Of a stretch of 64,000 nucleotides of DNA, positions 1 through 64,000 are shown piece by piece (the first letter of the stretch is position 1; each line of letters opens with the position of its first letter). The notes beneath the pieces were generated by a model that did no database searches, was not told where the DNA came from, and worked only from the letters and a program-made list of their open reading frames with translations. A program made the translations under genes and the position numbers. The DNA lies in assembly GCA_030272155.1 (NCBI GenBank), contig CP126194.1, forward strand, positions 5,447,501-5,511,500, given 5' to 3'. Source of the DNA: Tetradesmus obliquus. Its lineage: Eukaryota; Chlorophyta; Chlorophyceae; Sphaeropleales; Scenedesmaceae.

Positions 1-2584
1 GCTACGGGCGAATGTTCGGTCCGGCGTGCCGGCTGGCCCAATATAGGAAGCTGCTTGGTGTGCATCGTGAAAGTTGATTTCTGTTATAACTCTTTGTAAA
101 ATGTTAATATATGAATTTTAAAGCCATACGAATGTCCAGTGTGCAGGATGCAGGTTGGCAAGGGTTGCGGTGCATCGCCACTGGAAACTTTTTTTTCCAC
201 TTGAAAACTCACTCGACCGCTGAAATTCCTACTGGTCGCTTTTCTCCCGTACGTTCCACCAACCAGCATGTGAGGTTTTCACCTGCCTAGGACAGACATG
301 CGTAGCCAAGGGGAGCGGCCCTCAAAGCGCCGCTACGGGCGAATGTTCGGTCCGGCGTGCCGGCTGGCCCAAAATAGGAAGCTGCTTGGTGTGCATCGTG
401 AAAGTTGATTTTTGTTATAACTCTTTGTAAAATGTTAATATATGAATTTTAAAGGCATACGAATGTGCAGGGTGCAGGATGCAGGTTGGCAAGGGTTGCG
501 GTGCATCGCCACTGTAAACTTTTTTTTTCCACTGGAAACTCACTGGACCGCTAAAATTCCTACTGGTCGCTTTTCTCCCGTACGTTCCACCAACCAGCAT
601 GTGAGGTTTTCACCTGCCTAGGACAGACATGCGTAGCCAAGCGGAGCGGCCCTCAAAGCGCCGCTACGGGCGAATGTTCGGTCCGGCGTGCCGGCTGGCC
701 CAATATAGGAAGCTGCTTGGTGTGCATCGTGAAAGTTGATTTTTGTTATAACTCTTTGTAAAATGTTAATACATGAATTTTAAAGCCATACGAATGTCCA
801 GGGTGCAGGATGCAGGTTGGCAAGGGTTGCGGTGCATCGCCACTGGAAACTCACTGGACCGCTAAAATTCCTACTGGTCGCTTTTCTCCCGTACGTTCCA
901 CCAACCAGCATGTGAGGTTTTCACCTGCCTAGGACAGACATGCGTAGCCAAGCGGAGCGGCCCTCAAAGCGCCGCTACGGGCGAATGTTCGGTCCGGCGT
1001 GCCGGCTGGCCCAATATAGAAAGCTGCTTGGTGTGCATCTTGAAAGTTGATTTTTGTTATAACTCTTTGTAAAATGTTAATACATGAATTTTAAAGCCAT
1101 ACGAATGTCCAGGGTGCAGGATGCAGGTTGGCAAGGGTTGCGGTGCATCGCCACTGGAAACTCACTGGACCGCTAAAATTCCTACTGGTCGCTTTTCTCC
1201 CGTACGTTCCACCAACCAGCATGTGAGGTTTTCACCTGCCTAGGACAGACATGCGTAGCCAAGGGGAGCGGCCCTCAAAGCGCCGCTACGGGCGAATGTT
1301 CGGTCCGGCGTGCCGGCTGGCCCAATATAGGAAGCTGCTTGGTGTGCATCGTGAAAGTTGATTTTTGTTATAACTCTTTGTAAAATGTTAATATATGAAT
1401 TTTAAAGCCATACGAATGTCCAGTGTGCAGGATGCAGGTTGGCAAGGGTTGCGGTGCATCGCCACTGGAAACTTTTTTTTCCACTTGAAAACTCACTCGA
1501 CCGCTGAAATTCCTACTGGTCGCTTTTCTCCCGTACGTTCCACCAACCAGCATGTGAGGTTTTCACCTGCCTAGGACAGACATGCGTAGCCAAGGGGAGC
1601 GGCCCTCAAAGCGCCGCTACGGGCGAATGTTCGGTCCGGCGTGCCGGCTGGCCCAAAATAGGAAGCTGCTTGGTGTGCATCGTGAAAGTTGATTTTTGTT
1701 ATAACTCTTTGTAAAATGTTAATATATGAATTTTAAAGGCATACGAATGTGCAGGGTGCAGGATGCAGGTTGGCAAGGGTTGCGGTGCATCGCCACTGTA
1801 AACTTTTTTTTTCCACTGGAAACTCACTGGACCGCTAAATTTCCTACTGGTCGCTTTTCTCCCGTACGTTCCACCAACCAGCATGTGAGGTTTTCACCTG
1901 CCTAGGACAGACATGCGTAGCCAAGCGGAGCGGCCCTCAAAGCGCCGCTACGGGCGAATGTTCGGTCCGGCGTGCCGGCTGGCCCAATATAGGAAGCTGC
2001 TTGGTGTGCATCGTGAAAGTTGATTTTTGTTATAACTCTTTGTAAAATGTTAATACATGAATTTTAAAGCCATACGAATGTCCAGGGTGCAGGATGCAGG
2101 TTGGCAAGGGTTGCGGTGCATCGCCACTGGAAACTCACTGGACCGCTAAAATTCCTACTGGTCGCTTTTCTCCCGTACGTTCCACCAACCAGCATGTGAG
2201 GTTTTCACCTGCCTAGGACAGACATGCGTAGCCAAGGGGAGCGGCCCTCAAAGCGCCGCTACGGGCGAATGTTCGGTCCGGCGTGCCGGCTGGCCCAATA
2301 TAGGAAGCTGCTTGGTGTGCATCGTGAAAGTTGATTTTTGTTATAACTCTTTGTAAAATGTTAATATATGAATTTTAAAGCCATACGAATGTCCAGTGTG
2401 CAGGATGCAGGTTGGCAAGGGTTGCGGTGCATCGCCACTGGAAACTTTTTTTTCCACTTGAAAACTCACTCGACCGCTGAAATTCCTATTGATCGCTTTT
2501 CTCCCGTACGTTCCACCAACCAGCATGTGAGGTTTTCACCTGCCTAGGACAGACATGCGTAGCCAAGGGGAGCGGCCCTCAAAG
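1..2584 (+). repeat. Satellite array, block 1 (311/331-bp monomers)
   Basis: About eight head-to-tail monomers. Each contains the landmarks gtgaggttttcacctgcc, a GC-rich segment with the dyad CCGGC-gt-GCCGG, an AT-rich segment (ctctttgtaaaatgttaat) and ggttggcaagggttgcgg. Three monomer forms occur. S is 311 bp (ccactggaaactcactgg). L1-form is 331 bp with an oligo-T and then ccacttgaaaact. L2-form is 331 bp with ccactgtaaact, T8 and ccactggaaact. The order L1-L2-S-S gives a 1,284-bp higher-order unit: for example, the same L1 monomer is at 84 and 1368 and the same L2 monomer at 415 and 1699. The minus strand of every monomer has a short open frame of 61 or 97 codons, which is most simply a by-product of the repeat. 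Confidence 0.95.
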
Positions 2585-2700
2585 GAGTGATTGCGGAACA
2601 GCTTGCCTCACTCTCTTAATGGATCTTTTTATGGAGCAAGTGCACAGTTATTTAGGTCAGCCCTTGTAACGTTCTTGCTCACAAAAAAAAAAAAAAAAAA
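2585..2700 (+). mobile_element. LINE 3' fragment A
   Basis: The last ~100 bp of the LINE 3' UTR (from ggagtga to ttcttgct), followed by a pure poly(A) at 2683-2700. It interrupts a satellite monomer and is flanked by a 13-bp direct repeat, gcggccctcaaag, at 2572-2584 and 2701-2713. This is a complete target-site duplication, so it is an authentic retrotransposition event truncated about 6 nt 3' of the conserved 3'-UTR hairpin. It is non-coding. Confidence 0.93.
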
Positions 2701-2871
2701 GCGGCCCTCAAAGCGCCGCTACGGGCGAATGTTCGGTCCGGCGTGCCGGCTGGCCCAAAATAGGAAGCTGCTTGGTGTGCATCGTGAAAGTTGATTTTTG
2801 TTATAACTCTTTGTAAAATGTTAATATATGAATTTTAAAGCCATACGAATGTGCAGGGTGCAGGATGCAGG
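2701..2871 (+). repeat. Satellite, partial monomer between LINE fragments A and B
   Basis: Continuation of the monomer split by fragment A, up to gtgcaggatgcagg, where fragment B is inserted. No other content is seen. Confidence 0.9.
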
Positions 2872-3131
2872 TTTTTTTTTTTTTTTTTTTTTTTGAAGCA
2901 AGAACGTTACAAGGGCTGACCTAAATAACTGTGCACTTGCTCCATAAAAAGATCCATTGAGAGAGTGAGGCAACCTGTTCCGCACTCACTCCACAGGTCT
3001 CTTGTACCAAGAGACGCTGTCACACGATCATGCAGACAGCCCCTTGCGGAGCAGCCCCGAAAGGCATCCAGGACCTGACCGAGTGCCCAGACTCCACTAA
3101 AATCACAGTCGCGCAATGACGTCCTGTGATG
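2872..3131 (-). mobile_element. LINE 3' fragment B (minus strand)
   Basis: Poly(T) at 2872-2894 followed by the reverse complement of the last ~237 bp of the LINE 3' UTR, ending at cctgtgatg. The satellite resumes with gatgcaggttgg, so a TSD of about 8 bp (gatgcagg, partly shared with the LINE end) is present. The same junctions recur at 31495-31750 and 32756-33017, so those three are probably descendants of one insertion spread by satellite duplication. Confidence 0.9.
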
Positions 3132-4026
3132 CAGGTTGGCAAGGGTTGCGGTGCATCGCCACTGTAAACTTTTTTTTTCCACTGGAAACTCACTGGACCG
3201 CTAAAATTCCCACTGGTCGCTTTTCTCCCGTACGTTCCACCAACCAGCATGTGAGGTTTTCACCTGCCTAGGACAGACATGCGTAGCCAAGCGGAGCGGC
3301 CCTCAAAGCGCCGCTACGGGCGAATGTTCGGTCCGGCGTGCCGGCTGGCCCAATATAGGAAGCTGCTTGGTGTGCATCGTGAAAGTTGATTTTTGTTATA
3401 ACTCTTTGTAAAATGTTAATACATGAATTTTAAAGCCATACGAATGTCCAGGGTGCAGGATGCAGGTTGGCAAGGGTTGCGGTGCATCGCCACTGGAAAC
3501 TCACTGGACCGCTAAAATTCCTACTGGTCGCTTTTCTCCCGTACGTTCCACCAACCAGCATGTGAGGTTTTCACCTGCCTAGGACAGACATGCGTAGCCA
3601 AGCGGAGCGGCCCTCAAAGCGCCGCTACGGGCGAATGTTCGGTCCGGCGTGCCGGCTGGCCCAATATAGGAAGCTGCTTGGTGTGCATCGTGAAAGTTGA
3701 TTTTTGTTATAACTCTTTGTAAAATGTTAATACATGAATTTAAAAGCCATACGAATGTCCAGGGTGCAGGATGCAGGTTGGCAAGGGTTGCGGTGCATCG
3801 CCACTGGAAACTCACTGGACCGCTAAAATTCCTACTGGTCGCTTTTCTCCCGTACGTTCCACCAACCAGCATGTGAGGTTTTCACCTGCCTAGGACAGAC
3901 ATGCGTAGCCAAGCGGAGCGGCCCTCAAAGCGCCGCTACGGGCGAATGTTCGGTCCGGCGTGCCGGCTGGCCCAATATAGAAAGCTGCTTGGTGTGCATC
4001 TTGAAAGTTGATTTTTGTTATAACTC

Positions 4027-4032
<6 letters not shown>
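3132..4032 (+). repeat. Satellite array, mainly L2 and S monomers
   Basis: Rest of the L2 monomer interrupted by fragment B, then S-type monomers, stopping at aactctttgta where fragment C is inserted. No gene is seen. Confidence 0.93.
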
Positions 4033-4057
<25 letters not shown>

Positions 4058-4527
4058 GAAGCAAGAACGTTACAAGGGCTGACCTAAATAACTGTGCACT
4101 TGCTCCATAAAAAGATCCATTGAGAGAGTGAGGCAACCTGTTCCGCACTCACTCCACAGGTCTCTTGTACCAAGAGACGCTGTCACACGATCATGCAGAC
4201 AGCCCCTTGCGGAGCAGCCCCGAAAGGCATCCAGGACCTGACCGAGTGCCCAGACTCCACTAAAATCACAGTCGCGCAATGACGTCCTGTGATGTGTGAC
4301 AGACCGTGACTGGCCCTTGAATCAAAATCCGTCCATGGCGTAACTGTCAGCTATCACTGCATGGTGACTTGTACACCTCTACAAGCTGCACTTTACAGGC
4401 AGCATTACGACACCTACACAAGACGCCTATTAATAGGTGACGGATTGTCGACACAGACAATCCCCACCTGACTATTCATTGACTCTCCACTTCATGCAAA
4501 GCACATCCTGCTACTGACCGAACATAC
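4033..4527 (-). mobile_element. LINE 3' fragment C (minus strand)
   Basis: Poly(T) at 4033-4057, then the reverse complement of ~470 bp of LINE 3' UTR, ending in gaccgaacatac. It is flanked by the 11-bp TSD aactctttgta at 4022-4032 and 4528-4538. It carries the 3'-UTR variant also seen in the element at 4579-10452 (gaatcaaaatccgtcc rather than gaaacaaaatctgtcc). It is non-coding. Confidence 0.93.
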
Positions 4528-4578
4528 AACTCTTTGTAAAATGTTAATACATGAATTTTGAAGCCATACGAATGTCCA
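4528..4578 (+). repeat. 51-bp satellite remnant between two LINE insertions
   Basis: Piece of one S-type monomer, from aactctttgtaaaatg to tacgaatgtcca. The same original monomer therefore took two independent LINE insertions of opposite orientation, C and D. A frame entering the downstream LINE ORF from 4558 begins with TTG in this remnant and has no ATG, so it is a chance read-through and not a gene start. Confidence 0.9.
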
Positions 4579-4985
4579 CAGGACACAGAACCTGTGATTG
4601 AGTTTACAGACGGGCAGGGCAGGTTACTCAGGGTAGCCTGGACAACGCCGTGGGGCCAGCGGGTGGCAGCGGTGGCGGTGTATGCGCCGCACGAACCCAC
4701 GGGGCGCCCAGCCTGGTTTCAGGGGCCTTATCAGGAGGCACTGGAGGCAGGCGCGCAGGGGTCCAGCCTGATTGTGGGCGGGGACTTCAACTGTGCCTTG
4801 CAGGAAATCGACGTGCAGCCAGTGGCTGGCACGCGGGCGCGACACTCGCGCCGCATGGTGGGGGCAGCGCAGCTGCAGCGCGTCACTGTGCGCTCGGGCC
4901 TGGTGGATGCGTGGCGACACTGCAACCCGCACGCCAGGCAGCCTACGCATTACAGCTACCATGGCAGCGCAGCTGGCAGCAGCAA

Positions 4986-5100
4986 CGCGGCAGCCGCAAC
5001 AACATCAGCAGCAGCAGCAGCAGCAGCAGCCACAACAGCAATAACAGACGCTACAACCACAGCTCATGCTGCAGCCGCGGCGGCTGCAGCAGCAGCAGGC
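4986..5100 (+). repeat. Trinucleotide-repeat region inside the endonuclease domain
   Basis: GCA/ACA-type codon runs encoding an alanine-rich loop between the GDFN and SDH endonuclease motifs. The matching stretch in the full-length copy (about 54180-54312) is several codons longer and more homogeneous, so this is a length-variable microsatellite within coding sequence. Confidence 0.75.
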
Positions 5101-7949
5101 AGCAGGCGAGATCAGGGGCAGCCAGCAGCAGCAAATCAAGCCACGTCAGCCGGCAGGATTGACTATGTCTTCTTGTCAGCAGACCTGGTTGAGGAGGGCT
5201 GGCTGCAGAAGGCCACACAGCACATGAGGCAGCCTTCAGATCACCGCCCTGTGGTTGTCAAGCTGCGGCCGCCTGGCATGCCGCTCCTTGGACAGCGCAG
5301 GTGGTGCTTCCCCGCCTCTGCTCTGGGTGGCGCAGCTTTTGTCTCAGCTATGCAGGAGAGCCTGTCAGCAGCGGTGGAGCAGCAGCAGCAGCAGCGGCCG
5401 CGCAACAACCCAGCAGCTGAGTTTGAGCACCTTAAGCAGCATGCTGTGACTGCCACTGCAGTCATAATGCAGCGACAGAGGCTGCAGCAGCAGGCAGAAC
5501 TTAGGCGGCTGCGCAGGGCGGTGGCAACAGCCGGCTGGCAGCAGCGCCAGCACAGCAATGGGCAGACGCAAACCAACCTTCAGCATGCAGAACAGCAGTT
5601 GCTGGACTATGAAGTGCAGCAACGCCAGCAGCAGCAGGAGAAGACTGATGCGATGTACGAGCTGTACGCTGATGGCCCGTCTAGCTTTTGGGGAGCGAGG
5701 CTAGGGCAGGCCGTGCCGGAGCCGCAGTATATCAGCGCTGTGGCTGCAGCAGATGGCACCACAGTGTCCACTGGCAGCAGCGAGGGCGCGGCAGCAGCAG
5801 GCAGCCTGCTTGCAGACTTTTATGACCCTGCAGAAGACGGGCTGTTCTCGCGACGCCCCACCGACCCACAGCAGCAGCAGGAGCTGCTTGCGTGTGTGGA
5901 TAAGCAGCTTTCTTCGGAGCAGCAACAGCAATGCCTGGGCCCCGCAGGCGACGGCACCATCACCTTGGAGGAGGCGACAGCGGCACTCAACAGCATGCCT
6001 AGAGGGAAGGTGCCAGGCAGCGATGGGCTCACGTATGAGTTCTATAGCGCATTCTGGGAGCAGCTAGGACCAGCTTTTGTGGCAGCATGCAACTTCCGGT
6101 TTGGTCTGGAGGGGGCGCTGCTGTCTCCGCAGCAGCGCCTTGGGCTCATCACCTTACTGTTCAAGGGTGGCGGTAAGCCAAGGGACCAGGCTGCCAGCTA
6201 CCGCCCCATCACGCTGATGAACTGTGATGTGAAAATTCTGGCGAAGGTGGTGGTGCTGCGGGCGGCGCCAGTGCTGGACAGCGTCGTGGACAGCACTCAG
6301 ACAGCGTTTGTTCCAGGCAGGGACATTGCAGACAATGTGCTGCTGCACCTGGAGGAAGTTGACTTCCTCAGGACGCAGCAGCAGCCCGGCTGCATTTTGT
6401 TTCTGGATTTTGAGAAGGCCTATGACAGGCTAGACAGGGAATGGCTGATGAAGTGCATGGCAGCAATGCAGTTCCCGCCAGGCATGCGTAGGTGGGTACA
6501 GCTGCTGCTGGCAGGCACACAGGGCCGCATCGTGTTCAACGGCGGCCACCTCAGCAGGGTGTTTGACATCCCCTCTGGCTGCGCGCAGGGCAGCCCACTC
6601 AGCCCGCTGCTGTATGTGCTAGCAGCGCAGCCGCTGGCGGCCAAATGCAGAGCGCTGCAAGCAGCAGGGGAAGTGGACAGCATCAGCATGCCCGATGGCT
6701 CAGCAGCACCCTGCAGCATGCAGCATGCAGACGACACCACCCTGCACGCCGCCAGCAGGCAAGGCGTTGCTGTGCTGGTGAGGAAAGCAGTACAGCCGTT
6801 TTGTGCAGCGAGTGGCGCCAAGCTGGGAGTCAGCAAGTGCCAGGGCATGGAAGTGGGCACGCAGCAGCCGTTTGTAGGGGTAGATCCAGCCACGCAGATA
6901 CCGTTCCATGATACAGCACTACACCCGATCAGGCACCTAGGTCTGCTGCTGTCAGCAGCAGGCGCAGAGCCGCATGCAGCAGCGCTGTACACGCAGCGCC
7001 TGCAAACCATCACATACCGGGCGCGGCAGTGGGCACGGCAGAATCTCAGCTATTTGGGGCGCTGCGCAGTTGCGCAGCAGATGATGGCATCTTGCATCAC
7101 CTATCATGCGCAGTTCGTGCCAGTCCCAGTAGATATCATGGCCAGGATGCACCGCCGCCTCTTAGGGTTTGTGACAGAGCAGGGCTGCGCTCGAGAAGCC
7201 AACATCCGGCAGTGGAATGAAAGCCCTCCGGCAGCAGTGGCCAGCCTGCCTTTCAGCATGGGCGGAATGAGGCAGGTTGATGTCAGGGCGCACGCCACAG
7301 CAATGCAGGCACGTACAGCAGCAGCATTGCTGTCGCCGCGGCGAGCCCCATGGAAGGCCTTCATGCGGGCCAACCTGCGCCACGCACTGCCAGGACTAGG
7401 GGAGGCAGCGTTGGTGCAGCGATCAAAGGCGCCGCTGCAGGCTGCCGCCAGGGGCGGCAGGCTGCCGCTGCGCCTATCAGCATACATAGAGGCGCTGCAA
7501 AGCGTGGGCATTCACAGGCACGTCGAGCACAGCGCCATGACCAGCCAGCAGATCCAGCTTGAGCTGCTGGTGGGGAACCACAGCGTGGGCAGCAGCTCAG
7601 ATGGGCAGATGTTGGCAGCAGCCGGTGCCCTCCCTGCTCAGCTGCGCCACGGCGCAGGCACCACACTGGGGCAGGTGCAGCAGCAGCTAACTGGACAGCC
7701 GCAGCAAGATGGCATTGTGCTGCCGCCGGCATGGCTGCACACTCTGCGGGAGGGCAGCACAGGTGCATGGCAAACCGACACGCAGCAACAGTGGGCACAA
7801 CAGTTGCAGCACGATGGCACCACCAAGTGCTACAAGGTGCAGCAGGATGGCAGCTTGAAGGCCACAACAGCTGTCCTAATGGACACAGCAGCCCTCCAAT
7901 GGGCGCCATGTTGTGTGGTAGATGTAACAGCAGTGCCGCACCCTGCATT

Positions 7950-8165
7950 TCAGCGGCAACAACAGCAGCGGCAGCAGCGGCAGCAGCAGCAGCAACAGCG
8001 GCAGCAGCCAACAGCTGGGCAACAGCGGCAGCCACGACAGCAGCAACAACAGGAACGTCAGCAGCAGCTGCTGCAGCAGCCAGCTGCATGGCAACAGCAG
8101 CAGCCGCGACAGCAGCAACAACAGGAACGGCAGCAGCAGCAGCAGCAGCAGCAGCACCACCAGGG

Positions 8166-8219
<54 letters not shown>

Positions 8220-8262
8220 CCAAGGACAGCACCAGCAACAGCAGCAGCAGCAGCAATCGCGA
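7950..8262 (+). repeat. CAG-rich region encoding poly-Q linker
   Basis: Dense CAG/CAA/CGG repeats encode a low-complexity Q/R segment between the reverse transcriptase and the zinc-binding end of ORF2. Shadow frames here give poly-A, poly-S, poly-L and poly-C open frames on both strands that should not be read as genes. The homologous stretch in the full-length copy is about 57166-57478. Confidence 0.9.
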
Positions 8263-9786
8263 AGCACGCCGTCATGGTACCTGGTGGGGGCTTGGGCAGA
8301 CATTCGCGTAGATCCTAGTGTATGGGGGATGGGGTTTGCTGTCAGCCTGCTGCAGTTCACGCCAAAGGTGGCAACATGCAGGCTGCTGCAGGAGCAATGC
8401 AGTCGGCAGTGCAAAGAGGGATGGCTATCAGGTGTCGGCATGCGCCCGCGCCTGTGGCGCAACCGCCTGGGTGCTGAGGCGCCACAGGACGGCTTGCAGG
8501 AGATGGAGGCAGCTCAGAAACGGTCCTTCCAGCAAATGCAGCAAAATAGCGAGGCGCCTGGCAATCGTAGCAGCAGCAGCAGTGGCAGCCAGCGGTTTAG
8601 CGACGCAGCTATGATGGCGGCTTACCATGCGTCCTGGATGGATCCGTCCAGGGAGCGGGAGCTGCCAAGACAGCGCGCGGCAACAGCAGCAGCAGTAGTC
8701 ACGGCTCAACGGCAGCAACAGGAGCAGCAACAGCAGCGCATCAGCTGCCCAGCACACAATGATCTACTGGACCCGATCACTCACTCCATGGGTGCTGCCA
8801 ATGCCATGCAGCACCGCTGGGTGGCGAGTTATCAGCGGCTAAAAGACACCCAGCTGCCGAGGCGGCTGCGAGTGTTTGGCTGGCGGCTTCTGCATGCAGG
8901 AGTGAAGGTAGGCGCACGGCGCATGCTGGCATCCAGCAGACACGCGCCGGCTCACTTTACCTGCCCAGCACAGCAGTGCCAGCAGCCGCAGCAACTGGAG
9001 ACCCTCACCCACTTGTTAGTGGAGTGCCCTGTAGCTGCAGCAGCGTGGCAGTGGTACGCGCAACAGGTGTGGCAGCGTGTGCAGCCCGGAGCAGTGGTCC
9101 CTGTTAATAACAGCCGTCTGCTGCTGCTGGATGACTTCAGTGTGTCGGCCCCGCCAGCAGGGCAGCAGCAGATGTGGACGCAGCTGCGTCTGCTGCTGCT
9201 GGAGTCCATTTGGGTGGTGCGCTGCAGCAGCATCAGGGCTGGCGTGATTGTGGCCAGTACAGATGGCAGCGATGGCAGCGGCAGCCGCAATGCAGGCAGC
9301 AATTCTCAATCTCAGAGCCACGGCATCAGCGATGCAGAGGACAGCAGCAGCAGCAGCATGGGCAGTCAACGGGGTACAACTGGCGAGCCGGGCAGCTCAT
9401 CATACGCTGCTAAGGCTGTGGCGTGTAGGTTTCTGGCAGAGCTGCGGCAGCAAATTCAGAGGGAGTGGGATAGGGTGGAAGTAGATGTTAGGATAGGTTG
9501 TGGGATACCGTTTGCATGGCTGCAGGGAAGGTCGCCTGAGATCAAACTTGTTGACTTTGAGCAGAAGTGGGGAGCACTGTATAGGATGGGCGCAAATGGG
9601 CGCATCAAGGTTCGGGCCAGCGCGGCTGGCATGTGAGGGATGGATTGGGCACGGGTCTACGAGGCGTGGTGGTCTGTTTTGACGGTTCGGGCGGGGTGTA
9701 CAATGCATTCGTTGGAGTAGTGGCCGTCGTTCCTCGTTGTGATGTGTTGCAAAATAGTATGGCACAGGCTAAGTTGATGGCCGGGA

Positions 9787-9852
9787 TACGTTATGTATGC
9801 ATGTGAGTGGGTAGCAGAGTACGTTATGTATGCGTGCGTGTGGGTAGCAGTG
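9787..9852 (+). repeat. 33-bp direct repeat x2 in the LINE 3' UTR
   Basis: Two adjacent 33-bp units, each starting tacgttatgtatgc and ending in gtgggtagcag plus two bases (9787-9819 and 9820-9852). A degenerate third start (tacgagg) follows. The structure is conserved in other copies of the 3' UTR in the window. Confidence 0.8.
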
Positions 9853-10018
9853 TACGAGGATGTGTGCAGCATGTGTGGATTAGTTTGTGTGTGTGTGGCT
9901 TTGTGTGCCTGAGGTGGTGTCATTTCCTGCAGAATGCCACATATCTCATAGGTGTATGTTCGGTCAGTAGCAGGATGTGCTTTGCATGAAGTGGAGAGTC
10001 AATGAATAGTCAGGTGGG

Positions 10019-10055
10019 GATTGTCTGTGTCGACAATCCGTCACCTATTAATAGG
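10019..10055 (+). other. 3'-UTR hairpin and palindrome of the LINE
   Basis: Gattgtc and gacaatc (10019-10025 and 10032-10038) form a perfect 7-bp stem with a 6-nt loop. The perfect 12-bp palindrome cctattaatagg follows at 10044-10055. Both are retained in most copies. Some LINE reverse transcriptases recognise 3'-UTR structures, but whether these do so is inference. Confidence 0.65.
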
Positions 10056-10302
10056 CGTCTTGTGTAGGTGTCGTAATGCTGCCTGTAAAGTGCAGCTTGT
10101 AGAGGTGTACAAGTCACCATGCAGTGATAGCTGACAGTTACGCCATGGACGGATTTTGATTCAAGGGCCAGTCACGGTCTGTCACACATCACAGGACGTC
10201 ATTGCGCGACTGTGATTTTAGTGGAGTCTGGGCACTCGGTCAGGTCCTGGATGCCTTTCGGGGCTGCTCCGCAAGGGGCTGTCTGCATGATCGTGTGACA
10301 GC

Positions 10303-10321
10303 GTCTCTTGGTACAAGAGAC
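10303..10321 (+). other. Conserved 8-bp hairpin near the LINE 3' end
   Basis: Gtctcttg-gta-caagagac is a perfect 8-bp stem with a 3-nt loop about 100 nt before the poly(A). It is conserved in all copies long enough to contain it. Several short copies in the window are truncated within or just 3' of this hairpin, as expected if it stalls reverse transcription. Confidence 0.7.
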
Positions 10322-10423
10322 CTGTGGAGTGAGTGCGGAACAGGTTGCCTCACTCTCTCAATGGATCTTTTTATGGAGCAAGTGCACAGTTATTTAGGTC
10401 AGCCCTTGTAACGTTCTTGCTTC

Positions 10424-10452
<29 letters not shown>

Positions 10453-10455
<3 letters not shown>

Positions 10456-11780
10456 GAATGTCCAGGGTGCAGGATGCAGGTTGGCAAGGGTTGCTGTGCA
10501 TCGCCACTGAAAACTCACTGGACCGCTAAAATTCCTACTGGTCGCTTTTCTCCCGTACGTTCCACCAACCAGCATGTAAGGTTTTCACCTGCCTAGGACA
10601 GACATGCGTAGCCAAGCGGAGCGGCCCTCATAGCGCCGCTACGGGCGAATGTTCGGTCCGGCGTGCCGGCTGGCCCAATATAGGAAGCTGCTTGGTGTGC
10701 ATCGTGAAAGTTGATTTTTGTTATAACTCTTTGTAAAATGTTAATATATGAATTTTAAAGCCATACGAATGTGCAGGGTGCAGGATGCAGGTTGGCAAGG
10801 GTTGCGGTGCATCGCCACTGGAAACTTTTTTTTCCACTTGAAAACTCACTGGACCGCTAAAATTCCTACTGGTCGCTTTTCTCCCGTACGTTCCACCAAC
10901 CAGCATGTGAGGTTTTCACCTGCCTAGGACAGACATGCGTAGCCAAGGGGAGCGGCCCTCAAAGCGCCGCTACGGGCGAATGTTCGGTCCGGCGTGCCGG
11001 CTGGCCCAATATAGGAAGCTGCTTGGTGTGCATCGTGAAAGTTGATTTTTGTTATAACTCTTTGTAAAATGTTAATATATGAATTTTAAAGCCATACGAA
11101 TGTCCAGTGTGCAGGATGCAGGTTGGCAAGGGTTGCGGTGCATCGCCACTGGAAACTTTTTTTTCCACTTGAAAACTCACTCGACCGCTGAAATTCCTAC
11201 TGGTCGCTTTTCTCCCGTACGTTCCACCAACCAGCATGTGAGGTTTTCACCTGCCTAGGACAGACATGCGTAGCCAAGGGGAGCGGCCCTCAAAGCGCCG
11301 CTACGGGCGAATGTTCGGTCCGGCGTGCCGGCTGGCCCAAAATAGGAAGCTGCTTGGTGTGCATCGTGAAAGTTGATTTTTGTTATAACTCTTTGTAAAA
11401 TGTTAATATATGAATTTTAAAGCCATACGAATGTGCAGGGTGCAGGATGCAGGTTGGCAAGGGTTGCGGTGCATCGCCACTGTAAACTTTTTTTTTCCAC
11501 TGGAAACTCACTGGACCGCTAAAATTCCTACTGGTCGCTTTTCTCCCGTACGTTCCACCAACCAGCATGTGAGGTTTTCACCTGCCTAGGACAGACATGC
11601 GTAGCCAAGCGGAGCGGCCCTCAAAGCGCCGCTACGGGCGAATGTTCGGTCCGGCGTGCCGGCTGGCCCAATATAGGAAGCTGCTTGGTGTGCATCGTGA
11701 AAGTTGATTTTTGTTATAACTCTTTGTAAAATGTTAATACATGAATTTTAAAGCCATACGAATGTCCAGGGTGCAGGATG
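10453..11780 (+). repeat. Satellite array between LINE copies D and E
   Basis: About four monomers: the rest of the S monomer split by D, then L1/L2-like forms at roughly 331-bp spacing. The first complete long monomer (10721-10906 region) is a hybrid, with L1-type oligo-T and L2-type flanks, which suggests gene conversion between monomer types. Confidence 0.93.
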
Positions 11781-12544
11781 TGAGTGGGTAGCAGAGTACG
11801 TTATGTATGCGTGCGTGTGGGTAGCAGTGTACGAGGATGTGTGCAGCATGTGTGGATTAGTTTGTGTGTGTGTGGCTTTGTGTGCCTGAGGTGGTATCAT
11901 TTCCTACAGAATGCCACATATCTCATAGGTGTATGTTCGGTCAGTAGCAGGATGTGCTTTGCATGAAGTGGAGAGTCAATGAATAGTCAGGTGGGGATTG
12001 TCTGTGTCGACAATCCGTCACCTATTAATATTTTTTTTTTTGAAGCAAGAACGTTACAAGGGCTGACCTAAATAACTGTGCACTTGCTCCATAAAAAGAT
12101 CCATTGAGAGAGTGAGGCAACCTGTTCCGCACTCACTCCACACCTATTAATAGGCGTCTTGTGTAGGTGTCGTAATGCTGCCTGTAAAGTGCAGCTTGTA
12201 GAGGTGTACAAGTCACCATGCAGTGATAGCTGACAGTTACGCCATGGACAGATTTTGTTTCAAGGGCCAGTCACGGTATGTCACACATCACAGAACGTCA
12301 ATGCGCGACTGTGATTTTAGTGGAGTCTGGGCACTCGGTCAGGTCCTGGATGCCTTTCGGGGCTGCTCCGCAAGGGGCTGTCTGCATGATCGTGTGACAG
12401 CGTCTCTTGGTACAAGAGACCTGTGGAGTGAGTGCGGAACAGGTTGCCTCACTCTCTCAATGGATCTTTTTATGGAGCAAGTGCACAGTTATTTAGGTCA
12501 GCCCTTGTAACGTTCTTGCTTCAAAAAAAAAAAAAAAAAAAAAA
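11781..12544 (+). mobile_element. LINE 3' fragment E, containing nested fragment E2
   Basis: 3'-UTR fragment from tgagtgggtagcag to poly(A) at 12523-12544, interrupted at 12031-12140 by E2. The 5' junction shares atg with the satellite (gcaggatg). The satellite after the tail (gaaattcctactgg) does not match the satellite before the insertion, and about 100 bp of monomer is missing. There is therefore no TSD; integration with target deletion or later recombination is likely. It carries the #2-type 3' UTR variant (gacagattttgtttcaagg). Confidence 0.88.
12031..12140 (-). mobile_element. LINE 3' fragment E2 nested in E
   Basis: Short minus-strand copy (poly-T 12031-12041, LINE end to about ccaca) inserted inside the 3' UTR of copy E. 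The flanking TSD is cacctattaata at 12019-12030 and 12141-12152. The insertion point lies in the palindrome cctattaatagg. It is truncated a few nt 3' of the conserved 8-bp hairpin. Confidence 0.9.
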
Positions 12545-12930
12545 GAAATTCCTACTGGTCGCTTTTCTCCCGTACGTTCCACCAACCAGCATGTGAGGTT
12601 TTCACCTGCCTAGGACAGACATGCATAGCCAAGGGGAGCGGCCCTCAAAGCGCCGCTACGGGCGAATGTTCGGTCCGGCGTGCCGGCTGGCCCAATATAG
12701 GAAGCTGCTTGGTGTGCATCGTGAATGTTGATTTTTGTTATAACTCTTTGTAAAATGTTAATATATGAATTTTAAAGCCATAGGAATGTCCAGTGTGCAG
12801 GATGCAGTTTTATTTTTATTTTTTTGATGCAGGTTGGCAAGGGTTGCGGTGCATCGCCACTGGAAACTTTTTTTCCACTTGAAAACTCACTGGACCGCTA
12901 AAATTCCTACTGGTCCCTTTTCTCCCGTAC

Positions 12931-12934
<4 letters not shown>
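12545..12934 (+). repeat. Satellite monomer with T-rich insertion
   Basis: About 1.2 monomers starting inside a unit after copy E. It includes a variant monomer with gaatgttg, ccatagg and the T-rich tail-only insertion described separately. It ends at cccgtacgttc, where fragment G is inserted. Confidence 0.9.
12802..12833 (-). mobile_element. Probable tail-only retroinsertion (T-rich, with gatgcag duplication)
   Basis: An ~18-nt stretch (ttttatttttattttttt) lies between two copies of gatgcag. Unmodified monomers have a single gatgcagg here. This is the pattern of a minus-strand retroinsertion consisting only of an A-rich tail plus a 7-bp target duplication. The same allele occurs near 17550, 18400, 25553, 49796 and 62021. 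Replication slippage is the alternative. Confidence 0.6.
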
Positions 12935-12961
<27 letters not shown>

Positions 12962-14036
12962 GAAGCAAGAACGTTACAAGGGCTGACCTAAATAACTGTG
13001 CACTTGCTCCATAAAAAGATCCATTGAGAGAGTGAGGCAACCTGTTCCGCACTCACTCCACAGGTCTCTTGTACCAAGAGACGCTGTCACACGATCATGC
13101 AGACAGCCCCTTGCGGAGCAGCCCCGAAAGGCATCCAGGACCTGACCGAGTGCCCAGACTCCACTAAAATCACAGTCGCGCAATGACGTCCTGTGATGTG
13201 TGACATACCGTGACTGGCCCTTGAATCAAAAGCTGTCCATGGCGTAACTGTCAGCTATCACTGCATGGTGACTTGTACACCTCTACAAGCTGCACTTTAC
13301 AGGCAGCATTACGACACCCACACAAGACGCCTATTAATAGGTGACGGATTGTCGACACAGACAATCCCCACCTGACTATTCATGGACTCTCCACTTCATG
13401 CAAAGCACATCCTGCTACTGACCGAACATACACCTATGAGATATGTGGCATTCTGTAGGAAATGACACCACCTCAGGCACACAAAGCCACACACACACAA
13501 ACTAATCCACACATGCTGCACACATCCTCGTACACTGCTACCCACACGCACGCATACATAACGTACTCTGCTACCCACTCACATGCATACATAACGTATC
13601 CCGGCCATCAACTTAGCCTTTGCCATACTATTTTGCAACACATCACAACGAGGAACGACGGCCACTACTCCAACGAATGCATTGTACACCCCGCCCGAAC
13701 CGTCAAAACAGACCACCACGCCTCGTAGACCCGTGCCCAATCCATCCCTCACATGCCAGCCGCGCTGGCCCGAACCTTGATGCGCCCATTTGCGCCCATC
13801 CTATACAGTGCTCCCCACTTCTGCTCAAAGTCAACAAGTTTGATCTCAGGCGACCTTCCCTGCAGCCATGCAAACGGTATCCCACAACCTATCCTAACAT
13901 CTACTTCCACCCTATCCCACTCCCTCTGAATTTGCTGCCGCAGCTCTGCCAGAAACCTACACGCCACAGCCTTAGCAGCGTATGATGAGCTGCCCGGCTC
14001 GCCAGTTGTACCCCGTTGACTGCCCATGCTGCTGCT
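12935..14036 (-). mobile_element. LINE 3' copy G (minus strand, 1.1 kb)
   Basis: Poly(T) at 12935-12961, complete 3' UTR, and the last ~95 codons of ORF2 on the minus strand. It is flanked by an 11-bp TSD, cccgtacgttc, at 12924-12934 and 14037-14047. The duplicated region at 49.8-50.0 kb has the corresponding empty site at 49915-49925, confirming both the TSD and that G inserted after that duplication. Confidence 0.95.
13749..14036 (-). pseudogene. LINE ORF2 C-terminal remnant in copy G
   Basis: The minus strand encodes the end of ORF2 (from SSSMGSQRG to the terminal SAAGM and its stop at 13749-13751) without interruption. It lies downstream of the zinc-binding motif, so no catalytic domain is present. 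A frame runs on into the satellite by chance. It is a 5'-truncated pseudogene. Confidence 0.9.
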
Positions 14037-14551
14037 CCCGTACGTTCCACCAACCAGCATGTGAGGTTTTCACCTGCCTAGGACAGACATGCGTAGCCAA
14101 GGGGAGCGGCCCTCAAAGCGCCGCTACGGGCGAATGTTCGGTCCGGAGTGCCGGCTGGCCCAATATAGAAAGCTGCTTGGTGTGCATCGTGAAAGTTGAT
14201 TTTTGTTATAACTCTTTGTAAAATGTTAATATATGAATTTTAAAGCCATACGAATGTGCAGGGTGCAGGATGCAGGTTGGCAAGGGTTGCGGTGCATCGC
14301 CACTGTAAACTTTTTTTTTCCACTGGAAACTCACTGGACCGCTAAAATTCCTACTGGTCGCTTTTCTCCCGTACGTTCCACCAACCAGCATGTGAGGTTT
14401 TCACCTGCCTAGGACAGACATGCGTAGCCAAGCGGAGCGGCCCTCAAAGCGCCGCTACGGGCGAATGTTCGGTCCGGCGTGCCGGCTGGCCCAATATAGA
14501 AAGCTGCTAGGTGTGCATCGTGAAAGTTGATTTTTGTTATAACTCTTTGTA
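14037..14551 (+). repeat. Satellite between LINE copies G and H
   Basis: About 1.6 monomers, including one L2 unit with the rare variant ggtccggagtgcc near 14143. The same variant recurs at about 50023, a marker of the segmental duplication. It ends at ctctttgta, the fragment H insertion point. Confidence 0.92.
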
Positions 14552-15352
14552 TTTTTTTTTTTTTTGAAGCAAGAACGTTACAAGGGCTGACCTAAATAAC
14601 TGTGCACTTGCTCCATAAAAAGATCCATTGAGAGAGTGAGGCAACCTGTTCCGCACTCACTCCACAGGTCTCTTGTACCAAGAGACGCTGTCACACGATC
14701 ATGCAGACAGCCCCTTGCGGAGCAGCCCCGAAAGGCATCCAGGACCTGACCGAGTGCCCAGACTCCACTAAAATCACAGTCGCGCAATGACGTCCTGTGA
14801 TGTGTGACATACCGTGACTGGCCCTTGAAACAAAATCTGTCCATGGCGTAACTGTCAGCTATCACTGCATGGTGACTCGTACACCTCTACAAGCTGCACT
14901 TTACAGGCAGCATTACGACACCTACACAAGACGCCTATTAATAGGTGACGGATTGTCGACACAGACAATCCCCACCTGACTATTCATTGACTCTCCACTT
15001 CATGCAAAGCACATCCTGCTACTGACCGAACATACACCTATGAGATATGTGGCATTCTGTAGGAAATGACACCACCTCAGGCACACAAAGCCACACACAC
15101 ACAAACTAATCCACACATGCTGCACACATCCTCGTACACTGCTACCCACACGCACGCATACATAACGTACTCTGCTACCCACTCACATGCATACATAACG
15201 TATCCCGGCCATCAACTTAGCCTTTGCCATACTATTTTGCAACACATCACAACGAGGAACGACGGCCACTACTCCAACGAATGCATTGTACACCCCGCCC
15301 GAACCGTCAAAACAGACCACCACGCCTCGTAGACCCGTGCCCAATCCATCCC

Positions 15353-15686
15353 TCACATGCCAGCCGCGCTGGCCCGAACCTTGATGCGCCCATTTGCGCC
15401 CATCCTATACAGTGCTCCCCACTTCTGCTCAAAGTCAACAAGTTTGATCTCAGGCGACCTTCCCTGCAGCCATGCAAACGGTATCCCACAACCTATCCTA
15501 ACATCTACTTCCACCCTATCCCACTCCCTCTGAATTTGCTGCCGCAGCTCTGCCAGAAACCTACACGCCACAGCCTTAGCAGCGTATGATGAGCTGCCCG
15601 GCTCGCCAGTTGTACCCCGTTGACTGCCCATGCTGCTGCTGTTGCTGCTGCTGTCCTCTGCATCGCTGATGCCGTGGCTCTGAGAT
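15353..15686 (-). pseudogene. LINE ORF2 C-terminal remnant in copy H
   Basis: The minus-strand frame ends at the normal ORF2 stop (15353-15355) and is open back to the nested poly(T) of copy I. Beyond I the coding sequence continues at 16008-16139 on the minus strand. Only the region C-terminal to the zinc-binding motif is present. The frame that appears to continue through copy I is accidental. Confidence 0.85.
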
Positions 15687-16007
15687 TTTTTTTTTTTTTT
15701 TTTTTGAAGCAAGAACGTTACAAGGGCTGACCTAAATAACTGTGCACTTGCTCCATAAAAAGATCCATTGAGAGAGTGAGGCAACCTGTTCCGCACTCAC
15801 TCCACAGGTCTCTTGTACCAAGAGACGCTGTCACATGATCATGCAGACAGCCCCTTGCGGAGCAGCCCCGAAAGGCATCCAGGACCTGACCGAGTGCCCA
15901 GACTCCACTAAAATCACAGTCGCGCAATGACGCCCTGTGATGTGTGACATACCGTGACTGGCCCTTGAAACAAAATCTGTCCATGGCGTAACTGTCAGCT
16001 ATCACTG
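15687..16007 (-). mobile_element. LINE 3' fragment I nested in H
   Basis: Minus-strand fragment of about 320 bp with poly(T) to 15705, ending at agctatcactg. The host LINE reads ctgagat on both sides (15680-15686 and 16005-16011), a short TSD partly overlapping the LINE end. The duplicate I' is at 60321-60641 with the same junctions. Confidence 0.88.
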
Positions 16008-16139
16008 AGATTGAGAATTGCTGCCTGCATTGGGGCTGCCGCTGCCATCGCTGCCATCTGCACTGGCCACAATCACGCCAGCCCTGATGCTGCTGCAGCG
16101 CACCACCCAAATGGACTCCAGCAGCAGCAGACGCAGCTG

Positions 16140-17391
16140 TTTTTTTTTACTTGAAAACTCACTGGACCGCTCATATTCCCACTGGTCCCTTTTCTCCCGT
16201 ACGTTCCACCAACCAGCATGTGAGGTTTTCACCTGCCTAGGACAGACATGCGTAGCCAAGGGGAGCGGCCCTCAAAGCGCCGCTACGGGCGAATGTTCGG
16301 TCCGGCGTGCCGGCTGGCCCAATATAGGAAGCTGCTTGGTGTGCATCATGAAAGTTGATTTTTGTTATAACTCTTTGTAAAATGTTAATACAGGAATTTT
16401 AAAGCCATACGAATGTCCAGGGTGCAGGATGCAGGTTGGCAAGGGTTGCGGTGCATCGCCACTGGAAACTCACTGGACCGCTAAAATTCCTACTGGTCGC
16501 TTTTCTCCCGTACGTTCCACCAACCAGCATGTGAGGTTTTCACCTGCCTAGGACAGACATGCGTAGCCAAGCGGAGCGGCCCTCAAAGCGCCGCTACGGG
16601 CGAATGTTCGGTCCGGCGTGCCGGCTGGCCCAATATAGAAAGCTGCTTGGTGTGCATCGTGAAAGTTGATTTTTGTTATAACTCTTTGTAAAATGTTAAT
16701 ACATGAATTTAAAAGCCATACGAATGTCCAGGGTGCAGGATGCAGGTTGGCAAGGGTTGCGGTGCATCGCCACTGGAAACTCACTGGACCGCTAAAATTC
16801 CTACTGGTCGCTTTTCTCCTGTACGTTCCACCAACCAGCATGTGAGGTTTTCACCTGCCTAGGACAGACATGCGTAGCCAAGCGGAGCGGCCCTCAAAGC
16901 GCCGCTACGGGCGAATGTTCGGTCCGGCGTGCCGGCTGGCCCAATATAGGAAGCTGCTTGGTGTGCATCGTGAAAGTTGATTTTTGTTATAACTCTTTGT
17001 AAAATGTTAATATATGAATTTTAAAGCCATACGAATGTCCAGGGTGCAGGATGCAGGTTGGCAAGGGTTGCGGTGCATCGCCACTGGAAACTTTTTTTTC
17101 CACTTGAAAACTCACTCGACCGCTGAAATTCCTACTGGTCGCTTTTCTCCCGTACGTTCCACCAACCAGCATGTGAGGTTTTCACCTGCCTAGGACAGAC
17201 ATGCGTAGCCAAGGGGAGCGGCCCTCAAAGCGCCGCTACGGGCGAATGTTCGGTCCGGCGTGCCGGCTGGCCCAATATAGGAAGCTGCTTGGTGTGCATC
17301 GTGAATGTTGATTTTTGTTATAAATCTTTGTAAAATGTTAATATATGAATTTTAAAGCCATAGGAATGTCCAGTGTGCAGGATGCAGTTTT
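16140..17391 (+). repeat. Satellite following copy H
   Basis: About four monomers (a partial long form with ctcatattcccactggtccc, two S forms, an L1 form and the beginning of a variant). The order and rare variants (atacaggaatttt, ctcatattcc) match 60773-61990, so this belongs to the segmental duplication. It ends in gatgcagtttt, the left TSD of fragment F1. Confidence 0.92.
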
Positions 17392-17539
17392 GCTCTCTTT
17401 GCTCTTGGTACAAGAGACCTGTGGAGTGAGTGTGGAACAGGTTGCCTCACTCTCTCAATGGATCTTTTTATGGAGCAAGTGCACAGTTATTTAGGTCAGC
17501 CCTTGTAACGTTCTTGCTTCAAAAAAAAAAAAAAAAAAA
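17392..17539 (+). mobile_element. LINE 3' fragment F1
   Basis: A 10-nt filler (gctctctttg, 17392-17401), then the LINE 3' end from ctcttggtacaag (17402) to poly(A) at 17521-17539. It is flanked by gatgcagtttt at 17381-17391 and 17540-17550. The insertion went into the T-rich tail-only allele. The duplicated locus at 62014-62024 is empty. Its 5' end lies inside the 8-bp hairpin. Confidence 0.9.
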
Positions 17540-18237
17540 GATGCAGTTTTATATTTATTTTTTTGATGCAGGTTGGCAAGGGTTGCGGTGCATCGCCACT
17601 GGAAACTTTTTTTTCCACTTGAAAACTCACTGGACCGCTAAAATTCCTACTGGTCCCTTTTCTCCCGTACGTTCCACCAACCAGCATGCGAGGTTTTCAC
17701 CTGCCTAGGACAGACATGCGTAGCCAAGGGGAGCGGCCCTCAAAGCGCCGCTACGGGCGAATGTTCGGTCCGGCGTGCCGGCTGGCCCAATATAGAAAGC
17801 TGCTTGGTGTGCATCGTGAAAGTTGATTTTTGTTATAACTCTTTGTAAAATGTTAATATATGAATTTTAAAGCCATACGAATGTCCAGGGTGCAGGATGC
17901 AGGTTGGCAAGGGTTGCGGTGCATCGCCACTGGAAACTTTTTTTTCCACTTGAAAACTCACTCGACCGCTGAAATTCCTACTGGTCGCTTTTCTCCCGTA
18001 CGTTCCACCAACCAGCATGTGAGGTTTTCACCTGCCTAGGACAGACATGCGTAGCCAAGGGGAGCGGCCCTCAAAGCGCCGCTACGGGCGAATGTTCGGT
18101 CCGGCGTGCCGGCTGGCCCAATATAGGAAGCTGCTTGGTGTGCATCGTGAAAGTTGATTTCTGTTATAACTCTTTGTAAAATGTTAATATATGAATTTTA
18201 AAGCCATAGGAATGTCCAGTGTGCAGGATGCAGTTTT
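17540..18237 (+). repeat. Satellite between F1 and F2 (846-bp duplicated unit)
   Basis: Two monomers that, together with fragment F1/F2, form an 846-bp tandem unit: left TSD at 17381 versus 18227. The unit contains the T-rich allele (with a ttttatatttatt variant in the first copy), catgcgagg and L1-type DNA. Confidence 0.9.
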
Positions 18238-18389
18238 GCTCTCTTTGCTCTTGGTACAAGAGACCTGTGGAGTGAGTGTGGAACAGGTTGCCTCACTCTC
18301 TCAATGGATCTTTTTATGGAGCAAGTGCACAGTTATTTAGGTCAGCCCTTGTAACGTTCTTGCTTCAAAAAAAAAAAAAAAAAAAAAAA
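18238..18389 (+). mobile_element. LINE 3' fragment F2 (tandem duplicate of F1)
   Basis: It has the same filler, 5' junction and target sequence as F1, with poly(A) at 18367-18389. The TSDs are gatgcagtttt at 18227-18237 and 18390-18400. The shared filler shows it arose by tandem duplication of the satellite block and not by a new insertion. The poly(A) length differs from F1. Confidence 0.9.
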
Positions 18390-19028
18390 GATGCAGTTTT
18401 ATTTTTATTTTTTTGATGCAGGTTGGCAAGGGTTGCGGTGCATCGCCACTGGAAACTTTTTTTTCCACTTGAAAACTCACTGGACCGCTAAAATTCCTAC
18501 TGGTCCCTTTTCTCCCGTACGTTCCACCAACCAGCATGCGAGGTTTTCACCTGCCTAGGACAGACATGCGTAGCCAAGGGGAGCGGCCCTCAAAGCGCCG
18601 CTACGGGCGAATGTTCGGTCCGGCGTGCCGGCTGGCCCAATATAGAAAGCTGCTTGGTGTGCATCGTGAAAGTTGATTTTTGTTATAACTCTTTGTAAAA
18701 TGTTAATATATGAATTTTAAAGCCATACGAATGTGCAGGGTGCAGGATGCAGGTTGGCAAGGGTTGCGGTGCATCGCCACTGTAAACTTTTTTTTTCCAC
18801 TGGAAACTAACTGGACCGCTAAAATTCCTACTGGTCGCTTTTCTCCCGTACGTTCCACCAACCAGCATGTGAGGTTTTCACCTGCCTAGGACAGACATGC
18901 GTAGCCAAGCGGAGCGGCCCTCAAAGCGCCGCTACGGGCGAATGTTCGGTCCGGCGTGCCGGCTGGCCCAATATAGAAAGCTGCTTGGTGTGCATCGTGA
19001 AAGTTGATTTTTGTTATAACTCTTTGTA
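18390..19028 (+). repeat. Satellite between F2 and J
   Basis: Two monomers (T-rich allele, then L2), ending in aactctttgta where copy J is inserted. The layout matches 62025-62652. Confidence 0.9.
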
Positions 19029-19827
19029 TTTTTTTTTTTGAAGCAAGAACGTTACAAGGGCTGACCTAAATAACTGTGCACTTGCTCCATAAAAAGATCC
19101 ATTGAGAGAGTGAGGCAACTTGTTCCGCACTCACTCCACAGGTCTCTTGTACCAAGAGACGCTGTCACACGATCATGCAGACAGCCCCTTGCGGAGCAGC
19201 CCCGAAAGGCATCCAGGACCTGACCGAGTGCCCAGACTCCACTAAAATCACAGTCGCGCAATGACGTCCTGTGATGTGTGACATACCGTGACTGGCCCTT
19301 GAAACAAAATCTGTCCATGGCGTAACTGTCAGCTATCACTGCATGGTGACTTGTACACCTCTACAAGCTGCACTTTACAGGCAGCATTACGACACCTACA
19401 CAAGACGCCTATTAACAGGTGACGGATTGTCGACACAGACAATCCCCACCTGACTATTCATTGACTCTCCACTGCATGCAAAGCACATCCTGCTACTGAC
19501 CGAACATACACCTATGAGATATGTGGCATTCTGTAGGAAATGACACCACCTCAGGCACACAAAGCCACACACACACAAACTAATCCACACATGCTGCACA
19601 CATCCTCGTACACTGCTACCCACACGCACGCATACATAACGTACTCTGCTGCCCACTCACATGCATACATAACGTATCCCGGCCATCAACTTAGCCTTTG
19701 CCATACTATTTTGCAACACATCACAACGAGGAACGACGGCCACTACTCCAACGAATGCATTGTACACCCCGCCCGAACCGTCAAAACAGACCACCACGCC
19801 TCGTAGACCCGTGCCCAATCCATCCCT
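19029..19827 (-). mobile_element. LINE 3' fragment J (minus strand)
   Basis: Poly(T) at 19029-19039 plus nearly all of the 3' UTR, ending at ccatccct just short of the ORF2 stop. The left TSD aactctttgta (19018-19028) and right aactttttgta (19828-19838) differ by one base. The rare variants attaacagg and ctccactgcatgc are shared with J' (62653-63454), showing duplication of one insertion. Confidence 0.92.
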
Positions 19828-19903
19828 AACTTTTTGTAAAATGTTCATACATGAATTTTAAAGCCATACGAATGTCCAGGGTGCAGGATGCAGGTTGGCA
19901 AGG
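19828..19903 (+). repeat. Satellite remnant between J and K
   Basis: 76 bp of S-type monomer from aactttttgtaaaatg to gcaggttggcaagg. The same remnant is at 63455-63530. Confidence 0.9.
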
Positions 19904-20396
19904 TTTTTTTTTTTTTTTTTTTTTTTTTTGGAGCAAGAACGTTACAAGGGCTGACCTAAATAACTGTGCACTTGCTCCATAAAAAGATCCATTGAGAGAG
20001 TGAGGCAACCTGTTCCGCACTCACTCCACAGGTCTCTTGTACCAAGAGACGCTGTCACACGATCATGCAGACAGCCCCTTGCGGAGCAGCCCCGAAAGGC
20101 ATCCAGGACCTGACCGAGTGCCCAGACTCCACTAAAATCACAGTCGCGCAATGACGTCCTGTGATGTGTGACAGACCGTGACTGGCCCTTGAATCAAAAT
20201 CCGTCCATGGCGCAACTGTCAGCTATCACTGCATGGCGACTTGCACACCTCTAAAAGCTGCACTTTATAGGCAGCATTACGACACCTACACAAGACGCCT
20301 ATTAATAGGTGACGGATTGTCGACACAGACAATCCCCACCTGACTATTCATGGACTCTCCACTTCATGCAAAGCACATCCTGCTACTGACCGAACG
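19904..20396 (-). mobile_element. LINE 3' fragment K (minus strand)
   Basis: Poly(T) at 19904-19929, then ~466 bp of 3' UTR ending gaccgaac plus one extra g. The TSD is gcaggttggcaagg (14 bp) at 19890-19903 and 20397-20410. It carries the D-type 3' UTR variant. Its duplicate K' (63531-63665) has the same left junction but a different right side. Confidence 0.92.
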
Positions 20397-21895
20397 GCAG
20401 GTTGGCAAGGGTTGCGGTGCATCGCCACTGGAAACTCACTGGACCGCTAAAATTCCTACTGGTCGCTTTTCTCCCGTACGTTCCACCAACCAGCATGTGA
20501 GGTTTTCACCTGCCTAGGACAGACATGCGTAGCCAAGGGGAGCGGCCCTCAAAGCGCCGCTACGGGCGAATGTTCGGTCCGGCGTGCCGGCTGGCCCAAT
20601 ATAGGAAGCTGCTTGGTGTGCATCGTGAAAGTTGATTTCTGTTATAACTCTTTGTAAAATGATAATATATGAATTTTAAAGCCATACGAATGTCCAGTGT
20701 GCAGGATGCAGGTTGGCAAGGGTTGCGGTGCATCGCCACTGGAAACTTTTTTTTCCACTTGAAAACTCACTCGACCGCTGAAATTCCTATTGGTCGCTTT
20801 TCTCCCGTACGTTCCACCAACCAGCATGTGAGGTTTTCACCTGCCTAGGACAGACATGCGTAGCCAAGGGGAGCGGCCCTCAAAGCGCCGCTACGGGCGA
20901 ATGTTCGGTCCGGCGTGCCGGCTGGCCCAATATAGGAAGCTGCTTGGTGTGCATCGTGAAAGTTGATTTTTGTTATAACTCTTTGTAAAATGTTAATATA
21001 TGAATTTTAAAGCCATACGAATGTGCAGGGTGCAGGATGCAGGTTGGCAAGGGTTGCGGTGCATCGCCACTGTAAACTTTTTTTTTCCACTGGAAACTCA
21101 CTGGACCGCTAAAATTCCTACTGGTCGCTTTTCTCCCGTACGTTCCACCAACCAGCATGTGAGGTTTTCACCTGCCTAGGACAGACATGCGTAGCCAAGC
21201 GGAGCGGCCCTCAAAGCGCCGCTACGGGCGAATGTTCGGTCCGGCGTGCCGGCTGGCCCAATATAGGAAGCTGCTTGGTGTGCATCGTGAAAGTTGATTT
21301 TTGTTAGAACTCTTTGTAAAATGTTAATACATGATTTTTAAAGCCATACGAATGTCCAGGGTGCAGGATGCAGGTTGGCAAGGGTTGCGGTGCATCGCCA
21401 CTGGAAACTCACTGGACCGCTAAAATTCCTACTGGTCGCTTTTCTCCCGTACGTTCCACCAACCAGCATGTGAGGTTTTCACCTGCCTAGGACAGACATG
21501 CGTAGCCAAGCGGAGCGGCCCTCAAAGCGCCGCTACGGGCGAATGTTCGGTCCGGCGTGCCGGCTGGCCCAATATAGAAAGCTGCTTGGTGTGCATCGTG
21601 AAAGTTGATTTTTGTTATAACTCTTTGTAAAATGTTAATACATGAATTTAAAAGCCATACGAATGTCCAGGGTGCAGGATGCAGGTTGGCAAGGGTTGCG
21701 GTGCATCGCCACTGGAAACTCACTGGACCGCTAAAATTCCTACTGGTCGCTTTTCTCCCGTACGTTCCACCAACCAGCATGTGAGGTTTTCACCTGCCTA
21801 GGACAGACATGCGTAGCCAAGCGGAGCGGCCCTCAAAGCGCCGCTACGGGCGAATGTTCGGTCCGGCGTGCCGGCTGGCCCAATATAGAAAGCTG
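20397..21895 (+). repeat. Satellite between K and L
   Basis: About five monomers in the order S-part, L1 (gataatatatg variant), L2, S (ttgttagaactc and catgattttt variant), S (gaatttaaaagcc). The same variant order is found at 26,813-27,900, so this is a displaced copy of the 1,635-bp higher-order unit. Confidence 0.92.
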
Positions 21896-23183
21896 ATGGA
21901 GATGTGGACGCAGCTGCGTCTGCTGCTGCTGGAGTCCATTTGGGTGGTGCGCTGCAGCAGCATCAGGGCTGGCGTGATTGTGGCCAGTGCAGATGGCAGC
22001 GATGGCAGCGGCAGCCGCAATGCAGGCAGCAATTCTCAATCTCAGAGCCACGGCATCAGCGATGCAGAGGACAGCAGCAGCAACAGCAGCAGCATGGGCA
22101 GTCAACGGGGTACAACTGGCGAGCCGGGCAGCTCATCATACGCTGCTAAGGCTGTGGCGTGTAGGTTTCTGGCAGAGCTGCGGCAGCAAATTCAGAGGGA
22201 GTGGGATAGGGTGGAAGTAGATGTTAGGATAGGTTGTGGGATACCGTTTGCATGGCTGCAGGGAAGGTCGCCTGAGATCAAACTTGTTGACTTTGAGCAG
22301 AAGTGGGGAGCACTGTATAGGATGGGCGCAAATGGGCGCATCAAGGTTCGGGCCAGCGCGGCTGGCATGTGAGGGATGGATTGGGCACGGGTCTACGAGG
22401 CGTGGTGGTCTGTTTTGACGGTTCGGGCGGGGTGTACAATGCATTCGTTGGAGTAGTGGCCGTCGTTCCTCGTTGTGATGTGTTGCAAAATAGTATGGCA
22501 AAGGCTAAGTTGATGGCCGGGATACGTTATGTATGCATGTGAGTGGGTAGCAGAGTACGTTATGTATGCGTGCGTGTGGGTAGCAGTGTACGAGGATGTG
22601 TGCAGCATGTGTGGATTAGTTTGTGTGTGTGTGTGGCTTTGTGTGCCTGAGGTGGTGTCATTTCCTACAGAATGCCACATATCTCATAGGTGTATGTTCG
22701 GTCAGTAGCAGGATGTGCTTTGCATGAAGTGGAGAGTCAATGAATAGTCAGGTGGGGATTGTCTGTGTCGACAATCCGTCACCTATTAAAAGGCGTCTTG
22801 TGTAGGTGTCGTAATGCTGCCTGTAAAGTGCAGCTTGTAGAGGTGTACAAGTCACCATGCAGTGATAGCTGACAGTTACGCCATGGACAGATTTTGTTTC
22901 AAGGGCCAGTCACGGTATGTCACACATCACAGGACGTCATTGCGCGACTGTGATTTTAGTGGAGTCTGGGCACTCGGTCAGGTCCTGGATGCCTTTCGGG
23001 GCTGCTCCGCAAGGGGCTGTCTGCATGATCGTGTGACAGCGTCTCTTGGTACAAGAGACCTGTGGAGTGAGTGCGGAACAGGTTGCCTCACTCTCTCAAT
23101 GGATCTTTTTATGGAGCAAGTGCACAGTTATTTAGGTCAGCCCTTGTAACGTTCTTGCTTCAAAAAAAAAAAAAAAAAAAAAA
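21896..23183 (+). mobile_element. LINE 3' copy L (1.3 kb)
   Basis: A 4-nt filler, then LINE sequence from agatgtggacgcag (21900) through the ORF2 end, full 3' UTR and poly(A) at 23162-23183. The 12-bp TSD tatagaaagctg is at 21884-21895 and 23184-23195. It belongs to the SSSNSSS subfamily with the #2-type 3' UTR. Confidence 0.94.
21900..22372 (+). pseudogene. LINE ORF2 C-terminal remnant in copy L
   Basis: The frame is open from the truncation point to the normal ORF2 stop (22370-22372), ~157 codons beginning around MWTQLRLLLLES. It lies C-terminal to the CCHC motif, so no catalytic or zinc-binding residues remain. An upstream satellite frame is fused to it by chance. Confidence 0.88.
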
Positions 23184-26100
23184 TATAGAAAGCTGCTTGG
23201 TGTGCATCGTGAAAGTTGATTTTTGTTATAACTCTTTGTTAAAATGTTAATACAGGAATTTTAAAGCCATACGAATGTCCAGGGTGCAGGATGCAGGTTG
23301 GCAAGGGTTGCGGTGCATCGCCACTGGAAACTCACTGGACCGCTAAAATTCCTACTGGTCGCTTTTCTCCCGTACGTTCCACCAACCAGCATGTGAGGTT
23401 TTCACCTGCCTAGGACAGACATGCGTAGCCAAGCGGAGCGGCCCTCAAAGCGCCGCTACGGGCGAATGTTCGGTCCGGCGTGCCGGCTGGCCCAATATAG
23501 AAAGCTGCTTGGTGTGCATCTTGAAAGTTGATTTTTGTTATAACTCTTTGTAAAATGTTAATACATGAATTTTAAAGCCATACGAATGTCCAGGGTGCAG
23601 GATGCAGGTTGGCAAGGGTTGCGGTGCATCGCCACTGGAAACTCACTGGACCGCTAAAGTTCCTACTGGTCGCTTTTCTCCCGTACGTTCCACCAACCAG
23701 CATGTGAGGTTTTCACCTGCCTAGGACAGACATGCGTAGCCAAGCGGAGCGGCCCTCAAAGCGCCGCTACGGGCGAATGTTCGGTCCGGCGTGCCGGCTG
23801 GCCCAATATAGGAAGCTGCTTGGTGTGCATCGTGAAAGTTGATTTTTGTTATAACTCTTTGTAAAATGTTAATATATGAATTTTAAAGCCATACGAATGT
23901 CCAGTGTGCAGGATGCAGGTTGGCAAGGGTTGCGGTGCATCGCCACTGGAAACTTTTTTTTCCACTTGAAAACTCACTCGACCGCTGAAATTCCTACTGG
24001 TCGCTTTTCTCCCGTACGTTCCACCAACCAGCATGTGAGGTTTTCACCTGCCTAGGACAGACATGCGTAGCCAAGGGGAGCGGCCCTCAAAGCGCCGCTA
24101 CGGGCGAATGTTCGGTCCGGCGTGCCGGCTGGCCCAATATAGGAAGCTGCTTGGTGTGCATCGTGAAAGTTGATTTCTGTTATAACTCTTTGTAAAATGT
24201 TAATATATGAATTTTAAAGCCATACGAATGTCCAGTGTGCAGGATGCAGGTTGGCAAGGGTTGCGGTGCATCGCCACTGTAAACTTTTTTTTCCACTTGA
24301 AAACTCACTCGACCGCTGAAATTCCTACTGGTCGCTTTTCTCCCGTACGTTCCACCAACCAGCATGTGAGGTTTTCACCTGCCTAGGACAGACATGCGTA
24401 GCCAAGGGGAGCGGCCCTCAAAGCGCCGCTACGGGCGAATGTTCGGTCCGGCGTGCCGGCTGGCCCAATATAGAAAGCTGCTTGGTGTGCATCGTGAAAG
24501 TTGATTTTTGTTATAACTCTTTGTAAAATGTTAATATATGAATTCTAAAGCCATACGAATGTGCAGGGTGCAGGATGCAGGTTGGCAAGGGTTGCGGTGC
24601 ATCGCCACTGTAAACTTTTTTTTTCCACTGGAAACTCACTGGACCGCTAAAATTCCTACTGGTCGCTTTTCTCCCGTACGTTCCACCAACCAGCATGTGA
24701 GGTTTTCACCTGCCTAGGACAGACATGCGTAGCCAAGGGGAGCGGCCCTCAAAGCGCCGCTACGGGCGAATGTTCGGTCCGGCGTGCCGGCTGGCCCAAT
24801 ATAGGAAGCTGCTTGGTGTGCATCGTGAAAGTTGATTTTTGTTATAACTCTTTGTAAAATGTTAATATATGAATTTTAAAGCCATACGAATGTGCAGGGT
24901 GCAGGATGCAGGTTGGCAAGGGTTGCGGTGCATCGCCACTGTAAACTTTTTTTTTCCACTGGAAACTCACTGGACCGCTAAAATTCCTACTGGTCGCTTT
25001 TCTCCCGTACGTTCCACCAACCAGCATGTGAGGTTTTCACCTGCCTAGGACAGACATGCGTAGCCAAGCGGAGCGGCCCTCAAAGCGCCGCTACGGGCGA
25101 ATGTTCGGTCCGGCGTGCCGGCTGGCCCAATATAGAAAGCTGCTTGGTGTGCATCTTGAAAGTTGATTTTTGTTATAACTCTTTGTAAAATGTTAATACA
25201 TGAATTTTAAAGCCATACGAATGTCCAGGGTGCAGGATGCAGGTTGGCAAGGGTTGCGGTGCATCGCCACTGGAAACTCACTGGACCGCTAAAGTTCCTA
25301 CTGGTCGCTTTTCTCCCGTACGTTCCACCAACCAGCATGTGAGGTTTTCACCTGCCTAGGACAGACATGCGTAGCCAAGCGGAGCGGCCCTCAAAGCGCC
25401 GCTACGGGCGAATGTTCGGTCCGGCGTGCCGGCTGGCCCAATATAGGAAGCTGCTTGGTGTGCATCGTGAAAGTTGATTTTTGTTATAACTCTTTGTAAA
25501 ATGTTAATATATGAATTTTAAAGCCATACGAATGTCCAGTGTGCAGGATGCAGTTTTATTTTTATTTGTTTGATGCAGGTTGGCAAGGGTTGCGGTGCAT
25601 CGCCACTGGAAACTTTTTTTTCCACTTGAAAACTCACTGGACCGCTGAAATTCCTACTGGTCCCTTTTCTCCCGTACGTTCCACCAACCAGCATGCGAGG
25701 TTTTCACCTGCCTAGGACAGACATGCGTAGCCAAGGGGAGCGGCCCTCAAAGCGCCGCTACGGGCGAATGTTCGGTCCGGCGTGCCGGCTGGCCCAATAT
25801 AGGAAGCTGCTTGGTGTGCATCGTGAAAGTTGATTTTTGTTATAACTCTTTGTAAAATGTTAATATATGAATTTTAAAGCCATACGAATGTGCAGGGTGC
25901 AGGATGCAGGTTGGCAAGGGTTGCGGTGCATCGCCACTGTAAACTTTTTTTTTCCACTGGAAACTCACTGGACCGCTAAAATTCCTACTGGTCGCTTTTC
26001 TCCCGTACGTTCCACCAACCAGCATGTGAGGTTTTCACCTGCCTAGGACAGACATGCGTAGCCAAGCGGAGCGGCCCTCAAAGCGCCGCTACGGGCGAAT

Positions 26101-29100
26101 GTTCGGTCCGGCGTGCCGGCTGGCCCAATATAGAAAGCTGCTTGGTGTGCATCTTGAAAGTTGATTTTTGTTATAACTCTTTGTAAAATGTTAATACATG
26201 AATTTTAAAGCCATACGAATGTCCAGGGTGCAGGATGCAGGTTGGCAAGGGTTGCGGTGCATCGCCACTGGAAACTCACTGGACCGCTAAAGTTCCTACT
26301 GGTCGCTTTTCTCCCGTACGTTCCACCAACCAGCATGTGAGGTTTTCACCTGCCTAGGACAGACATGCGTAGCCAAGCGGAGCGGCCCTCAAAGCGCCGC
26401 TACGGGCGAATGTTCGGTCCGGCGTGCCGGCTGGCCCAATATAGGAAGCTGCTTGGTGTGCATCGTGAAAGTTGATTTTTGTTATAACTCTTTGTAAAAT
26501 GTTAATATATGAATTTTAAAGCCATACGAATGTCCAGTGTGCAGGATGCAGGTTGGCAAGGGTTGCGGTGCATCGCCACTGGAAACTTTTTTTTCCACTT
26601 GAAAACTCACTCGACCGCTGAAATTCCTACTGGTCGCTTTTCTCCCGTACGTTCCACCAACCAGCATGTGAGGTTTTCACCTGCCTAGGACAGACATGCG
26701 TAGCCAAGGGGAGCGGCCCTCAAAGCGCCGCTACGGGCGAATGTTCGGTCCGGCGTGCCGGCTGGCCCAATATAGGAAGCTGCTTGGTGTGCATCGTGAA
26801 AGTTGATTTCTGTTATAACTCTTTGTAAAATGATAATATATGAATTTTAAAGCCATACGAATGTCCAGTGTGCAGGATGCAGGTTGGCAAGGGTTGCGGT
26901 GCATCGCCACTGGAAACTTTTTTTTCCACTTGAAAACTCACTCGACCGCTGAAATTCCTACTGGTCGCTTTTCTCCCGTACGTTCCACCAACCAGCATGT
27001 GAGGTTTTCACCTGCCTAGGACAGACATGCGTAGCCAAGGGGAGCGGCCCTCAAAGCGCCGCTACGGGCGAATGTTCGGTCCGGCGTGCCGGCTGGCCCA
27101 ATATAGAAAGCTGCTTGGTGTGCATCGTGAAAGTTGATTTTTGTTATAACTCTTTGTAAAATGTTAATATATGAATTTTAAAGCCATACGAATGTGCAGG
27201 GTGCAGGATGCAGGTTGGCAAGGGTTGCGGTGCATCGCCACTGTAAACTTTTTTTTTCCACTGGAAACTCACTGGACCGCTAAAATTCCTACTGGTCGCT
27301 TTTCTCCCGTACGTTCCACCAACCAGCATGTGAGGTTTTCACCTGCCTAGGACAGACATGCGTAGCCAAGCGGAGCGGCCCTCAAAGCGCCGCTACGGGC
27401 GAATGTTCGGTCCGGCGTGCCGGCTGGCCCAATATAGGAAGCTGCTTGGTGTGCATCGTGAAAGTTGATTTTTGTTAGAACTCTTTGTAAAATGTTAATA
27501 CATGATTTTTAAAGCCATACGAATGTCCAGGGTGCAGGATGCAGGTTGGCAAGGGTTGCGGTGCATCGCCACTGGAAACTCACTGGACCGCTAAAATTCC
27601 TACTGGTCGCTTTTCTCCCGTACGTTCCACCAACCAGCATGTGAGGTTTTCACCTGCCTAGGACAGACATGCGTAGCCAAGCGGAGCGGCCCTCAAAGCG
27701 CCGCTACGGGCGAATGTTCGGTCCGGCGTGCCGGCTGGCCCAATATAGAAAGCTGCTTGGTGTGCATCGTGAAAGTTGATTTTTGTTATAACTCTTTGTA
27801 AAATGTTAATACATGAATTTAAAAGCCATACGAATGTCCAGGGTGCAGGATGCAGGTTGGCAAGGGTTGCGGTGCATCGCCACTGGAAACTTTTTTTTCC
27901 ACTTGAAAACTCACTCGACCGCTGAAATTCCTACTGGTCGCTTTTCTCCCGTACGTTCCACCAACCAGCATGTGAGGTTTTCACCTGCCTAGGACAGACA
28001 TGCGTAGCCAAGGGGAGCGGCCCTCAAAGCGCCGCTACGGGCGAATGTTCGGTCCGGCGTGCCGGCTGGCCCAAAATAGGAAGCTGCTTGGTGTGCATCG
28101 TGAAAGTTGATTTTTGTTATAACTCTTTGTAAAATGTTAATATATGAATTTTAAAGCCATACGAATGTCCAGTGTGCAGGATGCAGGTTGGCAAGGGTTG
28201 CGGTGCATCGCCACTGGAAACTTTTTTTTCCACTTGAAAACTCACTCGACCGCTGAAATTCCTACTGGTCGCTTTTCTCCCGTACGTTCCACCAACCAGC
28301 ATGTGAGGTTTTCACCTGCCTAGGACAGACATGCGTAGCCAAGGGGAGCGGCCCTCAAAGCGCCGCTACGGGCGAATGTTCGGTCCGGCGTGCCGGCTGG
28401 CCCAATATAGGAAGCTGCTTGGTGTGCATCGTGAAAGTTGATTTCTGTTATAACTCTTTGTAAAATGATAATATATGAATTTTAAAGCCATACGAATGTC
28501 CAGTGTGCAGGATGCAGGTTGGCAAGGGTTGCGGTGCATCGCCACTGGAAACTTTTTTTTCCACTTGAAAACTCACTCGACCGCTGAAATTCCTACTGGT
28601 CGCTTTTCTCCCGTACGTTCCACCAACCAGCATGTGAGGTTTTCACCTGCCTAGGACAGACATGCGTAGCCAAGGGGAGCGGCCCTCAAAGCGCCGCTAC
28701 GGGCGAATGTTCGGTCCGGCGTGCCGGCTGGCCCAAAATAGGAAGCTGCTTGGTGTGCATCGTGAAAGTTGATTTTTGTTATAACTCTTTGTAAAATGTT
28801 AATATATGAATTTTAAAGCCATACGAATGTGCAGGGTGCAGGATGCAGGTTGGCAAGGGTTGCGGTGCATCGCCACTGTAAACTTTTTTTTTCCACTGGA
28901 AACTCACTCGACCGCTAAAATTCCTACTGGTCGCTTTTCTCCCGTACGTTCCACCAACCAGCATGTGAGGTTTTCACCTGCCTAGGACAGACATGCGTAG
29001 CCAAGCGGAGCGGCCCTCAAAGCGCCGCTACGGGCGAATGTTCGGTCCGGCGTGCCGGCTGGCCCAATATAGAAAGCTGCTTGGTGTGCATCTTGAAAGT

Positions 29101-30794
29101 TGATTTTTGTTATAACTCTTTGTAAAATGTTAATACATGAATTTTAAAGCCATACGAATGTCCAGGGTGCAGGATGCAGGTTGGCAAGGGTTGCGGTGCA
29201 TCGCCACTGGAAACTCACTGGACCGCTAAAGTTCCTACTGGTCGCTTTTCTCCCGTACGTTCCACCAACCAGCATGTGAGGTTTTCACCTGCCTAGGACA
29301 GACATGCGTAGCCAAGCGGAGCGGCCCTCAAAGCGCCGCTACGGGCGAATGTTCGGTCCGGCGTGCCGGCTGGCCCAATATAGGAAGCTGCTTGGTGTGC
29401 ATCGTGAAAGTTGATTTTTGTTATAACTCTTTGTAAAATGTTAATATATGAATTTAAAAGCCATACGAATGTCCAGGGTGCAGGATGCAGGTTGGCAAGG
29501 GTTGCGGTGCATCGCCACTGGAAACTTTTTTTTCCACTTGAAAACTCACTCGACCGCTGAAATTCCTATTGGTCGCTTTTCTCCCGTACGTTCCACCAAC
29601 CAGCATGTGAGGTTTTCACCTGCCTAGGACAGACATGCGTAGCCAAGGGGAGCGGCCCTCAAAGCGCCGCTACGGGCGAATGTTCGGTCCGGCGTGCCGG
29701 CTGGCCCAATATAGGAAGCTGCTTGGTGTGCATCGTGAAAGTTGATTTTTGTTATAACTCTTTGTAAAATGTTAATATATGAATTTTAAAGCCATACGAA
29801 TGTCCAGTGTGCAGGATGCAGGTTGGCAAGGGTTGCGGTGCATCGCCACTGGAAACTTTTTTTTCCACTTGAAAACTCACTCGACCGCTGAAATTCCTAC
29901 TGGTCGCTTTTCTCCCGTACGTTCCACCAACCAGCATGTGAGGTTTTCACCTGCCTAGGACAGACATGCGTAGCCAAGGGGAGCGGCCCTCAAAGCGCCG
30001 CTACGGGCGAATGTTCGGTCCGGCGTGCCGGCTGGCCCAAAATAGGAAGCTGCTTGGTGTGCATCGTGAAAGTTGATTTTTGTTATAACTCTTTGTAAAA
30101 TGTTAATATATGAATTTTAAAGCCATACGAATGTGCAGGGTGCAGGATGCAGGTTGGCAAGGGTTGCGGTGCATCGCCACTGTAAACTTTTTTTTTCCAC
30201 TGGAAACTCACTGGACCGCTAAAATTCCTACTGGTCGCTTTTCTCCCGTACGTTCCACCAACCAGCATGTGAGGTTTTCACCTGCCTAGGACAGACATGC
30301 GTAGCCAAGCGGAGCGGCCCTCAAAGCGCCGCTACGGGCGAATGTTCGGTCCGGCGTGCCGGCTGGCCCAATATAGGAAGCTGCTTGGTGTGCATCGTGA
30401 AAGTTGATTTTTGTTATAACTCTTTATAAAATGTTAATACATAAATAAATAGCCATACGAATGTCCAGGGTGCAGGATGCAGGTTGGCAAGGGTTGCGGT
30501 GCATCGCCACTGGAAACTCACTGGACCGCTAAAATTCCTACTGGTCGCTTTTCTCCCGTACGTTCCACCAACCAGCATGTGAGGTTTTCACCTGCCTAGG
30601 ACAGACATGCGTAGCCATGGGGAGCGGCCCTCAAAGCGCCGCTACGGGCGAATGTTCGGTCCGGCGTGCCGGCTGGCCCAATATAGGAAGCTGCTTGGTG
30701 TGCATCGTGAAAGTTGATTTTTGTTATAACTCTTTGTAAAATGTTAATATATGAATTTTAAAGCCATACGAATGTCCAGTGTGCAGGATGCAGG
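23184..30794 (+). repeat. Satellite array with 1,635-bp higher-order period
   Basis: About 23-24 monomers without any LINE copy. Equivalent monomers recur at 26482, 28117 and 29752 (period 1,635 = four 331-bp plus one 311-bp monomer). The rare marker aaagttcc recurs at about 23657, 25292 and 29229. A monomer near 25553 has a T-rich allele with ttgtttgatgcag, identical to 62021. A divergent monomer near 30425-30450 (acataaataaatagcc) marks the right edge. No other genes are seen. Confidence 0.93.
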
Positions 30795-30899
30795 TTTTTT
30801 TTTTTTTTTTTTTTTGAAGCAAGAACGTTACAAGGGCTGACCTAAATAACTGTGCACTTGCTCCATAAAAAGATCCATTGAGAGAGTGAGGCAACCTGT
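30795..30899 (-). mobile_element. LINE 3' fragment M, 3' part of a chimeric insertion
   Basis: Poly(T) at 30795-30815, then ~84 bp of the LINE 3' end (minus strand) ending at caacctgt. It then changes directly into the fold-back sequence. The whole composite (30795-31142) is flanked by one 11-bp TSD, caggatgcagg, at 30784-30794 and 31143-31153. LINE and fold-back therefore entered together. Confidence 0.9.
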
Positions 30900-31142
30900 A
30901 GTAATCAAGCAACCCAAGCATAGCTGGTAGTAATCAAGCAACCCAAGCATAGCTTGGACCAGCGACCCAACAGACTGCTCTCACTGGGATTCGATCCCTG
31001 ATCCTTAAGCATGCTAGGTGTCCAATTTGGTCTACTTGGTATGCGCGCAGGCTTCTATGCTCAAGGATCAGGGATCGAATCCCAGTGAGAACAATCTGTT
31101 GGGTCGCTGGTCCAAGCTATGCTTGGGTTGCTTGAATACCAC
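30900..31142 (-). repeat. Fold-back element with 87-bp arms joined to LINE fragment M
   Basis: Arms at 30926-31012 and 31057-31143 are inverted copies of ~87 bp with about five mismatches, around a 44-bp centre. A 29-bp direct repeat (agtaatcaagcaaccc...) starts the left side (30900 and 30929). The sequence is unlike the satellite and unlike any part of the LINE. It is found only here and in the tandem copy at 32171-32413. I do not recognise it as a named element. Confidence 0.85.
31022..31092 (+). other. tRNA-like segment (A box and B box) inside the fold-back
   Basis: Tggtctacttggt (31028-31040) resembles a Pol III A box and ggatcgaatcc (31072-31082) a B box, 32 nt apart, within tRNA range. 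A cttctat loop between them would give anticodon TCT, and cagggatcgaatcccag looks like a T arm with one mismatch. The acceptor arms do not pair, so it is not a functional tRNA. A tRNA-derived SINE or tRNA pseudogene is the best guess. Confidence 0.45.
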
Positions 31143-31480
31143 CAGGATGCAGGTTGGCAAGGGTTGCGGTGCATCGCCACTGGAAACTTTTTTTTCCACT
31201 TGAAAACTCACTCGACCGCTGAAATTCCTACTGGTCGCTTTTCTCCCGTACGTTCCACCAACCAGCATGTGAGGTTTTCACCTGCCTAGGACAGACATGC
31301 GTAGCCAAGGGGAGCGGCCCTCAAAGCGCCGCTACGGGCGAATGTTCGGTCCGGCGTGCCGGCTGGCCCAAAATAGGAAGCTGCTTGGTGTGCATCGTGA
31401 ATGTTGATTTTTGTTATAACTCTTTGTAAAATGTTAATATATGAATTTTAAAGCCATACGAATGTGCAGGGTGCAGGATG

Positions 31481-31494
<14 letters not shown>
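31143..31494 (+). repeat. Satellite within the 1,271-bp duplicated block (copy 1)
   Basis: Slightly more than one monomer, L1 type followed by the beginning of an L2 monomer, up to the fragment N insertion at gatgcagg. Confidence 0.9.
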
Positions 31495-31513
<19 letters not shown>

Positions 31514-31750
31514 GAAGCAAGAACGTTACAAGGGCTGACCTAAATAACTGTGTACTTGCTCCATAAAAAGATCCATTGAGAGAGTGAGGCAACCTGTTCC
31601 GCACTCACTCCACAGGTCTCTTGTACCAAGAGACGCTGTCACACGATCATGCAGACAGCCCCTTGCGGAGCAGCCCCGAAAGGCATCCAGGACCTGACCG
31701 AGTGCCCAGACTCCACTAAAATCACAGTCGCGCAATGACGTCCTGTGATG
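31495..31750 (-). mobile_element. LINE 3' fragment N (minus strand)
   Basis: It has the same structure and junctions as fragment B: poly(T) to 31513, LINE end to cctgtgatg, then gcaggttgg. It lies in the same monomer type (gtgcagggtgcagg). It is probably a duplicate of B's insertion, not an independent one. Confidence 0.9.
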
Positions 31751-32065
31751 CAGGTTGGCAAGGGTTGCGGTGCATCGCCACTGGAAACTCACTGGACCGC
31801 TAAAATTCCTACTGGTCGCTTTTCTCCCGTACGTTCCACCAACCAGCATGTGAGGTTTTCACCTGCCTAGGACAGACATGCGTAGCCATGGGGAGCGGCC
31901 CTCAAAGCGCCGCTACGGGCGAATGTTCGGTCCGGCGTGCCGGCTGGCCCAATATAGGAAGCTGCTTGGTGTGCATCGTGAAAGTTGATTTTTGTTATAA
32001 CTCTTTGTAAAATGTTAATATATGAATTTTAAAGCCATACGAATGTCCAGTGTGCAGGATGCAGG
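31751..32065 (+). repeat. Satellite linking the two 1,271-bp blocks
   Basis: About one S/L1 monomer carrying the agccatggggagcgg variant (31886), which also occurs at about 30615. The beginning of the second 1,271-bp block lies here. Confidence 0.9.
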
Positions 32066-32170
32066 TTTTTTTTTTTTTTTTTTTTTGAAGCAAGAACGTT
32101 ACAAGGGCTGACCTAAATAACTGTGCACTTGCTCCATAAAAAGATCCATTGAGAGAGTGAGGCAACCTGT
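32066..32170 (-). mobile_element. LINE 3' fragment M' (tandem duplicate of M)
   Basis: Same as M displaced by 1,271 bp: poly(T) 32066-32086, LINE end to caacctgt, fused to the fold-back, with the same TSD (right copy 32414-32424). Confidence 0.92.
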
Positions 32171-32413
32171 AGTAATCAAGCAACCCAAGCATAGCTGGTA
32201 GTAATCAAGCAACCCAAGCATAGCTTGGACCAGCGACCCAACAGACTGCTCTCACTGGGATTCGATCCCTGATCCTTAAGCATGCTAGGTGTCCAATTTG
32301 GTCTACTTGGTATGCGCGCAGGCTTCTATGCTCAAGGATCAGGGATCGAATCCCAGTGAGAACAATCTGTTGGGTCGCTGGTCCAAGCTATGCTTGGGTT
32401 GCTTGAATACCAC
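32171..32413 (-). repeat. Fold-back element, second copy
   Basis: Apparently identical to 30900-31142, including arm mismatches, the 29-bp direct repeat and the tRNA-like boxes (about 32299-32353). It was made by tandem duplication of the 1,271-bp block. Confidence 0.88.
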
Positions 32414-32755
32414 CAGGATGCAGGTTGGCAAGGGTTGCGGTGCATCGCCACTGGAAACTTTTTTTTCCACTTGAAAACTCACTCGACCGCTGAAATTCCT
32501 ACTGGTCGCTTTTCTCCCGTACGTTCCACCAACCAGCATGTGAGGTTTTCACCTGCCTAGGACAGACATGCGTAGCCAAGGGGAGCGGCCCTCAAAGCGC
32601 CGCTACGGGCGAATGTTCGGTCCGGCGTGCCGGCTGGCCCAAAATAGGAAGCTGCTTGGTGTGCATCGTGAATGTTGATTTTTGTTATAACTCTTTGTAA
32701 AATGTTAATATATGAATTTTAAAGCCATACGAATGTGCAGGGTGCAGGATGCAGG
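32414..32755 (+). repeat. Satellite within the second 1,271-bp block
   Basis: Slightly more than one monomer, matching 31143-31494. Confidence 0.9.
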
Positions 32756-33017
32756 TTTTTTTTTTTTTTTTTTTTTTTTTGAAGCAAGAACGTTACAAGG
32801 GCTGACCTAAATAACTGTGTACTTGCTCCATAAAAAGATCCATTGAGAGAGTGAGGCAACCTGTTCCGCACTCACTCCACAGGTCTCTTGTACCAAGAGA
32901 CGCTGTCACACGATCATGCAGACAGCCCCTTGCGGAGCAGCCCCGAAAGGCATCCAGGACCTGACCGAGTGCCCAGACTCCACTAAAATCACAGTCGCGC
33001 AATGACGTCCTGTGATG
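32756..33017 (-). mobile_element. LINE 3' fragment N' (duplicate of N)
   Basis: Poly(T) to 32780, then the LINE 3' end to cctgtgatg. It has the same junctions as N and B. The poly(T) length differs from N by a few nt, which explains why its offset from N is 1,267 and not 1,271. Confidence 0.9.
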
Positions 33018-36000
33018 CAGGTTGGCAAGGGTTGCGGTGCATCGCCACTGGAAACTCACTGGACCGCTAAAATTCCTACTGGTCGCTTTTCTCCCGTACG
33101 TTCCACCAACCAGCATGTGAGGTTTTCACCTGCCTAGGACAGACATGCGTAGCCAAGCGGAGCGGCCCTCAAAGCGCCGCTACGGGCGAATGTTCGGTCC
33201 GGCGTGCCGGCTGGCCCAATATAGGAAGCTGCTTGGTGTGCATCGTGAAAGTTGATTTTTGTTATAACTCTTTGTAAAATGTTAATACATGAATTTTGAA
33301 GCCATACGAATGTCCAGGGTGCAGGATGCAGGTTGGCAAGGGTTGCGGTGCATCGCCACTGGAAACTCACTGGACCGCTAAAATTCCTACTGGTCGCTTT
33401 TCTCCCGTACGTTCCACCAACCAGCATGTGAGGTTTTCACCTGCCTAGGACAGACATGCGTAGCCAAGCGGAGCGGCCCTCAAAGCGCCGCTACGGGCGA
33501 ATGTTCGGTCCGGCGTGCCGGCTGGCCCAATATAGAAAGCTGCTTGGTGTGCATCTTGAAAGTTGATTTTTGTTATAACTCTTTGTAAAATGTTAATACA
33601 TGAATTTTGAAGCCATACGAATGTCCAGGGTGCAGGATGCAGGTTGGCAAGGGTTGCGGTGCATCGCCACTGGAAACTCACTGGACCGCTAAAATTCCTA
33701 CTGGTCGCTTTTCTCCCGTACGTTCCACCAACCAGCATGTGAGGTTTTCACCTGCCTAGGACAGACATGCGTAGCCAAGCGGAGCGGCCCTCAAAGCGCC
33801 GCTACGGGCGAATGTTCGGTCCGGCGTGCCGGCTGGCCCAATATAGGAAGCTGCTTGGTGTGCATCGTGAAAGTTGATTTTTGTTATAACTCTTTGTAAA
33901 ATGTTAATATATGAATTTTAAAGCCATACGAATGTCCAGTGTGCAGGATGCAGGTTGGCAAGGGTTGCGGTGCATCGCCACTGGAAACTTTTTTTTCCAC
34001 TTGAAAACTCACTCGACCGCTGAAATTCCTACTGGTCGCTTTTCTCCCGTACGTTCCACCAACCAGCATGTGAGGTTTTCACCTGCCTAGGACAGACATG
34101 CGTAGCCAAGGGGAGCGGCCCTCAAAGCGCCGCTACGGGCGAATGTTCGGTCCGGCGTGCCGGCTGGCCCAAAATAGGAAGCTGCTTGGTGTGCATCGTG
34201 AAAGATGATTTTTGTTATAACTCTTTGTAAAATGTTAATATATGAATTTAAAAGCCATACGAATGTGCAGGGTGCAGGATGCAGGTTGGCAAGGGTTGCG
34301 GTGCATCGCCACTGTAAACTTTTTTTTTCCACTGGAAACTCACTGGACCGCTAAAATTCCTACTGGTCGCTTTTCTCCCGTACGTTCCACCAACCAGCAT
34401 GTGAGGTTTTCACCTGCCTAGGACAGACATGCGTAGCCAAGGGGAGCGGCCCTCAAAGCGCCACTACGGGCGAATGTTCGGTCCGGCGTGCCGGCTGGCC
34501 CAATATAGGAAGCTGCTTGGTGTGCATCGTGAAAGTTCATTTTTGTTATAACTCTTTGTAAAATGTTAATATATGAATTTTAAAGCCATACGAATGTCCA
34601 GTGTGCAGGATGCAGTTGGCAAGGGTTGCGGTGCATCGCCACTGGAAACTTTTTTTTCCACTTGAAAACTCACTCGACCGCTGAAATTCCTACTGGTCGC
34701 TTTTCTCCCGTACGTTCCACCAACCAGCATGTGAGGTTTTCACCTGCCTAGGACAGACATGCGTAGCCAAGGGGAGCGGCCCTCAAAGCGCCGCTACGGG
34801 CGAATGTTCGGTCTGGCGTGCCGGCTGGCCCAATATAGGAAGCTGCTTGGTGTGCATCGTGAAAGTTGATTTTTGTTATAACTCTTTGTAAAATGTTAAT
34901 ACATGAATTTTGAAGCCATACGAATGTCCAGGGTGCAGGATGCAGGTTGGCAAGGGTTGCGGTGCATCGCCACTGGAAACTCACTGGACCGCTAAAATTC
35001 CTACTGGTCGCTTTTCTCCCGTACGTTCCACCAACCAGCATGTGAGGTTTTCACCTGCCTAGGACAGACATGCGTAGCCAAGCGGAGCGGCCCTCAAAGC
35101 GCCGCTACGGGCGAATGTTCGGTCCGGCGTGCCGGCTGGCCCAATATAGGAAGCTGCTTGGTGTGCATCGTGAAAGTTGATTTTTGTTATAACTCTTTGT
35201 AAAATGTTAATACATGAATTTTGAAGCCATACGAATGTCCAGGGTGCAGGATGCAGGTTGGCAAGGGTTGCGGTGCATCGCCACTGGAAACTCACTGGAC
35301 CGCTAAAATTCCTACTGGTCGCTTTTCTCCCGTACGTTCCACCAACCAGCATGTGAGGTTTTCACCTGCCTAGGACAGACATGCGTAGCCAAGCGGAGCG
35401 GCCCTCAAAGCGCCGCTACGGGCGAATGTTCGGTCCGGCGTGCCGGCTGGCCCAATATAGAAAGCTGCTTGGTGTGCATCTTGAAAGTTGATTTTTGTTA
35501 TAACTCTTTGTAAAATGTTAATACATGAATTTTGAAGCCATACGAATGTCCAGGGTGCAGGATGCAGGTTGGCAAGGGTTGCGGTGCATCGCCACTGGAA
35601 ACTCACTGGACCGCTAAAATTCCTACTGGTCGCTTTTCTCCCGTACGTTCCACCAACCAGCATGTGAGGTTTTCACCTGCCTAGGACAGACATGCGTAGC
35701 CAAGCGGAGCGGCCCTCAAAGCGCCGCTACGGGCGAATGTTCGGTCCGGCGTGCCGGCTGGCCCAATATAGGAAGCTGCTTGGTGTGCATCGTGAAAGTT
35801 GATTTTTGTTATAACTCTTTGTAAAATGTTAATATATGAATTTTAAAGCCATACGAATGTCCAGTGTGCAGGATGCAGGTTGGCAAGGGTTGCGGTGCAT
35901 CGCCACTGGAAACTTTTTTTTCCACTTGAAAACTCACTCGACCGCTGAAATTCCTACTGGTCGCTTTTCTCCCGTACGTTCCACCAACCAGCATGTGAGG

Positions 36001-36985
36001 TTTTCACCTGCCTAGGACAGACATGCGTAGCCAAGGGGAGCGGCCCTCAAAGCGCCGCTACGGGCGAATGTTCGGTCCGGCGTGCCGGCTGGCCCAAAAT
36101 AGGAAGCTGCTTGGTGTGCATCGTGAAAGATGATTTTTGTTATAACTCTTTGTAAAATGTTAATATATGAATTTTAAAGCCATACGAATGTGCAGGGTGC
36201 AGGATGCAGGTTGGCAAGGGTTGCGGTGCATCGCCACTGTAAACTTTTTTTTTCCACTGGAAACTCACTGGACCGCTAAAATTCCTACTGGTCGCTTTTC
36301 TCCCGTACGTTCCACCAACCAGCATGTGAGGTTTTCACCTGCCTAGGACAGACATGCGTAGCCAAGGGGAGCGGCCCTCAAAGCGCCACTACGGGCGAAT
36401 GTTCGGTCCGGCGTGCCGGCTGGCCCAATATAGGAAGCTGCTTGGTGTGCATCGTGAAAGTTCATTTTTGTTATAACTCTTTGTAAAATGTTAATATATG
36501 AATTTTAAAGCCATACGAATGTCCAGTGTGCAGGATGCAGTTGGCAAGGGTTGCGGTGCATCGCCACTGGAAACTTTTTTTTCCACTTGAAAACTCACTC
36601 GACCGCTGAAATTCCTACTGGTCGCTTTTCTCCCGTACGTTCCACCAACCAGCATGTGAGGTTTTCACCTGCCTAGGACAGACATGCGTAGCCAAGGGGA
36701 GCGGCCCTCAAAGCGCCGCTACGGGCGAATGTTCGGTCTGGCGTGCCGGCTGGCCCAATATAGGAAGCTGCTTGGTGTGCATCGTGAAAGTTCATTTTTG
36801 TTATAACTCTTTGTAAAATGTTAATATATGAATTTTAAAGCCATACGAATGTCCAGTGTGCAGGATGCAGTTGGCAAGGGTTGCGGTGCATCGCCACTGG
36901 AAACTTTTTTTTCCACTTGAAAACTCACTCGACCGCTGAAATTCCTACTGGTCGCTTTTCTCCCGTACGTTCCACCAACCAGCAT
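33018..36985 (+). repeat. Satellite array with 1,925-bp higher-order period
   Basis: About 12 monomers. Equivalent units recur 1,925 bp apart: 33134/35059, 33445/35370, 33884/35809, the rare gaaagatgattttt at about 34200/36125, and gttcggtctgg at 34806/36731. L1 monomers with a one-base deletion (gatgcagttggc) first become common here. No genes or LINE copies are seen. Confidence 0.9.
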
Positions 36986-39600
36986 GTGAGGTTTTCAGCT
37001 GCCTAGGACAGACATGCGTAGCCAAGGGGAGCGGCCCTCAAAGCGCCGCTACGGGCGAATGTTCGGTCCGGCGTGCCGGCTGGCCCAAAATAGGAAGCTG
37101 CTTGGTGTGCATCGTGAAAGTTGATTTTTGTTATAACTCTTTGTAAAATGTTAATATATGAATTTTAAAGCCATACGAATGTGCAGGGTGCAGGATGCAG
37201 GTTGGCAAGGGTTGCGGTGCATCGCCACTGTAAACTTTTTTTTTCCACTGGAAACTCACTGGACCGCTAAAATTCCTACTGGTCGCTTTTCTCCCGTACG
37301 TTCCACCAACCAGCATGTGAGGTTTTCACCTGCCTAGGACAGACATGCGTAGCCAAGGGGAGCGGCCCTCAAAGCGCCACTACGGGCGAATGTTCGGTCC
37401 GGCGTGCCGGCTGGCCCAATATAGGAAGCTGCTTGGTGTGCATCGTGAAAGTTCATTTTTGTTATAACTCTTTGTAAAATGTTAATATATGAATTTTAAA
37501 GCCATACGAATGTCCAGTGTGCAGGATGCAGTTGGCAAGGGTTGCGGTGCATCGCCACTGGAAACTTTTTTTTCCACTTGAAAACTCACTCGACCGCTGA
37601 AATTCCTACTGGTCGCTTTTCTCCCGTACGTTCCACCAACCAGCATGTGAGGTTTTCACCTGCCTAGGACAGACATGCGTAGCCAAGGGGAGCGGCCCTC
37701 AAAGCGCCGCTACGGGCGAATGTTCGGTCCGGCGTGCCGGCTGGCCCAAAATAGGAAGCTGCTTGGTGTGCATCGTGAAAGTTGATTTTTGTTATAACTC
37801 TTAGTAAAATGTTAATATATGAATGTTAAAGCCATACGAATGTGCAGGGTGCAGGATGCAGGTTGGCAAGGGTTGCGGTGCATCGCCACTGTAAACTTTT
37901 TTTTCCACTGGAAACTCACTGGACCGCTAAAATTCCTACTGGTCGCTTTTCTCCCGTACGTTCCACCAACCAGCATGTGAGGTTTTCACCTGCCTAGGAC
38001 AGACATGCGTAGCCAAGCGGAGCGGCCCGCAAAGCGCCGCTACGGGCGAATGTTCGGTCCGGCGTGCCGGCTGGCCCAATATAGGAAGCTGCTTGGTGTG
38101 CATCGTGAAAGTTGATTTTTGTTATAACTCTTTGTAAAATGTTAATACATGAATTTTAAAGCCATACGAATGTCCAGGGTGCAGGATGCAGGTTGGCAAG
38201 GGTTGCGGTGCATCGCCACTGGAAACTCACTGGACCGCTAAAATTCCTACTGGTCGCTTTTCTCCCGTACGTTCCACCAACCAGCATGTGAGGTTTTCAC
38301 CTGCCTAGGACAGACATGCGTAGCCAAGCGGAGCGGCCCTCAAAGCGCCGCTACGGGCGAATGTTCGGTCCGGCGTGCCGGCTGGCCCAATATAGAAAGC
38401 TGCTTGGTGTGCATCGTGAAAGTTGATTTTTGTTATAACTCTTTGTAAAATGTTAATACATGAATTTTAAAGCCATACGAATGTCCAGGGTGCAGGATGC
38501 AGGTTGGCAAGGGTTGCGGTGCATCGCCACTGGAAACTCACTGGACCGCTAAAATTCCTACTGGTCGCTTTTCTCCCGTACGTTCCACCAACCAGCATGT
38601 GAGGTTTTCACCTGCCTAGGACAGACATGCGTAGCCAAGCGGAGCGGCCCTCAAAGCGCCGCTACGGGCGAATGTTCGGTCCGGCGTGCCGGCTGGCCCA
38701 ATATAGGAAGCTGCTTGGTGTGCATCGTGAAAGTTGATTTTTGTTATAACTCTTTGTAAAATGTTAATACATGAATTTTGAAGCCATACGAATGTCCAGG
38801 GTGCAGGATGCAGGTTGGCAAGGGTTGCGGTGCATCGCCACTGGAAACTCACTGGACCGCTAAAATTCCTACTGGTCGCTTTTCTCCCGTACGTTCCACC
38901 AACCAGCATGTGAGGTTTTCACCTGCCTAGGACAGACATGCGTAGCCAAGCGGAGCGGCCCTCAAAGCGCCGCTACGGGCGAATGTTCGGTCCGGCGTGC
39001 CGGCTGGCCCAATATAGAAAGCTGCTTGGTGTGCATCGTGAAAGTTGATTTTTGTTATAACTCTTTGTAAAATGTTAATACATGAATTTTAAAGCCATAC
39101 GAATGTCCAGGGTGCAGGATGCAGGTTGGCAAGGGTTGCGGTGCATCGCCACTGGAAACTCACTGGACCGCTAAAATTCCTACTGGTCGCTTTTCTCCCA
39201 TACGTTCCACCAACCAGCATGTGAGGTTTTCACCTGCCTAGGACAGACATGCGTAGCCAAGCGGAGCGGCCCTCAAAGCGCCGCTACGGGCGAATGTTCG
39301 GTCCGGCGTGCCGGCTGGCCCAATATAGAAAGCTGCTTGGTGTGCATCTTGAAAGTTGATTTTTGTTATAACTCTTTGTAAAATGTTAATACATGAATTT
39401 TGAAGCCATACGAATGTCCAGTGTGCAGGATGCAGGTTGGCAAGGGTTGCGGTGCATCGCCACTGGAAACTCACTGGACCGCTAAAATTCCTACTGGTCG
39501 CTTTTCTCCCGTACGTTCCACCAACCAGCATGTGAGGTTTTCACCTGCCTAGGACAGACATGCGTAGCCAAGGGGAGCGGCCCTCAAAGCGCCGCTACGG
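36986..39600 (+). repeat. Satellite array, mixed S and L monomers
   Basis: About eight monomers. Long monomers dominate to about 38000 and S forms afterwards (38100-39540). Isolated variants include ggttttcagctgcc near 36995, ttagtaaaatg at about 37802, and gcggcccgcaaagc at about 38027. No clear longer period was seen by eye. Confidence 0.88.
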
Positions 39601-42530
39601 GCGAATGTTCGGTCCGGCGTGCCGGCTGGCCCAATATAGGAAGCTGCTTGGTGTGCATCGTGAAAGTTCATTTTTGTTATAACTCTTTGTAAAATGTTAA
39701 TATATGAATTTTAAAGCCATACGAATGTCCAGTGTGCAGGATGCAGTTGGCAAGGGTTGCGGTGCATCGCCACTGGAAACTTTTTTTTCCACTTGAAAAC
39801 TCACTCGACCGCTGAAATTCCTACTGGTCGCTTTTCTCCCGTACGTTCCACCAACCAGCATGTGAGGTTTTCACCTGCCTAGGACAGACATGCGTAGCCA
39901 AGGGGAGCGGCCCTCAAAGCGCCGCTACGGGCGAATGTTCGGTCCGGCGTGCCGGCTGGCCCAAAATAGGAAGCTGCTTGGTGTGCATCGTGAAAGTTGA
40001 TTTTTGTTATAACTCTTTGTAAAATGTTAATATATGAATTTTAAAGCCATACGAATGTCCAGTGTGCAGGATGCAGGTTGGCAAGGGTTGCGGTGCATCG
40101 CCACTGGAAACTTCTTTTTCCACTTGAAAACTCACTCGACCGCTGAAATTCCTACTGGTCGCTTTTCTCCCATACGTTCCACCAACCAGCATGTGAGGTT
40201 TTCACCTGCCTAGGACAGACATGCGTAGCCAAGGGGAGCGGCCCTCAAAGCGCCGCTACGGGCGAATGTTCGGTCCGGCGTGCCGGCTGGCCCAATATAG
40301 GAAGCTGCTTGGTGTGCATCGTGAAAGTTCATTTTTGTTATAACTCTTTGTAAAATGTTAATATATGAATTTTAAAGCCATACGAATGTCCAGTGTGCAG
40401 GATGCAGTTGGCAAGGGTTGCGGTGCATCGCCACTGGAAACTTTTTTTTCCACTTGAAAACTCACTCGACCGCTGAAATTCCTACTGGTCGCTTTTCTCC
40501 CGTACGTTCCACCAACCAGCATGTGAGGTTTTCACCTGCCTAGGACAGACATGCGTAGCCAAGGGGAGCGGCCCTCAAAGCGCCGCTACGGGCGAATGTT
40601 CGGTCCGGCGTGCCGGCTGGCCCAAAATAGGAAGCTGCTTGGTGTGCATCGTGAAAGTTGATTTTTGTTATAACTCTTTGTAAAATGTTAATATATGAAT
40701 TTTAAAGCCATACGAATGTGCAGGGTGCAGGATGCAGGTTGGCAAGGGTTGCGGTGCATCGCCACTGTAAACTTTTTTTTTCCACTGGAAACTCACTGGA
40801 CCGCTAAAATTCCTACTGGTCGCTTTTCTCCCGTACGTTCCACCAACCAGCATGTGAGGTTTTCACCTGCCTAGGACAGACATGCGTAGCCAAGGGGAGC
40901 GGCCCTCAAAGCGCCGCTACGGGCGAATGTTCGGTCCGGCGTGCCGGCTGGCCCAATATAGGAAGCTGCTTGGTGTGCATCGTGAAAGATGATTTTTGTT
41001 ATAACTCTTTGTAAAATGTTAATATATGAATTTTAAAGCCATACGAATGTCCAGTGTGCAGGATGCAGTTGGCAAGGGTTGCGGTGCATCGCCACTGGAA
41101 ACTTTTTTTTCCACTTGAAAACTCACTCGACCGCTGAAATTCCTACTGGTCGCTTTTCTCCCGTACGTTCCACCAACCAGCATGTGAGGTTTTCACCTGC
41201 CTAGGACAGACATGCGTAGCCAAGGGGAGCGGCCCTCAAAGCGCCGCTACGGGCGAATGTTCGGTCCGGCGTGCCGGCTGGCCCAAAATAGGAAGCTGCT
41301 TGGTGTGCATCGTGAAAGTTGATTTTTGTTATAACTCTTTGTAAAATGTTAATATATGAATTTTAAAGCCATACGAATGTGCAGGGTGCAGGATGCAGGT
41401 TGGCAAGGGTTGCGGTGCATCGCCACTGTAAACTTTTTTTTTCCACTGGAAACTCACTGGACCGCTAAAATTCCTACTGGTCGCTTTTCTCCCGTACGTT
41501 CCACCAACCAGCATGTGAGGTTTTCACCTGCCTAGGACAGACATGCGTAGCCAAGGGGAGCGGCCCTCAAAGCGCCGCTACGGGCGAATGTTCGGTCCGG
41601 CGTGCCGGCTGGCCCAATATAGGAAGCTGCTTGGTGTGCATCGTGAAAGTTCATTTTTGTTATAACTCTTTGTAAAATGTTAATATATGAATTTTAAAGC
41701 CATACGAATGTCCAGTGTGCAGGATGCAGTTGGCAAGGGTTGCGGTGCATCGCCACTGGAAACTTTTTTTTCCACTTGAAAACTCACTCGACCGCTGAAA
41801 TTCCTACTGGTCGCTTTTCTCCCGTACGTTCCACCAACCAGCATGTGAGGTTTTCACCTGCCTAGGACAGACATGCGTAGCCAAGGGGAGCGGCCCTCAA
41901 AGCGCCGCTACGGGCGAATGTTCGGTCCGGCGTGCCGGCTGGCCCAAAATAGGAAGCTGCTTGGTGTGCATCGTGAAAGTTGATTTTTGTTATAACTCTT
42001 TGTAAAATGTTAATATATGAATTTTAAAGCCATACGAATGTGCAGGGTGCAGGATGCAGGTTGGCAAGGGTTGCGGTGCATCGCCACTGTAAACTTTTTT
42101 TTCCACTGGAAACTCACTGGACCGCTAAAATTCCTACTGGTCGCTTTTCTCCCGTACGTTCCACCAACCAGCATGTGAGGTTTTCACCTGCCTAGGACAG
42201 ACATGCGTAGCCAAGCGGAGCGGCCCTCAAAGCGCCGCTACGGGCGAATGTTCGGTCCGGCGTGCCGGCTGGCCCAATATAGAAAGCTGCTTGGTGTGCA
42301 TCGTGAAAGTTGATTTTTGTTATAACTCTTTGTAAAATGTTAATACATGAATTTTAAAGCCATACGAATGTCCAGGGTGCAGGATGCAGGTTGGCAAGGG
42401 TTGCGGTGCATCGCCACTGGAAACTCACTGGACCGCTAAAATTCCTACTGGTCGCTTTTCTCCCGTACGTTCCACCAACCAGCATGTGAGGTTTTCACCT
42501 GCCTAGGACAGACATGCGTAGCCAAGGGGA
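39601..42530 (+). repeat. Satellite array with 661-bp dimer period
   Basis: Alternation of an L1 monomer lacking one g (gatgcagttggc, 330 bp) with a 331-bp monomer gives a 661-bp dimer. Equivalent positions are 40007, 40668 and 41329. The last long monomer (about 42080) has one T fewer. No genes are seen. Confidence 0.9.
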
Positions 42531-45500
42531 GCGGCCCTCAAAGCGCCGCTACGGGCGAATGTTCGGTCCGGCGTGCCGGCTGGCCCAAAATAGGAAGCTG
42601 CTTGGTGTGCATCGTGAAAGTTGATTTTTGTTATAACTCTTTGTAAAATGTTAATATATGAATTTTAAAGCCATACGAATGTGCAGGGTGCAGGATGCAG
42701 GTTGGCAAGGGTTGCGGTGCATCGCCACTGTAAACTTTTTTTTTCCACTGGAAACTCACTGGACCGCTAAAATTCCTACTGGTCGCTTTTCTCCCGTACG
42801 TTCCACCAACCAGCATGTGAGGTTTTCACCTGCCTAGGACAGACATGCGTAGCCAAGGGGAGCGGCCCTCAAAGCGCCGCTACGGGCGAATGTTCGGTCC
42901 GGCGTGCCGGCTGGCCCAATATAGGAAGCTGCTTGGTGTGCATCGTGAAAGTTCATTTTTGTTATAACTCTTTGTAAAATGTTAATATATGAATTTTAAA
43001 GCCATACGAATGTCCAGTGTGCAGGATGCAGTTGGCAAGGGTTGCGGTGCATCGCCACTGGAAACTTTTTTTTTCCACTTGAAAACTCACTCGACCGCTG
43101 AAATTCCTACTGGTCGCTTTTCTCCCGTACGCGTCACCAACCAGCATGTGAGGTTTTCACCTGCCTAGGACAGACATGCGTAGCCAAGGGGAGCGGCCCG
43201 CAAAGCGCCGCTACGGGCGAATGTTCGGTCCGGCGTGCCGGCTGGCCCAAAATAGGAAGCTGCTTGGTGTGCATCGTGAAAGTTGATTTTTGTTATAACT
43301 CTTTGTAAAATGTTAATATATGAATCTAAAAGCCATACGAATGTGCAGGGTGCAGGATGCAGGTTGGCAAGGGTTGCGGTGCATCGCCACTGTAAACTTT
43401 TTTTTCCACTGGAAACTCACTGGACCGCTAAAATTCCTACTGGTCGCTTTTCTCCCGTACGTTCCACCAACCAGCATGTGAGGTTTTCACCTGCCTAGGA
43501 CAGACATGCGTAGCCAAGCGGAGCGGCCCGCAAAGCGCCGCTACGGGCGAATGTTCGGTCCGGCGTGCCGGCTGGCCCAATATAGGAAGCTGCTTGGTGT
43601 GCATCGTGAAAGTTGATTTTTGTTATAACTCTTTGTAAAATGTTAATACATGAATTTTAAAGCCATACGAATGTCCAGGGTGCAGGATGCAGGTTGGCAA
43701 GGGTTGCGGTGCATCGCCACTGGAAACTCACTGGACCGCTAAAATTCCTACTGGTCGCTTTTCTCCCGTACGTTCCACCAACCAGCATGTGAGGTTTTCA
43801 CCTGCCTAGGACAGACATGCGTAGCCAAGCGGAGCGGCCCTCAAAGCGCCGCTACGGGCGAATGTTCGGTCCGGCGTGCCGGCTGGCCCAATATAGAAAG
43901 CTGCTTGGTGTGCATCGTGAAAGTTGATTTTTGTTATAACTCTTTGTAAAATGTTAATACATGAATTTAAAAGCCATACGAATGTCCAGGGTGCAGGATG
44001 CAGGTTGGCAAGGGTTGCGGTGCATCGCCACTGGAAACTCACTGGACCGCTAAAATTCCTACTGGTCGCTTTTCTCCCGTACGTTCCACCAACCAGCATG
44101 TGAGGTTTTCACCTGCCTAGGACAGACATGCGTAGCCAAGCGGAGCGGCCCTCAAAGCGCCGCTACGGGCGAATGTTCGGTCCGGCGTGCCGGCTGGCCC
44201 AATATAGGAAGCTGCTTGGTGTGCATCGTGAAAGTTGATTTTTGTTATAACTCTTTGTAAAATGTTAATACATGAATTTTAAAGCCATACGAATGTCCAG
44301 GGTGCAGGATGCAGGTTGGCAAGGGTTGCGGTGCATCGCCACTGGAAACTCACTGGACCGCTAAAATTCCTACTGGTCGCTTTTCTCCCGTACGTTCCAC
44401 CAACCAGCATGTGAGGTTTTCACCTGCCTAGGACAGACATGCGTAGCCAAGCGGAGCGGCCCTCAAAGCGCCGCTACGGGCGAATGTTCGGTCCGGCGTG
44501 CCGGCTGGCCCAATATAGAAAGCTGCTTGGTGTGCATCGTGAAAGTTGATTTTTGTTATAACTCTTTGTAAAATGTTAATACATGAATTTTGAAGCCATA
44601 CGAATGTCCAGGGTGCAGGATGCAGGTTGGCAAGGGTTGCGGTGCATCGCCACTGGAAACTCACTGGACCGCTAAAATTCCTACTGGTCGCTTTTCTCCC
44701 GTACGTTCCACCAACCAGCATGTGAGGTTTTCACCTGCCTAGGACAGACATGCGTAGCCAAGGGGAGCGGCCCTCAAAGCGCCGCTACGGGCGAATGTTC
44801 GGTCCGGCGTGCCGGCTGGCCCAATATAGGAAGCTGCTTGGTGTGCATCGTGAAAGTTGATTTTTGTTATAACTCTTTGTAAAATGTTAATATATGAATT
44901 TTAAAGCCATACGAATGTCCAGTGTGCAGGATGCAGGTTGGCAAGGGTTGCGGTGCATCGCCACTGGAAACTTTTTTTTCCACTTGAAAACTCACTCGAC
45001 CGCTGAAATTCCTACTGGTCGCTTTTCTCCCGTACGTTCCACCAACCAGCATGTGAGGTTTTCACCTGCCTAGGACAGACATGCGTAGCCAAGGGGAGCG
45101 GCCCTCAAAGCGCCGCTACGGGCGAATGTTCGGTCCGGCGTGCCGGCTGGCCCAATATAGGAAGCTGCTTGGTGTGCATCGTGAAAGTTGATTTTTGTTA
45201 TAACTCTTTGTAAAATGTTAATACATGAATTTTAAAGCCATACGAATGTCCAGGGTGCAGGATGCAGGTTGGCAAGGGTTGCGGTGCATCGCCACTGGAA
45301 ACTCACTGGACCGCTAAAATTCCTACTGGTCGCTTTTCTCCCGTACGTTCCACCAACCAGCATGTGAGGTTTTCACCTGCCTAGGACAGACATGCGTAGC
45401 CAAGCGGAGCGGCCCTCAAAGCGCCGCTACGGGCGAATGTTCGGTCCGGCGTGCCGGCTGGCCCAAAATAGGAAGCTGCTTGGTGTGCATCGTGAAAGTT

Positions 45501-48060
45501 GATTTTTGTTATAACTCTTTGTAAAATGTTAATATATGAATTTTAAAGCCATACGAATGTGCAGGGTGCAGGATGCAGGTTGGCAAGGGTTGCGGTGCAT
45601 CGCCACTGTAAACTTTTTTTTTCCACTGGAAACTCACTGGACCGCTAAAATTCCTACTGGTCGCTTTTCTCCCGTACGTTCCACCAACCAGCATGTGAGG
45701 TTTTCACCTGCCTAGGACAGACATGCGTAGCCAAGGGGAGCGGCCCTCAAAGCGCCGCTACGGGCGAATGTTCGGTCCGGCGTGCCGGCTGGCCCAATAT
45801 AGGAAGCTGCTTGGTGTGCATCGTGAAAGTTCATTTTTGTTATAACTCTTTGTAAAATGTTAATATATGAATTTTAAAGCCATACGAATGTCCAGTGTGC
45901 AGGATGCAGTTGGCAAGGGTTGCGGTGCATCGCCACTGGAAACTTTTTTTTTCCACTTGAAAACTCACTCGACCGCTGAAATTCCTACTGGTCGCTTTTC
46001 TCCCGTACGCGTCACCAACCAGCATGTGAGGTTTTCACCTGCCTAGGACAGACATGCGTAGCCAAGGGGAGCGGCCCGCAAAGCGCCGCTACGGGCGAAT
46101 GTTCGGTCCGGCGTGCCGGCTGGCCCAAAATAGGAAGCTGCTTGGTGTGCATCGTGAAAGTTGATTTTTGTTATAACTCTTTGTAAAATGTTAATATATG
46201 AATCTAAAAGCCATACGAATGTGCAGGGTGCAGGATGCAGGTTGGCAAGGGTTGCGGTGCATCGCCACTGTAAACTTTTTTTTCCACTGGAAACTCACTG
46301 GACCGCTAAAATTCCTACTGGTCGCTTTTCTCCCGTACGTTCCACCAACCAGCATGTGAGGTTTTCACCTGCCTAGGACAGACATGCGTAGCCAAGCGGA
46401 GCGGCCCGCAAAGCGCCGCTACGGGCGAATGTTCGGTCCGGCGTGCCGGCTGGCCCAATATAGGAAGCTGCTTGGTGTGCATCGTGAAAGTTCATTTTTG
46501 TTATAACTCTTTGTAAAATGTTAATACATGAATTTTAAAGCCATACGAATGTCCAGGGTGCAGGATGCAGGTTGGCAAGGGTTGCGGTGCATCGCCACTG
46601 GAAACTCACAGGACCGCTAAAATTCCTACTGGTCGCTTTTCTCCCGTACGTTCCACCAACCAGCATGTGAGGTTTTCACCTGCCTAGGACAGACATGCGT
46701 AGCCAAGCGGAGCGGCCCTCAAAGCGCCGCTACGGGCGAATGTTCGGTCCGGCGTGCCGGCTGGCCCAATATAGAAAGCTGCTTGGTGTGCATCTTGAAA
46801 GTTGATTTTTGTTATAACTCTTTGTAAAATGTTAATACATGAATTTTGAAGCCATACGAATGTCCAGGGTGCAGGATGCAGGTTGGCAAGGGTTGCGGTG
46901 CATCGCCACTGGAAACTCACTGGACCGCTAAAATTCCTACTGGTCGCTTTTCTCCCGTACGTTCCACCAACCAGCATGTGAGGTTTTCACCTGCCTAGGA
47001 CAGACATGCGTAGCCAAGCGGAGCGGCCCTCAAAGCGCCGCTACGGGCGAATGTTCGGTCCGGCGTGCCGGCTGGCCCAATATAGGAAGCTGCTTGGTGT
47101 GCATCGTGAAAGTTGATTTTTGTTATAACTCTTTGTAAAATGTTAATACATGAATTTTAAAGCCATACGAATGTCCAGGGTGCAGGATGCAGGTTGGCAA
47201 GGGTTGCGGTGCATCGCCACTGGAAACTCACTGGACCGCTAAAATTCCTACTGGTCGCTTTTCTCCCGTACGTTCCACCAACCAGCATGTGAGGTTTTCA
47301 CCTGCCTAGGACAGACATGCGTAGCCAAGCGGAGCGGCCCTCAAAGCGCCGCTACGGGCGAATGTTCGGTCCGGCGTGCCGGCTGGCCCAATATAGAAAG
47401 CTGCTTGGTGTGCATCGTGAAAGTTGATTTTTGTTATAACTCTTTGTAAAATGTTAATACATGAATTTTGAAGCCATACGAATGTCCAGGGTGCAGGATG
47501 CAGGTTGGCAAGGGTTGCGGTGCATCGCCACTGGAAACTCACTGGACCGCTAAAATTCCTACTGGTCGCTTTTCTCCCGTACGTTCCACCAACCAGCATG
47601 TGAGGTTTTCACCTGCCTAGGACAGACATGCGTAGCCAAGGGGAGCGGCCCTCAAAGCGCCGCTACGGGCGAATGTTCGGTCCGGCGTGCCGGCTGGCCC
47701 AATATAGGAAGCTGCTTGGTGTGCATCGTGAAAGTTGATTTTTGTTATAACTCTTTGTAAAATGTTAATATATGAATTTTAAAGCCATACGAATGTCCAG
47801 TGTGCAGGATGCAGGTTGGCAAGGGTTGCGGTGCATCGCCACTGGAAACTTTTTTTTCCACTTGAAAACTCACTCGACCGCTGAAATTCCTACTGGTCGC
47901 TTTTCTCCCGTACGTTCCACCAACCAGCATGTGAGGTTTTCACCTGCCTAGGACAGACATGCGTAGCCAAGGGGAGCGGCCCTCAAAGCGCCGCTACGGG
48001 CGAATGTTCGGTCCGGCGTGCCGGCTGGCCCAATATAGGAAGCTGCTTGGTGTGCATCGT
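42531..48060 (+). repeat. Satellite array with 2,878-bp higher-order unit (two copies)
   Basis: Nine-monomer unit repeated once: 42631/45509, 42962/45840, 43283/46161, 43806/46684, 44428/47306 and 44867/47745. The private marker gtacgcgtcaccaacc, replacing gtacgttccaccaacc, is at about 43128 and 46006. Some monomers inside the two copies differ (for example gcatcgtg/gaatttaaaagcc near 43,915 versus gcatcttg/gaattttgaagcc near 46,795), suggesting local gene conversion after duplication. Confidence 0.9.
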
Positions 48061-50429
48061 GAAAGTTCATTTTTGTTATAACTCTTTGTAAAATGTTAAT
48101 ATATGAATTTTAAAGCCATACGAATGTCCAGTGTGCAGGATGCAGTTGGCAAGGGTTGCGGTGCATCGCCACTGGAAACTTTTTTTTCCACTTGAAAACT
48201 CACTCGACCGCTGAAATTCCTACTGGTCGCTTTTCTCCCGTACGTTCCACCAACCAGCATGTGAGGTTTTCACCTGCCTAGGACAGACATGCGTAGCCAA
48301 GGGGAGCGGCCCTCAAAGCGCCGCTACGGGCGAATGTTCGGTCCGGCGTGCCGGCTGGCCCAAAATAGGAAGCTGCTTGGTGTGCATCGTGAAAGTTGAT
48401 TTTTGTTATAACTCTTTGTAAAATGTTAATATATGAATTTTAAAGCCATACGAATGTGCAGGGTGCAGGATGCAGGTTGGCAAGGGTTGCGGTGCATCGC
48501 CACTGTAAACTTTTTTTTTCCACTGGAAACTCACTGGACCGCTAAAATTCCTACTGGTCGCTTTTCTCCCGTACGTTCCACCAACCAGCATGTGAGGTTT
48601 TCACCTGCCTAGGACAGACATGCGTAGCCAAGGGGAGCGGCCCTCAAAGCGCCGCTACGGGCGAATGTTCGGTCCGGCGTGCCGGCTGGCCCAATATAGG
48701 AAGCTGCTTGGTGTGCATCGTGAAAGTTCATTTTTGTTATAACTCTTTGTAAAATGTTAATATATGAATTTTAAAGCCATACGAATGTCCAGTGTGCAGG
48801 ATGCAGTTGGCAAGGGTTGCGGTGCATCGCCACTGGAAACTTTTTTTTCCACTTGAAAACTCACTCGACCGCTGAAATTCCTACTGGTCGCTTTTCTCCC
48901 GTACGTTCCACCAACCAGCATGTGAGGTTTTCACCTGCCTAGGACAGACATGCGTAGCCAAGGGGAGCGGCCCTCAAAGCGCCGCTACGGGCGAATGTTC
49001 GGTCCGGCGTGCCGGCTGGCCCAAAATAGGAAGCTGCTTGGTGTGCATCGTGAAAGTTGATTTTTGTTATAACTCTTTGTAAAATGTTAATATATGAATT
49101 TTAAAGCCATACGAATGTGCAGGGTGCAGGATGCAGGTTGGCAAGGGTTGCGGTGCATCGCCACTGTAAACTTTTTTTTCCACTTGAAAACTCACTCGAC
49201 CGCTGAAATTCCTACTGGTCGCTTTTCTCCCGTACGTTCCACCAACCAGCATGTGAGGTTTTCACCTGCCTAGGACAGACATGCGTAGCCAAGGGGAGCG
49301 GCCCTCAAAGCGCCGCTACGGGCGAATGTTCGGTCCGGCGTGCCGGCTGGCCCAATATAGGAAGCTGCTTGGTGTGCATCGTGAAAGTTGATTTTTGTTA
49401 TAACTCTTTGTAAAATGTTAATATATGAATTTTAAAGCCATACGAATGTCCAGTGTGCAGGATGCAGTTGGCAAGGGTTGCGGTGCATCGCCACTGGAAA
49501 CTTTTTTTTCCACTTGAAAACTCACTCGACCGCTGAAATTCCTACTGGTCGCTTTTCTCCCGTACGTTCCACCAACCAGCATGTGAGGTTTTCACCTGCC
49601 TAGGACAGACATGCGTAGCCAAGGGGAGCGGCCCTCAAAGCGCCGCTACGGGCGAATGTTCGGTCCGGCGTGCCGGCTGGCCCAATATAGGAAGCTGCTT
49701 GGTGTGCATCGTGAAAGTTGATTTTTGTTATAACTCTTTGTAAAATGTTAATACATGAATTTTAAAGCCATACGAATGTCCAGTGTGCAGGATGCAGTTT
49801 TATTTTTATTTTTTTGATGCAGGTTGGCAAGGGTTGCGGTGCATCGCCACTGGAAACTTTTTTTTCCACTTGAAAACTCACTGGACCGCTAAAATTCCTA
49901 CTGGTCCCTTTTCTCCCGTACGTTCCACCAACCAGCATGTGAGGTTTTCACCTGCCTAGGACAGACATGCGTAGCCAAGGGGAGCGGCCCTCAAAGCGCC
50001 GCTACGGGCGAATGTTCGGTCCGGAGTGCCGGCTGGCCCAATATAGAAAGCTGCTTGGTGTGCATCGTGAAAGTTGATTTTTGTTATAACTCTTTGTAAA
50101 ATGTTAATATATGAATTTTAAAGCCATACGAATGTGCAGGGTGCAGGATGCAGGTTGGCAAGGGTTGCGGTGCATCGCCACTGTAAACTTTTTTTTTCCA
50201 CTGGAAACTCACTGGACCGCTAAAATTCCTACTGGTCGCTTTTCTCCCGTACGTTCCACCAACCAGCATGTGAGGTTTTCACCTGCCTAGGACAGACATG
50301 CGTAGCCAAGCGGAGCGGCCCTCAAAGCGCCGCTACGGGCGAATGTTCGGTCCGGCGTGCCGGCTGGCCCAATATAGAAAGCTGCTTGGTGTGCATCGTG
50401 AAAGTTGATTTTTGTTAAAACTCTTTGTA
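48061..50429 (+). repeat. Satellite array leading to the nested LINE cluster
   Basis: About seven monomers, first dimer-like (48406/49067, 661 bp), then a monomer with the T-rich tail-only allele (49790-49822). Next comes the ggtccggagtgcc variant, then the H' insertion point. From about 49790 it is the segmental duplicate of 12802-14551, with an empty G site at 49915-49925. Confidence 0.92.
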
Positions 50430-50918
50430 TTTTTTTTTTTTTGAAGCAAGAACGTTACAAGGGCTGACCTAAATAACTGTGCACTTGCTCCATAAAAAGA
50501 TCCATTGAGAGAGTGAGGCAACCTGTTCCGCACTCACTCCACAGGTCTCTTGTACCAAGAGACGCTGTCACACGATCATGCAGACAGCCCCTTGCGGAGC
50601 AGCCCCGAAAGGCATCCAGGACCTGACCGAGTGCCCAGACTCCACTAAAATCACAGTCGCGCAATGACGTCCTGTGATGTGTGACATACCGTGACTGGCC
50701 CTTGAAACAAAATCTGTCCATGGCGTAACTGTCAGCTATCACTGCATGGTGACTCGTACACCTCTACAAGCTGCACTTTACAGGCAGCATTACGACACCT
50801 ACACAAGACGCCTATTAATAGGTGACGGATTGTCGACACAGACAATCCCCACCTGACTATTCATTGACTCTCCACTTCATGCAAAGCACATCCTGCTACT
50901 GACCGAACATACACCTAT
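50430..50918 (-). mobile_element. LINE copy H', left part (split by the full-length LINE)
   Basis: Poly(T) 50430-50442 and ~475 bp of 3' UTR on the minus strand, stopping at catacacctat. There the full-length LINE is inserted; the rest of H' resumes at 59676. It is the segmental duplicate of the first part of H (14552-15041). Confidence 0.93.
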
Positions 50919-51365
50919 TATTATAACAGAGTCAGCAGCGAATTAGTATTGAATCGATTGAATAGGCAACACACACACGTAGTCAACAAGGCCGTTTCGA
51001 TTGATACTGAATTCCGTAGGTAAGCGTTTCATCGCAAAATATAAGCTATATAAGCTATATCCGTTACATCGAAATGGTATAGAGGCGCTGGAGTAGCCGC
51101 AGCTGGGCATACGGTCTTTCGACAGCTCTGCCCTTGCGGTAACAGCTCTGTGGCACGCTGGAGCAGCAAGGACCCTTCACCAGCTGGACCTACTGTTTCT
51201 GCATGGCGAATTACGTTCGTGAGCTGAGCTGGAGAGCTTGCATGCAGCTGAGCTGGGCGTGCCAGTGACAGCAGCAGCAGCAGCAGCAGCAGCAGCGGCA
51301 ACAGCACCAGGGAAGGCAATCACTTACTGCACCGCTCTCCGGCTCTGTATAGCATTCCTGGTTAG
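50919..51365 (+). promoter_or_regulatory. LINE 5' UTR / putative internal promoter
   Basis: 447 bp between the TSD-defined 5' end and the ORF1 ATG, immediately preceded by an in-frame TAG (tagatg). It contains an AT-rich direct repeat, ataagctat twice (about 51040-51060), that could serve as a TATA-like element, and a CAG run (51268-51297). LINEs generally carry an internal promoter in the 5' UTR; its location here is inference. Several out-of-frame short frames are present. Confidence 0.6.
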
Positions 51366-52363
51366 ATGTTTTCAGTACATGAGAGTAGAATGCTTCACAG
51401 CAACAGCATGTGGGGACAGGGGCAGCAGCAGCCACACAGTATTCACAGGCGACAGCAGCAGCTGCATCAATGCCAGCAGCACAGGCGGGTACCGGCGGCG
51501 CCTGCACGCCCCCGATGCCCGGGGGGCAACTGGTGCTTCTCACCCAGCCGGTTGCTATCTTGTAGCAAACTGCAGGCACAACCCATGCTGACAGCAGACC
51601 CCCCAGCACTCAGCGGCCTATGCGCGCTCAGCGTGCGTCTGTATGTGGGCGAGGCACAGCAGCAGTACCAGGGAAGTAACCAGCAGCATATGGCCAAGGC
51701 CTATGCATCGCAGTACCGGCTGCTGACGACAGCAATAACTCAGCGAGGCCAGCAGCAGGACGGTCCAGGCTGCAGCACCTTCATGCAGCTCGCGCAGGCA
51801 CACCGCATGTGCAGCACAGAGGAGGCGAAGGGCAGCAGCGGGTATGTGGACCTGCTGCTGCAGCCTGCCAACGTTGCGGTTGCAACCGCAATGCAGTGCA
51901 TAAAGAACGGCGGTGTAGAGGTGGCGGACCGCCGTATCCGCGCGGGCTGGTCACCAGCAGCAGCAGAGCCGGATGAAGCAGTACGCATCGTCTTCGCCAA
52001 CCCGCCGCTGCACCAGGCACGGAAAGGGTTCACACGTGTGGTGCTAGCAGCGGCAGGATACCGCCACCTGAGGGTGGTTCACGAGCAGCTGGGGTGCAGC
52101 CGGCAGACTGGAAATGCAGCAGCGCGCGTCCCATGCGCTGACAGCATTGTAGCCTTTGTGGCTGCAGAGGACGCGGACCTCATCCTGCGCAAACTGCCGG
52201 ACGCTTTTGAGGTGCCCGGCAGGCCCGGGCTGCCTACCACCATCTTCGTGGACGGCCGCACGGCGCAGCAGCCGCAGCGATGGGAAGAGGAGCAGCTGGT
52301 ACAACTGGAGATACGGCAGCTGGGCCGTGAACTACAGCAGGAACTGCTGCTGGAGACAGCACA

Positions 52364-52394
<31 letters not shown>

Positions 52395-52499
52395 CAACAG
52401 CAGCAGCAGCGGCAGCAGCACCATGAGCAGCAGCAGCAGCAGCACAACGCAGATGATGTTGCTATGGAAGACGCGGCGGCCCTGGCCCATGCATTAACA

Positions 52500-52530
<31 letters not shown>

Positions 52531-52660
52531 CGCCCCAGCAGCTGCAACAGCAGCAGCAGACTGTTGATGATGCAGAGATGGAGGACGCGCATGTGCAGTC
52601 AGGAGCAGCCATACCTCGACAGCTGCCGTTGCCGCAGCAGCAACAACACCTGCTGCAAAT

Positions 52661-52698
<38 letters not shown>

Positions 52699-53471
52699 CC
52701 ACAGCGCAGACTGCTGCTGCCTGCATGGATGCAGCATTCCCTCTGGACCCGTTTGCCCAGCAGCCGGATGCAGCTGCCGCCACAGCCACGCCAGCAGGAG
52801 CAGCCGCCGCAGCAGCAGCAGCAGCAGCAGAGATAGCCCGGCCAGGCCAATGCCACACGGAGATGGAGGAGTCCCTCAGCGATACCCTGCAGGGCAAACT
52901 GGACAGTGGCCAGTTCACTGAGCAGGTGAAGGGAGATATGCTGAGTGCGTTCTACATGCAGCATGGTGCAGCCTTAGTGTCTAAAGCAGAAGAGGCGCTG
53001 TTTGTGCAGCAGTGGCTGCAGCAGCACTTCCCTGCTGTTGCAGCAGCCTCATACGAGGATGCTGAGTATGGTAGGGGAGGGATGAGCACAGTTGCGGCTG
53101 GAGCAACGGCAGCAGCAGACAGCAACACAGCTCAGGGCAGGGGCCAGGGGGCTAAGGGTAGGACGGCGCGGCAGTCTGCTGCAACAGCAGCTGCAGCAGC
53201 AGCTGCAGCAGCAGCAGCAGCGGCGAAGTCGACCAGGACAGCAACACCAGCAGCAGCAGGTGCAGCATCGTCACCACCCGTAGGGCGCTACCCCAGCCGG
53301 CAGCGCAAGGAGCCAAACCCTGTCTTTGGCCACAACGTCAACAACTTTGCAGTACTAGCGTCACTGCCGCAGCAGCAGCACCACAACACAATAGTAACAG
53401 CGACACAGCCAGCTACGCAGCCTGCCACTCCAGCACAGAAGTCCCGCCTTCGCGGCGGGCGCGGCTCTTAA
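51366..53471 (+). CDS. LINE ORF1 protein (putative RNA-binding, 701 aa)
   Basis: The first ORF of the full-length element; in LINEs the ORF1 product binds element RNA in the RNP. The ATG at 51366 directly follows an in-frame TAG. Residues ~205-298 have hydrophobic runs in the order AVRIVFANPP, a helix-like stretch, HLRVVHEQLG, DSIVAFVAAED, a helix-like stretch and TTIFVDGR. This is compatible with a beta-alpha-beta-beta-alpha-beta RRM-like fold (my inference). No CCHC knuckle is seen. Residues ~330-450 are poly-Q tracts enclosing two acidic DDxxMEDA motifs (363 and 401). Poly-A tracts follow, and near the C-terminus (641-650) is a basic RYPSRQRKEP motif, then LRGGRGS. The frame is intact. The stop TAA overlaps the ORF2 ATG (taatg, 53469-53473). 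The poly-Q length is probably variable among copies. Confidence 0.88.
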
Positions 53472-53473
53472 TG
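53469..53473 (+). promoter_or_regulatory. TAATG stop-start overlap between ORF1 and ORF2
   Basis: The last base of the ORF1 stop TAA is the first base of the ORF2 ATG. This arrangement is known in some LINEs, where ORF2 is translated by termination-reinitiation. No Shine-Dalgarno-type logic applies. The endonuclease VNVNGL motif begins 17 codons downstream, supporting this start. Confidence 0.75.
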
Positions 53474-54190
53474 CCGCCAACAGGAGCGCACGGACTGCGG
53501 CCCCTCTGCGTGGCAGCTGTCAATGTCAACGGCTTGGCTGCTGCAGGCAAGCGAAGGGATTTCTTTGCTTGGCTGCAGAAGCAGGCGTCTGATGTTGTGT
53601 TGCTTTCAGAAACCCACAGCAGGTCCGACCAGCAGATGCAGCAGTGGGCGCAGCAGGGAGCAGGGCACGGCAGGCCGTGGCAAGGGTACTGCTATGCAAA
53701 TAGCAAGCCCTTGGAAGTTGGCGTACAAGCTGCAGTTGGGGTGGCAGTACTGCTAAGTCAGAAAATAGTTCAACAGGACACAGAACCTGTGATTGAGTTT
53801 ACAGACGGGCAGGGCAGGTTACTCAGGGTAGCCTGGACAACGCCGTGGGGCCAGCAGGTGGCAGCGGTGGCGGTGTATGCGCCGCACGAACCCACGGGGC
53901 GCCCAGCCTGGTTTCAGGGGCCTTATCAGGAGGCACTGGAGGCAGGCGCGCAGGGGTCCAGCCTGATTGTGGGCGGGGACTTCAACTGTGCCTTGCAGGA
54001 AATCGACGTGCAGCCAGTGGCTGGCACGCGGGCGCGACACTCGCGCCGCATGGTGGGGGCAGCGCAGCTGCAGCGCGTCACTGTGCGCTCGGGCCTGGTG
54101 GATGCGTGGCGACACTGCAACCCGCACGCCAGGCAGCCTACGCATTACAGCTACCATGGCAGCGCAGCTGGCAGCAGCAACGCGGCAGCC

Positions 54191-54245
<55 letters not shown>

Positions 54246-57200
54246 TAACAGACGCTACAGCCACAGCTCATGCTGCAGCCGCGGCGGCTGCAGTAGCGGC
54301 TGCAGCAGCAGCAGGCAGCAGGCGAGATCAGGGCCAGCCAGCAGCAGCAAATCAAGCCACGTCAGCCAGCAGGATTGACTATGTCTTCTTGTCAGCAGAC
54401 CTGGTTGAGGAGGGCTGGCTGCAGAAGGCCACACAGCACATGAGGCAGCCTTCAGATCACCGCCCTGTGGTTGTCAAGCTGCGGCCGCCTGGCATGCCGC
54501 TCCTTGGACAGCGCAGGTGGTGCTTCCCCACCTCTGCTCTGGGTGGCGCAGCTTTTGTCTCAGCTATGCAGGAGAGCCTGTCAGCAGCGGTGGAGCAGCA
54601 GCAGCAGCAGCGGCCGCGCAACAACCCAGCAGCTGAGTTTGAGCACCTTAAGCAGCATGCTGTGACTGCCACTGCAGTCATAATGCAGCGACAGAGGCTG
54701 CAGCAGCAGGCAGAACTTAGGCGGCTGCGCAGGGCGGTGGCAACAGCCGGCTGGCAGCAGCGCCAGCACAGCAATGGGCAGACGCAAACCAACCTTCAGC
54801 ACGCAGAACAGCAGTTGCTGGATTATGAAGTGCAGCAACGCCAGCAGCAGCAGGAGAAGACTGATGCGATGTACGAGCTGTACGCTGATGGCCCGTCTAG
54901 CTTTTGGGGAGCGAGGCTAGGGCAGGCCGTGCCGGAGCCGCAGTATATCAGCGCTGTGGCTGCAGCAGATGGCACCACAGTGTCCACTGGCAGCAGCGAG
55001 GGCGCGGCAGCAGCAGGCAGCCTGCTTGCAGACTTTTATGACCCTGCAGAAGACGGGCTGTTCTCGCGACGCCCCACCGACCCACAGCAGCAGCAGGAGC
55101 TGCTTGCGTGTGTGGATAAGCAGCTTTCTTCGGAGCAGCAACAGCAATGCCTGGGCCCCGCAGGCGACGGCACCATCACCTTGGAGGAGGCGACAGCGGC
55201 ACTCAACAGCATGCCTAGAGGGAAGGTGCCAGGCAGCGATGGGCTCACGTATGAGTTCTATAGCGCATTCTGGGAGCAGCTAGGACCAGCTTTTGTGGCA
55301 GCATGCAACTTCCGGTTTGGTCTGGAGGGGGCGCTGCTGTCTCCGCAGCAGCGCCTTGGGCTCATCACCTTACTGTTCAAGGGTGGCGGTAAGCCAAGGG
55401 ACCAGGCTGCCAGCTACCGCCCCATCACGCTGATGAACTGTGATGTGAAAATTCTGGCGAAGGTGGTGGTGCTGCGGGCGGCGCCAGTGCTGGACAGCGT
55501 CGTGGACAGCACTCAGACAGCGTTTGTTCCAGGCAGGGACATTGCAGACAATGTGCTGCTGCACCTGGAGGAAGTTGACTTCCTCAGGACGCAACAGCAG
55601 CCCGGCTGCATTTTGTTTCTGGATTTTGAGAAGGCCTATGACAGGCTAGACAGGGAATGGCTGATGAAGTGCATGGCAGCAATGCAGTTCCCGCCAGGCA
55701 TGCGTAGGTGGGTACAGCTGCTGCTGGCAGGCACACAGGGCCGCATCGTGTTCAACGGCGGCCACCTCAGCAGGGTGTTTGACGTCCCCTCTGGCTGCGC
55801 GCAGGGCAGCCCACTCAGCCCGCTGCTGTATGTGCTAGCAGCGCAGCCGCTGGCGGCCAAATGCAGAGCGCTGCAAGCAGCAGGGGAAGTGGACAGCATC
55901 AGCATGCCCGATGGCTCAGCAGCACCCTGCAGCATGCAGCATGCAGACGACACCACCCTGCACGCCGCCAGCAGGCAAGGCGTTGCTGTGCTGGTGAGGA
56001 AAGCAGTACAACCGTTTTGTGCAGCGAGTGGCGCCAAGCTGGGAGTCAGCAAGTGCCAGGGCATGGAAGTGGGCACGCAGCAGCCGTTTGTAGGGGTAGA
56101 TCCAGCCACGCAGATACCGTTCCATGATACAGCACTACACCCGATCAGGCACCTGGGTCTGCTGCTGTCAGCAGCAGGCGCAGAGCCGCATGCAGCAGCG
56201 CTGTACACGCAGCGCCTGCAAACCATCACATACCGGGCGCGGCAGTGGGCACGGCAGAATCTCAGCTATTTGGGGCGCTGCGCAGTTGCGCAGAAGATGA
56301 TGGCATCTTGCATCACCTATCATGCGCAGTTCGTGCCAGTCCCAGTAGATATCATGGCCAGGATGCACCGCCGCCTCTTAGGGTTTGTGACAGAGCAGGG
56401 CTGCGCTCGAGAAGCCAACATCCGGCAGTGGAATGAAAGCCCTCCGGCAGCAGTGGCCAGCCTGCCTTTCAGCATGGGCGGAATGAGGCAGGTTGATGTC
56501 AGGGCGCACGCCACAGCAATGCAGGCACGTACAGCAGCAGCATTGCTGTCGCCGCGGCGAGCCCCATGGAAGGCCTTCATGCGGGCCAACCTGCGCCACG
56601 CACTGCCAGGACTAGGGGAGGCAGCGTTGGTGCAGCGATCAAAGGCGCCGCTGCAGGCTGCCGCCAGGGGCGGCAGGCTGCCGCTGCGCCTATCAGCATA
56701 CATAGAGGCGCTGCAAAGCGTGGGCATTCACAGGCACGTCGAGCACAGCGCCATGACCAGCCAGCAGATCCAGCTTGAGCTGCTAGTGGGGAACCACAGC
56801 GTGGGCAGCAGCTCAGATGGGCAGATGTTGGCAGCAGCCGGTGCCCTCCCTGCTCAGCTGCGCCACGGCGCAGGCACCACACTGGGGCAGGTGCAGCAGC
56901 AGCTAACTGGACAGCCGCAGCAAGATGGCATTGTGCTGCCGCCGGCATGGCTGCACACTCTGCGGGAGGGCAGCACAGGTGCATGGCAGACCGACACGCA
57001 GCAACAGTGGGCACAACAGTTGCAGCACGATGGCACCACCAAGTGCTACAAGGTGCAGCAGGATGGCAGCTTGAAGGCCACAACAGCTGTCCTAATGGAC
57101 ACAGCAGCCCTCCAATGGGCGCCATGTTGTGTGGTAGATGTAACAGCAGTGCCGCACCCTGCATTTCAGCGGCAACAACAGCAGCGGCAGCAGCGGCAGC

Positions 57201-57381
57201 AGCAGCAGCAACAGCGGCAGCAGCCAGCAGCACGGCAACAGCGGCAGCCACGACAGCAGCAACAACAGGAACGTCAGCAGCAGCAGCTGCAGCAGCCAGC
57301 TGCATGGCAACAGCAACAGCCGCGACAGCAGCAACAACAGGAACGGCAGCAGCAGCAGCAGCAGCAGCAGCACCACCAGGG

Positions 57382-57435
<54 letters not shown>

Positions 57436-58853
57436 CCAAGGACAGCACCAGCAACAGCAGCAGCAGCAGCAATCGCGAAGCACGCCGTCATGGTACCTGG
57501 TGGGGGCTTGGGCAGACATTCGCGTAGATCCTAGTGTATGGGGGATGGGGTTTGCTGTCAGCTTGCTGCAGTTCACGCCAAAGGTGGCAACATGCAGGCT
57601 GCTGCAGGAGCAATGCAGTCGGCAGTGCAAAGAGGGATGGGTATCAGGTGTCGGCATGCGCCCGCGCCTGTGGCGCAACCGCCTGGGTGCTGAGGCGCCA
57701 CAGGACGGCTTGCAGGGAGATGGAGGCAGCTCAGAAACGGTCCTTCCAGCAAATGCAGCAAAATAGCGAGGCGCCTGGCAATCGTAGCAGCAGCAGCAGT
57801 GGCAGCCAGCGGTTTAGCGACGCAGCTATGATGGCGGCTTACCATGCGTCCTGGATGGATCCGTCCAGGGAGCGGGAGCTGCCAAGACAGCGCGCGGCAA
57901 CAGCAGCAGCAGTAGTCACGGCTCAACGGCAGCAACAGGAGCAGCAACAGCAGCGCATCAGCTGCCCAGCACACAATGATCTACTGGACCCGATCACTCA
58001 CTCCATGGGTGCTGCCAATGCCAGGCAGCACCGCTGGGTGGCGAGTTATCAGCGGCTAAAAGACACCCAGCTGCCGAGGCGGCTGCGAGTGTTTGGCTGG
58101 CGGCTTCTGCATGCAGGAGTGAAGGTAGGCGCACGGCGCATGCTGGCATCCAGCAGACACGCGCCGGCTCACTTTACCTGCCCAGCACAGCAGTGCCAGC
58201 AGCCGCAGCAACTGGAGACCCTCACCCACTTGTTAGTGGAGTGCCCTGTAGCTGCAGCAGCGTGGCAGTGGTACGCGCAACAGGTGTGGCAGCGTGTGCA
58301 GCCCGGAGCAGTGGTCCCTGTTAATAACAGCCGTCTGCTGCTGCTGGATGACTTCAGTGTGTCGGCCCCGCCAGCAGGGCAGCAGCAGATGTGGACGCAG
58401 CTGCGTCTGCTGCTGCTGGAGTCCATTTGGGTGGTGCGCTGCAGCAGCATCAGGGCTGGCGTGATTGTGGCCAGTACAGATGGCAGCGATGGCAGCGGCA
58501 GCCGCAATGCAGGCAGCAATTCTCAATCTCAGAGCCACGGCATCAGCGATGCAGAGGACAGCAGCAGCAGCAGCATGGGCAGTCAACGGGGTACAACTGG
58601 CGAGCCGGGCAGCTCATCATACGCTGCTAAGGCTGTGGCGTGTAGGTTTCTGGCAGCGCTGCGGCAGCAAATTCAGAGGGAGTGGGATAGGGTGGAAGTA
58701 GATGTTAGGATAGGTTGTGGGATACCGTTTGCATGGCTGCAGGGAAGGTCGCCTGAGATCAAACTTGTTGACTTTGAGCAGAAGTGGGGAGCACTGTATA
58801 GGATGGGCGCAAATGGGCGCATCAAGGTTCGGGCCAGCGCGGCTGGCATGTGA
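53471..58853 (+). pseudogene. LINE ORF2: endonuclease, reverse transcriptase, zinc-binding; one-base frameshift
   Basis: Begins MPPTGAHGLR. Endonuclease motifs: VNVNGL (17-22), LLSETHS (catalytic Glu47), GGDFNC (Asp170), RIDYVF, SDHRP (Asp329/His330). Reverse transcriptase: SYRPITL, FLDFEKAYDR (Asp718), AQGSPLSPLLY, HADD (Asp826/827). A Q-rich linker (about 57166-57478) follows, then the zinc-binding C-x4-C-x10-H-x4-C at codons 58179, 58194, 58227 and 58242. GGG at 57715-57717 replaces GG of copy D (8499-8500). The frame therefore ends at 57766, after all catalytic motifs but before the zinc motif. The remainder continues in the next frame to 58853. ORF2 proteins of this family nick DNA and carry out target-primed reverse transcription. 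A sequencing error at GGG cannot be excluded. Confidence 0.93.
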
Positions 58854-59640
58854 GGGATGGATTGGGCACGGGTCTACGAGGCGTGGTGGTGTGTTTTGAC
58901 GGTTCGGGCGGGGGGTACAATGCATTCGTTGGAGTAGTGGTCGTCGTTCCTCGTTGTGATGTGTTGCAAAATAGTATGGCAAAGGCTAAGCTGATGGCCG
59001 GGATACGTTATGTATGCATGTGAGTGGGTAGCAGAGTACGTTATGTATGCGTGCGTGTGGGTAGCAGTGTACGAGGATGTGTGCAGCATGTGTGGATTAG
59101 TTTGTGTGTGTGTGGCTTTGTGTGCCTGAGGTGGTGTCATTTCCTACAGAATGCCACGTATCTCATAGGTGTATGTTCGGTCAGTAGCAGGATGTGCTTT
59201 GCATGAAGTGGAGAGTCAATGAATAGTCAGGTGGGGATTGTCTGTGTCGACAATCCGTCACCTATTAATAGGCGTCTTGTGTAGGTGTCGTAATGCTGCC
59301 TGTAAAGTGCAGCTTGTAGAGGTGTACAAGTCACCATGCAGTGATAGCTGACAGTTACGCCATGGACAGATTTTGTTTCAAGGGCCAGTCACGGTATGTC
59401 ACACATCACAGGACGTCATTGCGCGGCTGTGATTTTAGTGGAGTCTGGGCACTCGGTCAGGTCCTGGATGCCTTTCGGGGCTGCTCCGCAAGGGGCTGTC
59501 TGCATGATCGTGTGACAGCGTCTCTTGGTACAAGAGACCTGTGGAGTGAGTGCGGAACAGGTTGCCTCACTCTCTCAATGGATCTTTTTATGGAGCAAGT
59601 GCACAGTTATTTAGGTCCGCCCTTGTAACGTTCTTGCTTC
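58854..59640 (+). other. LINE 3' UTR of the full-length copy
   Basis: 787 bp with a 33-bp tandem repeat (about 59004-59069), a GT-rich tract, the gattgtc/gacaatc stem, the cctattaatagg palindrome and the gtctcttg-gta-caagagac hairpin (about 59520-59538). It carries the variants gacagattttgtttcaagg and gtatgtcacac, unlike copy D. It is the source sequence of all the 3' fragments in the window. Confidence 0.88.
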
Positions 59641-59986
59641 AAAAAAAAAAAAAAAAAAAAAAAACATACACCTATGAGATATGTGGCATTCTGTAGGAAA
59701 TGACACCACCTCAGGCACACAAAGCCACACACACACAAACTAATCCACACATGCTGCACACATCCTCGTACACTGCTACCCACACGCACGCATAAATAAC
59801 GTACTCTGCTACCCACTCACATGCATACATAACGTATCCCGGCCATCAACTTAGCCTTTGCCATACTATTTTGCAACACATCACAACGAGGAACAACGGC
59901 CACTACTCCAACGAATGCATTGTACACCCCGCCCGAACCGTCAAAACAGACCACCACGCCTCGTAGACCCGTGCCCAATCCATCCC

Positions 59987-60320
59987 TCACATGCCAGCCG
60001 CGCTGGCCCGAACCTTGATGCGCCCATTTGCGCCCATCCTATACAGTGCTCCCCACTTCTGCTCAAAGTCAACAAGTTTGATCTCAGGCGACCTTCCCTG
60101 CAGCCATGCAAACGGTATCCCACAACCTATCCTAACATCTACTTCCACCCTATCCCACTCCCTCTGAATTTGCTGCCGCAGCTCTGCCAGAAACCTACAC
60201 GCCACAGCCTTAGCAGCGTATGATGAGCTGCCCGGCTCGCCAGTTGTACCCCGTTGATTGCCCATGCTGCTGCTGTTGCTGCTGCTGTCCTCTGCATCGC
60301 TGATGCCGTGGCTCTGAGAT
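59987..60320 (-). pseudogene. LINE ORF2 C-terminal remnant in H'
   Basis: The minus-strand frame is open from the normal ORF2 stop to the poly(T) of the nested I'. It matches 15353-15686 except for isolated substitutions (for example MGNQRG for MGSQRG). It has no catalytic domain. Confidence 0.87.
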
Positions 60321-60641
60321 TTTTTTTTTTTTTTTTTTTGAAGCAAGAACGTTACAAGGGCTGACCTAAATAACTGTGCACTTGCTCCATAAAAAGATCC
60401 ATTGAGAGAGTGAGGCAACCTGTTCCGCACTCACTCCACAGGTCTCTTGTACCAAGAGACGCTGTCACACGATCATGCAGACAGCCCCTTGCGGAGCAGC
60501 CCCGAAAGGCATCCAGGACCTGACCGAGTGCCCAGACTCCACTAAAATCACAGTCGCGCAATGACGCCCTGTGATGTGTGACATACCGTGACTGGCCCTT
60601 GAAACAAAATCTGTCCATGGCGTAACTGTCAGCTATCACTG
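60321..60641 (-). mobile_element. LINE 3' fragment I' nested in H'
   Basis: Duplicate of fragment I: poly(T), ~300 bp of 3' UTR to agctatcactg, the same short TSD (ctgagat) and the shared variant gacgccctgtgatg. Confidence 0.9.
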
Positions 60642-60772
60642 AGATTGAGAATTGCTGCCTGCATTGGGGCTGCCGCTGCCATCGCTGCCATCTGCACTGG
60701 CCACAATCACGCCAGCCCTGATGCTGCTGCAGCGCACCACCCAAATGGACTCCAGCAGCAGCAGACGCAGCT

Positions 60773-62652
60773 TTTTTTTCCACTTGAAAACTCACTGGAC
60801 CGCTCATATTCCCACTGGTCCCTTTTCTCCCGTACGTTCCACCAACCAGCATGTGAGGTTTTCACCTGCCTAGGACAGACATGCGTAGCCAAGGGGAGCG
60901 GCCCTCAAAGCGCCGCTACGGGCGAATGTTCGGTCCGGCGTGCCGGCTGGCCCAATATAGGAAGCTGCTTGGTGTGCATCGTGAAAGTTGATTTTTGTTA
61001 TAACTCTTTGTAAAATGTTAATACAGGAATTTTAAAGCCATACGAATGTCCAGGGTGCAGGATGCAGGTTGGCAAGGGTTGCGGTGCATCGCCACTGGAA
61101 ACTCACTGGACCGCTAAAATTCCTACTGGTCGCTTTTCTCCCGTACGTTCCACCAACCAGCATGTGAGGTTTTCACCTGCCTAGGACAGACATGCGTAGC
61201 CAAGCGGAGCGGCCCTCAAAGCGCCGCTACGGGCGAATGTTCGGTCCGGCGTGCCGGCTGGCCCAATATAGAAAGCTGCTTGGTGTGCATCGTGAAAGTT
61301 GATTTTTGTTATAACTCTTTGTAAAATGTTAATACATGAATTTAAAAGCCATACGAATGTCCAGGGTGCAGGATGCAGGTTGGCAAGGGTTGCGGTGCAT
61401 CGCCACTGGAAACTCACTGGACCGCTAAAATTCCTACTGGTCGCTTTTCTCCCGTACGTTCCACCAACCAGCATGTGAGGTTTTCACCTGCCTAGGACAG
61501 ACATGCGTAGCCAAGCGGAGCGGCCCTCAAAGCGCCGCTACGGGCGAATGTTCGGTCCGGCGTGCCGGCTGGCCCAATATAGGAAGCTGCTTGGTGTGCA
61601 TCGTGAAAGTTGATTTTTGTTATAACTCTTTGTAAAATGTTAATATATGAATTTTAAAGCCATACGAATGTCCAGTGTGCAGGATGCAGGTTGGCAAGGG
61701 TTGCGGTGCATCGCCACTGGAAACTTTTTTTTCCACTTGAAAACTCACTCGACCGCTGAAATTCCTACTGGTCGCTTTTCTCCCGTACGTTCCACCAACC
61801 AGCATGTGAGGTTTTCACCTGCCTAGGACAGACATGCGTAGCCAAGGGGAGCGGCCCTCAAAGCGCCGCTACGGGCGAATGTTCGGTCCGGCGTGCCGGC
61901 TGGCCCAATATAGGAAGCTGCTTGGTGTGCATCGTGAATGTTGATTTTTGTTATAACTCTTTGTAAAATGTTAATATATGAGTTTTAAAGCCATAGGAAT
62001 GTCCAGTGTGCAGGATGCAGTTTTATTTTTATTTGTTTGATGCAGGTTGGCAAGGGTTGCGGTGCATCGCCACTGGAAACTTTTTTTTCCACTTGAAAAC
62101 TCACTGGACCGCTGAAATTCCTACTGGTCCCTTTTCTCCCGTACGTTCCACCAACCAGCATGCGAGGTTTTCACCTGCCTAGGACAGACATGCGTAGCCA
62201 AGGGGAGCGGCCCTCAAAGCGCCGCTACGGGCGAATGTTCGGTCCGGCGTGCCGGCTGGCCCAATATAGAAAGCTGCTTGGTGTGCATCGTGAAAGTTGA
62301 TTTTTGTTATAACTCTTTGTAAAATGTTAATATATGAATTTTAAAGCCATACGAATGTGCAGGGTGCAGGATGCAGGTTGGCAAGGGTTGCGGTGCATCG
62401 CCACTGTAAACTTTTTTTTTCCACTGGAAACTCACTGGACCGCTAAAATTCCTACTGGTCGCTTTTCTCCCGTACGTTCCACCAACCAGCATGTGAGGTT
62501 TTCACCTGCCTAGGACAGACATGCGTAGCCAAGCGGAGCGGCCCTCAATGCGCCGCTACGGGCGAATGTTCGGTCCGGCGTGCCGGCTGGCCCAATATAG
62601 AAAGCTGCTTGGTGTGCATCGTGAAAGTTGATTTTTGTTATAACTCTTTGTA
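60773..62652 (+). repeat. Satellite, segmental duplicate of 16140-19028
   Basis: About six monomers in the same order and with the same rare variants as 16140-19028 (ctcatattcc, atacaggaatttt, gaatttaaaagcc, gaatgttg, catgcgagg). It lacks the F1/F2 insertion and the 846-bp duplication; the empty F site is gatgcagtttt at 62014-62024. It has a private gcggccctcaatgcgcc variant near 62545. Confidence 0.93.
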
Positions 62653-63454
62653 TTTTTTTTTTTTTTGAAGCAAGAACGTTACAAGGGCTGACCTAAATAA
62701 CTGTGCACTTGCTCCATAAAAAGATCCATTGAGAGAGTGAGGCAACCTGTTCCGCACTCACTCCACAGGTCTCTTGTACCAAGAGACGCTGTCACACGAT
62801 CATGCAGACAGCCCCTTGCGGAGCAGCCCCGAAAGGCATCCAGGACCTGACCGAGTGCCCAGACTCCACTAAAATCACAGTCGCGCAATGACGTCCTGTG
62901 ATGTGTGACATACCGTGACTGGCCCTTGAAACAAAATCTGTCCATGGCGTAACTGTCAGCTATCACTGCATGGTGACTTGTACACCTCTACAAGCTGCAC
63001 TTTACAGGCAGCATTACGACACCTACACAAGACGCCTATTAACAGGTGACGGATTGTCGACACAGACAATCCCCACCTGACTATTCATTGACTCTCCACT
63101 GCATGCAAAGCACATCCTGCTACTGACCGAACATACACCTATGAGATATGTGGCATTCTGTAGGAAATGACACCACCTCAGGCACACAAAGCCACACACA
63201 CACAAACTAATCCACACATGCTGCACACATCCTCGTACACTGCTACCCACACGCACGCATACATAACGTACTCTGCTGCCCACTCACATGCATACATAAC
63301 GTATCCCGGCCATCAACTTAGCCTTTGCCATACTATTTTGCAACCCATCACAACGAGGAACGACGGCCACTACTCCAACGAATGCATTGTACACCCCGCC
63401 CGAACCGTCAAAACAGACCACCACGCCTCGTAGACCCGTGCCCAATCCATCCCT
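62653..63454 (-). mobile_element. LINE 3' fragment J' (minus strand)
   Basis: Duplicate of J: poly(T) 62653-62666, 3' UTR to ccatccct, right flank aactttttgta with the same TSD mismatch. It shares attaacagg and ctccactgcatgc with J. Confidence 0.93.
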
Positions 63455-63530
63455 AACTTTTTGTAAAATGTTAATACATGAATTTTAAAGCCATACGAAT
63501 GTCCAGGGTGCAGGATGCAGGTTGGCAAGG
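63455..63530 (+). repeat. Satellite remnant between J' and K'
   Basis: 76 bp, equivalent to 19828-19903, ending gcaggttggcaagg. Confidence 0.9.
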
Positions 63531-63665
63531 TTTTTTTTTTTTTTTTGAAGCAAGAACGTTACAAGGGCTGACCTAAATAACTGTGCACTTGCTCCATAAA
63601 AAGATCCATTGAGAGAGTGAGGCAACCTGTTCCGCACTCACTCCACAGGTCTCTTGTACCAAGAG
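63531..63665 (-). mobile_element. LINE 3' fragment K' (minus strand, rearranged)
   Basis: Same left junction as K, with poly(T) 63531-63546. The minus-strand LINE sequence stops at ccaagag within the hairpin and is joined directly to plus-strand LINE sequence (63666). K at 19904-20396 continues for another ~360 bp, so K' was altered after the duplication. Confidence 0.85.
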
Positions 63666-63810
63666 GATAGGTTGTGGGATACCGTTTGCATGGCTGCAGG
63701 GAAGGTCGCCTGAGATCAAACTTGTTGACTTTGAGCAGAAGTGGGGAGCACTGTATAGGATGGGCGCAAATGGGCGCATCAAGGTTCGGGCCAGCGCGGC
63801 TGGCATGTGA
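63664..63810 (+). pseudogene. LINE ORF2 C-terminal remnant in copy S
   Basis: Forty-eight codons from RIGCGIPFAW to the terminal AAGM and stop. It has no start codon or domain. Confidence 0.8.
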
Positions 63811-64000
63811 GGGATGGATTGGGCACGGGTCTACGAGGCGTGGTGGTCTGTTTTGACGGTTCGGGCAGGGTGTACAATGCATTCGTTGGAGTAGTGGCCG
63901 TCGTTCCTCGTTGTGATGTGTTGCAAAATAGTATGGCAAAGGCTAAGTTGATGGCCGGGATACGTTATGTATGCATGTGAGTGGGTAGCAGAGTACGTTA
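63666..64000 (+). mobile_element. LINE copy S, plus strand, running off the window
   Basis: LINE sequence in plus orientation from gataggttgtgggatacc: the last 48 codons of ORF2, stop at 63808-63810, then 3' UTR to the window edge within the 33-bp repeats. It abuts K' head-on with 2-3 bp of microhomology (agg). It may be a separate insertion, a product of recombination, or the inverted 5' part of K'; the right end is not visible. Confidence 0.85.

What the first reader, a model, noticed from the sequence alone, without database searches (positions are those of the whole stretch)
84..600. The 331-bp monomer looks like a 311-bp monomer plus a tail-only retrotransposition event
The 20-bp difference between S (311) and L2 (331) monomers is a 12-bp duplication of ccactggaaact plus T8. 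This is what a LINE insertion consisting only of its tail on the minus strand would leave: short TSD plus oligo-T. L1-form monomers carry a diverged version (ccactggaaact-T7-ccacttgaaaact). A failed insertion may therefore have created a new satellite variant that then amplified over tens of kilobases.
Basis: partly seen in the sequence, partly recalled or inferred. Interest (0 to 1): 0.75.

Follow-up and report, generated by a model that had tools for sequence, protein, structure and literature searches.

The report
LINE-tail scar became a satellite variant
A 20-base insert that looks like the bare tail of a failed jumping-gene insertion entered one unit of a likely centromeric repeat on a single chromosome and was then copied to about 90 units, and other chromosomes of this genome show related events.

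Summary
Two monomer classes exist: 311 bp (S) and 330-331 bp (L1, L2). They differ by an oligo-T tract plus a second copy of CCACTGGAAACT. The window holds 42 S, 43 L1, 27 L2 and 2 recombinant sites among 114 classed. A genome-wide pattern finds 88 inserted sites, every one on this chromosome, within 88 kb.

They have a 312-bp monomer, and this insert was found in none of 122 intervals. Diverged inverted copies beside the array are empty too, so 311 bp is the ancestral state. Present-day S monomers are a sister lineage of L, not its direct ancestor.

Surroundings favour retrotransposition. The same arrays hold LINE insertions with mostly 10-14 bp target duplications and bodies down to 9-10 bp. 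One body-less insertion (about T27-30 between 16-bp duplicates) lies on C2. Short LINE scars also multiplied inside the C1, C13 and C15 satellites.

Doubts: T7-T8 is shorter than nearly all LINE tails held, so the scar may be trimmed rather than tail-only at birth, and T8 cannot name its template. Each process is known. The combination looks new.

The parts
178..209 (+). L1-form scar: left repeat 178-189, T7 190-196, right repeat 197-209 (diverged, 13 bp)
   Evidence: read; class counts
509..540 (+). L2-form scar: left repeat 509-520 (one substitution), T8 521-528, right repeat 529-540
   Evidence: read; class counts
840..851 (+). empty target site CCACTGGAAACT in an S (311-bp) monomer
   Evidence: empty state also in C1, C13 and C15 arrays
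1..4032 (+). first block of the mixed 311/331 satellite array in the window
   Evidence: TRF row 1-4032; anchors
23182..50429 (+). main block of the mixed array in the window, interrupted by short LINE insertions
   Evidence: TRF rows 23182-49797 and 33667-50429; monomer order
4022..4538 (-). 5'-truncated LINE insertion in the satellite: T25 at 4033-4057, flanked by repeats AACTCTTTGTA (4022-4032 and 4528-4538)
4566..10464 (+). LINE insertion, apparently 5'-truncated, with A29 tail at 10424-10452, flanked by 13-bp repeats ATACGAATGTCCA
12801..12825 (+). second T-rich short insert (GATGCAG + TTTTATTTTTATTTTTTT), one of four 25-bp copies in C4; origin uncertain
53471..57766 (+). LINE ORF2 with endonuclease and reverse transcriptase domains: a likely kind of source for the machinery
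   Evidence: ORF; Pfam Exo_endo_phos and RVT_1
51366..53471 (+). ORF1-like reading frame before ORF2, 701 aa, no Pfam family

Best explanation
A LINE of the chromosomal cluster (L1-type: endonuclease plus reverse transcriptase) nicked one 311-bp satellite monomer on chromosome C4 at CCACTGGAAACT^CACTGG. It primed reverse transcription on the poly(A) tail of an RNA but copied only the tail. Repair of the staggered break duplicated the 12-bp target, leaving an oligo-T tract and a second copy (+20 bp). The tract stood at about T7-T8 before amplification. The scarred monomer diverged into L1 and L2, which spread by unequal exchange and conversion, often as L1-L2 neighbours, over 88 kb. Shown: the insert is derived, its structure, its confinement to C4, and precedents for tail-only and near-tail-only insertions. 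Inferred: the enzymes, the template, that the body was never copied, and how amplification happened.
For: 1. Polarity: consensus monomers of C1, C13 and C15 are 312 bp with an empty site. None of 122 intervals there shows this insert; at target starts in those arrays repeat-T-repeat was found 0 times (C13 46 of 46 empty; 28 of 54 raw starts on C1 and 53 of 111 on C15 read as empty, the rest thought to be largely reverse-strand hits of a near-palindromic start motif). Edge copies L057 and L058 keep 6 of 26 and 6 of 22 outgroup bases at diagnostic columns and are empty. 2. S is not a set of revertants of today's L. Column 202: S has derived C in 52 of 53; T in L1 46 of 48, L2 30 of 30, C1 25 of 25, C13 40 of 40; C15 split (19 T, 20 A, 1 gap). 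Column 71: L has G in 62 of 78, S has C in 49 of 53. 3. Single place: 88 of 88 pattern matches lie on C4, one strand, 5425701-5513483. 4. Repeat length 12 bp; 25 of 32 body-bearing insertion classes have exact repeats of 10-14 bp. 5. Body lengths run down to 28 (C2), 23 (C13), 14 (C1), 10 (C2), 9 (C15) and 0 (C2:4479019, T30 run, 16-bp repeats). 6. Perfect-repeat forms lie at the array edge. 7. Close copies of the LINE RT stretch lie in one place on each of 13 of 17 contigs.
Against: T7-T8 is short: of 169 T runs (4 or more) directly before the LINE end in the held DNA, 162 are 9 or longer and none is 7 or 8. No held C4 monomer was seen with LINE body at this site, so T8 cannot name the template. 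C15 shows a short LINE scar and a form reduced to T8 plus six bases at the same site, so loss of the body after insertion is possible. Of the 32 body-bearing classes, 4 had exact repeats of 0, 0, 1 or 6 bp and 3 were unresolved because the match ran into the next monomer. The tree needs 4 changes between inserted and empty states, although one clade for L (AU p 0.323) or for S (0.378) is not rejected. One C15 variant is a plain 24-bp duplication with no T tract, and one T7 run near the C4 array lies between 14-bp repeats with non-LINE sequence (C4:5514810), so repeats also arise without a LINE. The shift control gave 2-14 hits against 4-5 found, so it gives no statistical support; the hits printed were largely real insertions read at an offset.
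Confidence: 0.68

Rival explanations
1. A severely 5'-truncated LINE insertion with a short body landed at the same site, and a later small deletion removed the body and some of the T tail, leaving T8 next to the second repeat. Still a LINE scar, but not tail-only at birth.
For: On C15 a scar T11-12-GAAGCAAGAACGTTAC-filler between CGAAAGTCCTGGC repeats (7 copies) coexists with a shorter form T8-ATTGTT between nearly the same repeats (7 copies). Of 169 tails before a LINE end, none is T7 or T8.
Against: The pattern that found 88 copies leaves no room for body between tract and repeat, and no longer form was seen at this site in the held C4 DNA. A body-less insertion with a long tail exists on C2, so trimming is not needed.
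Confidence: 0.23
2. Non-LINE double-strand break repair: a 12-nt staggered break was filled in and T8 was added without a template or by polymerase slippage.
For: A plain 24-bp tandem duplication occurs on C15, and one T7 run between 14-bp repeats has non-LINE sequence beside it (C4:5514810).
Against: The C15 duplication has no T tract. LINE insertions with similar repeat lengths and oligo-T at the same end are common in the same arrays.
Confidence: 0.07
3. 331 bp is ancestral and S arose by exact deletion between the 12-bp repeats.
For: Deletion between direct repeats would restore the empty site exactly. The C4 tree needs 4 state changes and is poorly resolved.
Against: Needs separate losses on C1, C13, C15, in the edge copies and in S. 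S mostly keeps C at column 71, where L mostly has G, and has its own derived base at column 202.
Confidence: 0.02

Closest known systems
Zepp / ZeppL centromeric LINE clusters of green algae (PMC8226300 and PMC11005252, passages of each)
   Same: L1-type LINE with endonuclease and RT, localised cluster per chromosome, nested and strongly 5'-truncated copies.
   Different: Here the clusters on C1, C4, C13 and C15 also contain a 311-312 bp satellite. The passages read describe centromeres made of LINE or Copia elements, and the Chlorella paper reports no tandem satellite in its two genomes. The species here is unnamed and the LINE was not placed in a tree.
CUS-TR24 satellite interspersed with L1-CS LINEs in Cuscuta europaea (PMC8091179, passages)
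   Same: A LINE lineage that inserts preferentially into satellite monomers.
   Different: There the authors argue against amplification of a LINE-bearing compound monomer; here small LINE-like scars did amplify with the satellite.
Sunflower centromeres: centromere-specific LINE plus chromosome-specific tandem repeat (PMC4628103, passages)
   Same: LINE and satellite are both centromeric in one species.
   Different: No scar inside the satellite monomer is described in the passages read.
Satellites that arise from transposable elements (review PMC12628747, passages)
   Same: Element sequence becomes part of a tandem repeat.
   Different: There element sequence itself becomes the repeat; here an existing satellite gains a 20-bp tail-plus-target-duplication scar that marks a variant.

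Membership tests
TPRT (LINE-machinery) insertion | target site duplication of the length usual for the element | tested here: met
   12 bp; 25 of 32 body-bearing insertion classes have exact repeats of 10-14 bp, 3 unresolved, 4 shorter
TPRT (LINE-machinery) insertion | poly(A)/poly(T) tail abutting one duplicate | tested here: met
   T tract directly after the left repeat in the 88 matches; 6-8 T beyond the repeat; but shorter than 162 of 169 LINE tails held
TPRT (LINE-machinery) insertion | empty ancestral site | tested here: met
   C1, C13, C15 and C4 edge copies
TPRT (LINE-machinery) insertion | sequence from the 3' end of the element | tested here: not met
   no body in the copies found; short-bodied relatives and one body-less relative exist. 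So it works like such an insertion, but the template is not shown
TPRT (LINE-machinery) insertion | cut-site preference of the element | tested here: inconclusive
   by eye no clear motif; 15 of 19 listed nicks end in T as here, but a terminal T cannot be told from the tail
Zepp/ZeppL LINE (for the neighbouring element) | EN + RT, one localised cluster per chromosome | tested here: met
   Pfam domains; RT copies of 80% identity or more in one place on each of 13 of 17 contigs, single hits on three of these
Zepp/ZeppL LINE (for the neighbouring element) | falls in the Zepp clade in an RT tree | not tested
   no Zepp reference sequence was fetched
Centromeric satellite | binds CENH3 | not testable with these tools
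   needs ChIP

The most novel reading that the evidence does not exclude
Satellite evolution in these LINE-rich clusters runs on LINE scars. Each chromosome's array acquires private micro-insertions (tail-only or about 10-40 bp of LINE end), some of which spread through the array and mark its monomer classes, possibly because an oligo-T tract or a changed repeat length favours amplification or positioning. A single abortive insertion would then be enough to give a chromosome its own satellite.
Probability: 0.3. Interest if true: 0.75.

Novelty: new variant of a known kind. Interest (0 to 1): 0.58.

Why it matters
How new satellite variants start is rarely visible, because homogenisation erases the first step. 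Here the start can be read: an empty site on other chromosomes, the perfect scar at the array edge, and about 90 diverging copies. Because related scars sit in three other arrays of the same genome, the share of satellite variation that comes from failed LINE insertions can be counted. It also gives markers for following satellite spread within and between chromosomes.

Tried and rejected
Considered 331 bp as ancestral: rejected by three outgroup arrays and edge copies. Considered S as direct ancestor of L: rejected, S has its own derived base. Maximum-likelihood tree of 240 monomers: too shallow inside C4 to order events, bootstrap not settled; base-by-base polarity used instead. Shift control for the tail-only scan: 2-14 hits against 4-5 found, so it lends no support; the printed hits were largely real insertions seen at an offset. 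C-run and G-run controls gave 0, but how many such runs exist was not counted. Satellite derived from the LINE itself: blastn of the monomer against two LINE stretches of the window gave nothing at E 1. The C2:4467043 hit is ambiguous (target lies in the LINE's own 3' end) and not counted. C1:4443987 (A7, repeats of 8-11 bp depending on where the tail starts) could be a mutated derivative of the C1 14-bp scar; C4:5427806 (T6 with a 6-bp repeat) is too short to weigh. A fixed-length pattern with mismatches found one site only and was replaced by the gapped pattern. Literature on tail-only insertions and LINE scars in satellites: searches and 48 of open-licence PMC papers; others returned none. 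From the others I saw the listings and passages of five papers, and met no such case.

Full report
What is there. The window is C4:5447501-5511500 of an unnamed 104.66-Mb, 17-contig genome. It holds a 311/331-bp satellite broken up by LINE insertions. Reading the sequence, L monomers differ from S monomers by T7-T8 and a second copy of CCACTGGAAACT, at 178-209 (L1) and 509-540 (L2), against the single copy at 840-851 (S). In the window 42 S, 43 L1, 27 L2 and 2 recombinant sites were classed, 114 in all. In L2 they match at 11 of 12 bases, and in L1 the right copy has a substitution and an extra A.

Where it occurs. A pattern for the inserted state matches 88 places in the whole genome, all on C4, all on one strand, from 5425701 to 5513483. 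Three further copies have an altered tract.

Which state is ancestral. A DNA search found homologous arrays on C15 and C13 and C1. Their consensus monomers are 312 bp, 79-82% identical to C4, with an empty site. None of 122 intervals examined there (51 on C15, 44 on C13, 27 on C1) shows this insert. A direct count found no repeat-T-repeat there. Outside the C4 array, inverted diverged copies are empty at 3 of 3 sites. They keep 6 of 26 and 6 of 22 outgroup bases at diagnostic columns. Array monomers keep 1 of 1378 (S), 46 of 1248 (L1), 30 of 780 (L2) and 1 of 26 (L0), which is about what column 202 alone gives. So the edge copies split off before the array expanded. Inside C4, S has a derived base at column 202 (52 of 53), where L1 (46 of 48), L2 (30 of 30), C1 (25 of 25) and C13 (40 of 40) have T; C15 is mixed (19 T, 20 A). 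L mostly has G at column 71 (62 of 78), where S (49 of 53), C1 (25 of 25) and C15 (33 of 40) have C; C13 has A, and edge copy L057 has G. So the insertion is derived, and S and L are sister lineages. The tree of 240 rows does not resolve C4 well: it needs 4 state changes, and neither L nor S as one clade is rejected (p 0.323 and 0.378). Conversion between monomers probably explains the exceptions (inference).

What made it. LINE insertions in the same arrays have an oligo-T or oligo-A tail next to a target duplication. Of 32 insertion classes with a body (a few are one insertion at two lengths, and one is read on both strands), 25 have exact repeats of 10-14 bp, 3 are unresolved, and 4 have 0, 0, 1 or 6 bp. 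Bodies shrink almost to nothing: 28 bp (C2), 23 bp (C13), 14 bp (C1), 10 bp (C2), 9 bp (C15). On C2 at 4479019 a run of 30 T sits between 16-bp duplicates with no body; about 27 of the T belong to the tail. The T8 scar would be the end point of that series. The LINE in the window has endonuclease and RT domains. Copies of its RT stretch at 80% identity or more lie in one place on each of 13 of 17 contigs, as described for Zepp and ZeppL (PMC8226300, passages). That this is a green alga and that the clusters are centromeres are inferences from that likeness.

Doubts. The tract is short: of 169 tails before a LINE end in the held DNA, 162 have 9 T or more and none has 7 or 8. A trimmed short insertion is a real rival, since C15 has a short LINE scar and a form reduced to T8 plus six bases. 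The RNA copied cannot be known from T8. The arrays also make repeats without a LINE (24-bp duplication on C15; T7 run with non-LINE sequence between 14-bp repeats at C4:5514810). The scan for body-less structures has no good null.

The wider pattern. Short LINE scars have multiplied in other arrays: a 43-46 bp insert on C1 (11 copies, 10), inserts of 61-62 bp and 27 bp on C15 (7 copies each), one of about 49 bp on C13 (3 copies), and a T-rich 25-bp insert of uncertain origin on C4 (4 copies). In C4 the L2 form usually follows an L1 (24 of 28 adjoining pairs ending in L2). This suggests spread in blocks (inference).

Verdict. Tail-only at birth is the likeliest reading but not proven. Each process is known. 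The combination, a bare-tail scar caught near its origin and amplified as a satellite class with related cases on three other chromosomes, was not met in the searches made.

Noticed in passing
C1, locus L053 (C1:4440001-4450000): A 14-bp LINE-end scar with A16-19 tail and 14-bp repeats occurs in 11 monomers, in the same part of the monomer as the C4 scar but in the opposite orientation.
   Followed up: partly
C15, L049:1664-1730 and L049:2665-2705: A short LINE scar with filler and a shorter form (T8-ATTGTT), probably its trimmed derivative, are both multiplied, 7 copies each in the held C15 DNA.
   Followed up: partly
C2:4479019-4479070: Body-less T30 run with 16-bp repeats inside another LINE's 3' end; the same target followed by at least T15 occurs at 8 places genome-wide, the others not checked for body.
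   Followed up: partly
window 12801, 25547, 49791, 62014: Second T-rich insert (GATGCAG + 18 T-rich bases, slightly varying) making 356-357 bp monomers.
   Followed up: no
C4:5514810 (outside the window, locus L018): T7 run between 14-bp repeats with 21 bp of non-LINE sequence: a repeat-plus-T structure that may have no LINE origin.
   Followed up: no
monomer positions about 192 and 250-257 in C4: Several different LINE insertions end in two short stretches of the monomer, possible insertion hot spots.
   Followed up: no
window 30898-30954 and 32169-32225: Exact 29-bp doublet (GTAGTAATCAAGCAACCCAAGCATAGCTG) in two copies 1271 bp apart, within a segment duplicated together with its LINE insertions.
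   Followed up: no
window 51366-58853: LINE reading frames with many CAG repeats; the 701-aa ORF1-like frame matches no Pfam family.
   Followed up: no
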